From NCBI RefSeq assembly GCF_900129235.1, contig NZ_FQUV01000001.1:248001-312000 (forward strand): a stretch of 64,000 nt of DNA. The letters run 5' to 3'. Below the pieces are notes generated by a model that did no database searches, was not told the DNA's origin, and saw nothing but the letters and a program-made list of their open reading frames with translations. Each line of letters starts with the position of its first letter. Positions within the stretch are counted from its first letter, which is position 1. The DNA comes from Litoreibacter ascidiaceicola (GTDB lineage Bacteria > Pseudomonadota > Alphaproteobacteria > Rhodobacterales > Rhodobacteraceae). Made by a program: the position numbers and the translations under genes. Shown here in pieces: positions 1-64,000 of the stretch.

Positions 1-881
1 TTCTGACCCGGACGCAGGCTGGCGATATCTTTGGGCTTCACCTTGGCTTCGACGAACAATTCCTCGCCCATCGGGATGATCTGGAAAATCTCCTCGCCCG
101 GACGAACAACGCCGCCGATGGTCGAGATTGCCACGTTGTTCACGATGCCCTTCATCGGGGAGCGGATGACCGTTCGCGCCAACTGGTCTTTGCTCAGCTT
201 CATGTTCTGGCGCAGCGTGGCCAGTTCTTTCAGCGTGTCGGAATAGGCAGAGGCGCGGTCCAGCTCCGCCTTGGAGACGATCTCTTTATACTTCGCCTCG
301 GCGTCGGTGTTGGTTTTGCGGGCGCGCGACACCTCGACCAGAGAGACGATGTTCTGGGTCAAGAGGTCTTCCATCAACGCCGCCTCGCGACGGGTCTCTT
401 TCAAAATGGCGCGCGCGCTGTCCGTGCGGCCTTCGAAGTCGGTCTGGCGGGCATTCAGCAACGCACGCTCGGACGCGACGATCTCGGGCTGGCGGCGTTC
501 AAGATCACCTGCAACGTAGAAATCAAACTGACCGGCAAGCTCGGCCTCTAAACGCATGCGGCGGATTTCCAGCGCGTCTATCTGGTCTTGCAGATCATCC
601 ACGGAGGTTTGGAAATTGGTAACGGACAGGCGCGCCAGAATATCGCCGGGGTTTACGGTGTCGCCTTCGGCAACAAGAAGCTCCGACAGGATACCGCCTT
701 CAAAGTTCTGGATAATTTGCGGGCGGGAGGAAGACACGAACTCCCCCTCCGAGCGCACAATCTCGTCGACCCACGCAAAGGACGCCCAGACAATGAAGGC
801 CACGACGGTAAGGCCGATGATGCGGATAACCCAAGAAGGGCCGCGCAGGTCATCGTCGAATGCAGCGTCGATGGTGGCCAT
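1..881 (-). CDS. HlyD-family type I secretion periplasmic adaptor (partial, C-terminus off window)
   Basis: This is the membrane fusion protein of a type I secretion system. It links the inner-membrane ABC exporter to the TolC channel. Reading leftward from the ATG at 881, the protein has a short cytoplasmic N-terminus, one hydrophobic anchor at about residues 18-36, a lipoyl-like segment (IIQNFEGGILSELLVAEGD), a long charged helical hairpin rich in E, R, K and A, and the return strand with VIRSPMKGIV. The frame is still open at base 1 after about 293 residues, while the family is usually 390-470 aa. Its ATG shares one base with the TGA of the ABC exporter upstream (TGATG), so translation is probably coupled. 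The cargo is most likely the Ig-repeat protein at the head of the operon. Confidence 0.93.
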   Translation of the reverse strand, partial: MATIDAAFDDDLRGPSWVIRIIGLTVVAFIVWASFAWVDEIVRSEGEFVSSSRPQIIQNFEGGILSELLVAEGDTVNPGDILARLSVTNFQTSVDDLQDQIDALEIRRMRLEAELAGQFDFYVAGDLERRQPEIVASERALLNARQTDFEGRTDSARAILKETRREAALMEDLLTQNIVSLVEVSRARKTNTDAEAKYKEIVSKAELDRASAYSDTLKELATLRQNMKLSKDQLARTVIRSPMKGIVNNVAISTIGGVVRPGEEIFQIIPMGEELFVEAKVKPKDIASLRPGQ

Positions 882-3181
882 CACTTGCCCCCTTTCGGTG
901 TATTGATTTGAACACCTTGGGCGCCCGCTTTGGTCTTTTTCAGATGATCCAGAACCTGTTCGCGTGGACCGTCCACCGACAGCTTGCCACCTTTGAGGAT
1001 CATCACACGTTCAGTCAGGGCAAGGATCGGCATGCGGTGCGTGGCAATCACCGCCGTACGGCCTTTAAGCCAGCCTTGAAGATTGGCGACCAGAGCGGTT
1101 TCCAGCGATTGGTCCAGCGCCGCAGTCGGCTCGTCCAGCAACACCACGGACGGGTCTTGCAGCCACAGCCGCGCCCAGCCGATAGACTGGCGCTGACCGA
1201 TAGACAGGCCCAAGCCGCCGTCGTGAATTGGCAAATCCAGCCCTTTGGCGTGTTCGCGCACATAGCGGCCAAGCCCGGCGAAATCGAGGGCTGCAAACAA
1301 TCTCGCATCGTCACGCTCAAGCCCCGACAGGTTCAGGTTCTCGCGCAGCGATCCGGCAAACAGGCGCACCTCTTGGCTGAGGTAGCCAACGCCACGGCGC
1401 AGGTCTTTGGGATGGATTTGCCCCATGTCGATGCCGTCAATCAGCACGCGGCCTTTATCAGGCGCATACAGGCCCGAAAGCAGTTTGATCAGCGTCGACT
1501 TGCCCGAGCCATTGGCCCCAAGAACCGCCACATGCTGCCCAGCCGGAATGGCGAAGCCACCCAGATCCAGCACGGGTGCAGCATCTTCGTCATAGCGGTG
1601 GATCAGGTCGCGCGCTTCAAACCGTCCGGTGATGCGTTCCCGACGCAAATAGCTGCGTTCGGCGTCATAATCCTGCGGGCTTTCCACGACCGCGTCGAGA
1701 CCGACAAGTGCGGTCTTCACATTCGACCACCGCGACATCGTACCCGCCAGTTGGGTCAGCGGTGCAAGGGTGCGGGACGTCAGAATGCCCACAGCGATGA
1801 TCGAGCCGACGGTAAATTCACCTGCAAACACAAGGAAGGTGCCAACAACAACCGCGCCCACATAGGTGGCCTGCTGAACGCCTTGCGACCAGAAGGTCAG
1901 GGCCGAGGCCAGACGGCGTTGCTCGGATGATTTCAGCGCGGATAGCGCGTTCAATTCGCCCCAAAGACGTGCGAACCGATCTTCGCCGCGGTGTGATTTG
2001 ACCGTGTCGGCTTCGTAGATGGCCTCGTGCAGCAAGCGGTTTGCTTTGACCGAGGCGCCTTGCGTCTCTTCGGTCAGTTTCATCATGCGCTTTTGCAGGA
2101 AGAAACCGGGAAGGAGCATCAGGATGCCCCCTGCGACCAAGACCCAAACCACATTGCCAGCGATCGAGCTGACCAGCAGCAGGAACAAGAAGATAAACGG
2201 CACATCCGTCAACGACCCGATGGTCGAGGCGGTAAAAAATTCGCGGATAGAGGAAAACTCGCGCATTGCGGAGAACGTACCCGACGGCGTCGCACCGGGC
2301 GTGCCAGCGCGCATTCCCAAAAGGCGGCTCATTAGGGTTTGCTGCACGGCCAGTTCGATCTTGCGCCCTGCCCCGTCCATCATGCGGGCGCGGGCGATCT
2401 TCAAAAACGCCTCCAGCGTCAGCGCGCCCATCGCGCCGATGGCCAAGACCCACAGCGTCGCGTGGGACTGGTGCGGGATCACGCGGTCATAAACCTGCAG
2501 CGAGAACAGCGCGACGGCTACGGCCAGAATGTTGGCCACGAAAGAGCCTGCGGTGATCTCGATGAGGTGGCGTTTGTATTTCGGGAACTCTCCCCAAAAC
2601 CAATGCGTTGGCTTTGCGTCCAGTCGGTGCTTTTCCTCGACCTGCCGCATAGAGCTTTCGGCCTTCAGTACCTTACCGGAGAACACTTTGGCGAACTCTC
2701 CCAGTGGCACTTCCGTACGACGGTCGCCGATCGTCTCGTCAAAGATCGTCAGGGTTTGGTCATGCTGTTCCAGAACCAAGACCAGCTGGCCGGTCTTCAT
2801 TTCGACCAAAGCGGGCCACAAGTCAGCGCGCAAGCGCACATCGCGCACGGAGCAGACCAGCCCCAGTTTTTTCATCGCGTTTGCCAGCATTTCAGGCGAC
2901 ACACCACCAGCGTCCAGTGGCATTTCGACAGCGGCGTCGAGCACGTCTGAGGGCTGCAAATCAACCCCCAGCAAGCCCGCATAGACCGACACCAGATTGG
3001 CCCGATTGCGCAATTTCTTGGAGAACCGCCCTGCCTTCTCAGGCGTCTGTGGCATCGGAACGCGCAAACCGGGATCATTGGCCACCGAGGTCGGGGTCTC
3101 AACCGGTTTCAGCTTCGCAGTATTTGATGCCTGAGCCGCTTTGGCTCGCGCCATGTCAAACGCAATGACGGGCGTGCTCAT
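881..3181 (-). CDS. Type I secretion ABC transporter, permease and ATPase fused (LapB/HlyB-like)
   Basis: This 766-aa exporter supplies energy for one-step secretion across both membranes. The first 150 or so residues form a C39-peptidase-like domain that lacks the N-terminal catalytic cysteine, as in LapB/HlyB exporters of unprocessed substrates. A transmembrane domain follows (about residues 200-490, starting after HLIEITAGSF). The C-terminal nucleotide-binding domain has Walker A GANGSGKST (about 555), signature LSIGQRQ (about 659), Walker B VVLLDEPTAALD (about 680) and the H-loop ATHR (about 715). The start ATG overlaps the TGA of the TolC gene (ATGA) and the stop overlaps the HlyD start, so the three parts form a tightly coupled operon. 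The family assignment is firm; cargo is inferred from context. Confidence 0.95.
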   Translation of the reverse strand: MSTPVIAFDMARAKAAQASNTAKLKPVETPTSVANDPGLRVPMPQTPEKAGRFSKKLRNRANLVSVYAGLLGVDLQPSDVLDAAVEMPLDAGGVSPEMLANAMKKLGLVCSVRDVRLRADLWPALVEMKTGQLVLVLEQHDQTLTIFDETIGDRRTEVPLGEFAKVFSGKVLKAESSMRQVEEKHRLDAKPTHWFWGEFPKYKRHLIEITAGSFVANILAVAVALFSLQVYDRVIPHQSHATLWVLAIGAMGALTLEAFLKIARARMMDGAGRKIELAVQQTLMSRLLGMRAGTPGATPSGTFSAMREFSSIREFFTASTIGSLTDVPFIFLFLLLVSSIAGNVVWVLVAGGILMLLPGFFLQKRMMKLTEETQGASVKANRLLHEAIYEADTVKSHRGEDRFARLWGELNALSALKSSEQRRLASALTFWSQGVQQATYVGAVVVGTFLVFAGEFTVGSIIAVGILTSRTLAPLTQLAGTMSRWSNVKTALVGLDAVVESPQDYDAERSYLRRERITGRFEARDLIHRYDEDAAPVLDLGGFAIPAGQHVAVLGANGSGKSTLIKLLSGLYAPDKGRVLIDGIDMGQIHPKDLRRGVGYLSQEVRLFAGSLRENLNLSGLERDDARLFAALDFAGLGRYVREHAKGLDLPIHDGGLGLSIGQRQSIGWARLWLQDPSVVLLDEPTAALDQSLETALVANLQGWLKGRTAVIATHRMPILALTERVMILKGGKLSVDGPREQVLDHLKKTKAGAQGVQINTPKGGK

Positions 3182-4677
3182 ATATCCTCACCATCCACCA
3201 ACGCGCCCATAAGATGGGCAATCTGCAACTCTACCAAGGCAATCTGATACTTGAGGCCGATCTGGTCGCGCTCTGTGGCGACCTTGGTCTCGTAGACGCG
3301 CACCACATCCATCACCGGACGCTGGCCTGCCTTATACTGGCGGTCGAACAGCGACAGGTTTTCATTGGCCGAAGACAACAGCCCCTGCCCTTGTGCCTGC
3401 TGGCGTTTCAGTGAAATCAGGTTCTGCTCCAACCGGCGCATTTTGCGCGATTGGTCCTCGGAGGCTTGCGACACACGGCGCGCGGCGGCTTCCTTGGTGG
3501 CCTCGATAGCTTTCAGGCTGGCCTTGGTGCCAAATCCGAACCCGTTCGGCGCGCCCACGGAAATCCCGCCAGTTGCCCCGCCTTTTTGCAAGGTGCCTTT
3601 CGCGGAAATCCCCGGCAGGAACCCTGCGCGGTTGATCGTGGCTTCCGCGATGTCGCGGTCACGCTCGGCCTCGGCCTTCAGGATAGACAGCGGTTTGGCC
3701 GCTTTGGAATTGCCGATGGGTGCAAGGCCACGTACGTCGCTCAGCGGCTTCAACGACATCGCGTTCAGCTCTGCAATCGCGGTGCGCGCCGTTTCCAAGT
3801 CAGAGTTGCGCTGGTTTTCGGCTTCGGCAAGCTTCTGCTTCACGATCTGCAAGTCGGCGGGGTTGGATACCCCACCCCGCACACGCTGGTCCATGACCCA
3901 TGCAAATTCGCCCAAACGATCCGCTGCTCGGCTTCCCGCTTCGGCTTGCGCGCGGCCTTTCTCTGCGGTGATATAAAGATCAAGCGCCGCGTAGACGCGG
4001 TCATTCGTGTCCTGCGCCAGTGCGACAGCGGCAACTTCCACATCGGATTTCGCGAAGCTGCGTTCGGCCTTCTTGCGGCCGTTGTCAAACAGCACCTGGT
4101 CAATGACCATGGAGGCGATGACCTCACCCAAGGACGACAATGTCAGCGCAGGGCCAATTGTCGGCAGCCAGTTCTTCGACGCGGCTTCCGCGCGCAACTT
4201 GGCAGAGCGCAGCTCGGCCTCGGCCGCGCGGGAGTTCGCCGCCAGAACGGAGCCCGCAACCTTGCCATAAGGGGAGCGCGCGTCCAGAACAGCTTGGCGG
4301 CGCAACAATGTGTCGATCAGCGCGGAGCTTTCTTTGCCACCCGTGCCACCCGCCAAAGCGGCTTGCGCTTGGGGCTGCGCAGACGCGCCGTTGAGGTTCT
4401 CGCCCACGTCGATAGACGACGCGTTGCGTGTCGCGGTATCTGGGTTGGGTTTGCGCTTCAGGAACCCGAAAATCGGCGTGGTTTCTTCGCCATCGCGCTC
4501 GACCTGAACACGTTCCGCAAAGCGGCCTGTGGTTTTTACGTCATCTGTAATCGCGGGCGTGGCACCGGAGAATGCACCCCGTGTCGCCTCGTCGCCCATG
4601 CAGCCCATTAGTGAAACTGCTGTGGTGCCTGCCAACACCATGCGCAAAACTGCGCGTTTACTTGTACCCTGTCCCAT
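3178..4677 (-). CDS. TolC-family outer-membrane efflux/secretion lipoprotein
   Basis: This is the outer-membrane channel of the type I secretion system. I start it at the ATG at 4677, preceded by AGAAGGGG at good spacing. The protein then begins with a lipoprotein signal peptide ending in the lipobox SLMG-C (Cys about 25-26). A longer reading from 4719 would begin inside a hairpin and is less likely. The mature part shows the internal duplication and long coiled-coil helices of TolC-like proteins, with A/Q/E/R-rich stretches and the late segment LFDRQYKAGQRPVMDVV. It is about 499 aa, normal for the family. It lies 70 bases after the adhesin gene and overlaps the ABC gene by ATGA. Confidence 0.93.
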   Translation of the reverse strand: MGQGTSKRAVLRMVLAGTTAVSLMGCMGDEATRGAFSGATPAITDDVKTTGRFAERVQVERDGEETTPIFGFLKRKPNPDTATRNASSIDVGENLNGASAQPQAQAALAGGTGGKESSALIDTLLRRQAVLDARSPYGKVAGSVLAANSRAAEAELRSAKLRAEAASKNWLPTIGPALTLSSLGEVIASMVIDQVLFDNGRKKAERSFAKSDVEVAAVALAQDTNDRVYAALDLYITAEKGRAQAEAGSRAADRLGEFAWVMDQRVRGGVSNPADLQIVKQKLAEAENQRNSDLETARTAIAELNAMSLKPLSDVRGLAPIGNSKAAKPLSILKAEAERDRDIAEATINRAGFLPGISAKGTLQKGGATGGISVGAPNGFGFGTKASLKAIEATKEAAARRVSQASEDQSRKMRRLEQNLISLKRQQAQGQGLLSSANENLSLFDRQYKAGQRPVMDVVRVYETKVATERDQIGLKYQIALVELQIAHLMGALVDGEDI

Positions 4678-4713
4678 GCGGAGCCCCTTCTTGTAAATTC
4701 GAGAGGTTGGAAA

Positions 4714-4737
4714 GGGCATATCCTGATGGATATGCCC
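4714..4737 (-). terminator. Intercistronic hairpin between adhesin and TolC genes
   Basis: There is a perfect 10-bp inverted repeat, GGGCATATCC / GGATATGCCC, with a 4-nt loop just after the adhesin stop. On the minus strand it is followed by only TTT, so termination would be partial. The position matches the arrangement known from haemolysin operons, where a leaky terminator separates the abundant cargo gene from the exporter genes. An mRNA-stability role is equally possible. Confidence 0.6.
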
Positions 4738-4747
4738 CCGCCCGCTT

Positions 4748-7700
4748 TTAGTAGTTCACTGTGATGTCATGCTCGATCAGCAAGCTGCCATCGTCACCCA
4801 AGGTGTAGACGTCGTAAGAGCGCCCGTCGATTACCTCGGTGTTTGTCGTTTTGACGGCACCGGCAATGTTGACGGTGTCGGTGTTGTCGCCGTGGATCAG
4901 CAGCGCGTTGGTGTCTTCCGACAGCCCCAACAGGTCTGCCTCGGACAATGTCAGTTCGCTTTCGGCCACGATGGACAGATCAATCGCGCTGACGTTGAAG
5001 TTCGACAAGCCGTTCAACGAGACGCTGACCGTGCCGACCGCGTTGTCATCCAGTACCAACAAAGTGGCGCTTTCGTTGCCAACGCCATCTTCGGCATTCA
5101 CGACAAGGTTCGATCCGTCCGGAATGCGGTTGTTGAAGGTGAACTGAAGCTCGTCGCCGCGCACCACATTGGTGTCATAGCTCACATTGCCAACAGCCCC
5201 AGTCTCGCTCACCTGACTGATCGCGACGATATCGTCGGTCAGCTCGGTGCCGATTCCGGACACGCCCGGATCACCGCGGAAGTATTCGGTGTAGGAGATC
5301 ACCACAGGTGCGTCCGGCACCTCGGTGTCTACCGTGACAGGTGTCGACACGCTGTCAGGGTTGCCGTTGCGGTCGATCGTAGTGACCGTCACGTCCGAGG
5401 TGTATTCGCCCTGCGGAATTTCGTTCGGGCCAAATGTGACCGTCCAGCTGCCGTTGGAGCCGATTGTCGCTGCGCGCGGTGGCAGGTTGTGGAACGTCAC
5501 CATCACCTCTTGTGCGCCCGGCTCGGTGGTCCCTGTCAGCGTGAAGCCGGTTCCTGCCTCGTTCGCGTCCACGACACCGTCACCGGTGACCGCATTCACA
5601 CCAAGGTTGCGGACGATAGTATCGACCTGAACCGTCCCATTGGCGACAGCGGTGTTCCCCGCCGCATCCGTGAAGGTTGCCTGAACCGGAATGGTGGTCT
5701 CGACCCCTGCCGGAACATCGCCCGGACCGAAAGAAGCCTGCCAGTTGCCGTTGTTGTCGGTAACGACAGTGCGCGTTGCACCGCCGAAATCGACTTCCAC
5801 GCGGGAGTTCGCTTCTGCCGTGCCGGTGATTTGCACACCGTCGCTGGCTTCCGCGATGTTGATAACGTTGTCGCCCTCAACATTGAGCGTATTGACCGAC
5901 ACATTCGCAATCGTGTCGACCGCAAAGCTTGACGTGGTCGAGGCCGTGTTGCCCGCGCCATCGGTCGCGACCGCAGATACGTTTACGTTATACTCACCGC
6001 TAGGCAGCGTGCTGGCCGAGAAGTTCGCCGTCCACGTTCCGTTGGAATTCGCGATAACGGTCTGACTGCCCAACATAACGCCCGCCTCGGATGCCATGGA
6101 CACAACCACAGACGCACCCGGCTGGGCAGTGCCGGTCAAAGCCGTGCCACTCGCGCTTTCCGCAAGGTTCATCACATTGTCAGAGCCCGTGTTGTTGCCC
6201 GTGATCGCCACGTTGGTGATGGTATCAATCGCCATGGTCGATGTCGCAGTGTCGGTGTTCCCGTGCGCATCCTCGATGGCCACGGTCACATCCACCGTAC
6301 GCTCGCCCGTCGGGATTTGCGACGCTTGGAACGCGACGTTCCACGTGCCGTCCGCACCCACAACACCGGTTGCCGTGCCACCGCCCGCAACGGAGACCGT
6401 GATATTGCCACCAGGCTCGCCCGTGCCGGACATCGTCACGCCATCCGCGTGGCCCGCCGCGTTTACGACGCCCGTGCCAGCAGCTTGACCTTCGATCTGC
6501 GCAATCTCGACATGGGTGATCGTGTCAACAGGGATGGTTGCCGATGTGGTCTCGGAGTTCCCCGAAGCATCAGTGGCCACCGCCGTTACAGTCACATCAT
6601 ATTCACCCGCCGGAAGCGAATTGGAAGGGTATTGAACCGTCCACGTGCCGCCGGACGTCGCTGTGACCGTTTGCGTACCGAGTGTCGCGCCAGTTGGCCC
6701 TGTCAACGTCACCACAACCGAAGCACCGGGCTGCGCCGTGCCGTTCAGCGCTGCAACAGTCGCAGCTTCAGCGTCGTTATAAGTGCTGTCTGCGCCCGCG
6801 TTATTTCCAGTGATCGCCACATTGGTGATGGTATCTACAGGGAATGTGGAGCTGGACGTTGCGCTGTTCCCAGCAGTGTCGGTCGCTACAGCCGTTACGG
6901 TCGCGTTATATTCGCCACCGGGCAGCGTGCCACCCGCAAACTCGGCCGACCATGTACCTGAAGAAGTTGCCGCAACCGCCTGAGTTCCAAGAACTTCACC
7001 GCTCTGCCCTGTCAAAGTGACCACGACAGACGAGCCAGCCTGAGCCGTCCCGTTCATCACAGTCGCATTGCCAACCTCAGCACCGTTATAGATACCGTCA
7101 GCACCGGAATTGTTACCCGTGATTGCCACCTCAGCAAAGGTGTCGACGACCATTTCAGCAGTCGCGGTCGCCATGTTGCCATAAGCATCCGTGCTCGTCA
7201 CAGTAACAGTGCTGGTATATTCACCGGTGGAGACCTGATCCGCGCCGAAATCGACCGACCAGTTGCCGTCAGCATCAACAACCGCAGTTACCGTTGCACC
7301 GTTCTCTTCGATTGTGACGACCACATTGGCCCCCACTTCGCCGGTGCCCGTCAAGGTTACACCATCCGCATGCTCGACAGCATTGATGACGTCACCCGAT
7401 CCGGTCGGGGCGCCATCAATGGTAACCACGTCAACCACAGTAACGGTATCGACACGCACCACATCGGTGATCGTTGTCACGTTGCCCGCCTCGTCCGTGG
7501 CGGTGATCGTCACGTCGACGTCATATTCGCCCTCGGGAACTTGCGTCGGGTCGAACACAACCTGCCAGTTGCCATCTTCGTCAACCACTGTTTCCTGCGT
7601 CTCGCCGTCAATCTCGACGACAATCGCAACACCAGCTTCGCCGGAGCCGCCGATCTCAACGCCATCGGCGTGATCATCGGCGTCAAACACGTGATCAACA

Positions 7701-8299
7701 GAAACAACGCCGGAGTCCAACGTCACCTCGGGGGCTTCGGTGTCAGGAGTCGTCCCTCCACCTCCGCCGCCACCAAGACCGCCAACAACTGCAGCACCAC
7801 CTACAACGGCCGCCGCGGCACCAAGACCACCAGCACCCGCGCCACCCAATCCGGCGAGGATCGGAGCCGCCAGCATTGTCGCCGTTTCTTCGCCCGCGGC
7901 ATCTGCCGCGATAATCGTATCAACCTCGGAGCCGCCTACATAGAACAGCGCATCATCCGGGCTCCACTTGCCGAAGACCTGCGCCTCGGCGTATTCCGCA
8001 TTGACCAGCCCTTCCTGAGCACCGGCCAAATCAACTTCGGTCAGCAGACCGTCCGCGCTTATAAAGAGATCAGCATCGGCACTGAAGTATCCCTCAAGCC
8101 GGATCTTGCGCCCGTCGGCAAGGGTTACAATAACCGCATCGCCCGAACGCTCGTACCCAGCCACCTGAAACCTGCGCAGGTTCAGGGAGATGTCGTCGCC
8201 GCTGTTGATGAAAATTGTATCGGCGGTTTCGGTCTGCGCCAGCATACCACGCCTAATGTTGCCCGCACGATCACGAACAACGAACTCAATCGCTTCCAT
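4748..8299 (-). CDS. Large Ig-like-repeat adhesin, BapA/LapA-type, putative type I secretion substrate
   Basis: This predicted surface or biofilm protein has about 1183 aa. The start ATG at 8299 has GGAG upstream (GGAGTGGTAACTATG); the longer reading from 8338 lacks this support. Residues 1-140 (MEAIEFVVRDRAGNIRRG...) resemble the N-terminal prefix domain of BapA-type proteins. A hydrophobic Ala/Gly-rich segment and a poly-Gly linker follow at about 140-185. Eight tandem bacterial Ig-like domains of 98-103 aa then each end in VDT or IDT with the core G-E-Y-x-V-x-V-T-A-x-D-x-x-G-N. A unique 190-residue C-terminus follows. The protein is very acidic and almost free of cysteine. No RTX nonapeptides (GGxGxDxLx) are visible, so a C-terminal secretion signal of non-RTX type must be assumed. 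Position at the head of a type I secretion operon makes it the likely cargo. Confidence 0.88.
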   Translation of the reverse strand: MEAIEFVVRDRAGNIRRGMLAQTETADTIFINSGDDISLNLRRFQVAGYERSGDAVIVTLADGRKIRLEGYFSADADLFISADGLLTEVDLAGAQEGLVNAEYAEAQVFGKWSPDDALFYVGGSEVDTIIAADAAGEETATMLAAPILAGLGGAGAGGLGAAAAVVGGAAVVGGLGGGGGGGTTPDTEAPEVTLDSGVVSVDHVFDADDHADGVEIGGSGEAGVAIVVEIDGETQETVVDEDGNWQVVFDPTQVPEGEYDVDVTITATDEAGNVTTITDVVRVDTVTVVDVVTIDGAPTGSGDVINAVEHADGVTLTGTGEVGANVVVTIEENGATVTAVVDADGNWSVDFGADQVSTGEYTSTVTVTSTDAYGNMATATAEMVVDTFAEVAITGNNSGADGIYNGAEVGNATVMNGTAQAGSSVVVTLTGQSGEVLGTQAVAATSSGTWSAEFAGGTLPGGEYNATVTAVATDTAGNSATSSSTFPVDTITNVAITGNNAGADSTYNDAEAATVAALNGTAQPGASVVVTLTGPTGATLGTQTVTATSGGTWTVQYPSNSLPAGEYDVTVTAVATDASGNSETTSATIPVDTITHVEIAQIEGQAAGTGVVNAAGHADGVTMSGTGEPGGNITVSVAGGGTATGVVGADGTWNVAFQASQIPTGERTVDVTVAIEDAHGNTDTATSTMAIDTITNVAITGNNTGSDNVMNLAESASGTALTGTAQPGASVVVSMASEAGVMLGSQTVIANSNGTWTANFSASTLPSGEYNVNVSAVATDGAGNTASTTSSFAVDTIANVSVNTLNVEGDNVINIAEASDGVQITGTAEANSRVEVDFGGATRTVVTDNNGNWQASFGPGDVPAGVETTIPVQATFTDAAGNTAVANGTVQVDTIVRNLGVNAVTGDGVVDANEAGTGFTLTGTTEPGAQEVMVTFHNLPPRAATIGSNGSWTVTFGPNEIPQGEYTSDVTVTTIDRNGNPDSVSTPVTVDTEVPDAPVVISYTEYFRGDPGVSGIGTELTDDIVAISQVSETGAVGNVSYDTNVVRGDELQFTFNNRIPDGSNLVVNAEDGVGNESATLLVLDDNAVGTVSVSLNGLSNFNVSAIDLSIVAESELTLSEADLLGLSEDTNALLIHGDNTDTVNIAGAVKTTNTEVIDGRSYDVYTLGDDGSLLIEHDITVNY
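5324..7741 (-). repeat. Eight tandem Ig-like domain repeats within the adhesin
   Basis: The coding sequence holds eight in-frame repeats of about 294-309 bp. Repeats 3 and 4 (about 6521-7138) and repeat 6 (about 5912-6220) are the most alike: all contain VAITGNN, a D/E-rich N-A-E segment, TAQ-x-G-S/A-SVVV and GEYN/D. Repeats 1, 2 and 5 share HADGV and G-S/T-GE. The pattern points to internal duplication, so repeat number may vary between strains. Confidence 0.85.
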
Positions 8300-8550
8300 A
8301 GTTACCACTCCGCCTCTGACTCTCGGGCGCTTCTGCACCTCGATTTATTAAGCGATCTTAAATCAGAAATGTTCGATTTATCCAAGGGGAAAAGCCGATA
8401 TATTTGATCTATTCCCATATGTTGTGGTTTTTCTTAACCTTACGGCAAGTGCCTAACGGCGAAATGTGCCCAAGAATTGCGAGTTATCCCTTGCTCGACA
8501 TCGCACCTCCAGCAAAGCTGGGCCAAACCTGCAAAAAATAGGGCCACCCG
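8300..8550. other. Divergent intergenic region, adhesin / zinc alcohol dehydrogenase
   Basis: This region is 251 bp and AT-richer than its surroundings. It must hold the leftward promoter of the secretion operon and any rightward promoter for the dehydrogenase at 8551. No clear operator palindrome or strong -35/-10 pair could be fixed by eye. No credible gene is present. Confidence 0.5.
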
Positions 8551-9534
8551 ATGCAAGCACTCGTCTACACCGCCCCCAAGGCCATGGAGATGCAAGACCT
8601 CCCAACCCCGACTGCGCAGGACGGGGAGGCTTTGATTGAGGTGAAATCGGTCGGAATTTGCGGATCGGACATGCACGGCTATCTAGGGCACGACGACCGC
8701 CGACCCGCCCCGCTGGTGCTTGGCCACGAAGCTGCGGGCGTTGTGACATCTGGCCCTAAGACCGGAACCCGCGTCACGGTTAATCCTTTGGTAACCTGCG
8801 GCACCTGCCCGGCATGCAGCAGCGGGCGCACCAATCTTTGCCCCACCCGCCAGATCATTTCCATGCCACCGCGCGAAGGGGCTTTCGCGCAATGGCTGAC
8901 GATGCCCGAAGGCAATCTGATCGCCCTGCCCGACCACCTGAGTTTCGACCAAGCCGCACTGGCAGAGCCGCTGGCCGTGTGCTGGCACGCCATACGGCTC
9001 TGCGCGGCGCAGCCCTATGTCGACCTCACCGCCCCTACGGTCGTGATTGGCGGCGGGGCTATCGGGTTCGGGTCTGCCTTGGCGCTGAAAGCGTTTGGCG
9101 CGACAGACGTGACCTTGATCGAAACCAACCCGCTCCGCGCTGCACATTTGCGCGGGCTGATCGACATTCCAGTGTGCGAGCCTTCGGATATTTCCATGGG
9201 CCAAGCCGCGTTGGTTGTTGATTGCGTCGGCTATAAGGCCACCCGCGAGGCGGCCTGCGCCATGGCAGCCCCTGGCGCAACGATCTGCCATATCGGTCTT
9301 GGTGACAGCAACGGAGGACTTGATGTTCGCCGCATAACCTTGCAGGAAATAACAGTTTTCGGGACTTACGCCTATACCGAGAAAGACTTCCAAGACACCG
9401 TTGCAGCCATGGCAGACGGGCGTCTGGGTGCGCTCGATTGGGCCGAAGCCCGCCCGCTGTCAGAAGGGCCGCAAGCCTTTGCGGACATCCTTGGGGGCCG
9501 CGTTATGACGCCCAAAGTGATTTTACATCCCTAG
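8551..9534 (+). CDS. Zinc-dependent medium-chain alcohol/polyol dehydrogenase
   Basis: This NAD(P)-dependent dehydrogenase belongs to the Zn-MDR superfamily (threonine/sorbitol/galactitol-phosphate dehydrogenase branch). Visible motifs are the catalytic zinc region GICGSDMHG (about 36-44), GHEAAG (about 58), the structural-zinc cysteines CGTCPACSSGRTNLC (about 83-97), and the Rossmann motif VIGGGAIGFGSALALKAFGA (about 164). At 327 aa it is slightly shorter than the usual 340-350. The stop overlaps that of the convergent IclR gene by 3 bases. The neighbouring regulator and oxidoreductase suggest a role in oxidising an alcohol or polyol, but the substrate cannot be read from sequence. Confidence 0.88.
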   Translation: MQALVYTAPKAMEMQDLPTPTAQDGEALIEVKSVGICGSDMHGYLGHDDRRPAPLVLGHEAAGVVTSGPKTGTRVTVNPLVTCGTCPACSSGRTNLCPTRQIISMPPREGAFAQWLTMPEGNLIALPDHLSFDQAALAEPLAVCWHAIRLCAAQPYVDLTAPTVVIGGGAIGFGSALALKAFGATDVTLIETNPLRAAHLRGLIDIPVCEPSDISMGQAALVVDCVGYKATREAACAMAAPGATICHIGLGDSNGGLDVRRITLQEITVFGTYAYTEKDFQDTVAAMADGRLGALDWAEARPLSEGPQAFADILGGRVMTPKVILHP

Positions 9535-10316
9535 ATAAACAACGCATCGCGAAGCTTCTCTGCCCCCGATTGCAGCACCGGAAGCATGTCGCGCGCATGG
9601 GACAGGCTCATCCTTTGGGTCGGACCATGTACCGCCAACGAGGCGACGTAGCGCCCCGTCAAATCACGGATAGGCACCGCTACGGCGACCATATCATCCA
9701 GAAATTCTTCGTCATCTTCGGCATAGCCTTGCTTTGCGATCTGCTTCAGCTCCGCCATCAATGCCTCGGCTGACACATGGGTTTTGCGGGTATGGCCCGT
9801 CAAGTTCAGCGCAGTTACGAAGGCGACCCGCGCTTTCGGGGTCAACGAAGCCATGAACACCTTGCCCGACGCCGTGCAATGAAATGGCACATTCGTGCCC
9901 ACAGGCAGCTGAATGCGAAATGACCAGTCGGTATCCACACGGTCCAGATAACGCATCCCCGCCTCTTCCGGCACAACGTAGTTCACCGTTTCCCCAACCG
10001 TTTTGGCAATTTCCGACAGCACTTGGTGGCGCGCGATATTGGCCCAGCTTGCATGCAGCAACCCCGCCGACATCAGACGCGTGCGGCGTGCGGCGCGGTA
10101 GCCTTTGCCGTCACCGTCGCGCACCAAAAACCCCTCGGCCTCCAATGTGGTGCAAAGCCGATGCACGGTTTGCTTGGGCAATCCGACCGAAGCGTTCATC
10201 TCGGTCGGTGTCATGGCCTTGTCGCTATGCCCCAATGCTTCCAGCAATAACAACGTGCGCATATTTGTCGGGATACGCGCATCCGTGTCGGTCTGTTGAG
10301 TTCCGGTCGCTGACAT
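9531..10316 (-). CDS. IclR-family transcriptional regulator
   Basis: The ATG at 10316 is chosen because GGAGG sits 5-9 bases upstream; the open frame extends further but without such a site. The 261-aa product has an N-terminal winged helix-turn-helix (about residues 15-75, with MTPTEMNASVGLPKQTVHRL) and a C-terminal IclR effector domain (about 90-255, with YLDRVDTDWSFRIQLPVGT and PFHCTASGKVFMA). IclR proteins sense small aromatic, keto or sugar acids and bind short palindromes. It is divergent from the GMC/TerC/TRAP operon, and two related palindromes lie in the gap. It probably controls that operon and itself. Confidence 0.93.
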   Translation of the reverse strand: MSATGTQQTDTDARIPTNMRTLLLLEALGHSDKAMTPTEMNASVGLPKQTVHRLCTTLEAEGFLVRDGDGKGYRAARRTRLMSAGLLHASWANIARHQVLSEIAKTVGETVNYVVPEEAGMRYLDRVDTDWSFRIQLPVGTNVPFHCTASGKVFMASLTPKARVAFVTALNLTGHTRKTHVSAEALMAELKQIAKQGYAEDDEEFLDDMVAVAVPIRDLTGRYVASLAVHGPTQRMSLSHARDMLPVLQSGAEKLRDALFI

Positions 10317-10379
10317 AAGTCCTCCAAGGCAAACGCGCCTGAGACCTTCTCGCTCAGCCCGCCACGCAACCGAAAAATG

Positions 10380-10394
10380 GAAATCACTTGTTTC
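10380..10394. promoter_or_regulatory. Putative IclR operator, site 1
   Basis: GAAATCACTTGTTTC is an imperfect 15-bp palindrome in the gap between iclR and the GMC oxidoreductase gene. It matches site 2 at 11 of 15 positions, and the two start points are 51 bp apart, close to five helical turns. Assignment to IclR is inferred from position. Confidence 0.5.
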
Positions 10395-10430
10395 AGTCGC
10401 GAATCCCTGTAGGTTAAACCCATCAAAAAC

Positions 10431-10445
10431 GAGACCACAAGTCTC
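10431..10445. promoter_or_regulatory. Putative IclR operator, site 2
   Basis: GAGACCACAAGTCTC has perfect 5-bp arms around a 5-bp spacer. It lies 25 bases before the TTG start of the GMC oxidoreductase gene, where a bound repressor could block transcription. See site 1 for the related sequence. Confidence 0.55.
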
Positions 10446-10469
10446 AATTTTTGATATCTGGAGGGATTT

Positions 10470-12071
10470 TTGGAATTTGACTATGTGATTGTGGGCGCCG
10501 GCTCGGCTGGATGCGCTATTGCGAACCGCCTTTCCGAGAGCGGTAAACATAGCGTTGCCCTGCTCGAAGCAGGCGGGCGCGACAGCAATCCGTGGATCCA
10601 CATCCCCGTTGGCTATTTCAAAACCATGGATAACCCGAAAACGGACTGGCGCTACAAGGCGGCCAGCGATCCGGGCTTGAACGGGCGGTCTATCCCGTGG
10701 CCGCGTGGCCGTGTTCTGGGCGGTTCTTCCTCGATCAACGGTCTGCTATATGTGCGCGGTCAATCGCAAGATTACGATCATTGGGCCCAACTGGGAAATG
10801 CCGGATGGGACTGGGACCATGTCCTGCCCTACTTTAAGAAATCGGAAAACTGGCTTGGCGCAGACATTGGTGCGGACCGTGGAACTGGCGGACCTTTGCA
10901 AGTTTCCCCCACGCGCCTGAAGCGGGATATCGTGGACAAGTGGATCGACGCCGCCGAGGCCGCTGGCTATAAAAAGAACCCCGATTACAACGATGGCGAC
11001 CAAGAGGGCGTGGGCTATTTCCAACTCACGATGTCGAAGGGTCGCCGTTGCTCTTCGGCGGTGGCCTATTTGAAACCAGCCCGTGGTCGTCAAAACCTTG
11101 AGGTTATCACGCATGCCCAAGCCAAACGGCTCGTCCTTGATGGTAAACGGGTCGTCGGCGTGCAGGTTGACATCAACGGCCAGCACACCGAAATTCGCGC
11201 GCGACGGGAAGTTATTTTGTCAGCAGGATCAATAGGTTCCCCGCAAATCCTCATGTTGTCGGGCATCGGGGATGTGGACACGATCAAACCTCATGGCATC
11301 GACATGGTGCATGAGCTGAAGGGCGTCGGGCGCAACCTTCAAGATCACCTGCAAGCCCGTCCGGTGTTTAAAACGGACCTGTCGACCATCAACGTGGAAG
11401 TGTCCAACTACTTCAAGCAGGGTCTGATCGCGTTGGAATACGCGCTGAAACGCACCGGCCCGATGGCGATGGCCGCGAGCCTTGGCACCGGCTTTCTCAA
11501 GACAGAGCCACATATGGAGGTCCCCGACATCCAGTTTCACATACAGCCCTTTTCTGCGACGCATCCTGCGGAAGGCCCGCATAAATTCTCGGCCTTTACC
11601 GCGTCGGTCTTGCAACTGCGCCCCGAAAGCGCGGGCCATCTTGAGTTGAAATCGGCCAATTGGCAGGACCACCCCGCCATCCACCCGAATTATCTGGCGA
11701 CGGAAACCGACCAACGTACGATCGTGAAAGGCATCCAGATCGCCCGGCGCATCACAGAGTTCAGCCCGCTAAAAGAACATATTCTTGAGGAGTTTGCGCC
11801 GGGTCAGGACGTGGCCTTTAACGACTATGACGGCACCCTCGACTGGGCGCGCAACACCGCCGTTACGATCTACCACCCGACCGGGACCTGCAAGATGGGG
11901 CAAGACGACATGTCCGTCGTTGACGCGCGCTTACGGGTGCATGGCATCGAAGGTTTGCGGGTCGCGGACTGCTCCATCATGCCGACGATCGTGAGCGGCA
12001 ACACCAACGCGCCGGCGATCATGATCGGCGAGAAAGTCTCTGATATGATCCTTGAGGACACCGCAGCATGA
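10470..12071 (+). CDS. GMC-family FAD-dependent alcohol/choline-type dehydrogenase
   Basis: This flavoprotein oxidises an alcohol group. It starts at TTG (10470), with GGAGGG just upstream; the FAD-binding Rossmann motif begins almost at once (DYVIVGAGSAGCAIANRLSE), which leaves no room for a later start. Other GMC signatures are the ADP-ribose acidic end LLEAGG, GGSSSINGLLYVRGQ (about 80-94), the second GMC signature GSIGSPQILMLSGIG (about 253-267), and the C-terminal catalytic histidine region YHPTGTCKMG (about 470). The length of 533 aa is typical of choline dehydrogenase-like enzymes. It overlaps terC by ATGA and leads a cluster with a TRAP importer, so the alcohol is probably imported or formed from the imported substrate. 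Confidence 0.93.
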   Translation: MEFDYVIVGAGSAGCAIANRLSESGKHSVALLEAGGRDSNPWIHIPVGYFKTMDNPKTDWRYKAASDPGLNGRSIPWPRGRVLGGSSSINGLLYVRGQSQDYDHWAQLGNAGWDWDHVLPYFKKSENWLGADIGADRGTGGPLQVSPTRLKRDIVDKWIDAAEAAGYKKNPDYNDGDQEGVGYFQLTMSKGRRCSSAVAYLKPARGRQNLEVITHAQAKRLVLDGKRVVGVQVDINGQHTEIRARREVILSAGSIGSPQILMLSGIGDVDTIKPHGIDMVHELKGVGRNLQDHLQARPVFKTDLSTINVEVSNYFKQGLIALEYALKRTGPMAMAASLGTGFLKTEPHMEVPDIQFHIQPFSATHPAEGPHKFSAFTASVLQLRPESAGHLELKSANWQDHPAIHPNYLATETDQRTIVKGIQIARRITEFSPLKEHILEEFAPGQDVAFNDYDGTLDWARNTAVTIYHPTGTCKMGQDDMSVVDARLRVHGIEGLRVADCSIMPTIVSGNTNAPAIMIGEKVSDMILEDTAA

Positions 12072-12736
12072 TCGACACTTTACTGGATTTCGGCAAAATC
12101 GTCGTCGCTGACCTGATCCTGTCAGGCGACAACGCGTTGATCATCGGCATGGCGGCGGCAGGTCTTGCGCCTGAATTACGCAAGAAGGCCATTCTCTACG
12201 GCATGATCATCGCCGCTGTTTTGCGCATCGCCTTCGCTGTGGTCGCGACGAAACTGCTGGGCATTCCCGGCATCTTGTTTGTTGGCTCCCTGCTGCTGTT
12301 TTGGGTGTGCTGGCGGCTCTACACCGAAATTCGCGATAACGTAGATGAACAGGCCGAACTTGCGCTAGAGCGCGCCGAAGACCCGAACAGAGGCTATACC
12401 GGCAAGCCCACGCGGACGATGGCCTCGGCGCTGCTGTCGATCACCATCGCTGACGTCTCGATGTCGCTTGATAACGTGCTGGCCGTTGCCGCGATTGCCG
12501 ATGGCGACACCAATATGCTGATCTTCGGGCTTGGCCTTGCCATCGTGTTGATGGCCTTTGCCGCAACCATGATCATGAAACTGTTAACCCACTATCCTTG
12601 GATCAGCTGGCTGGGGCTGATCGTGCTGCTCTACGTGGCCGGCGAGATGTTCTACCGCGGCGTCTTTGACGCCAGTACCGGGATCGGCCCGATGATGGGC
12701 TGGATCGAAGGGTATGAGATGGGCAAGGGCCACTAG
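12068..12736 (+). CDS. TerC/YjbE-family integral membrane protein
   Basis: This 222-aa polytopic membrane protein has about seven hydrophobic segments and the two TerC hallmark motifs with acidic residues in membranes: DLILSGDNALIIGMA (about 14-28) and SITIADVSMSLDNVLAVAA (about 124-142). Members transport or sense metal ions such as Mn2+ and are often linked to metal supply for secreted proteins. The start overlaps the GMC stop (ATGA), so it belongs to the operon, though its tie to alcohol oxidation is not obvious. Confidence 0.9.
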   Translation: MIDTLLDFGKIVVADLILSGDNALIIGMAAAGLAPELRKKAILYGMIIAAVLRIAFAVVATKLLGIPGILFVGSLLLFWVCWRLYTEIRDNVDEQAELALERAEDPNRGYTGKPTRTMASALLSITIADVSMSLDNVLAVAAIADGDTNMLIFGLGLAIVLMAFAATMIMKLLTHYPWISWLGLIVLLYVAGEMFYRGVFDASTGIGPMMGWIEGYEMGKGH

Positions 12737-12800
12737 CCCCTGCTCGCAGAATTCAACCACCGCACCTTGGAGGAGGAGCGCGGTGACCCGTTGAAGAAAA

Positions 12801-12830
12801 GGCGGCTCGGGATGCCTTCCCCGATCCGCC
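12801..12830 (+). terminator. Hairpin between terC and the TRAP binding-protein gene
   Basis: GGCGGCTCGGG and CCCGATCCGCC form an 11-bp stem with one mismatch and an 8-nt loop. There is no U-tract, so it may protect the mRNA or attenuate transcription rather than end it. It lies 40 bases before the dctP start. Confidence 0.4.
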
Positions 12831-12870
12831 AAAGATGAAGCAGAAGGCTTGGACCTTAAGGGAGGACCTT

Positions 12871-13974
12871 ATGTTGAACTTGAAAACCATCACGGCAGGC
12901 GCGCTAGGCTTGTCGATGTTGGCCTCGGCGGCATTTGCCGAGACCACAATTCGCGTGCAGTCGGTTATTCCGTCATCTGCGGATGAAATCGTCATGCTGA
13001 AAGACTTCGCCGAAGACGTGAAAGCGTTGACCGACGGTGAAGTCGTCATCGAAGTGCTGCCCGCAGGCTCCGTCGTGGGCGTGCAGGAAACGCTGGACGC
13101 GGTTGACGCGGGCCTGATCGAGGGCGGCTTCGCTTGGACGCATTACTGGTCCGGCAAGCACCCCGCCGCCATGCTCTTCGGCTCGCCTGTGGCCGGTGCC
13201 GGTGTCGGCATCGACAACATCGCGTTCATGTCGTGGTTCCTGAATGCAGGCGGCAAGGAGCTGTATGACCAGCTGTGGGTCGAGATGGGCGTGAACGTCA
13301 AAGGCTTCATGCTGCAACCGGTTGGCCCAGAGGCTCTGGGTTGGTTCAAAGAACCCATCGAGACCATGGCCGACTTCCGCAAATACCGCTTCAGGACACC
13401 TCCGGGCATTCCGGGCCAGACCTATAAGGACATCGGCGTGGCCTCGGTTGCCATGGGCGGTGGGGACATCCTGCCCGCGCTGGAAAAAGGCACAATCGAC
13501 GCGGCGGAATGGTGCTGCCCTAAGCCTGACAGCGTCTTTGGTTTCCAGAAAGTCCTGAAGCATTACTACCTTCAAGGCTTGCACCAAGTGGTTGTGAACG
13601 CTGATCTTTACATCAATGGCGACGTCTAAAAATCCTTGACACCCTTGCAGCAGAAAGCCATCGAAGTGGCCGCCAACGCGTCGCTGATGAAGTCCATGGC
13701 CTACCGCATCCGCGAAAACGGGCTGGCACTGGACAAGCTGGTGAACGAGGACGGCGTGATCTTGCATGACACGCCTGCCGACTACTTCACCGAGTATATG
13801 GCCGCTGCCAACAAGGCTCTGGAAACCAACGCCGCCGACAACGCGTTCTTTGCGGAAGTGTGGCAGTCTCAGAAGGACTTCGCACGGACCGCAGTTCCGT
13901 TCTGGGCCGGTGCACAGACCTCCAACGCCAATCTGGGCCGCGCCTATGCGGCTGAACTGGCTGCAGGCAAGTAA
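12871..13974 (+). pseudogene. TRAP transporter substrate-binding protein (DctP family), interrupted by an in-frame stop
   Basis: The periplasmic binding protein of the TRAP importer starts at ATG 12871 behind AGGGAGGACC and has a signal peptide ending ASAAFA. The TakP-like DctP fold is readable through QPVGPEALGWF, FRTPPGIPGQTYKDIG and EWCCPKPDSVFGFQKV. The frame reads GAC GTC TAA AAA TCC TTG (TAA at 13627-13629), then continues in the same frame with LTPLQQKAIEVAANASL and a normal C-terminus to 13974. Without the stop the product would be 367 aa, normal for the family. One base change (for example Tyr TAC/TAT to TAA) explains it. The two remaining frames look otherwise intact, so the event is recent, strain-specific, or a sequence error. 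A truncated 252-aa protein would lack the C-terminal helices and probably not work. Confidence 0.9.
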
Positions 13975-14055
13975 CGCCTGACCTTCCCTGCCCGCGTCAC
14001 GTATTGCGGGCAGGACCTCAAACGTCACGGCCTTATCGCCAAGGGGAACAGTCCC

Positions 14056-14685
14056 ATGATCAACGAAGATCAAGACAAGATCGACTTCTCGGAATACGAG
14101 AATGTCGGCGACGAGCTTCTCGCGGATGCGGGCGGAGCCGTGGGCAAGAAACTGCCCGACGACATGCACCCCCTTGCCCGCAAGGCCATTTACGCCATCG
14201 ACAATTTCTCCAATTGGCAAGGCCGGATCGCCTGCTTGCTGGTGGTGCCGATCATCTTCGGGATGTTCTACGAGGTTATCGCGCGCAGCTTCTTTCTTGC
14301 GCCCACGTTATGGGCCTATGATCTATCTCGCATCCTTTACGGCGTGTCCTTCATGCTGGGGGCTGCCTACGCGCTGATGCGCGGGTTGCACATCCGAGCC
14401 GACTTCCTTTACCGCGGCTTCACCGAGCGCACGCAAGGCCGCGTCGACCTGATCCTTTATCTCGTGCTGTTCATGCCCTCGATGATGTTCTTCCTGAAAG
14501 CCGGTTACGACTTCTCGCTAAAGTCCTTCCTTCAGGGCGAGCGTGCGGGCGACAGCACCTGGGCGCCCATCGTGTGGCCCGTCAAAATCGCTCTGACCAC
14601 CGGTGTGTTTTTCCTCTGCATCCAAGGCGTGTCTGAAATACTCAAATCGTGGTACGCCGCGACCCGTGGAAAGTGGCCGGTCTAA
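14056..14685 (+). CDS. TRAP transporter small permease (DctQ family)
   Basis: This is the small membrane subunit of the TRAP importer. Residues 1-55 form an acidic cytoplasmic extension (MINEDQDKIDFSEYENVGDE), longer than in many DctQ proteins. Four hydrophobic segments follow, from about residue 55 to 205. The motif MLGAAYALMRGLHIRADF (about 100-117) is typical of DctQ. The gene overlaps the large permease by TAATG and lies 81 bases after the binding-protein gene, so the three parts form one transport operon. Confidence 0.92.
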   Translation: MINEDQDKIDFSEYENVGDELLADAGGAVGKKLPDDMHPLARKAIYAIDNFSNWQGRIACLLVVPIIFGMFYEVIARSFFLAPTLWAYDLSRILYGVSFMLGAAYALMRGLHIRADFLYRGFTERTQGRVDLILYLVLFMPSMMFFLKAGYDFSLKSFLQGERAGDSTWAPIVWPVKIALTTGVFFLCIQGVSEILKSWYAATRGKWPV

Positions 14686-16016
14686 TGGAATTCTCTAATG
14701 AAATAATTGGCCTGTTCATGATCGGGGCAATGCTGTTCGCGATTTTCATCGGCTTCCCCATTTCCTTCACCCTGATCTTCCTTGGTGTCGTCTTCGGCGC
14801 GTGGGGATTTGGAGTAAAGCTGACCATCTTCCTGATGACCCTGCAATTCTACAACTCGATGATGGAGCAGACCCTCGCGGCTGTCCCGTTATTTGTCTTC
14901 ATGGGCTTTATGATGGAACAGGCAGGCTTGATGGAACGCCTCTTCGCGGCGATCCAGATGATGCTGGCCCGCATGAAAGGCTCGCTTTATGTGGCCGTGC
15001 TGTTCGTCTCCGTGGTCTTTGGCGCAGCAACGGGCATCGTGGGGGCTTCGGTCACCATTCTGGGCATCATGGCGGCGAAAACCATGAATCGCTCCGGCTA
15101 TGACGTGCGGCTGGCCGCAGGGACGATCACGGCGGGCGGAACCTTGGGCATCCTGATCCCGCCGTCGATTATGCTGGTGGTCATGGGCCCTGTGCTGGAA
15201 ATCCCGGTCACCGACCTGTTCGCCGCCGCGATCATTCCGGGCGTCATGATGGCTGCGCTATACCTGATCTATGCGGTCGGGCGCTGCTGGATAAACCCCA
15301 AGCTTGGCCCGCCCTTGCCGGAAGAGCTGATCGAGCCGGACAAAAGCAAGATCGCTTGGGAACTGCTTTGGGGGTTTGTGCCACCCACGATCCTGATCGC
15401 CTTCGCGCTCGGCTCGATCCTGTTCGGGTTGGCCACGCCCACCGAGGGCGCAGGTATGGGCGCGTTCGGCTCCATCCTGCTGGCGATGGGTTACCGCAAG
15501 TTCACGCTGAAAGGCTTCTACGACGCGTTGATCAAAACCTTGGAAATCTCGGTGCTGATCCTGTTCCTTGTGGCGGCGTCCAACTTCTTTGGCGCGGTGT
15601 TCTCCCGCCTTGGTACGCCAACAATGATCACCGAGCTGTTGCTGAACCTCGACGTGTCGGCATCCGTGGTGGTGATCTTGATCCTCGCGCTGGTTTTCGT
15701 GCTGGGCTGGCCGCTGGAATGGGTGCCGATTGTGCTGATCATCCTGCCGATCCTCGCACCTGTGCTGCTGGAGTTGCAGGTCGACATGCTGTGGTTCGCG
15801 ATCCTTGTGGCGGTCTGTCTGCAAACCGCGTGGCTCAGTCCGCCCGTGGCGCTATCGGCCTACTTTCTGAAAGGCGTGGTGCCGGAGTGGGACCTAAAGG
15901 ACATCTATCTGGGCATGATGCAGTTCATGGTGATCCAGCTGGTCGGCCTCGGGATGGTTTTCGCCTTCCCCGCTATCGCGACGTGGTTGCCGGTGTATCT
16001 GTACGGCGGCGGCTGA
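14685..16016 (+). CDS. TRAP transporter large permease (DctM family)
   Basis: This is the 12-segment ion-coupled translocation subunit, about 443 aa from ATG 14685. The start overlaps the dctQ stop; the longer reading from 14649 adds nothing family-like. Typical DctM stretches are visible: AAVPLFVFMGFMMEQAG, AGTITAGGTLGILIPPSIM (substrate-path glycine/proline motif) and LATPTEGAGMGAFGSILLA. It faces a convergent K+ channel gene. The substrate is unknown; the TakP-like binding protein suggests an organic acid. Confidence 0.94.
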   Translation: MEFSNEIIGLFMIGAMLFAIFIGFPISFTLIFLGVVFGAWGFGVKLTIFLMTLQFYNSMMEQTLAAVPLFVFMGFMMEQAGLMERLFAAIQMMLARMKGSLYVAVLFVSVVFGAATGIVGASVTILGIMAAKTMNRSGYDVRLAAGTITAGGTLGILIPPSIMLVVMGPVLEIPVTDLFAAAIIPGVMMAALYLIYAVGRCWINPKLGPPLPEELIEPDKSKIAWELLWGFVPPTILIAFALGSILFGLATPTEGAGMGAFGSILLAMGYRKFTLKGFYDALIKTLEISVLILFLVAASNFFGAVFSRLGTPTMITELLLNLDVSASVVVILILALVFVLGWPLEWVPIVLIILPILAPVLLELQVDMLWFAILVAVCLQTAWLSPPVALSAYFLKGVVPEWDLKDIYLGMMQFMVIQLVGLGMVFAFPAIATWLPVYLYGGG

Positions 16017-16026
16017 CCCCCGTTTC

Positions 16027-16060
16027 GTTCCGGCAACGAAGCATCTAGCGTTGCCGGAAC
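16027..16060. terminator. Bidirectional hairpin between convergent dctM and the K+ channel gene
   Basis: GTTCCGGCAACG and CGTTGCCGGAAC are perfect 12-bp arms with a 10-nt loop. The right arm encodes the last residues of the K+ channel (RFRQR) and the stop lies in the loop. There is no U-tract on either strand. The site sits between convergent genes, where a transcription stop is expected. Confidence 0.5.
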
Positions 16061-16467
16061 CGAACAACATCCAGAACTTCGACCAAAAACGCGGTGAACA
16101 GGCCAAACACCAACAGCCCGTTTGTGGCCGTCATCCCGGCCAGCAAACGCCAGTTCTCGTCAATCACGACGTCGCCGTAACCAACAGTCGTGAACGATAC
16201 GATCGCGAAGTAGAGCGCGGTTTCGAGGCGATCAAACAGGCCGATATAAAGATAAACCCCTGCCCATCCCCAAATCGACAAGGTCAGCACCGTCAATATC
16301 CAGAACAGTGCGATGATCAACACGACAAGGGTCTGGACCGCACGGCCTTTGCGCCGCAGGCGGGCATCAACCTTGCGGAGCGCCCGTCCGGCAATTTCGA
16401 ACAACCACGCTGCGATTAGCATCGAGATTATGATCACCACGGATCCGACAAACAAAGCTTTAATCAA
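16045..16467 (-). CDS. Small two-TM potassium channel
   Basis: This 140-aa protein has an N-terminal hydrophobic segment, a basic cytoplasmic loop (RALRKVDARLRRKGRAVQ), a second membrane helix, the pore helix and the selectivity filter TTVGYGD (about 93-99), then a last helix. It matches the Ion_trans_2 pore module without any ligand-binding or RCK domain. The start is TTG at 16467, with AGGGA about 10 bases upstream. A GTG further in (16443) cannot be excluded. Confidence 0.85.
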   Translation of the reverse strand: MIKALFVGSVVIIISMLIAAWLFEIAGRALRKVDARLRRKGRAVQTLVVLIIALFWILTVLTLSIWGWAGVYLYIGLFDRLETALYFAIVSFTTVGYGDVVIDENWRLLAGMTATNGLLVFGLFTAFLVEVLDVVRFRQR

Positions 16468-16478
16468 CGGTGCCAGTT

Positions 16479-16515
16479 CCCTGATCTTCCAAAACCTAAA
16501 TCACTTGGATCAGGG
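16479..16515. other. Inverted repeat upstream of the K+ channel gene
   Basis: CCCTGATC (16479-16486) and GATCAGGG (16508-16515) can pair, and CCAA/TTGG extends the stem after a 2-nt bulge. It lies after the DUF442 gene on the minus strand and just before the channel start. It could end transcription of the first or be a regulatory site for the second. Confidence 0.35.
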
Positions 16516-16566
16516 TAACGTCACTGTCGCAGGCATGCCACCAGATATAGCCAGCAATGCAGATCC

Positions 16567-16908
16567 TCAGGCTTCTTTCGCCATTAATGCGTTGACCAGC
16601 GCTTCGCACCGCGCTCCGGTTTCGCAATAGGCCAGGATGGGGTGAGGCAGCGTTTTCATCAACGCGGCCATCGCATCGACGTCATCCGCCGTTGGACCAC
16701 TCATATCAATCGGCAAATATGCAGCCTCCATCCCGGCATAGACCGCGGCTTGGCGCATTTCCTCAAACAGGCTTTGATCAATCGCTTCGCCGTCTGGGCG
16801 GTTGCTGACAATCGAGTTGAAGCCAAGCGTATGGATCAACGCCAAATCCTTGGCAGATGGTTGCGCACAGACACTGATTTCAGGCGTTATCTTTCGGGTC
16901 TTCACCAT
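16567..16908 (-). CDS. DUF442/TIGR01244 sulfurtransferase-phosphatase-like protein
   Basis: This 113-aa single-domain protein belongs to the dual-specificity-phosphatase-like DUF442 family, known as the N-terminal half of Blh (beta-lactamase-like hydrolase) proteins. The P-loop CETGARC (about 95-101, the Cys-x5-Arg active site) and the opening KITPEISVCAQPSAKDL are characteristic. Relatives act in sulfide oxidation or biofilm-linked regulation; the role here is unknown. The start ATG has GAGGA upstream. It stands alone after the phasin gene. Confidence 0.85.
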   Translation of the reverse strand: MVKTRKITPEISVCAQPSAKDLALIHTLGFNSIVSNRPDGEAIDQSLFEEMRQAAVYAGMEAAYLPIDMSGPTADDVDAMAALMKTLPHPILAYCETGARCEALVNALMAKEA

Positions 16909-16973
16909 AGGGTAGTCCTCCGCTTGGAACTGCGGGAAACCCCGCGTGATGCTGCAATTTCACAAGTGCTAGC

Positions 16974-17025
16974 ATCACGCCGCCGGGCGATCCTTAATCT
17001 ATATCAAATACCAATGCGGCGTGAT
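16974..17025. other. Long-loop inverted repeat downstream of the phasin gene
   Basis: ATCACGCCGC and GCGGCGTGAT are perfect 10-bp arms around an AT-rich 32-nt loop. It begins 10 bases after the phasin stop on the minus strand. It could be the phasin terminator or a protein-binding site for the gene at 16908. Confidence 0.4.
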
Positions 17026-17035
17026 CGCGCCCAAT

Positions 17036-17392
17036 CTAGTCGGGCATTATTTTGGTGGCAGGCATCTTCGCCATGGCGACTTTGCCCAGTTCGACCAGCT
17101 TGCCCGTTTCGGCAGAGTACTGATCCACCGCTTTCTGCACGAACTCCGCCTGAATATGCTGAACCTGCGCCAGTGATTTTGCATGCAAAATCTGATGCTG
17201 AGTCTTTACGTCTTCTTTCACACGATCAGCGACAAAGCTTAGAACTTCAGAGCCGAGATCGCTCATCGCTTCCAGCCATGCCGTCCCCATCGTGGAGGTC
17301 GAGGCAAAGCCCGCGCTTTGCATATCGCGGATTGCGGCAAGCGCCGGATTGTCTAAGGCGGGTTTGGTTGTAGATGTTGTTTTGGCAGCCAT
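17036..17392 (-). CDS. Phasin family protein
   Basis: Phasins coat polyhydroxyalkanoate granules. This 118-aa protein is low in aromatic residues and strongly helical after a Thr/Lys-rich N-terminus. It has the phasin-like run FASTSTMGTAWLEAMSDLG and a coiled-coil stretch around DVKTQHQILHAKSLAQVQHI (about 60-80). Relatives in Rhodobacteraceae are 110-150 aa. No PHA synthase or depolymerase lies in the window. The upstream region on the minus strand contains the TGC-rich run CTGCAACTGCC (17414-17424), reminiscent of PhaR sites, though this is weak evidence. Confidence 0.82.
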   Translation of the reverse strand: MAAKTTSTTKPALDNPALAAIRDMQSAGFASTSTMGTAWLEAMSDLGSEVLSFVADRVKEDVKTQHQILHAKSLAQVQHIQAEFVQKAVDQYSAETGKLVELGKVAMAKMPATKIMPD

Positions 17393-17516
17393 GGTGCAGT
17401 CTCCTGGGTAAAAGGCAGTTGCAGTATTTCACCTTTATACAAAATGCTCTTTGATTTTGGTCAAGGTCACCTTTGCCATCCCCTGCCAGAATGGGTTTTT
17501 AGGAGGAAACCCGCCG

Positions 17517-18227
17517 ATGCAGGACCACGGACACAGCAAAGCCGAGATCGCCAAGCGGATTTCCGGCGAGGGTCAAGCCTCGCATCTGCGCGACATGATC
17601 TATGGCGGGATTGACGGCGCGGTGACGACATTTGCCATCGTCGCCGGAGTTCAGGGTGCAGGGCTGTCGCCGACCATCATCATCGCCTTAGGCATTGCCA
17701 ATGTGCTGGCGGACGGGTTTTCCATGGCGGCTGGCAACTATTCCGGCACCAAGGCCGATCTGGATGACCGCAACCGGCTGAGCGCGCTGGAGCATCGGCA
17801 CATCAAGGAATACCCTGAAGGTGAGCGCGAGGAGTTGCGCCAGATATTGGAACTCAAAGGCCTCAGCGGCGCGTTGCTGGAAGATGCGACGGACGCGATC
17901 ACCAACAATTCGGAAAAATGGGTGGAGATCATGCTGACCGATGAATACGGTTTGGCCCCGACACCCCCTGCCCCAATGAAGGCGGCCATCGCAACTTTCG
18001 CGGCGTTTCTGGTTGCAGGCATCGTACCGCTGTTGCCGTTCCTGCTGGGGTTGCCCAACCCGTTCCTGATCGCGGCCTGTGCCACGGCCTTGGTGTTCTT
18101 CGCCATCGGCACCGGCAAAAGCCGCTGGTCGCTGGCACCGTGGTGGCGGTCGGGGTTGGAAACACTTGCCATCGGCTCGACGGCCGCGGCGATTGCCTAT
18201 TTCGTCGGAACGATGTTCCACATCTAG
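17517..18227 (+). CDS. VIT1/CCC1-family transporter (putative Fe2+/Mn2+ exporter)
   Basis: This 236-aa membrane protein starts at ATG 17517 with GGAGGA upstream. The first helix region contains MIYGGIDGAVTTFAIVAGVQ and then NVLADGFSMAAGNYSGTK, the hallmark of the family. A cytoplasmic helical insert rich in E and R (about 85-145) carries likely metal-binding acidic residues, and three further membrane helices end the protein. Family members move Fe2+ or Mn2+ out of the cytoplasm. It is convergent with the EEP hydrolase gene, sharing a 4-base stop overlap. Confidence 0.9.
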   Translation: MQDHGHSKAEIAKRISGEGQASHLRDMIYGGIDGAVTTFAIVAGVQGAGLSPTIIIALGIANVLADGFSMAAGNYSGTKADLDDRNRLSALEHRHIKEYPEGEREELRQILELKGLSGALLEDATDAITNNSEKWVEIMLTDEYGLAPTPPAPMKAAIATFAAFLVAGIVPLLPFLLGLPNPFLIAACATALVFFAIGTGKSRWSLAPWWRSGLETLAIGSTAAAIAYFVGTMFHI

Positions 18228-18928
18228 ACGGGAGCGATGTCGCCCCAGATCGGTAGATGGTCCGACGCGCGGCGCGCCAATGGTCCTTCTTCGACGCCAG
18301 CGCTGCGCAACTCGAGGCCGCCACTTAAGGCAATCCGATCAAGCGAGGCGATCTGACGTCGCGCATGAAAGGATTGCCCTGGAATGTGAACCTCGAAGCG
18401 TCCCGCCAAAGGCTCCATGCCGCGGCGGGTCGACCATTCGTTGAAATCACCGATCAGGACCGTCGGGCGGTCCCTATCGGTCTGTTTCAGAATGGTCTCG
18501 AATTGCTGCACGCGGTTCCGCCGGATCAGGCCCAGATGCGCCGCGATCAAGTCCAGTTCGAACGGCCCGCCCAATGTCAGGCGCACCGCCCCGCGTGGCT
18601 CCAGGCCGGGCAGGTCCAGATGCGTCACCTTGCCAACCGAGATGCCCTTGCGCACCAGCACAGCATTGCCATGCCAGCCAAGCGCCACTGCGTTGCGGGC
18701 AATTGGTGCGACCTCGAAATCCGTCTCTCGTGAGATCAGGTCGCGTGCGAGGGCTGAGGGGCGTGCGCCGAGGCGCATATCGGCCTCTTGCAGAGCCACC
18801 ACATCGGCCTCCAAGCCGTTGATGACCTCAAGTATGCGCATCGGGTCACGCCTTTGATCCAGCCCACGCGCCTTGCGGATGTTGTAGCTGGCGACACGCA
18901 GCGTCGGGGATGACTTGAGGCGGCTCAT
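18224..18928 (-). CDS. Endonuclease/exonuclease/phosphatase (EEP) superfamily hydrolase
   Basis: This 234-aa metal-dependent phosphodiesterase-fold protein shows the EEP active-site series in order: ASYNIRKARG (about 13-22), ALQEAD (about 45), the middle AAHLGL (about 130), GDFNEW (about 160) and the terminal SDHLPIW (about 225). No signal peptide is visible. Members cleave phosphoesters in nucleic acids, phospholipids or inositol phosphates; in this family next to phospholipid genes some are phosphatases, but nothing nearby decides the substrate. Confidence 0.88.
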   Translation of the reverse strand: MSRLKSSPTLRVASYNIRKARGLDQRRDPMRILEVINGLEADVVALQEADMRLGARPSALARDLISRETDFEVAPIARNAVALGWHGNAVLVRKGISVGKVTHLDLPGLEPRGAVRLTLGGPFELDLIAAHLGLIRRNRVQQFETILKQTDRDRPTVLIGDFNEWSTRRGMEPLAGRFEVHIPGQSFHARRQIASLDRIALSGGLELRSAGVEEGPLARRASDHLPIWGDIAPV

Positions 18929-18979
18929 GCTTGATAGATAGGGTCAGGCTCCCCACGTTTGAAGAAGGAGGGCGTTCAC

Positions 18980-19636
18980 GTGGCATTTACATTGAAAAAC
19001 CAAAGCCCGTTGCTGTTGCTCATCTGGGGGCTGCTTCTGGCCGTGTCCCTGATCGCACTGGTCTTGGGCCGTTATTCCATGGCCTTCGTGGCCTTTGCGA
19101 CCTTTGGTTTGTCACTGGCCCCCAACCTGCTGGCGTCGCGCTTCAAGATTGCACTGCCCGTTCCGTTCGTTGTGGCGATCACAATGTTTCTCTTTGCCAC
19201 GGTCTTTCTCGGCGAGGCTTTCGATTTCTACGGGCGCTTCTGGTGGTGGGATATCGCGCTCCATGGAACCTCCGCCATCGGGTTCGGCCTCACCGGATTC
19301 TTGTTCGCGTTCATGCTGTTCGAAGGCGACCGTTTCGCGGCCCCGCACTGGGCGCTGGCGCTGATCGCGTTTTCGATTGCCATGACGACAGGAGCACTTT
19401 GGGAGGTATTCGAGTTCACCATGGACAGCCTGTTCGGGTTGAACATGCAGAAAACCGGCCTCGACGACACTATGGGCGATCTGATCGTTGACGCGATTGG
19501 CGGGGCATTGGGCTCCTTCGCGGGCTATCTTTATCTGACAGGATCGGACAAAGGCCTGCTGGCCCAGCCGATACGGCAATTTGTCGCCCTCAACCGAAGG
19601 CTCTACCTGAAGTCACGCAACAAACTGCGCAAATAG
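18980..19636 (+). CDS. YjdF/DUF2238-like integral membrane protein
   Basis: The start is placed at GTG 18980, which has AAGGAGG 7 bases upstream; the longer open frame begins at a TTG before that site. The 218-aa product has six to seven hydrophobic segments. Its conserved stretches DIALHGTSAIGFGLTGF and GALWEVFEFTMDSLFGLN followed by TGLDDTMGDLIVDAIGG match the DUF2238 (YjdF-like) family, whose buried His, Glu and Asp residues hint at a catalytic or ion-handling role. Function unknown. Confidence 0.78.
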   Translation: MAFTLKNQSPLLLLIWGLLLAVSLIALVLGRYSMAFVAFATFGLSLAPNLLASRFKIALPVPFVVAITMFLFATVFLGEAFDFYGRFWWWDIALHGTSAIGFGLTGFLFAFMLFEGDRFAAPHWALALIAFSIAMTTGALWEVFEFTMDSLFGLNMQKTGLDDTMGDLIVDAIGGALGSFAGYLYLTGSDKGLLAQPIRQFVALNRRLYLKSRNKLRK

Positions 19637-19643
19637 CGCCAAA

Positions 19644-19955
19644 CTATGATGCCATTCCAAACCGCCCCAGCAAGCGGCGCAGGTGGTCACGTTCTTCCAA
19701 CAGGTCCAGCGCCAGAGCAATTCCGGGCATGTTGATGCCAAGGTCACGCTCCAGCCTGCGGGCTTTCTTGGCCCGCAAAACGCTGATCTGGCTGAAGCTG
19801 TATTCCGCCTCTCCCGCACCATGCGGTTCCACGACGCCGTGCTGGATCAGCTCCACCACCCAAGCCTCGTCCGCGTCGCAAAAGCGGCACAGCTCGTGCA
19901 GGGTCAACTCGTCCACCAGATTGTCTTCGTCGCTATGTGATTTTGCCTTCTTCAT
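19644..19955 (-). CDS. cbpM: CbpM-like chaperone modulator (MerR-like fold)
   Basis: This 103-aa partner of the DnaJ-like CbpA has an N-terminal acidic segment, a short winged-helix-like region (TLHELCRFCDADEAWVVELI) and a helical C-terminus ending in a leucine-rich run. CbpM binds the J-domain of CbpA and inhibits it. The gene begins 3 bases after the cbpA stop, as expected for a toxin-like stoichiometric partner pair in one operon. Confidence 0.85.
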   Translation of the reverse strand: MKKAKSHSDEDNLVDELTLHELCRFCDADEAWVVELIQHGVVEPHGAGEAEYSFSQISVLRAKKARRLERDLGINMPGIALALDLLEERDHLRRLLGRFGMAS

Positions 19956-19958
19956 GGT

Positions 19959-20909
19959 CTAGGCCTCCATGCTTTTGCGCGGATCAAAACTCATTTCTTT
20001 CGCCATCTGCTCGTACAGCGCCTGCCCCGCCTGCGTTGTGGTGGGCGGGTTCACGATCTTCAGAACCGCATAAAGATCGCCGGCCAACTTGCCAGGAAGC
20101 CCGCGTCCCTTAAGGCGTAGCTTCTGGCCGGTGCGGGCGTTTTCGGGAATGGTGATCCCCACCTCGCCCCCCGGCGTTGGCATCGTGACTTTGCCGCCCA
20201 ATGCCGCCTCCCAAGGGGTTACGGGCAGATCGACATAGATATCGCGCCCGTCGATGCGGTAGGTCGGATGCGGCGCGAACGCCACCTCAAGGAACAAATC
20301 CCCCGCAGGTCCGCCACCAATCCCCGGAGAGCCTTTGCCCTTCAACCGGATATGCTGGCCTTCACGAACGCCTTTAGGGATTTTAACAGATACGTTGCGA
20401 TCTTTCAGCATCATCCGTCCTGCATCGTCCATTTCGGGAACCCGCATCGTTAAAACGCGGCTGGTGCCGTTGAACGCATCCCCGATATCTAGGGTCACGC
20501 GGGCATGTTGATCTTGCCCTGCGGCCCGCATGCCTGACGTCCGTCCCTCAGCCCGCGCGCCAGAGCGGAACAGGTTCTCGAAGAAGTCGCTAAAGGCCGC
20601 ATCCTCGGGACCGCCCGCACCATGCGGCGGGTCGGAAAACTGATAGCCCTGCTCCCAATCAGGCGGTGGTCGGAAGCCCTGCCCGCCCCTAGGCGGCTCT
20701 GCCCCGAGCGCATCATAGGCAGCGCGTTTCTCGGCGTCGCCCAAGACAGCAAAGGCTTCGCCAGCCTCCTTGAACTTGGCGTCCGCGTCTTGATCGGCAT
20801 TCACATCCGGATGATATTTTCGCGCCAGCTTGCGATAGGCTTTCTTTATCTCATCCTGAGTCGCCGTCCGGTCGACGCCCAGAGCCTTGTAATAGTCCTT
20901 GTAGTCCAT
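19959..20909 (-). CDS. cbpA: CbpA-type DnaJ co-chaperone
   Basis: This 316-aa Hsp40 protein starts at ATG 20909 (MDYKDYYKALGVDRTAT); upstream codons of the open frame do not resemble the family. The J-domain has the HPD motif (KYHPDVN, about 33-39). A Gly/Phe/Pro-rich linker follows (about 75-115) and then the C-terminal peptide-binding domain with GDLFLEVAF and a second beta-sandwich. The zinc-finger domain of DnaJ is absent, which defines the CbpA/DjlB type. It stimulates DnaK ATPase. Confidence 0.92.
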   Translation of the reverse strand: MDYKDYYKALGVDRTATQDEIKKAYRKLARKYHPDVNADQDADAKFKEAGEAFAVLGDAEKRAAYDALGAEPPRGGQGFRPPPDWEQGYQFSDPPHGAGGPEDAAFSDFFENLFRSGARAEGRTSGMRAAGQDQHARVTLDIGDAFNGTSRVLTMRVPEMDDAGRMMLKDRNVSVKIPKGVREGQHIRLKGKGSPGIGGGPAGDLFLEVAFAPHPTYRIDGRDIYVDLPVTPWEAALGGKVTMPTPGGEVGITIPENARTGQKLRLKGRGLPGKLAGDLYAVLKIVNPPTTTQAGQALYEQMAKEMSFDPRKSMEA

Positions 20910-21045
20910 AATCTGCGGATGCTCCGGTTGAATAGTCGCTTTGCAAGCAAGTGTATCACGGATTTTTCGCACGCGTATTGAGACATCGCAAACAGGACCC
21001 CCACCATTCGTGTTAGATTAAGCCAAACAGCCAAGAGGTTTTGAT

Positions 21046-21900
21046 ATGAAAAATGCAACCATCCTATCGATCATCGGAGCGAACTGCCCGACGGAGACCC
21101 TGTCACCCGTGGCCGATGCGGCGCGTGCACATAATCTTCATCTGGCCTACCTCGCGGTCGGTGCCATCCCGCAATTCCCGAATTTCGGCGTCGGCATGCT
21201 GCCCTATGGAAGCCCCGTCGTCCCTGATACGTGGCAAGAGTCGGTCCAGCAGGTGAATACCGACTTGAAGGCCAAACTTGACGAGGTCGAGGCCATGCTG
21301 GCCAAGGAAGGATTGTCGGGGGACGTGTCCTCGGTTTACGCAGAACCCGCAGGGCTGGCAGAGCTGGTCTCATGGCGCGCAAAAGTGTGTGACTTAGCCC
21401 TCATTTGCAACGGGTTGCGCAGCGAACCTCTGACGTTCAAGAACGTCCTTCACGGTCTGTTGTTCAACTCTGCGGCCCCTGTGGTCCTCAACGATAGCGC
21501 GGGCGTCAAAACCTTGTCGGCGAAAAATATTCTCGTGGCGTGGAACACAAGCCTGCCGGCCTCCCGCGCGGTCAAGCGTGCGATCCCTCTGCTCAAACAG
21601 GCTGAAAGCGTCACCATTGCGTGCTTTGACCCGAAAATGAGTGAATTGGCAGACGGTGAAAATCCGGGCTCCGACGTCGGGAAGTGGCTGACGCACCATG
21701 GCTGCAACGTCACGGTGGAACAGCATCCAAGCGGCGGCAAAGAGGTTGCCACTTGCATTTTGGAGCGTGCGGCGGAAGTCGGGACGGATTTGGTGGTTGC
21801 TGGGGCTTATGGCCACTCGCGGCTGCGCGAGAACCTGTTTGGTGGCACCACCGCCAGCCTGTCAGAACAAACAGACGTCGCCGTGTTTATGGCCCATTAA
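21046..21900 (+). CDS. Tandem universal stress protein (UspA family)
   Basis: This 284-aa cytoplasmic protein contains two Usp-type alpha/beta domains. The first half (1-140) is divergent. The second (about 160-284) opens with NILVAWNTSLPASRAVKRAI and ends with the nucleotide-binding pattern VVAGAYGHSRLRENLFGGTT, close to the ATP-binding G-x2-G-x9-G-S/T consensus. Usp proteins help survival under starvation or oxidative stress. It shares a strong bidirectional terminator with the convergent katG. Confidence 0.9.
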   Translation: MKNATILSIIGANCPTETLSPVADAARAHNLHLAYLAVGAIPQFPNFGVGMLPYGSPVVPDTWQESVQQVNTDLKAKLDEVEAMLAKEGLSGDVSSVYAEPAGLAELVSWRAKVCDLALICNGLRSEPLTFKNVLHGLLFNSAAPVVLNDSAGVKTLSAKNILVAWNTSLPASRAVKRAIPLLKQAESVTIACFDPKMSELADGENPGSDVGKWLTHHGCNVTVEQHPSGGKEVATCILERAAEVGTDLVVAGAYGHSRLRENLFGGTTASLSEQTDVAVFMAH

Positions 21901-21921
21901 GACCTGTAAGACGGCAAAAAG

Positions 21922-21951
21922 CCCCCGCGCAGCCAGACAGCCGCGCGGGGG
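21922..21951. terminator. Bidirectional rho-independent terminator, usp / katG
   Basis: CCCCCGCGC and GCGCGGGGG form a perfect 9-bp GC stem with a 12-nt loop. It is preceded by AAAAA on the plus strand, which reads as a U-run for leftward transcripts, and followed by TTATTCTT for rightward ones. It lies between the convergent stops at 21900 and 21958. Confidence 0.85.
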
Positions 21952-21957
21952 TTATTC

Positions 21958-24237
<2,280 letters not shown>

Positions 24238-24239
24238 TT

Positions 24240-24289
24240 ATAGGCGTTAAAATCTATAGTTAAAATTTGTATTTTCTAATTATATCTAT
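24240..24289. promoter_or_regulatory. Putative OxyR-binding region, katG / oxyR
   Basis: The AT-rich gap before oxyR contains ATAG (24240-24243), CTAT (24254-24257) overlapping a second ATAG (24256-24259), and CTAT (24286-24289). OxyR sites are built from ATAG/CTAT elements spaced by about one helical turn. Spacing here departs from the E. coli consensus, so exact contacts are uncertain. Confidence 0.5.
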
Positions 24290-24300
24290 AACTTCTGATT

Positions 24301-25245
24301 ATGAGTCAGATCACCTTGAAACATCTCAAATACTTCGAAGCACTTGCCCATCACGGCCATTTCGGGCGGGCTGCCGATGTGTGCTCGATTTCGCAACCCG
24401 CGCTGTCTGTGCAGATGAAAGAGCTGGAGCAAATCCTCGGCGCGCCGCTGGTCGAACGCAGCACCCGCAAGATACGCCTGACCCGACTGGGTGAAGAGTT
24501 CGCCATCCGCGCCCGCGAGGTGCTGCGTTCCGTGGACGAGCTAAGCGACCTTGCCCGCGCCTCCCGAAACGAGCTGTCCGGTCCGTTCCGCATCGGTATC
24601 ATCCCGACGATTGCACCGTACCTGTTGCCTGCCTTCGTCAAACGCCTGTCGAAACACCACCCTGATCTGGATCCGCACCCGCGCGAGGCCGTCACGCAAC
24701 GCCTGATCGACGATCTGCTGGACGGGCGGCTCGATGCGGCAATCGTCGCCCTTCCGGTATCGGAGGCATCCCTGACCGAGGTGGCCCTGTTCGACGAGGA
24801 CTTCGTGTTGGTGCGCCCTCTTGCTGACGCCGACAAACCTGTCCCCAGCTCTGACAAGCTGCGTGAAATGCGGCTGCTTTTGCTAGAGGAAGGCCACTGC
24901 TTCCGCGATCAGGCGATTTCGTATTGCAACCTGTCGTCATCCCTGCCGCGCGACTTGATGGAGGCGAGTTCGCTCTCGACCTTGGTCCAAATGGTCGGTG
25001 CGGGCATTGGCGTCACTTTGATCCCCGAGATGGCAGTGCCAATCGAGACCCGCTCCGCCGCTGTGTCTGTCGCGCGACTGCCCAAGCCCCAACCCTCCCG
25101 CACAATCGGCATGGTGTGGCGCAACACCAACCCTTTGGCCGACCACCTGACGGGCATTGCGGAGTTGTTCCGTGACGTGGGAACAAGCCAAGCGAAGTCA
25201 TTTAACAACCCAGTTGCAGATAGAGCACGACACCATGACCATTAA
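24301..25245 (+). CDS. oxyR: OxyR, LysR-type hydrogen-peroxide sensor
   Basis: This 314-aa regulator has the LysR helix-turn-helix (residues 1-60, HFGRAADVCSISQPALSVQMKELE) and a periplasmic-binding-like sensor domain. It can be named because the redox cysteine pair is present: GHCFRDQAISYC, Cys200 and Cys209, nine residues apart as in E. coli OxyR Cys199/Cys208. H2O2 forms the disulfide and converts OxyR to an activator. The gene is divergent from katG, its classical target. The last 11 bases overlap the start of the aroE-like gene, so the two are probably co-transcribed. Confidence 0.95.
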   Translation: MSQITLKHLKYFEALAHHGHFGRAADVCSISQPALSVQMKELEQILGAPLVERSTRKIRLTRLGEEFAIRAREVLRSVDELSDLARASRNELSGPFRIGIIPTIAPYLLPAFVKRLSKHHPDLDPHPREAVTQRLIDDLLDGRLDAAIVALPVSEASLTEVALFDEDFVLVRPLADADKPVPSSDKLREMRLLLLEEGHCFRDQAISYCNLSSSLPRDLMEASSLSTLVQMVGAGIGVTLIPEMAVPIETRSAAVSVARLPKPQPSRTIGMVWRNTNPLADHLTGIAELFRDVGTSQAKSFNNPVADRARHHDH

Positions 25246-26065
25246 ACTCGGACTGATTGGGGATAATATCGCCGCATCAAAGGCCCCTCACCTGCACCGA
25301 ACAGCAGGGCAGCTAACAGGGGTAGAGGTCACCTATGACCGCCTCGTCCCCAAAGAGATGGGCCTGACCTTCGAAGAGGTTTTCGCACAGGCGCAAGCCA
25401 GCGGGTTTCGCGGGCTCAACGTGACCTACCCGTATAAAGAGCTGGTGGTGAAGAAGGTCACCGTGACCGATCCCTTGGTGCGTGCGATTGGCGCGGTGAA
25501 TACGGTTGTGTTCACGCCAGATGGACCACAAGGACACAACACCGATTACAGTGGCTTCGTGCGGGCCTACCGCTCTACGCGCGACGAAAACCCCGGGAAG
25601 GTCTGCCTGATCGGGACAGGAGGCGTCGGCAAGGCAGTCGCGTTCGGCCTGATCGCGTTGAACGCGAGAGAAATCCGCCTTGTCGATCTCGACGGTGATA
25701 AAGCGCGCGAGCTGGCCGAGGCGTTGATCGCCTTTGCCCCTGACATCCACGTTACAGTCTCCTCAGACGTGATCACCGCCGCGCAAGGTGCGGGCGGTAT
25801 AATCAACTGCACACCGCTGGGCATGGGCGGCATTGGTGGCACCCCCCTGCCCGCCGACGCGATGCGCGGTGCGTCTTGGGCCTTCGATGCAGTTTATACC
25901 CCTGTCGATACCAACTTCCTGCAAGATGCGACGCACGCAGATCTACGCATCATTTCCGGCTACGAGCTGTTCTTTGGCCAAGGTGTCGACGCTTGGGATA
26001 TCTTCACCGGTATCGCCATAGATCACGCAGCACTTCGTGCTGCCATTCAAGGCGACGCGCTATAA
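25235..26065 (+). CDS. Shikimate/quinate dehydrogenase-like protein (AroE family)
   Basis: This 276-aa NAD(P)-binding protein has the AroE architecture. The substrate-domain motif NVTYPYKELV (Lys about 68) and NTDYSGFV (Asp about 103) provide the catalytic Lys/Asp pair. The dinucleotide motif GTGGVGKAVAF is at about 127 and a late GYELFFGQGVDAWDIFTG segment follows. The shikimate-binding S-x-S of true AroE is replaced by S-K-A (AASKAPHLHR), which suggests a different hydroxy acid substrate such as quinate or an aminoshikimate relative. The ATG overlaps the oxyR 3' end by 11 bases. Confidence 0.85.
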   Translation: MTIKLGLIGDNIAASKAPHLHRTAGQLTGVEVTYDRLVPKEMGLTFEEVFAQAQASGFRGLNVTYPYKELVVKKVTVTDPLVRAIGAVNTVVFTPDGPQGHNTDYSGFVRAYRSTRDENPGKVCLIGTGGVGKAVAFGLIALNAREIRLVDLDGDKARELAEALIAFAPDIHVTVSSDVITAAQGAGGIINCTPLGMGGIGGTPLPADAMRGASWAFDAVYTPVDTNFLQDATHADLRIISGYELFFGQGVDAWDIFTGIAIDHAALRAAIQGDAL

Positions 26066-26095
26066 TCAAATCTGCCGCTCTTGATCTGTGACCGC

Positions 26096-26605
26096 CTAAG
26101 CCGGCTCCATCGTCGCCTCGACCCATTCGACCAAAGCCTCAGCGTTTGGCTCTACCATTTGGGCGCACCCGTCGGTAAATTCCAGGAACGCGTGCTCGCT
26201 GAGCCCGTTTGTTCCAACAAGAACCGGAACGCCGAGCGAAATGGCCTCCGCTATAATATCCCTGAAGCCACGTCCGTCGGCCTCGTGCTTGCCGAACTTG
26301 TTGACGATCAGCACATCCGCCCCCGCCCGAAGCTGCTGCGTGGCCATGCCAACGGCGCGTTCCAGCGCGTCGGGGTCAAGGCGACATCCATGCGACTCCT
26401 TGCCAAGGCTTTGCGAAATCCGGATGGCAGGCCCGTCTGGAAGCACCAGTACATCCATATCACACGGGCCGTCGCAGACCCGTTCGGTATTCACCTGAAC
26501 GGTGCCGCACAAGCGCAGCCCCTTGCCAGCGAGTGTTTCGGCAAGCGTTGCCAGCATCAAGTCCGTGTCGCCGCGACCGGGCGCGATTGTGTAAGCAATG
26601 TTCAT
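26096..26605 (-). CDS. DUF2478 domain protein
   Basis: This 169-aa protein belongs to DUF2478, a P-loop-like family often found with molybdate transport or molybdoenzyme genes. It opens with MNIAYTIAPGRGDTDLMLATLA, a degenerate nucleotide-binding loop, and contains DVLIVNKFGKHEADGRGFRD (about 98-117), the most conserved family stretch. Its placement as the last gene of the nitrate-reductase unit, a molybdoenzyme, fits a molybdenum or NTP role. Biochemical function is unknown. Confidence 0.82.
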   Translation of the reverse strand: MNIAYTIAPGRGDTDLMLATLAETLAGKGLRLCGTVQVNTERVCDGPCDMDVLVLPDGPAIRISQSLGKESHGCRLDPDALERAVGMATQQLRAGADVLIVNKFGKHEADGRGFRDIIAEAISLGVPVLVGTNGLSEHAFLEFTDGCAQMVEPNAEALVEWVEATMEPA

Positions 26606-26653
26606 ATGCTCAGCCTTCCTGCAAAGAGAGAGAGTTAAAGAGGTTATTCCGGC

Positions 26654-27271
26654 TCACGACTGAGCCTCCGACTGAAAGTGACCGGGGCCGACGGTGCAAT
26701 CGAGGTCGCGCAGCAGGCCGTTCTTCAGGCCGTAGATCAAGCCGTGAATGCGCACGCCAACACCGGCTTTCCACGAGCGTTGGATAATCGGCGTCTCGGC
26801 AATCCGCCGGACACCTTCGATCACGTTCAATTCCGCCAGCCTGTCCTGCCCCAGCTCTGCATTGGCCAGCGTCGATAGATCAACCGCATAGGACCGCGCC
26901 AAGCGCCGGATGGGTTCCAGCCAATGGTCGGCCAAGCCGTGCGGCAGATCATCCGTCGCCGCTTTCACGCCACCGCAGCCATAATGGCCGCAGACGATCA
27001 CCTCGCGGATATTTAGTGCATCGACCGCGAACTCCAGCGACGACAACAGGTTCATATCCGTCGAATGAACCACATTCGCGACGTTGCGGTGAACGAATAC
27101 CTCGCCGGGATCAAGCCCTGCGACGACATTGGCCGGCACGCGGCTGTCCGAGCAGCCGATCCAGAAGAATTCCGGCGTCTGGCGCGTGGCGAGGCGGGCA
27201 AAGTAGCCCGGCTCCTCTTCATTGCGCTGGCGCGACCACTGCGCATTCCGGTCAAGAAGGGTTTTTAGCAT
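26654..27271 (-). CDS. Beta-class carbonic anhydrase
   Basis: This cytoplasmic zinc enzyme interconverts CO2 and bicarbonate. The 205-aa protein carries the zinc-binding set of plant/bacterial beta-CAs: Cys and Asp-Arg in WIGCSDSRVPAN (about 38-49) and the second pair in VCGHYGCGGVKAA (about 93-105, His and Cys). It begins 4 bases after the hemerythrin gene stop, so the two are co-transcribed at the tail of the nar unit. Confidence 0.94.
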   Translation of the reverse strand: MLKTLLDRNAQWSRQRNEEEPGYFARLATRQTPEFFWIGCSDSRVPANVVAGLDPGEVFVHRNVANVVHSTDMNLLSSLEFAVDALNIREVIVCGHYGCGGVKAATDDLPHGLADHWLEPIRRLARSYAVDLSTLANAELGQDRLAELNVIEGVRRIAETPIIQRSWKAGVGVRIHGLIYGLKNGLLRDLDCTVGPGHFQSEAQS

Positions 27272-27275
27272 GGCG

Positions 27276-27806
27276 CTATCCTATCACACGGTGGAGCCCA
27301 CGCCGCTCAAGCATGTGCCGCCGCATTTTATCAAGGTCATTTGCCTTCAAGCGGACCCGCGCGATGGGCAGCAAAATTGCATTCTCGACGCTTATATGAC
27401 TGCGGGCATGCGACGCGAAGTTCCGGATCATCCGGCGGGTCCGCTGCGACATCGGCGTCGCCTTGCCCAGAAGCGAGACAATCGCCGGAAGGTCGACCAT
27501 CGCATGGCCATGGTTGGAGTGCAGTCGCGTGATCACGTCGTCGATCCGGTCTTCGGCCTTGCACCGCAAACGCATCAGCGGAACCAGGTCCTCGTTCTCG
27601 TCTTGTAGATGCAAGGGAAGCTCTTCCTTCAAATAGGTGATGACGGTTGTCACGTCCGCGGCCTCTGGGGCCGCGGACTGGGCTATCTGGTCAAGCAGAT
27701 CACAGATACCACGTTCGCGGGTGTTGTCTTCCACCAGAAAATCCAGTGGATTTCCAAGCTCCCGTGCTGAATGGAAATATCCAATTCTTCGATGTGAGCC
27801 GGTCAT
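27276..27806 (-). CDS. Hemerythrin HHE-domain protein
   Basis: This 176-aa all-helical protein is predicted to bind a non-haem di-iron site. The histidine/glutamate series is visible along four helices: LVEDNTRERGICDLLDQI, ELPLHLQDENEDLVP (about 60-75), LHSNHGHAMVDL (about 95-106) and ARSHISVENAILLP (about 134-147). Such proteins sense or store O2 or NO, which suits a denitrification setting. It lies 18 bases after the parvulin gene. Confidence 0.85.
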   Translation of the reverse strand: MTGSHRRIGYFHSARELGNPLDFLVEDNTRERGICDLLDQIAQSAAPEAADVTTVITYLKEELPLHLQDENEDLVPLMRLRCKAEDRIDDVITRLHSNHGHAMVDLPAIVSLLGKATPMSQRTRRMIRNFASHARSHISVENAILLPIARVRLKANDLDKMRRHMLERRGLHRVIG

Positions 27807-27824
27807 GAAGTCACCCTCGGATCG

Positions 27825-28622
27825 CTAGACAGGTTTCAAATCGGCCCCTTTGATTTCGGACGCCTGAACCAGTTGATCGACAAACTCCCGCGCCTGACGC
27901 GCCCAAGTCGCCTTTTCCATGGCATCAGAAATTTTCTGACGCACGCTCTCGAATGGCAGAGGTTGTCCCTCGGCCAACGCATCCAAGCGGATGATGTGAT
28001 AACCGTGACGGCTCAAAACCGGATTTTCGGTAATTTCACCCTCCGACATCTCGCGTAGAACGGCTTCGAACTCCGGCACCGTATCGCCCGGACCAAGCTG
28101 GCCCAACGCCCCACCCGAAGACTTGGAGCCACAATCGCTTTCGCGCTTAGCCAACGACGCGAAACCTTTGGGCTCCTTGAACGCCATTTTGGCGATCAGT
28201 TCGGCGCGTTTGAGCGCTTTCTCCGTGGCCGCTTTGTCACGCGGATCGCAGGCGCACAGAACATGCGACACCTCCCAAAGTACGGGCGAGCGGAACCGCT
28301 CGGGGTTGCGATCGAACTCGGCGCGGATGTCGGCATCGTCGGGCGCGCCGACATCCACCGCCTGATCGAGAAGGCCCCTGATCAGGGCCTCCTCTTTTGT
28401 CTCGAAGCGTCCCGGCCCGACTTCGGCCGGTTCAGCTTGCAAACCCTGCCGCTTGGCTTCTTGCAAGAGCAAGGTGCGCACGGCCACAGCATTGGCCGCT
28501 TTGCGCCACGCGATACCGGGTTTGCCCTTCGGGGCATCATGGTGCTGCGTCTCGGCCGCGATCAATGCGTGCGGGACGGTTTCGCCGTTGACCACAAGGT
28601 CAGGGAACAAAGATGCGTTCAT
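27825..28622 (-). CDS. Parvulin-type peptidyl-prolyl isomerase (NifM/PpiC-like), nar-associated
   Basis: The ATG at 28622 is chosen; it lies 5 bases after narI, and the frame upstream merely shadows narI. The 265-aa protein has an N-terminal helical SurA/NifM-like region (1-120) and a parvulin domain (about 125-225) with SHVLCA near its start, the glycine run SSGGALGQLGPGDTVPEFEA (typical of rotamases) and HGYHIIRLD at its end. No signal peptide is seen. Similar genes occur directly after narI in other denitrifiers, so it probably helps fold or assemble the nitrate reductase. Confidence 0.9.
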   Translation of the reverse strand: MNASLFPDLVVNGETVPHALIAAETQHHDAPKGKPGIAWRKAANAVAVRTLLLQEAKRQGLQAEPAEVGPGRFETKEEALIRGLLDQAVDVGAPDDADIRAEFDRNPERFRSPVLWEVSHVLCACDPRDKAATEKALKRAELIAKMAFKEPKGFASLAKRESDCGSKSSGGALGQLGPGDTVPEFEAVLREMSEGEITENPVLSRHGYHIIRLDALAEGQPLPFESVRQKISDAMEKATWARQAREFVDQLVQASEIKGADLKPV

Positions 28623-28627
28623 AGATC

Positions 28628-29344
28628 CTACTCCGCAGGTTTTACTGATTTGCGGCGAGACCGCACGATTTGGTAGCCGGGCCGCGAGAGGTAGCGGAAC
28701 GGTGCCGCAAATCCCGAGATCATGTGCACCAGTCGCGTGAACGGGAACAGGATCGTAATCAGAAGCCCGAGGAAGATGTGGATTTTGTAGAGCCAGTGAA
28801 CATTCACAACCATCGCCCACGCGTTGAGCTTCAGGAAGACCACACTTTGTGACCATGTCATGAAGCGCACCATTTCGGCCCCGTCCATATGTTGGAGCGT
28901 CAGCGTGATGGTGCCTAGACCGATCAGCAGTTGCAGCCAGATCAGAACCAGAATTCCGATATCCGCAAAGCTTGTGTGCCGCCAGATACGCGGGTCGGTG
29001 ACGCGGCGATGGATCAACAGCGTGGCGCCGATCAGCGCCATAATACCCGCCGTGCCGCCAAGGATAACGGCCATCCACTGCTTGAGCGCATAAGGAACGC
29101 CAAGCGCGTCCAACACCCAAACCGGGGTAAACAGGCCAACCAGATGCCCGCCGAAGACGGTGATGATGCCCACGTGGAACAGGATAGAGCCCCACACAAG
29201 CTGTTTGCGCCGCAATAGCTGGCTGGAAGACGACTTCCACGTGAACGGATCACGCTCGTAGCGTGCGATCGACCCGACAACCAGAACGGTCAGCGCGATA
29301 TAGGGCATGATCCCGAAGATGAAGTAATCAAGATGTTCTTGCAT
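28628..29344 (-). CDS. narI: Respiratory nitrate reductase gamma subunit NarI
   Basis: This 238-aa membrane cytochrome b oxidises quinol and passes electrons to NarH. Five hydrophobic segments are visible. Haem-ligand histidines fall in FHVGIITVFGGHLVGLF (about 57-73) and near the C-terminus in KIHIFLGLLITILFPFTRLVHMI. The length is about that of E. coli NarI. It follows narJ after 12 bases. Confidence 0.96.
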   Translation of the reverse strand: MQEHLDYFIFGIMPYIALTVLVVGSIARYERDPFTWKSSSSQLLRRKQLVWGSILFHVGIITVFGGHLVGLFTPVWVLDALGVPYALKQWMAVILGGTAGIMALIGATLLIHRRVTDPRIWRHTSFADIGILVLIWLQLLIGLGTITLTLQHMDGAEMVRFMTWSQSVVFLKLNAWAMVVNVHWLYKIHIFLGLLITILFPFTRLVHMISGFAAPFRYLSRPGYQIVRSRRKSVKPAE

Positions 29345-29356
29345 GTTGTTTTCTCC

Positions 29357-30061
29357 CTATTCGGCCGCATGCTGCGGCGCGGGGGTGACAGGTTCGTCCA
29401 TGCGTGAAAGCATGTCGCGCACTTGTGGGCAGCCGGCGTTCGGATCAGGGCCGAACAGCACTTCGCTCTCCTCCCAAATCTCGTCCAGCGCCTCTAGGTC
29501 GTTGGGATCGACGTCGGGTTGCTCCAGCAGTTCGGCAACCGCCGCGCTGTCAACCTTCGCGCCTGAAAGCTGCAATAGAGCGGCAAACACCGCGCCATAA
29601 GCGCTTTCGCGACGTGCCAACCGTTCGGTCAACGCGTCAAAGATATGGGCCGCATCCGCCAGGATGTCTTGAGCCTCATCCGCCGGACGGGTCGCCAGAA
29701 ACTCCAGCAACACCGGCAAATGATCGGGCAGCTCCGAGGTGGCAGGCTCAAACCCGCCATCTCTGTAGGTTTCTACCAGAGACACCATCGCCCCACCCCT
29801 GTCGCGACTTTCGCCGTGAACGTGCTCGAACAGATTGAGCGACAATGTGCGCGACCGGTCGAACAGCATCACATACTGCTCTTGCAGCTCGTAGATGTCG
29901 CTCTCGCTGAGGGCTTCGACCAGCGGGCGCAACGCCCGCCGTGCCGCTGTTGTAAGGCGGGACTCGGCGGCAAGAACACCGCCGATTTCCGGCATGGCTT
30001 CCTGCAAATCCCGCGTCGGGTAGCTCAGGATCAGCGAGATCGCTTTAAGAGTACGGTCCAT
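29357..30061 (-). CDS. narJ: Nitrate reductase assembly chaperone NarJ
   Basis: This 234-aa acidic, helical TorD-family chaperone keeps NarG competent for molybdenum-cofactor insertion and membrane attachment. It has the NarJ motif LFEHVHGESRDRGGAMVSL (about 75-93) and the conserved PDHLPVLLEFL (about 110-120). It begins 1 base after the narH stop. It is not part of the mature enzyme. Confidence 0.96.
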   Translation of the reverse strand: MDRTLKAISLILSYPTRDLQEAMPEIGGVLAAESRLTTAARRALRPLVEALSESDIYELQEQYVMLFDRSRTLSLNLFEHVHGESRDRGGAMVSLVETYRDGGFEPATSELPDHLPVLLEFLATRPADEAQDILADAAHIFDALTERLARRESAYGAVFAALLQLSGAKVDSAAVAELLEQPDVDPNDLEALDEIWEESEVLFGPDPNAGCPQVRDMLSRMDEPVTPAPQHAAE

Positions 30062-30062
30062 G

Positions 30063-31601
30063 TTATTTCGCCTCCTGCGGGATTTTCAGATCAGGCATTT
30101 TCAGGGCTTTCTTCGACCCGCCGAAAAGCGAGCCTTTGGAGATACCCGGAGAACATCCGTTGGTATCGGTGAAGCCACAGCCGGAGCGCAATTCATACGC
30201 ATCCTCGACCTGTTCACGGTGGGTTGTCGGGATCACGAAACGGTCCTCGTAGTCGGCAAGGGCCATGATCTTATACATGTCCTCGATCATCCGACCGCTC
30301 AGCCCGACCTTCTCGACGATGCCTTCGTCGATCACACCCTCTACGGTTTTGGACCGCATATAGGCACGCATGGCCAGCATCCGCTCCAACGCGGTGGCAA
30401 CAGGCGCTTCATCCCCTGCCGTCAGCATATTGGCGAGGTATTTCAGCGGGATACGCAGGTTGCGCACATCCGGCATTCCGCCGGTCATACCGATTGCACC
30501 GGCCTCTGCTGCGTTCTGGATCGGGGAGAGCGGCGGGATGTACCACACCATAGGCAACGTCCGGTATTCCGGGTGCAGCGGGAACGCGACTTTCCAATCC
30601 ATCGCCATTTTCCAGATCGGGCTTTCGGCGGCAGATTTGATCCAATCCTCCGGCACACCATCGCGGCGGGCCGCTTTGATCACCTCGGGGTCTTTGGGGT
30701 CAAGGAACACGCCAAGCTGTGCATCATACAGATCGGTCGTCTCAGGTGCGTTCGCAGCCTCTTCGATCTTGTCTGCATCATAAAGCATCACACCCAGATA
30801 GCGGATGCGGCCCACACAGGTTTCCGAACACACGGTCGGGTTGCCGGATTCAATGCGAGGGTAACACAACGTGCATTTCTCGGATTTGCCGCTTTCCCAG
30901 TTGTAGTAAATCTTCTTGTAGGGGCAGCCGGACACACACATCCGCCAGCCGCGGCATTTCTCTTGGTCGATCAGAACGATGCCGTCTTCTTCACGCTTGT
31001 AGATCGCACCTGACGGGCACGAGGCCGCGCAAGCCGGGTTCAGGCAGTGTTCGCACAGACGCGGGAGATACATCATGAATGTATTCTCGTACTCGCCATA
31101 GATCTCCTTCTGGATGCCCTCGAAGTTGTAGTCTTCCGAGCGCTTGGAGAATTCGCCACCAAGGATTTCTTCCCAGTTCGGGCCTTTCTCGATCTTCTGC
31201 ATCCGCTCGCCGGTAATCTTCGAGCGTGGGCGTGCCGTCGGGAACGCCTTCACTTCGGGCGCAGATTTCAGGTGATCATAGTCGAAATCGAACGGCTCGT
31301 AGTAGTCGTCGATCTCGGGCAGGTCGGGGTTGGCGAAGATATTCGCCAAAATCCGCCACTTGCCACCTTGCTTGGGCTGCAGTTTGCCGCCCTTGCTGCG
31401 TTCCCAACCGCCGTTCCAGCGGGCCTGGTTTTCCCAGTCGGTGGGATAGCCAAGGCCCGGCTTGGTTTCGACGTTGTTGAACCATGCGTATTCGACACCG
31501 TCGCGGCTGGTCCATACGTTCTTGCAGGTCACAGAGCAGGTATGACACCCGATGCATTTATCGAGGTTCAGCACCATGCCGATTTGAGCGCGAACTTTCA
31601 T
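30063..31601 (-). CDS. narH: Respiratory nitrate reductase beta subunit NarH
   Basis: This 512-aa electron-transfer subunit lies on the cytoplasmic face. It carries four cysteine groups for iron-sulfur clusters: CIGCHTCSVTCKN (about 16-28), CEHCLNPACAASCPSGA, CRGWRMCVSGCPYKK (Trp in place of one Cys, marking the [3Fe-4S] site) and CTLCYPRIESGNPTVCSETC. The ATG overlaps the narG stop (ATGA). It connects NarI haem to the molybdenum site of NarG. Confidence 0.98.
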   Translation of the reverse strand: MKVRAQIGMVLNLDKCIGCHTCSVTCKNVWTSRDGVEYAWFNNVETKPGLGYPTDWENQARWNGGWERSKGGKLQPKQGGKWRILANIFANPDLPEIDDYYEPFDFDYDHLKSAPEVKAFPTARPRSKITGERMQKIEKGPNWEEILGGEFSKRSEDYNFEGIQKEIYGEYENTFMMYLPRLCEHCLNPACAASCPSGAIYKREEDGIVLIDQEKCRGWRMCVSGCPYKKIYYNWESGKSEKCTLCYPRIESGNPTVCSETCVGRIRYLGVMLYDADKIEEAANAPETTDLYDAQLGVFLDPKDPEVIKAARRDGVPEDWIKSAAESPIWKMAMDWKVAFPLHPEYRTLPMVWYIPPLSPIQNAAEAGAIGMTGGMPDVRNLRIPLKYLANMLTAGDEAPVATALERMLAMRAYMRSKTVEGVIDEGIVEKVGLSGRMIEDMYKIMALADYEDRFVIPTTHREQVEDAYELRSGCGFTDTNGCSPGISKGSLFGGSKKALKMPDLKIPQEAK

Positions 31602-34600
31602 TCTGCAGCCTCCTTGTTGTCGGTTGCTTCATCATCAAGCCAGTCGACATTTTTCATTTTACGAACAACGACGAACTCGTCCCGGTTCGACCCCACGGTC
31701 CCGTAGTAGTTGAACCCGTAGGACTGCTGCGCGTAGCCGCCGATCATGTGGGTCGGCTTCAGCACCGTGCGGGTGACCGAGTTGTGGATACCGCCCCTGT
31801 TGCCCGTCTTCTCGGAGCCGGGGGTGTTCACGATCTTTTCCTGTGCGTGATACATGAAGGTCGTGCCTTCCTTGATCCGCTGGGACACCACCGCACGGGC
31901 CGTTAAGGCACCGTTGATGTTGTACAGCTCGATCCAGTCGTTATCGACAATGCCCGCCGATTTGGCGTCCACTTCCGAAATCCAGACCACCGGCCCGCCC
32001 CTGTTCAGCGTCAGCATCAACAGGTTGTCGGAATAGGTCGAGTGGATGCCCCATTTCTGGTGCGGCGTGATAAAGTTCAGCACAAGGCTGTCACCTTCAT
32101 CCTTCACCGCATCGGTGATGGTCTTGAGGTCGACCGGAGGCCGGTAGCTCATGAACCCTTCACCAAAGGCGCGCATCCACAGGTGATCCTGATAGAGCTG
32201 CTGACGACCTGTCAGGGTCCGCCAGGGGATCAACTCGTGCACGTTGGTGTAACCCGCGTTGTAGCTGACCTTCTCGCTCTCAATGCCCGACCATGTGGGC
32301 GACGAGATGATCTTGCGCGGTTGCGCCGCGATGTCCCGGAAACGGATCTTGTTGTGGTGTTCGCCTTCGGCCAGATGCGCATGTTCGCGTCCCGTGGCTT
32401 TTTCGAGCGCTTCCCACGCTTTGACCGCAACCTCGCCGTTGGTTTCCGGCGCCAGCATCAAGATGACCTCGCAGGCGTCGATGGCGGTGTCGATTTTTGG
32501 ACGACCCGCAGCGGCACCGTCTAGCTGGACCCCGTTCAAGGCCGACAGGTTGTCGATCTCGTCTTGGGTGTTCCAATTGATGCCTTTGCCGCCATTCCCG
32601 AGCTTGTCCATGAGCGGACCAAGGGCAGTGAAGCGATCATAGATTGCTGTGTAGTCCCGCTCGACCGTAATGTAGTTCGGTGCGGTTTTGCCGGGGATCA
32701 GCTCGCATTCGCCCTTTTTCCAGTCCATCACCTGATCCTGCGCAATCTCGGCAGGTGTGTCGTGAAGGATCGGCAAGGCAACGATGTCCGTCTCGTGCTC
32801 CAGATAGCCCGGAGTGATCTCTTGAAATTTCTTCGCGAGAGATTTGAAGATTTCCCAATCCGATTTGGACTCGTAGGCAGGGTCCACAGCCGCCTGTAGC
32901 GGGTGGATGAACGGGTGCATGTCCGACGTGTTCATGTCGTCTTTTTCGTACCAGGACGCCGTAGGCAGAACGATGTCGGAATAGACGCAGGTGGTCGACA
33001 TACGGAAGTCGATGGTCACCAGCAGGTCCAGCTTGCCGCGTGGCGCTTCGTCATGCCATTTGGCCTCTTTGGGAAGTTGCCCCCCCTCTTCGCCCAAGTC
33101 CTTGCCCATGACGCCATGATCGGTGCCAAGCAGGTGCTTGAGGAAGTACTCGTGCCCCTTACCGGACGAGCCAAGCAGGTTGGAGCGCCACACAAACAAG
33201 TTGCGCGGCCAGTTTTCCGGCGCATCGGGGTCTTCGCAGGCCATCTGCAAATCGCCGGATTTCAGCTGCTCCGTCACGTAGGCCGGAACCTCCTTGCCTG
33301 CCGCCTTCGCCGCCTTGGCAACCTCCAGCGGGTTCGTCTTCAGCTGTGGCGCAGACGGCAGCCACCCCATCCGCTCGGCGCGGATGTTGTAGTCGATCAG
33401 GCTTGCGTCCCAATCGCCGTCCGGTGCTGTCGGGCTTAGGATTTCCTTCGACTCCAGCGTCTCGTAACGCCACTGATCCGTGTGCGCATACCACGCCGAG
33501 GTGGAGTTCATGTGCCGTGGCGGACGGTTCCAATCAAGTGCGAAGGCCAATGGTTGCCAGCCGGTTTGCGGACGCAGCTTTTCCTGCCCCACATAGTGCG
33601 CCCAGCCACCGCCGGACTGACCAACACACCCACACATCACCAGCATGTTGATGATGCCGCGGTAGTTCATGTCCATGTGGTACCAGTGGTTCAGACCGGC
33701 GCCCAAGATGACCATCGACTTGCCGTTGGTCTTCTCTGCATTGTCCGCAAACTCGCGGGCGACGTGGATGATCTTGTCCTGCGGCACACCGGTGATCTTC
33801 TCTGCCCAAGCCGGAGTACCGGGCATGTCGTCGGCATAGTCACTGGTGACCCAATCGCCACCCAAACCACGATCAAGGCCGTAGTTGGCGCAAAACAGGT
33901 CGAACACCGTTGCTACGGCGATCTTCTTGCCTTTCGGCCCTTTGATCATCTTGACGGGAATGTTGCGTGTCAGGACATCAGGATGATCCGCATCGGTTGC
34001 GAACTGGCCAACAGCCTCGCCGCCAAAATATGGGAAATCAACGCCGACAACCTCGTCGTGTTCTTCCTCCAGAACGAAGCTCATCGAAAGTTTGGTATCA
34101 GCCGCCGATGCACGTTCTTCGAGGTTCCATTCCCCGTCCTCGCCCCAGCGGTAGCCGACCGATCCGTTCGGGGCGACAAACGCCTTGGACGTCTCGTCAT
34201 AGGCAACGGTTTTCCACTCGGGGTTGTTCTTTTCACCCAGCTTGCCTGCCAGATCATCCGCCCGCAGGAAGCGGCCCGGGATCATGCGCCCGTCCTTTTC
34301 TTCCAGCTTCACCAGCATCGGGAAGTCGGAGTATTTGCGGGTGTAGTCCTCGAAATACTCGGCCTGACGATCAAGGTGGAATTCGCGAAGGATCACGTGA
34401 CCGAACGCCATCGACAGCGCCGCGTCAGTCCCCTGCTTGGCATTCAACCAAACATCGCCAAACTTGGCGGCCTCCGAATAGTCAGGGCAGATGACAGCAG
34501 ATTTGGTGCCTTTGTAGCGGGCTTCGGTGTAGAAATGCGCGTCAGGTGTCCGTGTTTGCGGCACGTTCGAACCCCAGAGCAGCAGATAGCCCGCATTGTA

Positions 34601-35332
34601 CCAGTCGGCGCTTTCGGGAACGTCCGTCTGCTCGCCCCAAGTCATCGGCGAGGCTGGTGGCAAATCGCAATACCAGTCGTAGAAGGACATGACGGTGCCG
34701 CCCAACAGCGACAGATACCGGGAGCCCGCCGCGTAAGACACCATCGACATTGCTGGAATGGGCGAGAAGCCGAAGACGCGGTCAGGGCCGTAGGTTTTGG
34801 CGGTATAGGCGTTGGCCGCCGCGGTGATCTCGGTCGCCTCGTCCCAAGTGGCGCGCACGAAGCCGCCCTTGCCGCGTGTCTCGACATAGGACGCGCGCAG
34901 GATCGGGTCGCTCTGGATCGCGGTCCATGCCGCAATCGGGTCCATCGTCTCGCGCATTTTGCGCCAGATCTTCATCAACTTGCCGCGGATCAACGGGTTT
35001 TTCACCCGGTTCGCAGAATACAAATACCAGCTATAGGACGCCCCACGCGCGCAGCCGCGCGGCTCGTGGTTGGGCAGATCAGGACGCGTGCGCGGGTAGT
35101 CGGTCTGTTGGGTTTCCCATGTCACGATGCCGGACTTCACGTAAATCTTCCAGCTGCACGACCCGGTGCAGTTCACCCCGTGGGTCGAGCGCACCACTTT
35201 GTCGTGACGCCAGCGATTGCGATACGTGTCTTCCCAATCGCGGTTTTCACGGGTCACTTGTCCGTGTCCGTTCGAGAACTGTTCCAATTCCTTGGACTGG
35301 AGGAAGTTCAATCTGTCGAGCAGGTGGCTCAT
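31598..35332 (-). CDS. narG: Respiratory nitrate reductase alpha subunit NarG
   Basis: This 1244-aa catalytic subunit reduces nitrate to nitrite at a bis-MGD molybdenum centre. The N-terminal [4Fe-4S] site with a histidine ligand is seen in STHGVNCTGSCSWK (His51, Cys55, Cys59). The Mo-ligand aspartate lies in YDWYCDLPPASP (about 222). No twin-arginine signal is present, in line with a cytoplasm-facing NarG. Start ATG 35332 has AGGAGA upstream. The length equals that of E. coli NarG. A GC hairpin precedes the gene. Confidence 0.98.
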   Translation of the reverse strand: MSHLLDRLNFLQSKELEQFSNGHGQVTRENRDWEDTYRNRWRHDKVVRSTHGVNCTGSCSWKIYVKSGIVTWETQQTDYPRTRPDLPNHEPRGCARGASYSWYLYSANRVKNPLIRGKLMKIWRKMRETMDPIAAWTAIQSDPILRASYVETRGKGGFVRATWDEATEITAAANAYTAKTYGPDRVFGFSPIPAMSMVSYAAGSRYLSLLGGTVMSFYDWYCDLPPASPMTWGEQTDVPESADWYNAGYLLLWGSNVPQTRTPDAHFYTEARYKGTKSAVICPDYSEAAKFGDVWLNAKQGTDAALSMAFGHVILREFHLDRQAEYFEDYTRKYSDFPMLVKLEEKDGRMIPGRFLRADDLAGKLGEKNNPEWKTVAYDETSKAFVAPNGSVGYRWGEDGEWNLEERASAADTKLSMSFVLEEEHDEVVGVDFPYFGGEAVGQFATDADHPDVLTRNIPVKMIKGPKGKKIAVATVFDLFCANYGLDRGLGGDWVTSDYADDMPGTPAWAEKITGVPQDKIIHVAREFADNAEKTNGKSMVILGAGLNHWYHMDMNYRGIINMLVMCGCVGQSGGGWAHYVGQEKLRPQTGWQPLAFALDWNRPPRHMNSTSAWYAHTDQWRYETLESKEILSPTAPDGDWDASLIDYNIRAERMGWLPSAPQLKTNPLEVAKAAKAAGKEVPAYVTEQLKSGDLQMACEDPDAPENWPRNLFVWRSNLLGSSGKGHEYFLKHLLGTDHGVMGKDLGEEGGQLPKEAKWHDEAPRGKLDLLVTIDFRMSTTCVYSDIVLPTASWYEKDDMNTSDMHPFIHPLQAAVDPAYESKSDWEIFKSLAKKFQEITPGYLEHETDIVALPILHDTPAEIAQDQVMDWKKGECELIPGKTAPNYITVERDYTAIYDRFTALGPLMDKLGNGGKGINWNTQDEIDNLSALNGVQLDGAAAGRPKIDTAIDACEVILMLAPETNGEVAVKAWEALEKATGREHAHLAEGEHHNKIRFRDIAAQPRKIISSPTWSGIESEKVSYNAGYTNVHELIPWRTLTGRQQLYQDHLWMRAFGEGFMSYRPPVDLKTITDAVKDEGDSLVLNFITPHQKWGIHSTYSDNLLMLTLNRGGPVVWISEVDAKSAGIVDNDWIELYNINGALTARAVVSQRIKEGTTFMYHAQEKIVNTPGSEKTGNRGGIHNSVTRTVLKPTHMIGGYAQQSYGFNYYGTVGSNRDEFVVVRKMKNVDWLDDEATDNKEAAE

Positions 35333-35358
35333 GTCATTGTCTCCTAAGTGGCGTTAAG

Positions 35359-35384
35359 TGCGCCGCCCGTCCTCGGGCGGCGCA
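35359..35384 (-). terminator. GC-rich hairpin between narK and narG
   Basis: TGCGCCGCCCG and CGGGCGGCGCA are perfect 11-bp arms with a 4-nt loop in the 66-bp gap. There is no U-tract on the minus strand. It may partly terminate transcription after narK or be an RNA-processing and stability element that sets narK and narGHJI levels apart. Confidence 0.55.
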
Positions 35385-35398
35385 GGAGGTTGTTTGGT

Positions 35399-38083
35399 TC
35401 AGCAAGGAACAGGTGCTGTTTTGCGGCTGTAGTAGACCCAGCAAATCACCGCACAGATTGCGTAGAAAACAAGGAAGGCCCAGAGTGCGCCATTCGGTGC
35501 ACCTGTCATTGCAATCGAGGTGCCGTAGCTTTTCGGGATAAAGAAGGCCCCGTAAGCCGCGATTGCACTGGTGAAAGCGATGATCGCGGCGCTTTCGCGT
35601 TCGATCTGCTTTTGCAGCAATCCAGCATCCAGATCAGGCATCAGGCGCGGAACTTCCTGGCGCATGATTGCCGGGATCATCTGGAAGGTCGATGCATTGC
35701 CGACACCTGTCAGGAAGAACAGCGCCATGAAGCAGGCAAAGAACATCCAGAAGTTACCGCCTACCCCATCAGCTGGCAGGAATTGCAGCACACCGAAGAC
35801 CGCTACGATCATTCCGACAAACGTCCAGAACGTCACCCGACCACCACCGAACTTGTCAGATATCCATCCGGTACCAGCGCGGCTCAAAGCTCCTACAAGT
35901 GGGCCAAGGAAGGCAAATTGCAGCGCGTTGACTTCAGGAAACTGGGTTTTCATCAGCAGCGGGAAGCCCGCTGAATACCCGATGAAGCTCCCGAATGTAC
36001 CCGTGTATAGGATACACATGATCCAGTTGTGGAACCGTGAGAAGATAATAGCCTGATCCGAGAAGGACGATTTGGCCGAAGCAATATCGTTCATCCCCAG
36101 ATAGGCCGCGATTGTAGCCAAGATGATGAACGGTACCCAGACGAAGCCTGCGTTTTGCAACCAAAGCTCGCCGCCATCGCTAAGGGCTACCGGCTCACCG
36201 CCCAAAGCACCGAAGACACCCATGGTGATGACCAGCGGCACCAGAAACTGCATGACGGACACACCGAGGTTGCCAAGACCGGCATTCAGCGCCAGTGCGT
36301 TCCCCTTTTCAGCTTTTGGATAGAAGAAGCTGATATTGGCCATGGAGGACGCAAAGTTACCACCACCCAGACCACAGAGCAGCGCCAGCACCAAGAAGAT
36401 CAGGTATGGCGTTTCGGGGTTCTGCACGGCGTAGCCGATGCCCATTGCGGGCAGCAGCAGCGATGCGGTGGACAGGGTTGTCCAGAGCCGCCCACCAAAG
36501 ATCGGCACCATGAAGCTGTAGAAGATGCGTAGCGTTGCACCGGACAGACCAGGAAGCGCCGCAAGCCAGAACAGCTGGCCTTGGGAGAAGTCGAACCCGA
36601 TGGCAGGCAAACGCGCAACCACGACCGACCACACCATCCAGACCGAAAACGCCAAAAGCAGTGCCGGGATCGAGATCCACAGATTGCGGCGTGCAATCTT
36701 GCGCCCTTTCGTCGCCCAGAACTCTTCGTTCTCGGGCTCCCACTCGGTCAACGTTGCAGCAGACGGGGCAACCGGGATTGGCATACCTTCGAATTCAGGC
36801 AACTCAGGCAACGCGTCGCGGGCAACATCAGGGTTGGCACGCTCCATGTTGCGCACCGAGAAGTGCATCCATGTCAGCGCGATTGCGACCAACAGGAACA
36901 GGAAGGCGAAACAGGTTGTATAAACTCCAGTCAAGTCCAGCAAAGCGCCAAAGATAATCGGCAATACGAAACCGCCAAGACCACCGATCATCCCGACAAG
37001 ACCACCAACTGAACCGACGTTATCAGGGTAATAAACAGGGATGTGCTTGTAGACCGCCGCCTTACCAAGGCTCATGAAAAAGCCAAGACCGAAGATCATC
37101 AAAACAAATGCTCCAAACCCCATTTCGGTGGAGAATGAAATGTCCCCACCCTTGGCGTGGATTGTGTAGCTGGTCGACGGATAGGACAGCATGAACAGCA
37201 TCAGTAGCGAGAACCCGAATGTCCAGTACATCACTGCCCGTGCGCCGAAACGGTCGCTCAAATGGCCACCATATGCTCGGAATATACTAGCCGACAAAGA
37301 GAACGCGGCAGCAGCCATACCGGCGGTGCGAATATCGACCGCGTACACATCAACCAGATAGTGCGGCAACCATAGCGCCAAAGCGACGAAGGCGCCGAAA
37401 ACAAAGAAATAATAGAGCGAGAAACGCCAAACCTGAATGTTCTTGAGCGGTGCAAGCTGCGCGCTCAGCGTCAGGGCCTTGCCACCGGATTTGCGACGGG
37501 CCTCGAAGACCGGATCATCCTTGGCGAAAAGGAAGAAGACAATCGCGATTGCGGCAAGGCCAAGCGCCCAAATATTCGCCACAGCTTCCCAGCCATAAGC
37601 GACCATCACAAACGGAGCACCGAACTTGGTCACTGCAGCACCGACGTTACCAGCCCCGAAGATGCCAAGCGCCGTGCCCTGCTTCTCGCGCGGATACCAG
37701 TGCGACACGTAAGCGACCCCGACTGCGAACGAGCCGCCAGCGAGGCCAACACCAAGTGCTGCGACCAAGAACATTATATAGGTATCGGCCATGGTCAGCA
37801 GGAAAGTGGCTGCCGCTGCCAAAAGCATCTGGACCGGAAAAACGATCCTGCCCCCGTATTGCTCTGTCCAGATACCCAACATCAATCGTGTAAGCGACCC
37901 TGTCAGGATCGGCGTTGCCACCAAGATGCCAAATTGTGTTTCGTTAAGCCCCAACTCGGATTTGATCTGAACGCCGATAATGGCAAAAATAGTCCAGACT
38001 GCAAAGTTGAGCGTAAATGCGATTGTACTGAGAGACAGAGCCCGGTTTTGGTCTCCACGCGTTACTCCGGAAAGTGCGTTCAC
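35399..38083 (-). CDS. narK: Fused nitrate/nitrite transporter NarK1-NarK2
   Basis: Two complete 12-helix major facilitator domains are joined in one chain of about 894 aa. The N-terminal half (to about 440) has the nitrate signature GVGLAGGSFAVGVAYVSHWY and would act as nitrate/H+ symporter. After a hydrophilic linker, the C-terminal half has GLGGGNFASSMANISFFYPK and would act as nitrate/nitrite antiporter. Such fusions are known from Paracoccus. Start choice is open: GTG 38083 has AAAGGA at ideal spacing; ATGs at 38098 and 38104 in the same frame lack a clear site. An FNR-type box lies about 80 bases upstream. Confidence 0.94.
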   Translation of the reverse strand: MNALSGVTRGDQNRALSLSTIAFTLNFAVWTIFAIIGVQIKSELGLNETQFGILVATPILTGSLTRLMLGIWTEQYGGRIVFPVQMLLAAAATFLLTMADTYIMFLVAALGVGLAGGSFAVGVAYVSHWYPREKQGTALGIFGAGNVGAAVTKFGAPFVMVAYGWEAVANIWALGLAAIAIVFFLFAKDDPVFEARRKSGGKALTLSAQLAPLKNIQVWRFSLYYFFVFGAFVALALWLPHYLVDVYAVDIRTAGMAAAAFSLSASIFRAYGGHLSDRFGARAVMYWTFGFSLLMLFMLSYPSTSYTIHAKGGDISFSTEMGFGAFVLMIFGLGFFMSLGKAAVYKHIPVYYPDNVGSVGGLVGMIGGLGGFVLPIIFGALLDLTGVYTTCFAFLFLLVAIALTWMHFSVRNMERANPDVARDALPELPEFEGMPIPVAPSAATLTEWEPENEEFWATKGRKIARRNLWISIPALLLAFSVWMVWSVVVARLPAIGFDFSQGQLFWLAALPGLSGATLRIFYSFMVPIFGGRLWTTLSTASLLLPAMGIGYAVQNPETPYLIFLVLALLCGLGGGNFASSMANISFFYPKAEKGNALALNAGLGNLGVSVMQFLVPLVITMGVFGALGGEPVALSDGGELWLQNAGFVWVPFIILATIAAYLGMNDIASAKSSFSDQAIIFSRFHNWIMCILYTGTFGSFIGYSAGFPLLMKTQFPEVNALQFAFLGPLVGALSRAGTGWISDKFGGGRVTFWTFVGMIVAVFGVLQFLPADGVGGNFWMFFACFMALFFLTGVGNASTFQMIPAIMRQEVPRLMPDLDAGLLQKQIERESAAIIAFTSAIAAYGAFFIPKSYGTSIAMTGAPNGALWAFLVFYAICAVICWVYYSRKTAPVPC

Positions 38084-38162
38084 GACGTGTCCTTTCATTT
38101 GCATGCGCCCGAACGGCACATCAATTACGCGGCAAACTAGGATACTGAGGGGCTCATTAAGA

Positions 38163-38176
38163 TTGATCTGAGTCAA
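38163..38176 (-). promoter_or_regulatory. FNR-type box upstream of narK
   Basis: On the minus strand the site reads TTGACTCAGATCAA, one mismatch from the TTGAT-N4-ATCAA consensus. It sits 59-80 bases before the candidate narK starts. A possible -10 (TATCCT, 38144-38139) lies where an activator at about -38 to -41 would place it. Confidence 0.75.
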
Positions 38177-38275
38177 AACAGGGGGAAAACGCAGCAAAAC
38201 AAATGGGTTACAAACTTTAGTCAAGCGGAGCCATTGCAATATCAAGGCTGATGACCGGATAGATCAATCAACCGT

Positions 38276-38289
38276 TTGACATTAATCAA
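38276..38289 (+). promoter_or_regulatory. FNR-type box upstream of the Crp/Fnr regulator gene
   Basis: TTGACATTAATCAA matches TTGAT-N4-ATCAA with one mismatch, centred about 50 bases before the regulator ATG. It could serve autoregulation of that gene or act at a distance on narK. Confidence 0.7.
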
Positions 38290-38331
38290 TTGAAGCGGCG
38301 ACAATGCATCCTGAACCTAGGGAAACCGAAC

Positions 38332-39027
38332 ATGCCTGAGTCGCACCACGCTGACATCCGAAGCCTTGATCTTTTTTCGGAGATGGAAGAGAGCAACTTC
38401 AAAGCTCTGATGCGCGGATCCTACGTGCAGAACTTCCCGCAAAGAATCGAGCTGATCATGGAGGGAGAGAGTTCCGACTTTCTGCATGTCGTGCTGTCCG
38501 GCTCTGTCGATCTCTATTCATGCTGGAACGACCAGGAGACGAGCATGGCGACGATCAGGCCGGTCTCGACGTTCATTCTAGCCGCAACGATCAAGGACGC
38601 GCCCTACCTGATGTCCGCACGCACGCTGGAGAAAAGCCGCATTGCCCTTATTCCATCGCAGGACGTACGGGCGATTTTTGACATTGATGCCGCCTTCGCC
38701 CGCGCCATCGTGAACGAGTTGGCACAGTGCTATCGCACGGTCGTCAAGAACACCAAAGACCTCAAGCTGCGCTCCTCGCTGGAGCGGCTGGCAAACTACC
38801 TGCTGCGCCAGCACAACAAAACAGGCTCGTCGGTGATTGATCTGAGCATGGAAAAACGACGACTGGCCTCGTTTCTGGGGATGACCCCCGAAAACCTGAG
38901 CCGCGCCTTCAAAGGACTAAGCCCTTTTGGTGTGACGGTCTCCGGCAGCCAGATCAAAATCGGCGACGTCGAAACGCTCGAAGCCTTCGCAAAACCCAGC
39001 GTCCTGATCGACAACATGCAAAGCTGA
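38332..39027 (+). CDS. Crp/Fnr-family regulator, NarR-like
   Basis: This 231-aa regulator starts at ATG 38332 (AGGGA upstream). It has an N-terminal cyclic-nucleotide-binding-like beta barrel (about 20-130) and a C-terminal winged helix. The recognition helix MTPENLSRAFKGL carries E-x-x-S-R, the pattern that reads FNR-type TTGAT half sites. The cysteine cluster that holds the FNR iron-sulfur centre is missing, so it does not sense O2 that way. Paracoccus NarR, which activates nar genes in response to nitrate or nitrite, has this make-up and a similar location. It is divergent from narK. Confidence 0.88.
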   Translation: MPESHHADIRSLDLFSEMEESNFKALMRGSYVQNFPQRIELIMEGESSDFLHVVLSGSVDLYSCWNDQETSMATIRPVSTFILAATIKDAPYLMSARTLEKSRIALIPSQDVRAIFDIDAAFARAIVNELAQCYRTVVKNTKDLKLRSSLERLANYLLRQHNKTGSSVIDLSMEKRRLASFLGMTPENLSRAFKGLSPFGVTVSGSQIKIGDVETLEAFAKPSVLIDNMQS

Positions 39028-39028
39028 G

Positions 39029-39045
39029 AGCGGCGTTCAGCCGCT
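39029..39045 (+). terminator. Small hairpin after the Crp/Fnr gene
   Basis: AGCGGC and GCCGCT form a 6-bp stem with a 5-nt loop immediately after the TGA at 39025-39027. It is short and lacks a U-tract, so a weak or rho-assisted stop is most that can be claimed. Confidence 0.3.
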
Positions 39046-39667
39046 GTGACGGCAAAGGTCCGCAATAGTAGAAACATAGGTCAATATTATTAAATGAATT
39101 TCTTAGGATTCAATTCTCAGATACCGCAATCAATACCACGCCAATTCTAAAAACTTACTGATTTTGCTCTTCCATAAACCACGGGCATGCCGATATTCAG
39201 GGCCAAATGCTAACATACGAGGCACCGACGCCTTTACTGATTGGGTCCCCTATTGATACCGATCGACATCAGCCCATCCATCCTACTGTTCACCATTCTA
39301 ACTCTCCAAATTGCAGAAAAAGGCCAAGTCTAACCTGCTGGGTGAAGCAGCTGGTTCGTCCCATGAGTTGCAGTTCGCGCTAGCTGCGGCGGGCGAGCCA
39401 TAAAGGTTCATACCAAGCTTCTGACAATAAGCCCTTTGGGCCACGGGGGGATCAGTTGGGCAAAACCGGCATTGGGACAATCGGCCTAGCAAAAGCAATC
39501 ATTTTCGGCTCTGAGTTCCACGCCGGGTTCCTCTGCCACGATGCATCGACAGATGGCAATCCATGCGAACCTTCGTGTCTGCTAAGCAGTTATGCACCCA
39601 TAAGAATATTTCCGGCCGTATAGCGTCGCGCGGTATAAACGGCTCTCAAAACAACAACAATTATTGC
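39046..39667. other. Gene-poor stretch between the nar regulator and the uronate locus
   Basis: About 620 bp with lower G+C than either side and no convincing gene. Only short frames are open, and none has a family match I recognise. A run near 39450-39530 (plus frame DQLGKTGIGTIGLAKAI) vaguely recalls a dehydrogenase Rossmann motif and may be decayed coding DNA. Confidence 0.5.
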
Positions 39668-40726
39668 TCAGGGAACGGCAGGCAGATCAACTGATCGGCC
39701 CGTACTGGACGAGATCTCAATCGCCTCTATCACCCGCTGAGAGATCAGCGCTTCGCGGCCTGTCACCATCGGCCTTCCGCCGGTCTGGACAGCATGGACG
39801 AAGTCCTCGATCACGGCTTGATGCCATTCATGCGTGCCTCCCGACAGCGGCGTAACGACGTGGCCCGCCCCTCTTTGCGCGCAGACCTCGTGCCGCCCGT
39901 CACGCCAATCGACTTCGAGAGCATTTTTGTCGATGCGCAATGACGCCCGGTCAAAATGCAGCCGGATCACCTCAGTGCGATGTGGATACATCGCTGTACT
40001 GGCCACGAATGAGCCCACAGCCCCGCAGGCAAATTCCAGACCAGCGACGGCGAAGTCTTCCGCCTCCATCCGGTGCAAAGACGTAGTCGCCGTCATCGCC
40101 TGAATGCGTGTTAGGGGACCAGTAAGGCTCAGCGCGAGGTCGATTGAGTGGATCGCGTTGGTGATCATCACCCCACCACCATCGCGGGTGTAGGTGCCTC
40201 GCCCCAACTCGTCATAATAGGATTGATCGCGCCAAAGCGGCACCGCGATCTCGACGAGGCCGAGCTTCCCAAGTGTGTCACTGGCAACAAGTCGGGCGGC
40301 GGCAATTGAAGGCGCTCTCTTCCGGTGCTGGAACACCACGCCGAGGGCCACGCCCGCGCGTTCGCAAAGTTCAACAATCTCTTCCGCTTCCGCAACGGTC
40401 CTCGCGACGGGTTTTTCGAGAAGGATGTGTTTGCCTGCCTTTGCCAGGCCCTCGATGATCTCAAGTCGTACGCTGGGCGGTGTCGCCACAATCGCGATGT
40501 GAATGTTCGGATTTGCGGCAATCGCGTCCAAATCAGATGTGAAAGTCGGCGCGTCACCTGAATAGAATTCTGCAAGCGGCTGTGCGCGGTCGGGATGTCG
40601 CGAGACGATCGCCTCAAGGCGTATTTTTCCTCTAGCGGACGACAAAGCTGACACATGAGTTTTTGCAATCATGCCCGCACCGACCAAGGCGACGCCGACA
40701 GGTGTTTTAATATCAGCCATGGTCAT
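39668..40726 (-). CDS. Gfo/Idh/MocA-family oxidoreductase B
   Basis: This 352-aa NAD(P)-dependent sugar-acid or inositol-type oxidoreductase starts at ATG 40726, which shares a base with the stop of the ManD-like gene (TGATG). The N-terminal Rossmann motif is VGVALVGAGMIAKTHVSAL (about 8-26). The catalytic-lysine region EKPVARTVAEAEEIV is at about 95-109, and the C-terminal domain has the GGGVMITNAIHSIDLALSL stretch (about 185). Last gene of the leftward arm. A role in reducing or oxidising a hexuronate or aldonate is inferred from neighbours only. Confidence 0.88.
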   Translation of the reverse strand: MTMADIKTPVGVALVGAGMIAKTHVSALSSARGKIRLEAIVSRHPDRAQPLAEFYSGDAPTFTSDLDAIAANPNIHIAIVATPPSVRLEIIEGLAKAGKHILLEKPVARTVAEAEEIVELCERAGVALGVVFQHRKRAPSIAAARLVASDTLGKLGLVEIAVPLWRDQSYYDELGRGTYTRDGGGVMITNAIHSIDLALSLTGPLTRIQAMTATTSLHRMEAEDFAVAGLEFACGAVGSFVASTAMYPHRTEVIRLHFDRASLRIDKNALEVDWRDGRHEVCAQRGAGHVVTPLSGGTHEWHQAVIEDFVHAVQTGGRPMVTGREALISQRVIEAIEISSSTGRSVDLPAVP

Positions 40727-41952
40727 CAATAATTCCAAAGAGTCCCGTCTTCGAGCCTGACAACCGGATGGCTGCCAGGCTTGTATTCATACCGCTTGGC
40801 TTCGGTTTCATCGAAATCCACACCAAGACCGGGTGCCTCACTTACGTAAAACAACCCGTCCCGCATCTTATGCTCTGACGGGAATAGTGCGTCGCATTCG
40901 GGTGTTCCAAGGACAAGGTATTCCTGGATGCCAAAGTTCGGGGCCCATGCATTCAGATGGTGCTGGGCCGCCATCGAAATGGGCGAATGACTGGGCGCGC
41001 CGTGAAAACCTGTGCGGACGTGGTGCTGGCCAGCAAGATCGACGACGCGCTTCGCATGCGTGATGCCGCCCGCATAGGTCACGGCGATGCGTATGAAGTC
41101 GATCAACTCATTCTCGATGAGCTTGTTGCACTCCCATATCGAATTGAAGACCTCACCAATGGCGAGTGGTGTGGTGGAATGCTGACGGATGAGACGGATC
41201 GCATCCTGATCCTCAGCCGGTGTCGGATCTTCGAGCCAGTAGAGACCAACGGGTTCGACGGCTTTGGCAAGCTCAGCCGCCTCGCGTGGTAGAAGCCGGT
41301 GGTGCACGTCGTGAAGGATCTTGAGATCCGGCCCGAAGCGATCACGAATTTCGGCCAATGCGCCGGGCATGAAACGCATGTAACGGTCCGTGTCCCAGAT
41401 TTCGGTCTTGGGACGAATTCCGCTGAAATCAGTAATGTAATCACCGCCAGCGTTCTTTTCCTCGGGCACCGCATAACTGGCGGTCGGCATGCCGGGAATG
41501 CCGCATTGTACGCGAACAGCCTTGTAGCCTTGCTCGACGTAAGACTCGACGCTGTCCATCAGATCCGGCAGATCGACCCCAGTGGAATGGGCATAGACCA
41601 TCGCCCCATCGCGGCTTTTGCCCCCGAACAATTGATAAAGGGGCATGTTAGCCAGTTTGCCCTTGATGTCCCAGAGCGCCATGTCGATCGCGCCAAACGC
41701 GGCCATGGAAATTGGACCGCGTCGAAAATAGGCCCCGCGATAGAAGAACTGCCAGATGTCTTCGGAGTTGCGCGGGTCCATCCCGATCAAGTTCGGGATC
41801 AAGTAGTCCTGCAAATAGGCAGCAGGCAGCGTTTCGCGATTGTTCAGCGTTGCATCGCCCAACCCGTAAACTCCCTGATCCGTCATGATCTTGAGCGTGA
41901 CATAGTTCTTTCCCGGTCCGCCGACGAAGACCTTTGCATCACTGATTTTCAT
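40726..41952 (-). CDS. Mannonate dehydratase-like enolase-superfamily enzyme (ManD family)
   Basis: This 408-aa enzyme would dehydrate D-mannonate (or a close aldonate) to 2-keto-3-deoxygluconate (KDG). ManD features are in place: Arg147 in AVRVQCG and Tyr160, metal ligands Asp215 (HDVHHRL, with His217), Glu241 (WLEDP) and Glu267 (AIGEVF), and the late FHGAPSHSP loop. The chain is typical in length (family about 400). The start ATG 41952 has GAGGTGA upstream and overlaps the preceding gene by ATGA. Related ManD proteins differ in substrate, including gluconate, so mannonate is the best but not a proven choice. Confidence 0.9.
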   Translation of the reverse strand: MKISDAKVFVGGPGKNYVTLKIMTDQGVYGLGDATLNNRETLPAAYLQDYLIPNLIGMDPRNSEDIWQFFYRGAYFRRGPISMAAFGAIDMALWDIKGKLANMPLYQLFGGKSRDGAMVYAHSTGVDLPDLMDSVESYVEQGYKAVRVQCGIPGMPTASYAVPEEKNAGGDYITDFSGIRPKTEIWDTDRYMRFMPGALAEIRDRFGPDLKILHDVHHRLLPREAAELAKAVEPVGLYWLEDPTPAEDQDAIRLIRQHSTTPLAIGEVFNSIWECNKLIENELIDFIRIAVTYAGGITHAKRVVDLAGQHHVRTGFHGAPSHSPISMAAQHHLNAWAPNFGIQEYLVLGTPECDALFPSEHKMRDGLFYVSEAPGLGVDFDETEAKRYEYKPGSHPVVRLEDGTLWNY

Positions 41953-43085
41953 GGTGTCACCTCTGATATTACGGCCCACGTGCCGGATTTCCGGATCACG
42001 TCGATGATGTTCTGATAGAGGCTCCCTTGTGCGAAGGTCGGATAAGTTGGCACGGCTTCGCCGCGGATGTCGCGCAAGAAATGGTTTACCAGAACGTGCC
42101 AGCATTGTTCGGTTTCGCCCAACCCTTTGGGCACAGCCTCGATGAGGTCGGCGGGTGTTGGCGTTTCTATCCAGTCCGATCCGTCATGCACATAGAGTGC
42201 TCCGGAGCCGTAGTGCCCCTTAAGATAAATAGCGCCTTTGGTGCCGTAAATTGCGATGTGGTCGTCGTGGAAACGCGGCACCAGACCGCCGTGTTTGAAG
42301 AGCACAGAGACGGGCTGGCGAGCCAGCGGGCTGCCCAGACGCGCCATCACGGTATAGGACCACTCGACATTGCTTTCGCCCCACTCAAGCGACGGATCGT
42401 CCAGATCGTCGGGAATGAAAGCCCGGCGTTTGGTGAAGTCGTGAACGCCACTGATCTTGGGCGCGCGGCCAAGATCATCGCGAACATCGCCTGCAATTTG
42501 CAGGATGTCCCCTCCCGTAAGCGCCTGCGCAATGGCGAGTGAATGAGTGAAGTTGTTGTTGAGCCGCCCACCGCCGTCTTCGGCCCGATGTGACCAGCCA
42601 AACGGAATGCCGCGTTCAAGGTTGAAATGCGAAATGCTCTCGATCTCGGTCGGCTCACCAATCGCACCGTCCGCGATCAACCGTTTGGCGTGCTGGACGC
42701 TGGGCGTGTATTGAAAGCTGGCGGCGTAGGCGGTTTTGACGCCCTTGGCTGTGGCCAATTCATGAAGTTCGCTCGCCGTGGAGCCTTTGGTCGTCATCGG
42801 CTTGTCGCAGAACACGTGACAGCCTTCCGCGATGGCCTGTTTGATTTGCTCGTAGTGGGCTCCGCCGGGCGTCGCGATAGAGACAATGTCCGGTTTCAAT
42901 TCGGACAAGGCGGCCGCCCAATCTGTGCCAGCATAGGGGATCGCCAGCTCGGCTGCCACATCACGTACCACGTGACCCGTACGCCCCACCATTCCGACGA
43001 CCTGTGTGCCTGCTGCGCGAAAGGCCGCTGTGTGGCCTTTGCCGGCAAATCCGGTGCCTGCGACAAGAATTTTTGGCCGCGTCAT
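41949..43085 (-). CDS. Gfo/Idh/MocA-family oxidoreductase A
   Basis: This 378-aa protein has a Rossmann domain (KILVAGTGFAGKGHTAAFRA, about 4-23), the catalytic-lysine motif FCDKPMTTKGSTASEL (about 92-107) and a C-terminal domain with GGGRLNNNFTHSLAIAQAL. It is only distantly like oxidoreductase B in the same operon. ATG 43085 overlaps the stop of the SDR remnant by ATGA, and its own stop overlaps the ManD-like start. Likely reduces or oxidises a sugar acid feeding the ManD-like step. Confidence 0.88.
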   Translation of the reverse strand: MTRPKILVAGTGFAGKGHTAAFRAAGTQVVGMVGRTGHVVRDVAAELAIPYAGTDWAAALSELKPDIVSIATPGGAHYEQIKQAIAEGCHVFCDKPMTTKGSTASELHELATAKGVKTAYAASFQYTPSVQHAKRLIADGAIGEPTEIESISHFNLERGIPFGWSHRAEDGGGRLNNNFTHSLAIAQALTGGDILQIAGDVRDDLGRAPKISGVHDFTKRRAFIPDDLDDPSLEWGESNVEWSYTVMARLGSPLARQPVSVLFKHGGLVPRFHDDHIAIYGTKGAIYLKGHYGSGALYVHDGSDWIETPTPADLIEAVPKGLGETEQCWHVLVNHFLRDIRGEAVPTYPTFAQGSLYQNIIDVIRKSGTWAVISEVTP

Positions 43086-43213
43086 TGTCCCACCCATTCC
43101 CCGTCTACGGGGTGCGTAATGCCTGTCACAAAGCGTAGAGCGGGCGAGGCAAGGTAGGTGGCAGCCCCGGCGATGTGTTCCGGCTCGGCCCGGCGAAGGT
43201 TGGTTTTGAGCAT
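43082..43213 (-). pseudogene. Remnant of a short-chain dehydrogenase (internal deletion)
   Basis: A 43-codon frame starts at ATG 43213 with AGGAGA upstream. It begins MLKTNL, a usual SDR opening, then jumps to RRAEPEHIAGAATYLASP and ALRFVTGITHPVDGEWVGQ, the C-terminal end of an SDR (the part after the active site, with the VTG-x-x-x-x-VDGG-like strand). The Rossmann motif and catalytic Ser-Tyr-Lys are missing. About 200 residues appear deleted in frame. The overlap with the next gene (ATGA) is retained, so it may still serve as a translational leader. Confidence 0.75.
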
Positions 43214-43251
43214 TGGTTTCTCCTGTGATGCAGAATGTTGTGGTGCGGTGA

Positions 43252-44625
43252 TCAGGCCGCGACGTCGGACCGTTTCCAGTCGCCGCGCCAGAGGCGGCGG
43301 TGGAAGGCGGGAAATTTCAGCACCTCTTCCCAAAGAAACAGCGATAGGATCCAGAAGGCGGAAAAATCAAAGTAAAGCACAAACAAAGCCGTCGCGGGCA
43401 CTCGGAACGCCCATTGGGTCCAAATGAAAATGTGCATGACATAGACGGTGTCCCCCGCTGCGCGCAGGGTATTGCCACAGATCGCGTTTGTTGCGCGAGG
43501 GAACTGGATAATCATCAGGATCGGCAGGAAGCTGAAAAGGATGGCACGGGTTTCCACCTCAAGGTTCGGATAGATCCAGTCGAGTGACAAGCACATGGCC
43601 AGAAAGATCATCGAGACGATACCGGCTGCCACGAAGGCCCCCATCCAAGCCCGCGACAGGAAGTGATCGAGGACGTCTTCGGGTGTGCGTTTGCCCAGCA
43701 GTTGGGCAACGAGGATACCTGTCGCCTGTGTCCACTGCATCGCGACCTGTCCAGCCAGTAAGTTCCATGGCGCAATGAGGGTCATGGCTGCAAATCCGTT
43801 CAACGACATATTTGCATAGATCAATGAGCAGACATGGGTGGCAAGCGTCGCGCTTACAAAAGTTGCAGCAATGGGCAGAGCGAAATGCATGTGTCGTTTG
43901 ACGGTGGGCACGAAGGTTCCACGATGCCAACCGACCACGTGGCGCAGATGGCCGTTGGTGCGTAACAGCAAGACGCTCCAAAACGCTGTTTGAAGCGTGA
44001 TTGCGATGGCGCTGCCAAGGGCCGCCCCCGCCACACCCAGCGCGGGAAAGCCAAAAAGACCATGGATCAGGACGATGCTGATGGTGATATTGACCGGCAC
44101 AGACAGCAGGTAGCCATAAAGGGGCAACTTGCTGCGGCTACAGCCATTGAAGAAACTTGCAATACACTGACCGACGGCCTCTGCAATTATGACAACGGTG
44201 AAGATAGACAGATAGGTTTGCGCCTGTTGTGCAATCTCGACCGAGGGGGCCAATGCGTTGATCAACGTGCCGCCCCAGATGTGGATGGCCGCAACGCCAA
44301 TGACGCCAATGCTCAAACTGACGGCCAAACCCGACGCCAACACCGACTTCAAGAAAATCTGATCTCCGCCTCCGAACGCCTGCGCGGTCCGGATCTGCAT
44401 GGCATGGGAGAATGCGAAAATCACACCAAGGACGATCCCGCCAAGGGCTGCCGCGAGACCCATCGCAGCAAGTGGACCTTCGCCAAGAGAAGACAGCAAA
44501 AATCCGTCGATCACGACGGTTCCGTGCAGAAAAATCGCCTTTAGCGTCATCGGCCAAGCGAGAGAGAACACGTCTTTCGCACCCGGTGAAGGCATCGCAT
44601 CTTTCTGCACTGACTTTGTGGGCAT
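43252..44625 (-). CDS. MATE-family multidrug/metabolite transporter
   Basis: This membrane protein has about 12 hydrophobic segments in two related halves of six. The first half opens with SLAWPMTLKAIFLHGTVVIDGFLLSSLG and contains GGGDQIFLKSVLASGLAVSL, as in the MATE fold; the second contains AAMTLIAPWNLLAGQVAMQWTQATG. Start ATG 44625 (457 aa) is used; ATG 44595 is also possible. It lies between the GntR gene and the SDR remnant in the leftward uronate arm, where an efflux or uptake role for a sugar acid or a toxic intermediate is a guess. Confidence 0.85.
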   Translation of the reverse strand: MPTKSVQKDAMPSPGAKDVFSLAWPMTLKAIFLHGTVVIDGFLLSSLGEGPLAAMGLAAALGGIVLGVIFAFSHAMQIRTAQAFGGGDQIFLKSVLASGLAVSLSIGVIGVAAIHIWGGTLINALAPSVEIAQQAQTYLSIFTVVIIAEAVGQCIASFFNGCSRSKLPLYGYLLSVPVNITISIVLIHGLFGFPALGVAGAALGSAIAITLQTAFWSVLLLRTNGHLRHVVGWHRGTFVPTVKRHMHFALPIAATFVSATLATHVCSLIYANMSLNGFAAMTLIAPWNLLAGQVAMQWTQATGILVAQLLGKRTPEDVLDHFLSRAWMGAFVAAGIVSMIFLAMCLSLDWIYPNLEVETRAILFSFLPILMIIQFPRATNAICGNTLRAAGDTVYVMHIFIWTQWAFRVPATALFVLYFDFSAFWILSLFLWEEVLKFPAFHRRLWRGDWKRSDVAA

Positions 44626-44694
44626 GGACCGGTTCCGTAACTGCACGTCGCCTTACGGTCGAACCATGCGGAGGATCGCCTGCAAACAGATGGT

Positions 44695-45390
44695 CTAATC
44701 TGTCGTCTGGCGTTCAAAATAGTTTGCGTTTGTGGCTGTGATCCGAGCGATCGTGTCGTCGAGGCGAGACAGGTGTTTCAACCCGGCCTCAACGGCTTTG
44801 TTCGCATCGTGGACTTTGATGGCCTCTGCGATCTCGCGGTGATCGGCTACGAGCTCGGGCATCCGTTGTTCTTTTTCCATCCCCAACATGCACAGCCGAT
44901 CAACCTTAGCCTTTTCTTCAAGAATGACGTCGAAGGCGTAGTCGGCCTCTGCGATCTCGCACAGGGTCCGGTGGAAATCATAGTCGAGCTGGCCAAACCG
45001 TTCGACGTCTTTGGCTTCGGCAACGGCTTGCTGCTGGATCAGCTCCGCATCCAGTTGTGCAGCACCCATCGTGTCGCACTTGGCGGCAGCCCGGTGAAGG
45101 ACCTCCGTTTCGATCGCGGTGCGGATAAAGCGGGACTTCTCAATCTGACGCATCGAGAAGCGTCGTACTTCCGTTGCGCGCTGTGGGCGAATGAGCAGGA
45201 GATCAAGGTTGGCAAGGCGACCGAAAGCATCCCGAACAGGTTGCCGCGAGACGCCGAAGTCCGCAGCGATCTCGGCCTCGGATATCTTGTCACCCGGCTT
45301 GAGCTGCAACGAGGCTATCTGCTCGTGAAGGTAATCGAATATATCGTCAACACTGGTACGACGTTTGCTTCGAGCTATTGATGGCGCCAT
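44695..45390 (-). CDS. GntR-family regulator (FadR/FCD subfamily)
   Basis: This 231-aa regulator has an N-terminal winged helix ([31 protein letters not shown], shown in part, about residues 35-65) and a helical FCD effector domain (about 85-220) with a metal-binding pattern [22 protein letters not shown] and [12 protein letters not shown] regulators commonly sense uronates, gluconate or related acids. It is divergent from the ABC importer, with three copies of an ACTAGTAT motif between them, and leads the leftward arm. It most likely represses both arms until a pathway intermediate binds. Confidence 0.92.
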
Positions 45391-45441
45391 CTTTTCAGCC
45401 CCTCCCGAGCTATCAATCTGTACAGGCTTAGCAAAAACAAA

Positions 45442-45488
45442 ACTAGTATGCCAGACTAGTATTTTAATTTATCGACTAGTATACCAGA
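45442..45488. promoter_or_regulatory. Putative GntR operators, three ACTAGTAT repeats
   Basis: ACTAGTATGCCAGA (45442-45455) and ACTAGTATACCAGA (45475-45488) are the same 14-mer with one difference, 33 bp apart, and a third ACTAGTAT lies at 45455-45462. The TAGTATACCA core resembles FCD-type GntR sites such as TGGT-N2-ACCA. They lie between the divergent gntR and the ABC-transporter gene. Confidence 0.65.
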
Positions 45489-45550
45489 TGCAGGCGAGCG
45501 ATTCGTCGCAGGTGAGCCGCCCGTTCGGGCCGCACCAAAGGGAGGGGACC

Positions 45551-46627
45551 ATGTCCGGTGTAAATCTAAGCGGTATCGTGAAATCATACGGTGCTATGCA
45601 GGTGGTCCACGGGATCGACCTGACGGTGGCAGAAAAAGAATTTGTTGTACTTGTCGGCCCATCCGGCTGCGGCAAATCCACGACGCTCCGCATGATTGCG
45701 GGTCTTGAAGAAATCACAGCAGGCGATCTGACGATCCATGACCGCCGTGTTAATCGGATCGCACCTAAAGACCGCGATGTCGCGATGGTGTTCCAGAACT
45801 ACGCTCTCTACCCGCACTTGAATGTGGCCGACAACATGGCGTTCGGCTTGCGCATTCGCAAAATGCCTAAAAACGAGATCAAAACGACAATCGACGACGT
45901 CGCCGAAATTCTCGGGTTAACCGAATACCTCGACCGCCGTCCCGCCGACCTTTCTGGCGGCCAGCGCCAGCGGGTCGCAATGGGCCGTGCGATTGTCCGT
46001 CATCCCAAAGTATTTCTGTTTGATGAGCCACTCTCTAACCTTGATGCAAAGTTGCGCACCCAGATGCGCGCTGAAATCAAACGTCTGCACAAACGACTGG
46101 GGGTAACGTCCGTCTACGTGACCCACGATCAAGTTGAAGCCATGACCCTTGCCGACCGGATCGTCGTGATGAACAACGGTGCCATAGAGCAGATCGGCAC
46201 CCCGATGGAGTTGTTCAACAACCCGAGCAATACATTCGTCGCAGGCTTCCTCGGCTCCCCGCCAATGAACCAAATGAAGGGGACGCTGACAGACTCAGGC
46301 GCTCTGGTTGGTGATGTGGAAATCAAAATCAACGGTGCGACGGGGCCACATGCGGGTCGAAATGTTATCGTCGGCATTCGCCCGGAACATGTGACCCTCA
46401 CGGCTGAAGAAGGGACATCTCCCCTACCGATCAACCTTGATCTGGTGGAACCGCTTGGCTCGGAAGCTTTGCTGCACGCCCGCCACGGCGAAGACAACCT
46501 TGTCTTCAAAGCGAATACCGAAAACGACATTGATAGCCTCTCCGGCGTCAACAAAGTCCACATACCGGCTCATCTGGTCAAGATTTTCGATGCAGATACC
46601 GGCAAAGCACTTGTGCTTGGGGATTGA
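45551..46627 (+). CDS. ABC sugar importer ATPase (UgpC/MsmK type)
   Basis: This 358-aa ATPase starts at ATG 45551 with GGAGGGG upstream. It has Walker [10 protein letters not shown] (about 37), signature [15 protein letters not shown] (about 133), Walker [13 protein letters not shown] (about 154), [14 protein letters not shown], and the C-terminal TOBE/regulatory domain (about 235-355) of sugar importers ([10 protein letters not shown]). It drives the two permeases downstream. First gene of the rightward arm, under the GntR operators. Confidence 0.96.
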
Positions 46628-46632
46628 AGCTG

Positions 46633-47634
46633 ATGACCGATGAACACACAACCGCCGGCGGACAGTCTTATGAAGAGTCCGTGATTGAGGCCAGCGAAGC
46701 AAATCGACAGCGTTTCGATGATGGTCGCTGGACCCGCATTTTTGATCATTTCAAGCGCGAGTGGCAGATCTACGCGATGCTGCTGCCGACGATCATCTGG
46801 TTCCTCGTCTTCCTGTATAAGCCAATGTATGGCCTGCAAATCGCCTTCAAAGACTATTCGATCTTCCGCGGCGTCGCTGGAAGCCCTTGGGTCGGATGGG
46901 AGCACTTCCAAACGCTCTTTTCGAACGATCAGTTCATTCGGGCCGTCAAAAACACGATCACAATCAGTTTCTACAATCTGCTCTTTGGTTTCCCCGCGCC
47001 GATCATCCTTGCACTGATGTTCAACGAGGTCATGCACGCAACCTACAAGCGGACATCTCAGACGATCGTTTACCTGCCGCACTTTATCTCTTCGGTGATT
47101 ATCGCAGGTATCGTCATCACCGCATTTTCCCCGACAGCGGGCATCATCAACACGTTCATCGGATGGCTTGGTTTTGAGCCAGTCTACTTTCTGACACAGC
47201 CACAATGGTTCCGCCCGATCTTCGTGGGTACGGGCATCTGGCAAGAGGCGGGGTTCGGCTCCATTGTGTTTCTTGCGGCCATTGCCGGTGTTAACCCGTC
47301 GCTCTACGAAAGTGCGGTAGTGGACGGAGCGAACCGTTGGCAGATGATGTGGAAAATTACCATTCCTTCGATCCTGCCAACGATCCTGATCATGCTGATC
47401 ATTCGTATCGGCAACGTGATGGAAGTCTCGTTCGAGTTGGTCATCCTGCTTTATCAGCCATCAACCTATGAGACTGCGGATGTGGTCAATACCTGGGTCT
47501 ATCGCCAGGGTCTCCAGTCCGGTCAATACGATCTCGCTGCTGCTGCAGGCCTCTTCAATGCTGTCGTCGCCTTCGTTCTGGTCATGACCGCCAACACCTT
47601 GTCGCGCCGCTTCTCGCGCACCTCACTCTGGTAG
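46633..47634 (+). CDS. ABC sugar importer permease, LplB/AlgM1-like
   Basis: This 333-aa permease has a cytoplasmic N-terminus of about 50 residues and six hydrophobic segments. The coupling loop is ESAVVDGANRWQMMWKITIPSI (in short: the EAA motif, about residues 220-240). The stretch LPTIIWFLVFLYKPMYGLQI is typical of LplB-type permeases that import oligouronides such as AlgM1. It begins 5 bases after the ATPase gene stop. Confidence 0.92.
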   Translation: MTDEHTTAGGQSYEESVIEASEANRQRFDDGRWTRIFDHFKREWQIYAMLLPTIIWFLVFLYKPMYGLQIAFKDYSIFRGVAGSPWVGWEHFQTLFSNDQFIRAVKNTITISFYNLLFGFPAPIILALMFNEVMHATYKRTSQTIVYLPHFISSVIIAGIVITAFSPTAGIINTFIGWLGFEPVYFLTQPQWFRPIFVGTGIWQEAGFGSIVFLAAIAGVNPSLYESAVVDGANRWQMMWKITIPSILPTILIMLIIRIGNVMEVSFELVILLYQPSTYETADVVNTWVYRQGLQSGQYDLAAAAGLFNAVVAFVLVMTANTLSRRFSRTSLW

Positions 47635-47646
47635 GAGGAACACGCT

Positions 47647-48528
47647 ATGATGAAATGGAACCTCTATTCACGCGGCGACAAGTTCTTTGCCATTGTTGTC
47701 TCTGTCCTGATCGGCCTGTTCACGGTCGCCACCCTTTACCCGTTTATTTACATCGCTGCTGTGTCGTTCAGTTCAGGCTTTGCGGCACAAGCGGGCAAGG
47801 TGGTGCTGACACCCATCGATGCAACAATCGAGGCTTACGGTTACATTCTGAAGGACCCCCAGTTCTGGATCTCGTACCGCAATACGTTCATTTACACGAT
47901 CGGCGGCACGATCATGTCGCTGATGTTTATCATCCCCTGCGCCTACGCCTTGTCGCGGCCGCAACTTAAGGGGCGCAGATTCTTCAATCTCTTCATCGCA
48001 TTTACAATGTGGTTCAACGCCGGGCTCATTCCGTTTTTCTTGAACATGCGTGATCTTGGACTGCTCGACAGCATGTTCGGCATCATCCTCGGCTTTGCGA
48101 TAAATGCCTTCAACATCATTTTGTTGCGCAACTTCTTTGAGTCGATCCCGCAGAGCTTTGAAGAAGCCGCCCGAATGGACGGCGCCAACGATTTCCAAGT
48201 GCTGTGGAAGGTTTTCATCCCGCTCAGCAAGCCCGCCATCGCCACGATCACCCTGTTCTTGATTGTCGCCCGCTGGAATGGCTTCTTCTGGGCCATGGTG
48301 CTGCTGCAGTCCGAAAGCAAGATCCCGTTGCAGGTGTTCCTGCGCCACACGATCTCGAACCTCAGCGACGATGACGAATTCGCGATTGTCCAGACGGCCG
48401 CCGGGTTCAGCGCCGAAACCGTCACTGCGGCGATCATCGTCTGTTCGATCATCCCCGTGCTGATCGTCTACCCGTTTATCCAGAAATACTTCGAGAAGGG
48501 CATCCTGCTTGGGGGCGTCAAAGAATAA
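47647..48528 (+). CDS. ABC sugar importer permease, LplC/AlgM2-like
   Basis: This 293-aa permease has six hydrophobic segments and the EAA coupling loop EEAARMDGANDFQVLWKVFI (about 172-191). It is preceded by AGGAGGA and lies 12 bases after its partner. The LplB/LplC pair type is the one found with alginate or pectin oligomer importers. Confidence 0.92.
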   Translation: MMKWNLYSRGDKFFAIVVSVLIGLFTVATLYPFIYIAAVSFSSGFAAQAGKVVLTPIDATIEAYGYILKDPQFWISYRNTFIYTIGGTIMSLMFIIPCAYALSRPQLKGRRFFNLFIAFTMWFNAGLIPFFLNMRDLGLLDSMFGIILGFAINAFNIILLRNFFESIPQSFEEAARMDGANDFQVLWKVFIPLSKPAIATITLFLIVARWNGFFWAMVLLQSESKIPLQVFLRHTISNLSDDDEFAIVQTAAGFSAETVTAAIIVCSIIPVLIVYPFIQKYFEKGILLGGVKE

Positions 48529-48557
48529 CTACGAAATCGCAAAAGGGAGGAAAACTT

Positions 48558-50120
48558 ATGCGTAAACTGAGCCTATTGGCAGCCTTGCTTGCAGGGAGTG
48601 CCGTCACAACACCGACTTTCGCTGACGGTCATCTGATGATCGTTGATGAGCCACTGGAACTGACAATCCAGATGAACCACGCCCGCTATCCGATCTACGA
48701 GGAAAGCTGGCCCGTTGAGCAGGCCGCCCGCGAGTTGACAGGCATCCACCTGATCAACGACACCGTCGGCGCGAACATGCGGACCGATGAAAACACAGGC
48801 CGCACCGAGGCGCTAAACCTGATGCTGGCCTCTGGTAATATCCCCGACATTGTCGGCTCCAGCCGGATCCGCGACTTTGTGAACCAGTTCGGCCCCGAGG
48901 GTGCATTTGTGCCACTCAACGATCTGATCGAAGAGCATGCGCCGAATATCGCGGCCTACTACGCCGAACGCCCCGATATCGAAGCAGCCGTTAAAGCTGC
49001 CGACGGCCAGATGTATTACGTACCCTATCTGCCCGATGGCAAATACGGTCGCGCGTTCTGGATCCGCACCGACTGGCTGGATGCCCTCGGCCTTGAGATG
49101 CCTGAGACGGTTGATGAGTATGAAGCGGTTCTGCGAGCCTTCAAAACCCAAGACCCCAACGGCAACGGCGAAGCCGACGAAGTTCCTTTCTTTGCCCGCC
49201 AGTGGCCTGAGCTTATCCGTCTGGTAACACTCTGGGACGGTCGCGCTCACGGCTCTGACACGTACCACGACTTCCTCGTGGAAGATGGTCAGGTCACCCA
49301 CGGCTACATCGGGGAAGGCTATCGCGAAGGGGTCAAAAATCTTGCCCGTTGGTATTCTGACGGTCTGATCGACGCGGAAATCTTCACCCGCGGTTCTTCT
49401 GCGCGTGACTTCCTGCTGTCCGAAAACCTTGGTGGTGCGACGCACGACTGGTTCGCCTCGACCGGTGGTTACAACAGCCTCTCGGAAAAAATCGACGGTT
49501 TCAAATGGGAAGCAATGCTGCCGCCTGCCTCTCCTTCCGGCCGCCGCATCGAAGAGCACCGCCGCATCCTCGTAAAACCTGATGGCTGGGCCATTGGCCA
49601 TACCAACGAAAATGTTGTCGAAACCGTCAAGTATTTCGACTTCTTCTTTACCGAGGAAGGCCGCCGTCTTGCCAACTTCGGCGTCGAGGGACAGCACTAC
49701 GAAATGGTAGATGGCAAGCCTGTGTTCACCGAGGAATTCCTTGCACAGGGGCCGGTCAACCGGTCGCTCTATCAGGCTGGCGCACAGCTTCAGGCCCGTG
49801 GTTACTTCCAGGATTACGACTATGAATGGCAGTGGACCAACGAGTTCGCCAAAGCCGGTATCGAACTCTACGAACAGGGTGATTATTTGATCCCCGACTT
49901 CCTCGGCGTGGCTTTCACCGCAGACGAACAACAAGTCTACGATCGCACATGGAACAGCATCCGCGACTATATGCTTGAGCGCCAGCAAAGCTGGATTCTC
50001 GGCAATGGCGACGTGGAGGCAGACTGGGACGACTATCTTGCTCAGCTCGACGAGATGGGCCTGCAAGAGCTTCTGGCTGTTATGCAGTCCGCCTACGAAC
50101 GTCAGTACGGCGCCAAGTAA
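48558..50120 (+). CDS. ABC importer extracellular substrate-binding protein (LplA/AlgQ-like)
   Basis: This 520-aa protein has a cleavable signal peptide (LLAALLAGSAVTTPTFADG) and no lipobox. Its length and the segments LNLMLASGNIPDIVGSSRI (about 92), RAFWIRTDWLDALGLEMPET (about 168) and the EF-hand-like calcium loop DPNGNGEADE (about 200-209) match the large type of binding protein such as AlgQ1/AlgQ2, which hold oligo-alginate. It follows a strong AGGGAGG site and precedes a hairpin. Substrate is inferred, not shown. Confidence 0.92.
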   Translation: MRKLSLLAALLAGSAVTTPTFADGHLMIVDEPLELTIQMNHARYPIYEESWPVEQAARELTGIHLINDTVGANMRTDENTGRTEALNLMLASGNIPDIVGSSRIRDFVNQFGPEGAFVPLNDLIEEHAPNIAAYYAERPDIEAAVKAADGQMYYVPYLPDGKYGRAFWIRTDWLDALGLEMPETVDEYEAVLRAFKTQDPNGNGEADEVPFFARQWPELIRLVTLWDGRAHGSDTYHDFLVEDGQVTHGYIGEGYREGVKNLARWYSDGLIDAEIFTRGSSARDFLLSENLGGATHDWFASTGGYNSLSEKIDGFKWEAMLPPASPSGRRIEEHRRILVKPDGWAIGHTNENVVETVKYFDFFFTEEGRRLANFGVEGQHYEMVDGKPVFTEEFLAQGPVNRSLYQAGAQLQARGYFQDYDYEWQWTNEFAKAGIELYEQGDYLIPDFLGVAFTADEQQVYDRTWNSIRDYMLERQQSWILGNGDVEADWDDYLAQLDEMGLQELLAVMQSAYERQYGAK

Positions 50121-50132
50121 ATCCACATGTTC

Positions 50133-50155
50133 GGGGCGGCGACCGTCGTCGCCCC
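50133..50155 (+). terminator. Hairpin after the binding-protein gene
   Basis: GGGGCGGCGA and TCGTCGCCCC form a 10-bp stem (one G-U pair) with a 3-nt loop, 13 bases after the binding-protein stop. It has no U-run. As in other sugar ABC operons, it may stabilise upstream mRNA so the binding protein is made in excess. Confidence 0.5.
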
Positions 50156-50196
50156 GACCCCTTCCTTTCCTACAAATCATGCGGGAACCCTGATCG

Positions 50197-52518
50197 ATGT
50201 CGGCCACCACACTTCCAATGCTCGATGAACCGAAAGCAGGTCGTTTGACTATTCAATATAGTCCAACAGCCGAGACGGACGTGGCCGAAAATCCTCCGCG
50301 TTTCATGTGGATTCCTGTCGTCGATGATGACGCGCGCTACGTGCTGCGCCTCTCGACCGACCCGAAGTTCCCCAAAGGAAAATCGCAGATCTTCGAGGAC
50401 CTGCCACTCAATTTCTTTACCCCCGACACCACGCTGGACGCTGGAGACTATCATTGGTCCTACGCCACGTGGGACGCGGACAAGGGCGCACCCTCCAGCA
50501 GCTGGAGCAGCACCCGCAGTTTTTCGATCGCCGAAGGTCTGGCCGATACACCCCTGCCGTCGCGCAAGGACCGTCTGGCAAATGTCGCCAAAGATCACCC
50601 GCGTCTGTGGATGACCAATGACCGGCTGGACGATTTCAAGAAGGCGGTGAAAGCCGACCCCGATCACTGCACGTGGTCGACCTTCTACGAAAAATCTGTA
50701 CTGCCTTGGATGGAGCGTGACATCATTCGCGAGCCAGCGGGCTACCCCGATCACCAACGCACGGCTCCGATCTGGCGGCAAACCTATATCGACCTGCAAG
50801 AAGTCTGGTACGCCATCCGCAACCTCGCCATCGGAGGTAGGGTTACGAATGATGCGGCAATGACCCTCCGCGCCAAGGAGTGGCTGCTGGAAGCGGCAAG
50901 CTGGGACCCGATGGGTGTCACTTCGCGCGCCTATACCGATGAATGGGCCTATCGGATCTGCAATGCTCTGTCTTGGGGCTATGACTGGCTCTACGATGAT
51001 CTGAGCGAGGAAGAGCGCGACACGGTCCGCGCCGCCCTTCTCGAACGCACCCGCGACATCGCCGAACATGCGATCCTGAACGCCAAGATCCACCTGTTTC
51101 CCTATGACAGCCACGCGGTCCGGTCGGTGTCCTCGTGCATCATCCCCGCCTGTATTGCCCTGCTTCACGACGACGAGACGGGACAGGCCCGCGACTGGCT
51201 GAACTACTCGATCGAGTTTCTATACACAGTTTATTCACCTTGGGGCGACGCCGAAGGTGGCTGGGCCGAGGGGCCGCATTACTGGATGACCGGCATTTCC
51301 TATCTGCTGGACGCCGCAAATTGGCTGAAGTCCTACACCGGCCTCAACGTCTATGAACGCCCGTTCTTCCAGAATACAGGTGATTTCCCGCTTTACACCA
51401 AGGCCCCGAACACTCGCCGCGCGACCTTCGGCGACGACAGCACCATGGGCGATCTGACCTGCATCAAGATCGGCATGAACCTGCGCCAGTTCGGTGGAGT
51501 AACGGGAAATGGCGCCTTTCAGTGGTATTGCGATGAGAACCACCGCCTGAACCCAGGCACCGAGGGCGATTTCTACAACTGGGGTTGGTGGGACACCCGC
51601 TTTGACGAGCTGGCTTTCCGCACGGACTGGCCCTCGGTCGAGGCAACCCCGCCCGAAAGCGGGTTCCGCCATTTCAAAGGTGTCGGCTGGGTCGGCATCC
51701 AGCACGCCATGGCCAATCCCGACGAACACATCCAGTTCGTCTTCAAGTCCTCCCCCTACGGGTCGATCAGCCATAGCCACGGCGACCAGAACGCTTTTTG
51801 CATGGCAGCCTTCGGCGAAGACATGGCAATCCAGTCAGGGCATTACGTGGCCTTCAATTCCTCGATGCACCGCAACTGGCGCCGCCAAACCCGCTCCAAG
51901 AACGCCATCCTGATAAACGGCAAAGGGCAGTATGCGGAAAAGGACAAGGCCAAGGCCCTTGCCGCGCGGGGCCGCATCGTCGCCGCCGAACAACGTGACG
52001 ACCACATCTATATCCATGGCGATGCGACGCCGGCGTACCAGAGCCTTTCGCCCGAAGTGACCCGTGCCGCGCGTGAGGTCTACTTCGTGCGCAATTCATA
52101 CTTCGTTATCATCGACAAGGTGGACGCAGAAACGCCGGTCACGGTCGATTGGCTGCTGCACGCCAATAACCCTTACGAGCTTGGCAAATCTTCGTTTCGC
52201 AACACCCAGCAACGATCGGGCTTCTACGGTCAGGTCGTCTGGTCCGAGGGCGGCAAGCCGCAGATCACGCAGGAAACCGGTTTTCCGGGCGTGGACCCCG
52301 CCGACTACGAGGGGCTGCCAGTTAGCACCTGCCTGACGGCGCACTACCCTGCCGCGACCCGCCACCGGATCGCGACCTTGCTCGTGCCCTACAGGCTCGA
52401 CGCACCGAAGCGGATTTTCAACTTCATGGACGATCAGGGCTACGACGCCGATCTCTATTTCACCGACCCGGATGAAAACACGTTCAAGGTCGTGATGAAG
52501 AAACTCGCAAACAGCTAA
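50197..52518 (+). CDS. Heparinase II/III-fold polysaccharide lyase, PL15 oligo-alginate-lyase-like
   Basis: This 773-aa enzyme has an N-terminal beta domain (1-110, DUF4962-like), a helical toroid (about 120-420) and a C-terminal beta-sandwich domain (about 430-770). The pair His306 (YDSHAVRS) and Tyr362 (AEGPHYWM) falls where the catalytic His and Tyr of exolytic alginate lyase Atu3025 (about 776 aa, PL15) lie. SHSHGDQNAFCMAAFG (about 525-540) is the typical start of the Heparinase_II_III domain. No signal peptide is seen, so it works in the cytoplasm on imported oligomers. The gene order with an importer, KdgF and KDG kinase supports oligo-alginate or another unsulfated uronan as substrate. 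Confidence 0.85.
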   Translation: MSATTLPMLDEPKAGRLTIQYSPTAETDVAENPPRFMWIPVVDDDARYVLRLSTDPKFPKGKSQIFEDLPLNFFTPDTTLDAGDYHWSYATWDADKGAPSSSWSSTRSFSIAEGLADTPLPSRKDRLANVAKDHPRLWMTNDRLDDFKKAVKADPDHCTWSTFYEKSVLPWMERDIIREPAGYPDHQRTAPIWRQTYIDLQEVWYAIRNLAIGGRVTNDAAMTLRAKEWLLEAASWDPMGVTSRAYTDEWAYRICNALSWGYDWLYDDLSEEERDTVRAALLERTRDIAEHAILNAKIHLFPYDSHAVRSVSSCIIPACIALLHDDETGQARDWLNYSIEFLYTVYSPWGDAEGGWAEGPHYWMTGISYLLDAANWLKSYTGLNVYERPFFQNTGDFPLYTKAPNTRRATFGDDSTMGDLTCIKIGMNLRQFGGVTGNGAFQWYCDENHRLNPGTEGDFYNWGWWDTRFDELAFRTDWPSVEATPPESGFRHFKGVGWVGIQHAMANPDEHIQFVFKSSPYGSISHSHGDQNAFCMAAFGEDMAIQSGHYVAFNSSMHRNWRRQTRSKNAILINGKGQYAEKDKAKALAARGRIVAAEQRDDHIYIHGDATPAYQSLSPEVTRAAREVYFVRNSYFVIIDKVDAETPVTVDWLLHANNPYELGKSSFRNTQQRSGFYGQVVWSEGGKPQITQETGFPGVDPADYEGLPVSTCLTAHYPAATRHRIATLLVPYRLDAPKRIFNFMDDQGYDADLYFTDPDENTFKVVMKKLANS

Positions 52519-52537
52519 TAATGACGCGGAGACCGAT

Positions 52538-52870
52538 ATGACGGTAAAGAACTATTTCCCCGGAGCCGAGGCCAAGCTTGAGACCGTCGCCGACGGGCTG
52601 GGCCGGAAAGTCGGTGCCCACAATGACAATCTGATGGTCGTCGAAGTGCATTTCGAGGCGGGTACGACAGCCCCGATGCACCACCACCCGCACGAACAGA
52701 TCACCTATGTCATGTCCGGCAAGTTCGAATTCACTGTCGGTGACGAAACCTACATCGTGACCGCCGGTGACTCGCTCTACAAGCAACCCAACATCGAACA
52801 CGGCGCAACCTGCCTTGAGGCTGGCACGCTGTTGGATGTCTTCACACCGCATCGTGAAGATTTCCTCTGA
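52538..52870 (+). CDS. kdgF: KdgF-like cupin (unsaturated uronate linearisation)
   Basis: This 110-aa single cupin has the metal motif APMHHHPHEQITYVMSG (about 46-62; three His) and a second part with EHGATCLEAG (His about 88). KdgF-type cupins turn the cyclic unsaturated monomer from lyases into the open-chain form (DEH). Size, motifs and position after the lyase fit. The ATG has GGAGA upstream. Confidence 0.85.
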   Translation: MTVKNYFPGAEAKLETVADGLGRKVGAHNDNLMVVEVHFEAGTTAPMHHHPHEQITYVMSGKFEFTVGDETYIVTAGDSLYKQPNIEHGATCLEAGTLLDVFTPHREDFL

Positions 52871-52909
52871 TCCAACAATTAAAATAGTAATTCCAACGGA
52901 GTACACATC

Positions 52910-53791
52910 ATGATCAAACCCGTTATCGGCTTCATCGGCCTCGGCCTCATGGGCGGAAATATGGTGGAGAACCTACAGAATCGCGGCTACGAACTGGTCG
53001 TGATGGACCTTAACAAAGATGCCGTTGCGACTGTGCTTGCCCGTGGCAAAGCGCAAGAGGCAGCCTCGCCGAAAGAGCTCGCCGAAAAGAGTGATATCGT
53101 CATGCTCTGCCTCACGACATCCGAGGTTGTCGAGAAGATTGTCTACGGCGATAACGGTGTCCTCGCGGGCATCAAGGAAGGCGCGGTGCTGATCGACTTC
53201 GGGACGTCGATACCGGCCTCGACCCGCAAGATCGGCGCGGACCTTGCCAAGAAGGGTGCGGGCATGGTCGATGCGCCATTGGGCCGGACCCCGGCGCACG
53301 CAAAGGACGGGTTGCTGAATATCATGGCGGCCGGTGACAAAGAGACCTTCGAGAAGGTCAAGCCTGTGCTTGAGGATCAGGGCGAGAATATCTTCTATCT
53401 TGGCGCACTCGGGGCTGGTCACGTAACCAAACTGATCAATAATTTCATGGGTATGACCACCGTCTGCACCATGAGCCAGGCTTTCGCCGTAGCCGACAGG
53501 GCCGGTGTCGATCGCGAGCAACTCTACGACATCATGTCGACGGGTCCGTCCAACTCACCGTTCATGGGGTTTTGCAAGAACTACGCCGTGGACGGTGTCA
53601 GCGATTTGGGCTTTTCCATCAACAACGCGAACAAGGACTTGGGGTACTTCCTGAAAATGGCCGAAGACATGGGCACCCGTGCCGAGATTGCCGAGGGCAC
53701 CTCGCACCACCTACAGGCAGCCGTGGACGCGGGCATGGGGAACGGCAACGTTCCGGAAATCTTCGACTATTTCATGAAGCTTGAAGCCTAG
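52910..53791 (+). CDS. Beta-hydroxyacid dehydrogenase (HIBADH/GarR family), DEH-reductase candidate
   Basis: This 293-aa oxidoreductase has the N-terminal GFIGLGLMGGNMVENLQNRG motif (about 5-24), substrate-binding APLGRTPAHAKDGLLNIM (about 121-138) and catalytic lysine in GHVTKLINNFMG (about 171). The family reduces or oxidises beta-hydroxy acids; some marine bacteria use such a protein (DehR) to reduce DEH to KDG. It sits between kdgF and the SDR gene, so either may be the DEH reductase. Confidence 0.9.
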   Translation: MIKPVIGFIGLGLMGGNMVENLQNRGYELVVMDLNKDAVATVLARGKAQEAASPKELAEKSDIVMLCLTTSEVVEKIVYGDNGVLAGIKEGAVLIDFGTSIPASTRKIGADLAKKGAGMVDAPLGRTPAHAKDGLLNIMAAGDKETFEKVKPVLEDQGENIFYLGALGAGHVTKLINNFMGMTTVCTMSQAFAVADRAGVDREQLYDIMSTGPSNSPFMGFCKNYAVDGVSDLGFSINNANKDLGYFLKMAEDMGTRAEIAEGTSHHLQAAVDAGMGNGNVPEIFDYFMKLEA

Positions 53792-53836
53792 GCGCAAGAC
53801 CCTCTCCGCGCGGCACCAACAACAGGAAGGACGATC

Positions 53837-54580
53837 ATGAAACTTGCAGGGAAAACAGCAATTATCACCGGCGGCGGGCGCGATATCGGCGCAGCGGTGG
53901 CCAAGAAGCTCGCCGCCGAGGGCGCGAATGTGGCGATCAGCTATTTCGAGAGCTCCAAAGGCGCCGATGCTGTCGTGGCGGATATCGAGGCCGCGGGCGG
54001 CAAGGCCCTCGCAGTGCAGGCAGACCTGAACACACAAAGCGGTGTGGATAAGCTGGTCGGCGCAACCGTCGAAACCTTCGGTGGCGTGGATGTGCTTGTG
54101 AATAACGCGGGCGGCCTCATTGCCCGCAAGACTATCGCGGAGATGGAACTGTCCCATTGGGAGGCGGTCATGACCTTGAACGTGACCAGCACTTTCATGA
54201 TGACCAAAGCCTGCCTTGCCCACATGAAAAACGGTGCCATAGTGAACCTCGCATCCCAAGCGGGTCGCGACGGCGGTGGCCCGGGTGCCGTTGCCTACGC
54301 GACCTCCAAGGGGGCGGTGATGACGATGACCCGTGGACTGGCCAAGGAACTTGGCCCCGATATCCGCGTCAATGCGCTCTGCCCCGGAATGATCGACACG
54401 GATTTCCACAACATCCACACACCCGATTCAGGCCGCAAAGGGTTTGAGGCCAATGCTCCGCTGAAACGTCAAGGCCACGTAGACGACGCGGCGAATCTCG
54501 TGTTGTTCCTTGCATGTGATGATAGCGCGTTCCTGACCGGAACGAACATCGACATCAACGGCGGCATGCTGTTCTCATAG
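53837..54580 (+). CDS. Short-chain dehydrogenase/reductase (SDR), DEH- or KDG-linked
   Basis: This 247-aa classical SDR has the cofactor motif TGGGRDIGAAVAKKLA (about 11-26), NNAG (about 89-92) and the catalytic Ser (NLASQAG) and Tyr-x3-Lys (YATSK, about 154-158). An SDR is the DEH reductase in Sphingomonas A1, so this is an alternative or second activity beside the beta-hydroxyacid dehydrogenase. It lies 12 bases before the kinase gene. Substrate unproven. Confidence 0.9.
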   Translation: MKLAGKTAIITGGGRDIGAAVAKKLAAEGANVAISYFESSKGADAVVADIEAAGGKALAVQADLNTQSGVDKLVGATVETFGGVDVLVNNAGGLIARKTIAEMELSHWEAVMTLNVTSTFMMTKACLAHMKNGAIVNLASQAGRDGGGPGAVAYATSKGAVMTMTRGLAKELGPDIRVNALCPGMIDTDFHNIHTPDSGRKGFEANAPLKRQGHVDDAANLVLFLACDDSAFLTGTNIDINGGMLFS

Positions 54581-54592
54581 AAAGTCGGAACC

Positions 54593-55516
54593 ATGCGCGT
54601 TCTTGCCATTGGCGAATGTATGGCCGAACTGGCCCCGACCAAAACGGAAGGTGACTTTCGACTGGGGTTTGCCGGCGATACCTTCAACACGGCCTGGTAC
54701 CTGGCTCGCTGCGCTCCTCAGGTCGAGGTCTCCTACCTGACCGTCGTAGGGAACGATGCCATCTCAAATAAGATGACCGACTTCATGCGCGACAGCGGGA
54801 TCGTCGATCGTTTCGTGCAGGTTTCGCCCGACAAAACGGTTGGGCTTTACCTGATCTCGCTGGATGAAGGCGAGCGCAGTTTCTCGTACTGGCGGGGCCA
54901 ATCGGCCGCGCGCGGGCTGGCGGATGATCCGACCGCGTTGGACAGTGCGATGGCTCATGGCGATCTCATCTACTTCTCAGGGATCACTTTAGCGATCCTT
55001 AACTCCGAACGCCGCGCCGCGCTCCTGAACGCGCTGCGCAAGGCCCGGGCCGCCGGCAAAACAATCGCTTTCGATCCTAACTTGCGGCCAAAACTCTGGG
55101 TGTCACCGGGTGACATGAAACGCGCCATCATGGAGGGCGCTGCCGTCAGCGATCTGGTTTTGCCGTCGTTCGAGGACGAAGCCGTCTGGTTCGACGATGC
55201 CAGCCCGACTGCCACAGCGGAGCGGTATCTTGAGGCGGGCGCGCGTACTATCATCGTCAAGAACGGAGCCGATCCGGTGCTCTACGTTAATGGGAGTGCG
55301 CGCAGTGAAGTGGCTGTAGCGCCCGTGGCGACGCTCGTCGATACGACGGCTGCGGGCGACAGCTTCAATGCAGGTGTCTTTGCCCGCCATGCCGCCGGTG
55401 ACACCATTTCAGACGGCGTTGCTTACGCCTGCGCCCTCTCAAGGGCCGTCGTGCAGCAACGCGGGGCGCTTGTGCCCGTTGATCCCGCCAGCCTGCCCCG
55501 CCCGACCAACAGCTAA
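54593..55516 (+). CDS. kdgK: 2-keto-3-deoxygluconate kinase (PfkB family)
   Basis: This 307-aa PfkB-fold kinase opens MRVLAIGECMAELAPTK and carries substrate-side GFAGDTFNTAWYLAR (about 24-38), the RSFSYWRGQSAAR loop typical of KDG kinases (about 94-106), and the ATP/catalytic signature VDTTAAGDSFNAG (about 247-259). It would phosphorylate KDG to KDPG, which joins the Entner-Doudoroff route. Both arms of the locus lead to its substrate. The KDPG aldolase gene is not in the window. Confidence 0.93.
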   Translation: MRVLAIGECMAELAPTKTEGDFRLGFAGDTFNTAWYLARCAPQVEVSYLTVVGNDAISNKMTDFMRDSGIVDRFVQVSPDKTVGLYLISLDEGERSFSYWRGQSAARGLADDPTALDSAMAHGDLIYFSGITLAILNSERRAALLNALRKARAAGKTIAFDPNLRPKLWVSPGDMKRAIMEGAAVSDLVLPSFEDEAVWFDDASPTATAERYLEAGARTIIVKNGADPVLYVNGSARSEVAVAPVATLVDTTAAGDSFNAGVFARHAAGDTISDGVAYACALSRAVVQQRGALVPVDPASLPRPTNS

Positions 55517-55530
55517 AAGACACCCCTTGC

Positions 55531-55791
55531 CGACCCCCCCGACCTGCGGAGATCATCGACCTGACGCCTGAAACGCTTGAGAAGCTGGCATAGGCCAGTA
55601 CAGCGAGCATGGCAAAGTTGCTGTTCAAACGCGGGTATCGCAACGCCTACATCCAAGGGGCTAACCCGTTAAATCTCAATGTCAAAACCATGGTCGGGCC
55701 AGCCTATACCCTACGCTACATTCCCACCCGTCCCGGCACCGACCCTCTGGGCAAATTCCGCGAACCCGACCACCGCAACGGGTTGCCATAG
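55531..55791 (+). pseudogene. RraA-family protein remnant (HMG/CHA-aldolase-like)
   Basis: After kdgK a single reading frame gives EIIDLTPETLEKLA, an in-frame TAG (55591-55593), then ASTASMAKLLFKRGYRNA and NPLNLNVKTMVGPAYTLRYI, the start of an RraA-family protein. It stops after about 85 codons, although members have 200-240 residues. The rest is missing. Complete relatives are common in sugar-acid operons. It probably decayed after the operon formed. Confidence 0.8.
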
Positions 55792-56588
55792 GTCCCACGC
55801 CGAATTTCTTGGATGGCGGAGAAACCGGTCTAGTCAATCAGCTTATCCGTTGTAATGGTGGCGAACAGCTATCCATCGGCCACATGATTTCCATTGATGT
55901 CGAAGTAACAGGTTTCCGGAAGCGCACTCGTTCAAGATGCGCAAGCGTGCACCGTCGGCGAGCTTCGTGCTGTTGATAACCAATGGAGCCACATCCGATG
56001 ACTGGTTTTAATCAAGTCACCGCGACGACCAAATAATGCAACAGCGCCCTTTGGCGGGTTATTTCTGATCAGCCTTTGAAAAGTAGAGCGTAAATCATAG
56101 TGATTTCACCGATATTTTGCTATCACGTAATGGAGCACAGCAGAGATTCCGTCGGCTGTTCTATGTCAAAGTGCATGATCTGAAGCGATACCAACGAGTC
56201 TCCTCTCAATGTGCCGAGATGCAAGACGGTAGGCTTGATCGACGACGCCGACATACTGTCTGTCGCCTTTACCGCTGCACGCCTTTTCAACTCGTCGCAC
56301 ACCGCCGCAAAATCAAATATCGAGAGCTTGGTTGATTGTGACAATGTCAGCCCCGCCCAAGCCTAAGCCGGTCCGCATGGGCGCGCCCATATAGTTCTTC
56401 TGACCTTTAATAACCACACGAACAATCCAGCGCCGCCATCCATTTAAACCATATCCTGTACCGCTAAAGGAAAGCACACGAACGCTATCGAAAGAAGTTG
56501 AGGAAATCTGAAAGACGCTCAAAGACCAACAAAACAAAGCAAAAGGGCCGCCCAAGGCGACCCAATCAAAGCGACACAAAATGTATGG
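55792..56588. other. Gene-free stretch between the uronate locus and tRNA-Ser
   Basis: About 800 bp without a gene I can support. Only short open frames are present, with uneven codon use and AT-richer patches. A minus-strand reading near 55870-55970 (KLADGARLRILNE) recalls transposase DDE cores only faintly. Likely decayed DNA at a recombination boundary. Confidence 0.5.
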
Positions 56589-56678
56589 TGGCGGAGGAGG
56601 TGGGATTCGAACCCACGGAGGACTTTCACCCTCGTCGGTTTTCAAGACCGGTGCATTCGACCACTCTGCCACTCCTCC
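56589..56678 (-). tRNA. tRNA-Ser (anticodon TGA)
   Basis: A 90-nt minus-strand tRNA starts GGAGGAGTGGCAGAGTGG. The acceptor stem GGAGGAG pairs with CTCCTCC, followed by discriminator G and an encoded CCA. The anticodon loop is CTTGAAA (TGA). The long variable arm (CGAGGGTGAAAGTCCTC) marks a class II serine tRNA, and the T loop GGTTCGAATCC is intact. Its 3' end faces the gene-free stretch and the uronate locus. Confidence 0.96.
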
Positions 56679-56901
56679 GACGCACACGACTTAACCGCGC
56701 ATGTTCGATTCTGGAAGCCCTTCCCTGCCCGCCTGTTCACGCCAATTTTTGCCGACCACGCAATGGACCGCTTTGCAAAAACAAGTTTATTTACTAGGGT
56801 GCGCCCAAAGGGATATCCCAGTTACGGGTGATCTTGGACAATGCTGCGAAAAGTAGCGAAAAAGCGCGCCCAAAAGGGTGCAGCGGGCAGAGGGCAACAA
56901 C

Positions 56902-57807
56902 ATGGGTCATCAACAGACTATGACACGGGCATGGCGGATCGCGATTTTACTGGGGGCCACCGCCGCGTTGGCGGCCTGCGAAGAGGGTCAAGGCTTTGAC
57001 TTCCTAAAGAAAAATGACACCGGAAAAGAGGTCGCAGCGGTCGAAACCGCAGGCGGCGAAGCTGCCGGAACCGTGGAACGCGAAGTCGAAGCACCGGATG
57101 TTTTCCAAGCCAATGAAGACGGACTCTGGGACGGTCGTCCGTCGCTGGGCGGCGTTTGGGTCGCTTATCCCGGCGTGAAAGACCCCGAACGCGTGGTGAT
57201 CCGTAATCTTTCAAACAACAAAACGGTTATCGGCGCCCTTTTCCGCCGCGAACGCGATAATCCCGGTCCCAAGCTGCAGTTGTCGTCAGATGCGGCGCAG
57301 ACACTGGACATGATCGCCGGACAACCGACAAAGATGAGCGTCGTCGCCCTGCGCACAGAGGCCGTGCCGGTCGCACAACCCGCCGTGTCCGACCCCGCCG
57401 GCTCCGAAAGCCTGCCCGCGCCCGACAGCATCGAGGCGCAACCTTTGGACCCGATCGACAAGGCCAAGGCGGCTTTAGACAAAACCGCCAAACCTGTCAC
57501 GATGGCCCCGGCGGCGGCCCCAGCCGCGAAACCTACTCAGGTTGCAGCCGCCCCGGCGCGCAAATCGTCCAGCTTGTCGAAACCATTCATCCAGATTGGC
57601 ATCTTCTCCGTGAAGGCCAATGCCGACAACACTGCGACATCGCTGCGCGGCATCGGCATTTTGCCATCCGTGAAACAGGGATCAAGTCAGGGTAAGAAAT
57701 TCTGGCGTGTGGTCGTCGGGCCGTCAGGCTCGTCCTCCGAGCGCGCCACCCTCCTCAAAAAGGTCAAAGAACTGGGCTTCAACGACGCCTATTTCGTGAC
57801 CAACTAG
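56902..57807 (+). CDS. SPOR-domain lipoprotein
   Basis: This 301-aa envelope protein has a lipoprotein signal ending in LAAC (Cys about 26). A Pro/Ala/Lys-rich central linker (about 165-225) follows, then a C-terminal SPOR domain (about 228-301: FIQIGIFSVKANADNTATSL and FWRVVVGPSGSSSERATLL) that binds denuded peptidoglycan at division sites. It lies directly upstream of a D,D-carboxypeptidase gene, as in other Rhodobacteraceae. ATG 56902 is used; an ATG at 56920 is possible. Confidence 0.88.
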   Translation: MGHQQTMTRAWRIAILLGATAALAACEEGQGFDFLKKNDTGKEVAAVETAGGEAAGTVEREVEAPDVFQANEDGLWDGRPSLGGVWVAYPGVKDPERVVIRNLSNNKTVIGALFRRERDNPGPKLQLSSDAAQTLDMIAGQPTKMSVVALRTEAVPVAQPAVSDPAGSESLPAPDSIEAQPLDPIDKAKAALDKTAKPVTMAPAAAPAAKPTQVAAAPARKSSSLSKPFIQIGIFSVKANADNTATSLRGIGILPSVKQGSSQGKKFWRVVVGPSGSSSERATLLKKVKELGFNDAYFVTN

Positions 57808-57830
57808 CAAAGATCAACAAAGGAGCCACC

Positions 57831-59000
57831 ATGGGCATCCGCGCTGCCACGCTTATCGCCGCACTCTCGTCTGCAATCTGCATGAGCTTTGCAGCGCAGG
57901 CATTTGAAACATCTGCTAAATCTGCGATTGTTCTGGACCTTGGAACAGACCTGACGCTGATGGAGAAAAACGCCGACATGGCGCTTCCACCGGCCTCCAT
58001 GTCGAAACTGATGACGTTGAACATGACGTTTGAAGCGCTCGAAGACGGCCGCTTGTCTCTGGACCAACGCCTACCCGTGTCCGAAGCCGCGCAGGCCTAT
58101 GGCGGCTCGACCATGTTCCTGAACACCCGCGACCGCGTTTCGGTGGAGGACCTGATCCGTGGCGTAATTGTATTGTCCGGCAACGACTCGTCTGCTGTTT
58201 TGGCCGAGGCCATCTCCCCCGATGGAACCGAGCGTGGTTTCGCGCAAATGATGAACGAGCGTGCCAAGGATCTGGGCATGACCAATTCCACATTCGCCAA
58301 CTCGAACGGCTGGCCTGCAGCCGGTCAACGTATGTCGATGCGCGACTTGGCCCTTCTGGCCAAACGCCTGATCACCGTTTTCCCGCAATATTACGGCTAC
58401 TTCGCAGAAACCGAATTCGCCTTTGACAACCGCGCGCCTGACAACCGCTTCAACCGTAACCCTTTGTTAAAACTGAATATCGGGGCCGATGGCTTGAAAA
58501 CCGGCCACACCTCGGAAGCAGGTTACGGGCTTGTCGGATCTGCTAAGCAAGGCACACGGCGCATCGTGTTCGTGATGTCGGGGCTCGGCACTCAGCAAGA
58601 CCGCGCCTCTGAAAGCGAACGCATCGCCAACTGGGCCTTCCGCCAGTTCGCCGAGCAACAACTGGCAGAGCAAGGCGTGATCATGGCCGAGGCCGAGGTC
58701 TGGATGGGCACCGCCGCGAAAGTCGGCCTTGCTGCGACGGAAGACATCAAAGTCTTGGTGCCTGTGCTGAAAAAAGACGGCGTGACCGCTAAGATCACAT
58801 ATCAAGGCCCGCTCGAAGCCCCGATCAAGGCCGGTGACAAAGTGGCTGAGCTGATCGTGAACGTGCCCGGCATCGGGGACGCGACCCATGATCTGGTCGC
58901 CACAGAGACGATCAATTCCGGCGGCTTCATGGTGCGTGTACGGACGGCGGCCACAGTGCTGTTCCGCCAGCTGACCGGACAAGCAGCGACCTTGTTTTGA
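57831..59000 (+). CDS. D-alanyl-D-alanine carboxypeptidase (PBP5/6, DacA/DacC type)
   Basis: This 389-aa peptidoglycan-trimming enzyme has a signal peptide ending FAAQA. It carries the penicillin-binding motifs SMSK (about 45-48, catalytic Ser), SGN (about 110) and KTG (GLKTGHTSEAGY, about 223). The C-terminal PBP5-type beta domain (about 285-380) follows, and a terminal amphipathic helix probably anchors it (AATVLFRQLTGQAATLF). AAAGGAG lies before ATG 57831. Its stop overlaps the tmk TTG start. Confidence 0.94.
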   Translation: MGIRAATLIAALSSAICMSFAAQAFETSAKSAIVLDLGTDLTLMEKNADMALPPASMSKLMTLNMTFEALEDGRLSLDQRLPVSEAAQAYGGSTMFLNTRDRVSVEDLIRGVIVLSGNDSSAVLAEAISPDGTERGFAQMMNERAKDLGMTNSTFANSNGWPAAGQRMSMRDLALLAKRLITVFPQYYGYFAETEFAFDNRAPDNRFNRNPLLKLNIGADGLKTGHTSEAGYGLVGSAKQGTRRIVFVMSGLGTQQDRASESERIANWAFRQFAEQQLAEQGVIMAEAEVWMGTAAKVGLAATEDIKVLVPVLKKDGVTAKITYQGPLEAPIKAGDKVAELIVNVPGIGDATHDLVATETINSGGFMVRVRTAATVLFRQLTGQAATLF

Positions 59001-59626
59001 GCGGGATATTTCTGACCTTCGAAGGCATTGACGGCTCGGGCAAATCCACACAGTCGCGCCTTTTGGCAGGCCATCTGGAAGCTGCGGGCTTTGATGTCGT
59101 GCTAACACGCGAACCCGGCGGCTCGCCGGGGGCAGAAGACATCCGCCGCTTGCTGGTCGAGGGCGAGCCGGGGCGCTGGTCCGCCGAAACCGAAATCCTG
59201 CTGTTCACCGCCGCCCGCCGCGACCATCTGGAGCGCACCATCCTCCCTGCCCTAGAAGCCGGAAAGATCATCATCTGCGACCGCTTCGCCGACAGCACCC
59301 GCGTCTATCAGGGGGCCACCCGTGGCGACCTGCGCGAGACCGTCGACGCGCTGCACACCCGTATGATCGGGCGCGAGCCGGACCTGACGCTAATCATCGA
59401 CATGGACCCTGACGCCGCACTTGAGCGTGGTCTGGCCCGTGGCTCTGGCGAGGACCGGTTCGAGGAGTTCGGGGCAGAGTTCCAGCACAAGCTGCGGGCG
59501 GGCTTTCTTGGCCTGCTCGAAGACTTCCCTGATCGCACACGCCTGATCGACGGCACCCGTGGCGCGCATGACGTGGGGGCGGATGTCGCTGCGTTGGTCG
59601 ACACGTATCTGGCCGCACGCGCATGA
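58997..59626 (+). CDS. tmk: Thymidylate kinase
   Basis: This 209-aa enzyme phosphorylates dTMP to dTDP. The P-loop FEGIDGSGKST (about 6-16), the substrate TREPGGSPGAEDIR (about 36-49) and the DRFADSTRVYQG region (about 95-106) are clear. It starts at TTG 58997, which overlaps the dac stop (TTGA); the P-loop begins at residue 6, so no later start is possible. Its stop overlaps holB. Confidence 0.96.
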   Translation: MSGIFLTFEGIDGSGKSTQSRLLAGHLEAAGFDVVLTREPGGSPGAEDIRRLLVEGEPGRWSAETEILLFTAARRDHLERTILPALEAGKIIICDRFADSTRVYQGATRGDLRETVDALHTRMIGREPDLTLIIDMDPDAALERGLARGSGEDRFEEFGAEFQHKLRAGFLGLLEDFPDRTRLIDGTRGAHDVGADVAALVDTYLAARA

Positions 59627-60747
59627 GTGACGACGCCCTCCCGCAATCGGACCAGATCGACGGCGCGCCCCACCCGCGCGAAACGGCGACACTGGTGGGT
59701 CAGCATGTGGCCGAGGAGAACTTCCTTGAGGCGTTCAACGGCGACCGCCTGCACCACGCATGGATGATCACCGGCCCGCGCGGCGTCGGCAAGGCCACAC
59801 TGGCGTGGAAGCTGGCGAAGTTCCTGCTGGCAAATCCACCGGTGGATGCAAATGACATGTTCGGTGCCCCACCCGCGCCCACAACTCTGGACATTGACCC
59901 CAACCACCCCGTTATCGCCCGTATGAACGCAGGCAGCGAGGCGGGGTTGTTCGTTCTCAAACGTCCCTATGATGAGGACAAGAAGAAGTTCAAACAGCAG
60001 ATCACCGTCGACGAGGTGCGCAAGCTGAAAGGGTTTTTCTCCCTCTCCGCCACCGAGGGCGGTCGCCGCATCGTCATCGTGGATGCCGCCGACGACATGA
60101 ACGTCTCTGCCGCCAACGCCCTGTTGAAGGTGTTGGAGGAGCCGCCCGCCGACGCGTTGTTGTTCCTCATCAGCCACCAGCCCTCCCGCCTGTTGCCGAC
60201 CATCCGGTCGCGCTGCCGCGAGTTGCGCTGTGTGACGCTTGACGCCGATCATATGTCCGCCGCCCTGACTGCCACAGGGGCCGATATCGGCACGCATGGT
60301 TCGGCGCTGGCCGAACTGTCCAGTGGTTCGGTAGGTGAAGCGCTTCGGATGTTGAACCTTGGCGGGTTGGAGGTTTACGCCGACCTCGTAGCACTCGCCG
60401 CCACGTTCCCCAAGCTCGACCGCACGCAGATGATCGCCCTTGGCGAAAAGGCCGCCGCCCGCGGTCAAGAAGCCCGCTACGAGCTGATGTTGCGCCTTGC
60501 CGACGTGTTGCTGGCCCGCCTTGCGCGCGCGGGTTTGGGCCAGCCCCAGAGCGAGGCTGCGCGCGGTGAGTTGGAGATGCTCGCCCGCCTGTCGCCCGAT
60601 GCGAACGCAGCGCGCGCATGGGCCTCCGTGTCGGCCGATATCTCCGCCCGCGCGCAACACGGGCGTGCGGTGAACCTTGACCCTTCCGCGCTGGTCATTG
60701 ATATGGTTCTGGCAATGAACGAAGTGGCCGCGAAAACTGCGGCCTGA
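59623..60747 (+). CDS. holB: DNA polymerase III delta' subunit
   Basis: This 374-aa clamp-loader subunit has the AAA+ core with WMITGPRGVGKATLAWKLA (about 44-62) and SANALLKVLEEPPADALLFL (about 163-182), followed by the sensor SRCREL region. The zinc-binding cysteine module of E. coli delta' is absent, as is usual in alphaproteobacteria. ATG overlaps the tmk TGA (ATGA). The tmk-holB-tatD order is conserved in this group. Confidence 0.94.
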   Translation: MSDDALPQSDQIDGAPHPRETATLVGQHVAEENFLEAFNGDRLHHAWMITGPRGVGKATLAWKLAKFLLANPPVDANDMFGAPPAPTTLDIDPNHPVIARMNAGSEAGLFVLKRPYDEDKKKFKQQITVDEVRKLKGFFSLSATEGGRRIVIVDAADDMNVSAANALLKVLEEPPADALLFLISHQPSRLLPTIRSRCRELRCVTLDADHMSAALTATGADIGTHGSALAELSSGSVGEALRMLNLGGLEVYADLVALAATFPKLDRTQMIALGEKAAARGQEARYELMLRLADVLLARLARAGLGQPQSEAARGELEMLARLSPDANAARAWASVSADISARAQHGRAVNLDPSALVIDMVLAMNEVAAKTAA

Positions 60748-60758
60748 CGAGGCCGAGA

Positions 60759-61544
60759 ATGAGCATCCCCCAGATCACCGACAGCCACTGCCATCTCGAC
60801 TTCCCAGATTTCGAAGGCGAGTTGCCGGATATCATCACCCGCGCCCATGACGCGGGCGTGACGCGCATGGTGACGATCTGCACGCGCCTGCGGCTGGAAC
60901 CTCAGGTTCGCGCCATCGCGGAAGCCCACCCGTCCGTCTACTACGCCGCCGGTACCCACCCGATGAGTGCCGCCGACGAGCCGCTGGCCACGGTGGAGGA
61001 ATTGGTGAAGCTGGCCGAGCATCCCAAATTCGTCGGCATCGGCGAGACCGGGCTGGACTACCACTACACCGCCGAGAGCAAAGACATTCAGCAGCAAAGC
61101 CTGCGGGTCCATATCGAGGCCGCGCGGCAAACCAAGCTGCCGCTGATCATCCACGCTCGCGCTGCCGATGACGACATGGCACGCATCCTGTCGGACGAGC
61201 ACGCCAAGGGCGCATTCACCTGCGTCATGCACTGTTTCTCGTCCTCGAAAGAGCTGGCGCAAGCGGCGCTGAATTTGGGCTTCTACCTGTCCATGTCCGG
61301 CATCTCCGCCTTCCCCAAATCCCAAGAGCTACGCGACATCTTCGCGAGCGCCCCCGTGGAGCGCATCTTGGTGGAGACCGACGCGCCCTACCTCGCGCCG
61401 CCGCCCTATCGCGGCAAGCGCAACGAGCCGGGCTATACTGCCCATACGGCACGCGTCGGCGCGGAGGTGTTTGATCTCGACTACCCCGACTTTGCCGCGC
61501 AGACGCAGGCCAATTTCGAGCGTCTATTCTGGAAAGCCAAATGA
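60759..61544 (+). CDS. TatD-family metal-dependent hydrolase
   Basis: This 261-aa TIM-barrel deoxyribonuclease-like enzyme has metal motifs DSHCHLDF (about 8-15), GETGLDYHY (about 94-102), the central IIHAR and MHCFSSSKE, and the terminal ETDAPYLAPPPYRGKRNEP (about 206-224). Members have 3'-5' exonuclease or D-aminoacyl-tRNA deacylase activity. It follows holB by 11 bases. Confidence 0.95.
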   Translation: MSIPQITDSHCHLDFPDFEGELPDIITRAHDAGVTRMVTICTRLRLEPQVRAIAEAHPSVYYAAGTHPMSAADEPLATVEELVKLAEHPKFVGIGETGLDYHYTAESKDIQQQSLRVHIEAARQTKLPLIIHARAADDDMARILSDEHAKGAFTCVMHCFSSSKELAQAALNLGFYLSMSGISAFPKSQELRDIFASAPVERILVETDAPYLAPPPYRGKRNEPGYTAHTARVGAEVFDLDYPDFAAQTQANFERLFWKAK

Positions 61545-62335
61545 AGCGCAGGTTCACCATATTGGGCTGCGGCTCGTCTGGCGGGGTGCCGCGCCTTGGC
61601 GGACATTGGGGCGATTGCGACCCAACCAATCCCAAGAACCGCCGCCGCCGTTGTTCCCTGCTGATCGAGCAAATCGGTCCCGAAGGCACCACGTCGGTGC
61701 TGATCGACACCTCCCCTGACCTGCGTTCGCAGCTTCTGGACGCCAATGTCGGGCGTTTGGACGGGGTGGTCTACACCCATTCCCACGCCGACCATGTGCA
61801 TGGCATCGACGACCTGCGTATGATTGTGTTCAACATGAAAGAACGCCTGAAGGTCTGGGCGGACGGCGACACGACCAACAGCCTGATCTCGCGGTTTGGC
61901 TATGCGTTCGTTCAGCCCGAAGGCTCCCCCTACCCGCCGATCCTGACCTTGAAGTCGATCAAAGGACTGATCGAGGTGAAAGGCCCGGGCGGCACAATCC
62001 CGCTAGCCCCGTTCAGGGCGAACCACGGCACGATTGACGCATTGGGCTTTCGCATCGGAGGGCTGGCCTATTTGCCGGACGTGGCAGAGTTCTACGACGA
62101 GACATGGGCAGCACTTCAGGGCCTCGACTGTTTCATCATCGACGCCCTGCGTCGCGCACCGCATCCCAGCCACTCGCATCTGGAAAACACTCTTAAGTGG
62201 ATCGAAAAGCTGGCCCCCAAGCGTGCGGTCATCACCAACATGCATATCGACCTCGACTATGCGACCGTGGACGCCGAAACAGCCGACAACGTCACCCCTG
62301 CTTATGACGGCATGACGATCGAATACAACCTCTAG
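61541..62335 (+). CDS. MBL-fold metallohydrolase (PhnP-like)
   Basis: This 264-aa metallo-beta-lactamase-fold protein has the metal motif YTHSHADHVHGIDDLR (about 77-92), an opening FTILGCGSSGGVPRLGGHWG and a late NMHIDLDY. It resembles the PhnP phosphodiesterase branch, commonly found after tatD in this bacterial group. ATG overlaps the tatD stop (ATGA). Confidence 0.93.
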   Translation: MKRRFTILGCGSSGGVPRLGGHWGDCDPTNPKNRRRRCSLLIEQIGPEGTTSVLIDTSPDLRSQLLDANVGRLDGVVYTHSHADHVHGIDDLRMIVFNMKERLKVWADGDTTNSLISRFGYAFVQPEGSPYPPILTLKSIKGLIEVKGPGGTIPLAPFRANHGTIDALGFRIGGLAYLPDVAEFYDETWAALQGLDCFIIDALRRAPHPSHSHLENTLKWIEKLAPKRAVITNMHIDLDYATVDAETADNVTPAYDGMTIEYNL

Positions 62336-63265
62336 ATGGGGGCGTTGCTGGAAGTCATCCTGCCGGTGTTTCTGGTCATCGGCGCGGGCTACATAGCGGT
62401 CAAACGCGATCTCTTCTCGAACGAGGGCGCGGATGCGCTGATGAAGTTTACTCAAAGCTTCGCCATCCCCTGCCTGTTGTTTCGCGGCATCGCGGAGTTG
62501 GAGCTGGGTGCATATTTCGAGCCGCGCCTGCTGGCGTCCTACTACCTGCCCGCCATCGCCGGTTTTACCCTTGGTACGCTCGGCGCACGCCTGATCTTCG
62601 GGCGGCCTTGGGAAGACAGCATTGCCATCGGCTTCTGCTGCCTGTTTTCCAACGCCGTGTTGCTGGGCCTGCCCATCACCGAGCGCGCCTATGGCGAGGG
62701 TGCCCTGTCACCGAACTATGCCATCATCGCGGTCAACGCGCCGATCTGCTACGGCATCGGCATCACCGCGATGGAGGTCGTGCGTAACAAGGGTGGCGGG
62801 CTGTGGCACACGGCCAAAGCCGTCTGGCGCGCGATCACCCATAACGCGCTGATCATCGGGATCGCGTTGGGCTTTGTGGTCAACATCACCTCCCTGCCGC
62901 TGCCCGGTGTGTTGACCGACGCCATCGACCTGATGATCCGCGCGGCGCTGCCTGCGGCAATCTTCGGGCTGGGCGGCGTCTTGGCCCGCTACAAGCTGGA
63001 AGGCGACACCGGTCCGGTAATCATGGTCTGCGCGCTGATGCTGGTGGTGCAACCAAGCCTGACATGGCTCGTCGCGGGGGCTACAGGTGTCGGAACCAGC
63101 GCGTTCCGGTCTGTTGTGCTGACATCAGCCATGGCACCGGGCGTCAACGCGTACGTGTTCGCCAACATGTATGGCGTCGGCAAACGGGTTGCGGCGTCGG
63201 CAGTTCTGATCTCCACCGCACTGTCGGTGCTTACGCTGTGGGTGTGGCTGGCTCTTTTGCCTTAG
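62336..63265 (+). CDS. AEC-family permease
   Basis: This 309-aa transporter of the auxin-efflux-carrier family has about ten hydrophobic segments in two inverted halves, with the conserved FTQSFAIPCLLFRGIAELE and GALPAAIFG-like (ALPAAIFGLGGVLARYKL) regions. Its ATG directly follows the TAG of the MBL gene, so it is co-transcribed. Substrates of this family are organic acids or similar small molecules. Its last 35 bases overlap the convergent Hint-domain gene. Confidence 0.9.
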   Translation: MGALLEVILPVFLVIGAGYIAVKRDLFSNEGADALMKFTQSFAIPCLLFRGIAELELGAYFEPRLLASYYLPAIAGFTLGTLGARLIFGRPWEDSIAIGFCCLFSNAVLLGLPITERAYGEGALSPNYAIIAVNAPICYGIGITAMEVVRNKGGGLWHTAKAVWRAITHNALIIGIALGFVVNITSLPLPGVLTDAIDLMIRAALPAAIFGLGGVLARYKLEGDTGPVIMVCALMLVVQPSLTWLVAGATGVGTSAFRSVVLTSAMAPGVNAYVFANMYGVGKRVAASAVLISTALSVLTLWVWLALLP

Positions 63266-63839
63266 TGTAGGACCGCAACAGTACCTGTGCCTCGTGGTCC
63301 GCCAAGGGCGGGAAGGCCAGTTTATCCTTGGTGGGATGCTCCGCTGCCCCGCGCGCACCCATCTGGGAACTTTCAACCGGAACCCGCTCGGCGAAGATGA
63401 TGTGATGCGCGTCAAAGTCCAGATACGCATAGCGCACCATGCCGCCAATATCGCGGATCACATCCACGTTGTTGACGAAGTCCCGCGCCGCGACCAGCAC
63501 CTCCCACTCGCCAAACAGCAAATCCGGCTGCCATCCGGCAAACCGGATCCGGTGACCGGCGGTGACACACAGGTCGTGTTCGTTGTTGAGCGTTCCCGCC
63601 TTGAAGCGGATCGGGGCCGCGTCACCCAGCGCCTCGAAACGGCGGACACCCATTGCGCGCACGGGCTGCGCCCCGTGATCCAGCGTCTCGACCAAGTCAC
63701 CCACCTGAATGTCTTGAATCAGCCGATCGCCCATAGGGGTCAGGATATGTGTGCCGAGGGCGAAGCACGGTTTGCTTGCGCGCGCCCGAGAGACTGAAAG
63801 CTTGGTCTCTTGTGAAATCTGAACCAGATGGCGCGGCAT
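63231..63839 (-). CDS. Hint-domain (Hedgehog/intein) protein
   Basis: This 202-aa protein starts at ATG 63839 with GAGG upstream; the open frame beyond it lacks similarity. After about 22 residues it contains KPCFALGTHILTPMGDRLIQ, with the Hint cysteine, then DLVETLDHGAQPVRAMGVRR (Hint_2), and the catalytic-type histidine in CVTAGHRIRF. Such short Hint proteins are abundant in Rhodobacteraceae, some autoproteolytic; no extein or toxin is seen. The 3' end overlaps the AEC permease gene by 35 bases. Function unknown. Confidence 0.85.
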   Translation of the reverse strand: MPRHLVQISQETKLSVSRARASKPCFALGTHILTPMGDRLIQDIQVGDLVETLDHGAQPVRAMGVRRFEALGDAAPIRFKAGTLNNEHDLCVTAGHRIRFAGWQPDLLFGEWEVLVAARDFVNNVDVIRDIGGMVRYAYLDFDAHHIIFAERVPVESSQMGARGAAEHPTKDKLAFPPLADHEAQVLLRSYTKAKEPATPTA

Positions 63840-64000
63840 AAAAACCTCTAGAAAAATACGTCTCGTCACCGTCCTAGGGATTAACTTTGTCTCAATACTG
63901 GCCGCCGATGCGCCAAACGTGTCAATTCCGTGGCAAATCACCAGTTCAAAGAAACGCTGTGTTTCCAAAGGAGGCGGTTTGCGCGGGTGAGTGACTTGGC
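63840..64000. other. Intergenic end of window
   Basis: 161 bases upstream of the Hint gene, AT-richer around 63840-63900. AAGGAGG (63968-63974) followed by GTGAGTGAC could mark the start of a rightward gene, but only a few codons lie inside the window. Confidence 0.3.

Follow-up and report, generated by a model that had tools for sequence, protein, structure and literature searches.

A probable young nonsense mutation in a TRAP solute-binding protein gene of Litoreibacter ascidiaceicola

Introduction

TRAP permeases depend on their binding protein, and genes of the TRAP DctP family (PF03480) have a dctP-dctQ-dctM operon layout. HpsN of Ruegeria pomeroyi is presumably a member of the HisD family. 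In that organism HpsN follows hpsM, and HpsKLM is a dihydroxypropanesulfonate TRAP transporter, according to the available part of the source paper (PMC4334477). The solved proteins nearest to the DctP considered here are 2hzk (SmoM) and 4yzz; both are distant, so a substrate cannot be assigned from them. The match to 24gc, a solved binding protein of a DHPS TRAP system, is weak at 27 bits. The literature, including the available parts of PMC4334477 and PMC10130141, yielded no substrate for this DctP subfamily, and a literature search found no publication on a TRAP transporter of a Litoreibacter genome.

The window analysed here is a stretch of 64,000 nucleotides from a genome of the genus Litoreibacter (G000; 3.74 Mb, 22 contigs, completeness 99.98). 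It contains a gene of the same family in the same operon layout, but, unlike other members of the family, this dctP is without its last 114 residues owing to a premature stop. Like an ordinary nonsense pseudogene, it has one in-frame stop, conserved surroundings and relatives whose copies are intact; unlike one, it is too young for decay. By sequence comparison, the probability is roughly three in four that this TRAP solute-binding protein gene once worked and has recently acquired a nonsense mutation.

Structure of the locus

Table 1. Features of the dctP locus and its neighbours in the window
Feature	Position	Strand	Remarks
GMC-family oxidoreductase, choline-dehydrogenase-like	10470-12071	+	adjoins dctP
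TerC/YjbE-family membrane protein	12068-12736	+	near dctP
dctP before the stop	12871-13626	+	252 residues; PF03480 E=5e-23
Premature in-frame stop, TAA	13627-13629	+	one TAA inside the DctP match
dctP remainder	13630-13974	+	114 codons and own stop TAA
dctQ, small TRAP permease subunit, intact	14056-14685	+	PF04290 profile 2-129/132
dctM, large TRAP permease subunit, intact	14685-16016	+	PF06808 profile 2-412/413

A first-pass annotation of the window had described a TAA interrupting dctP, a normal C-terminus beyond it and intact permease genes downstream, and all three points are borne out. The open reading frames place TAA 13627-13629 in the dctP frame on the + strand. The ORF opens at ATG 12835, and the likely true start is ATG 12871, with GGGAGG upstream at about 12860; the N-terminus looks, by eye, like an export signal (MLNLKTITAGALGLSMLASAAFAE). 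The stop removes 114 of the 367 codons of the frame, which continues from 13630 as K-S-L-T-P-L-Q-Q-K-A-I-E-V-A-A-N-A-S-L and reaches its own TAA at 13972-13974. These residues align with intact orthologues that are 72-99% identical over the whole match, so the premature TAA is not a chance ORF boundary. Both permease genes are complete by their PF04290 and PF06808 matches and by comparison with congeners, and the likely dctM start, ATG 14685, overlaps the dctQ stop.

Family membership is evident from PF03480, whose cut-off of 23.4 bits is passed by the N-terminal ORF alone (82.2 bits; profile positions 14-206 of 286) and by the whole frame with the stop replaced by X (101.1 bits; positions 14-276), and from the adjacent DctQ and DctM permease genes. 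The two-domain DctP is not contained in one open frame: the ORF stops short at position 206 of the profile's 286, and a profile search with the C-terminal piece alone matched no family. The read-through product is matched by 2hzk over residues 10-347 (E=4e-35). NCBIfam subfamily scores are under the cut-off for the window DctP and likewise for intact relatives, so the low score is no sign of damage. Of the paralogues listed for the query in this genome, the best is about 31% identical, which leaves no near backup copy. Among plasmid records, relatives are all under 60% identity. Two other DctP matches in the genome (L007 and L008) have identical scores and lie about 98 kb apart towards the two ends of one 121-kb contig (G000:C10), which could reflect either a duplication or an assembly end-overlap.

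The gene neighbourhood recurs in part elsewhere. The GMC gene adjoins dctP also in a Pelagibacterales locus (L138) and in Marinovum algicola (L104), and a gene that by eye resembles the TerC-like one lies near dctP in L138. A HisD-family dehydrogenase gene stands 3' of dctM in both L138 and L104, an arrangement that recalls hpsKLM-hpsN of R. pomeroyi as described in the available part of PMC4334477. The window differs from hpsKLM-hpsN in having no HisD-family dehydrogenase gene 3' of dctM; outside this locus, the best HisD-like match in the genome has 52% identity. M. algicola FF3 seems to have both TRAP permease subunits, small and large, fused in one 772-aa ORF (L104:7216-9534).

A separate feature of the window is a stretch of about 17.5 kb (39053-56587) without a counterpart at the same place in the nearest congener (G001), which ends beside a tRNA-Ser(tga) gene on the - strand (about 56592-56678). 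Ten ORFs scanned from it include a heparinase II/III-like protein with DUF4962, a PfkB kinase, an SDR dehydrogenase, a 3-hydroxyisobutyrate-type dehydrogenase, an enolase-superfamily enzyme, two GFO/IDH/MocA oxidoreductases, MatE, an ABC ATPase and SBP_bac_8. The stretch looks like an inserted polysaccharide utilisation cluster, perhaps of alginate type.

The stop position in relatives

The orthologue set comprises 103 rows from among the matches listed (23 loci, L014-L036, and 80 further kept loci), with the more distant L037-L043 outside it; at least five genomes occur twice (L020/L070, L021/L071, L022/L073, L024/L074 and L025/L115). The stop column is reached in 102 of these rows, which carry Tyr (72), Trp (19), Phe (10) or a stop (1), and every near relative has Tyr or Phe. 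The only stop is the window's own row (L014). None of the 101 other rows has one among the matches listed, as would be seen for the lesion of a nonsense pseudogene, which is absent from orthologues. L025/L115, L091, L102 and L103 were also flagged as carrying a stop; their frames simply finish two residues before the end of the query, with natural stops at query residue 366 of 368. A DNA search matched all 20 congeners, of which 19 reach the column and are open there (nine 87-99% identical, ten 72-73%), and one (G010) is a contig-end fragment that ends short of it. The comparison with close relatives that the first-pass annotation had proposed thus finds a private stop, and its claim that one base change would restore the gene agrees with the single codon that sets this dctP apart from its open relatives.

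These same rows bear on the idea that the stop is read through, by a suppressor tRNA or programmed recoding, to give full-length protein. Every other row that reaches the column, among the matches listed, holds Tyr, Phe or Trp there, the C-terminal part is conserved, and tRNA-Tyr is not among the tRNAs found, all of which would suit such decoding. Among the matches listed, however, no relative keeps the stop, as conserved readthrough would have it, and TAA also terminates dctQ and the dctP frame itself. Nor do any of the 37 tRNAs read, at 39 places in the genome, have an anticodon for TAA (30 places read as returned loci and nine from extra stretches; the two that yielded none lie at contig ends). 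tRNA-Tyr was found neither by a covariance scan of the genome nor by three patterns, which leaves its anticodon unread, nor by a local scan of the fetched loci. When G001 and G003 were scanned in the same way and compared by score list, G001 gave identical full-length scores and one additional short match, so the scan is probably blind to tRNA-Tyr. Readthrough is very improbable. We give equally little credence to a variant in which TAA is decoded, at least in part, as an amino acid, leaving the strain with a working importer and a stop that throttles translation.

A split binding protein, with the stop yielding two functional polypeptides, is just as hard to credit. The C-terminal frame is open and offers TTG 13636 as a possible start, but by eye no Shine-Dalgarno sequence is seen before this TTG and no export signal on the remainder (13630-13974), and no relative among the matches listed is split. 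Readthrough and a split protein are both unlikely, and the preferred reading remains a young nonsense mutation.

Selection and age of the stop

Purifying selection has acted strongly both before and after the stop: in comparison with the nearest congener, dN/dS is about 0.02-0.04 (dN 0.0043 and dS 0.234 before it; dN 0.0117 and dS 0.282 after it). Codon differences from G001 are 36 synonymous and 1 nonsynonymous in 253 codons before the stop, and 20 synonymous and 1 nonsynonymous in 113 from 13633 on. Over the whole gene the window branch has, besides the stop, two amino-acid changes that are private and a third that is ambiguous, whereas about 100 would be expected had the branch been neutral throughout. 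From this strong selection and these two or three private changes, the stop is estimated to have arisen in the most recent 6-8% of the lineage; the figure is a 95% Poisson upper bound and a rough one (dS 0.25, no multiple hits assumed). No relaxation of selection is seen past the lesion, as expected if the lesion is very recent or if there is none. The first-pass annotation rightly named recent loss, strain variability and a base error as the candidate explanations; of these, recent loss fits a stop private to the lineage (0 of 101 other rows among the matches listed) and a C-terminal part without decay. At 13279-13281, three adjacent bases are private to the window and give Val against Lys in the three nearest congeners compared.

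Because the gene is undecayed, the same data also fit a base-calling or assembly error, with dctP intact in the organism. This reading is unlikely but deserves serious weight. It accords with the otherwise strong purifying selection and the lack of a second lesion in the gene, with the strong conservation of the family (orthologues are 74-77% identical even in Pelagibacterales), and with a small local oddity, as the codon after the stop (AAA, Lys) is also private to G000 among the near congeners aligned. Homopolymer sequencing errors are typically indels, however, and the lesion is a substitution. Stops occur inside 1 of 12 DctP matches in the genome (this gene), 0 of 94 ABC_tran matches and 0 of 43 adh_short (SDR) matches, so 0 of 148 other family matches hold one. 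In 46 kb aligned with G001, a crude ORF picker turned up no further clear lesion in the interior of a coding frame. This is a weak control: 41 window ORFs were chosen greedily, with antisense frames taken in places, including over dctP, and codon-position counts sorted most of these. As far as checked, the flagged ORFs are antisense frames or differ near the 5' end, rather than carrying interior coding-frame lesions.

The codons next to the stop differ too: of the 8 bases at 13629-13636, five do not match G001. A conversion tract or templated mutation was considered for this cluster and rejected: the 46-kb alignment with G001 contains 14 clusters as dense, so it is not unusual, and the 14-15 base tract is in no fetched locus outside G000. 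We infer that the stop is present in the living strain; most likely it is an ordinary, recent loss-of-function lesion of this strain.

Implications

If the nonsense mutation is real, translation would halt after 252 residues. The exported fragment would be missing the final 114 residues and with them, by alignment with 2hzk, much of the second half of the binding-protein fold, and would probably neither bind nor deliver solute. The downstream piece, with no export signal or evident ribosome site, would not be expected to rescue function. Since TRAP permeases do not work without their binding protein, DctQM would then be idle for the substrate and transport would be lost. In annotation, the strain should be recorded as probably without this importer, or the sequence checked. 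With a real stop, the strain would provide a case of natural loss in a family of binding proteins whose strong conservation extends from Rhodobacteraceae to Pelagibacterales.
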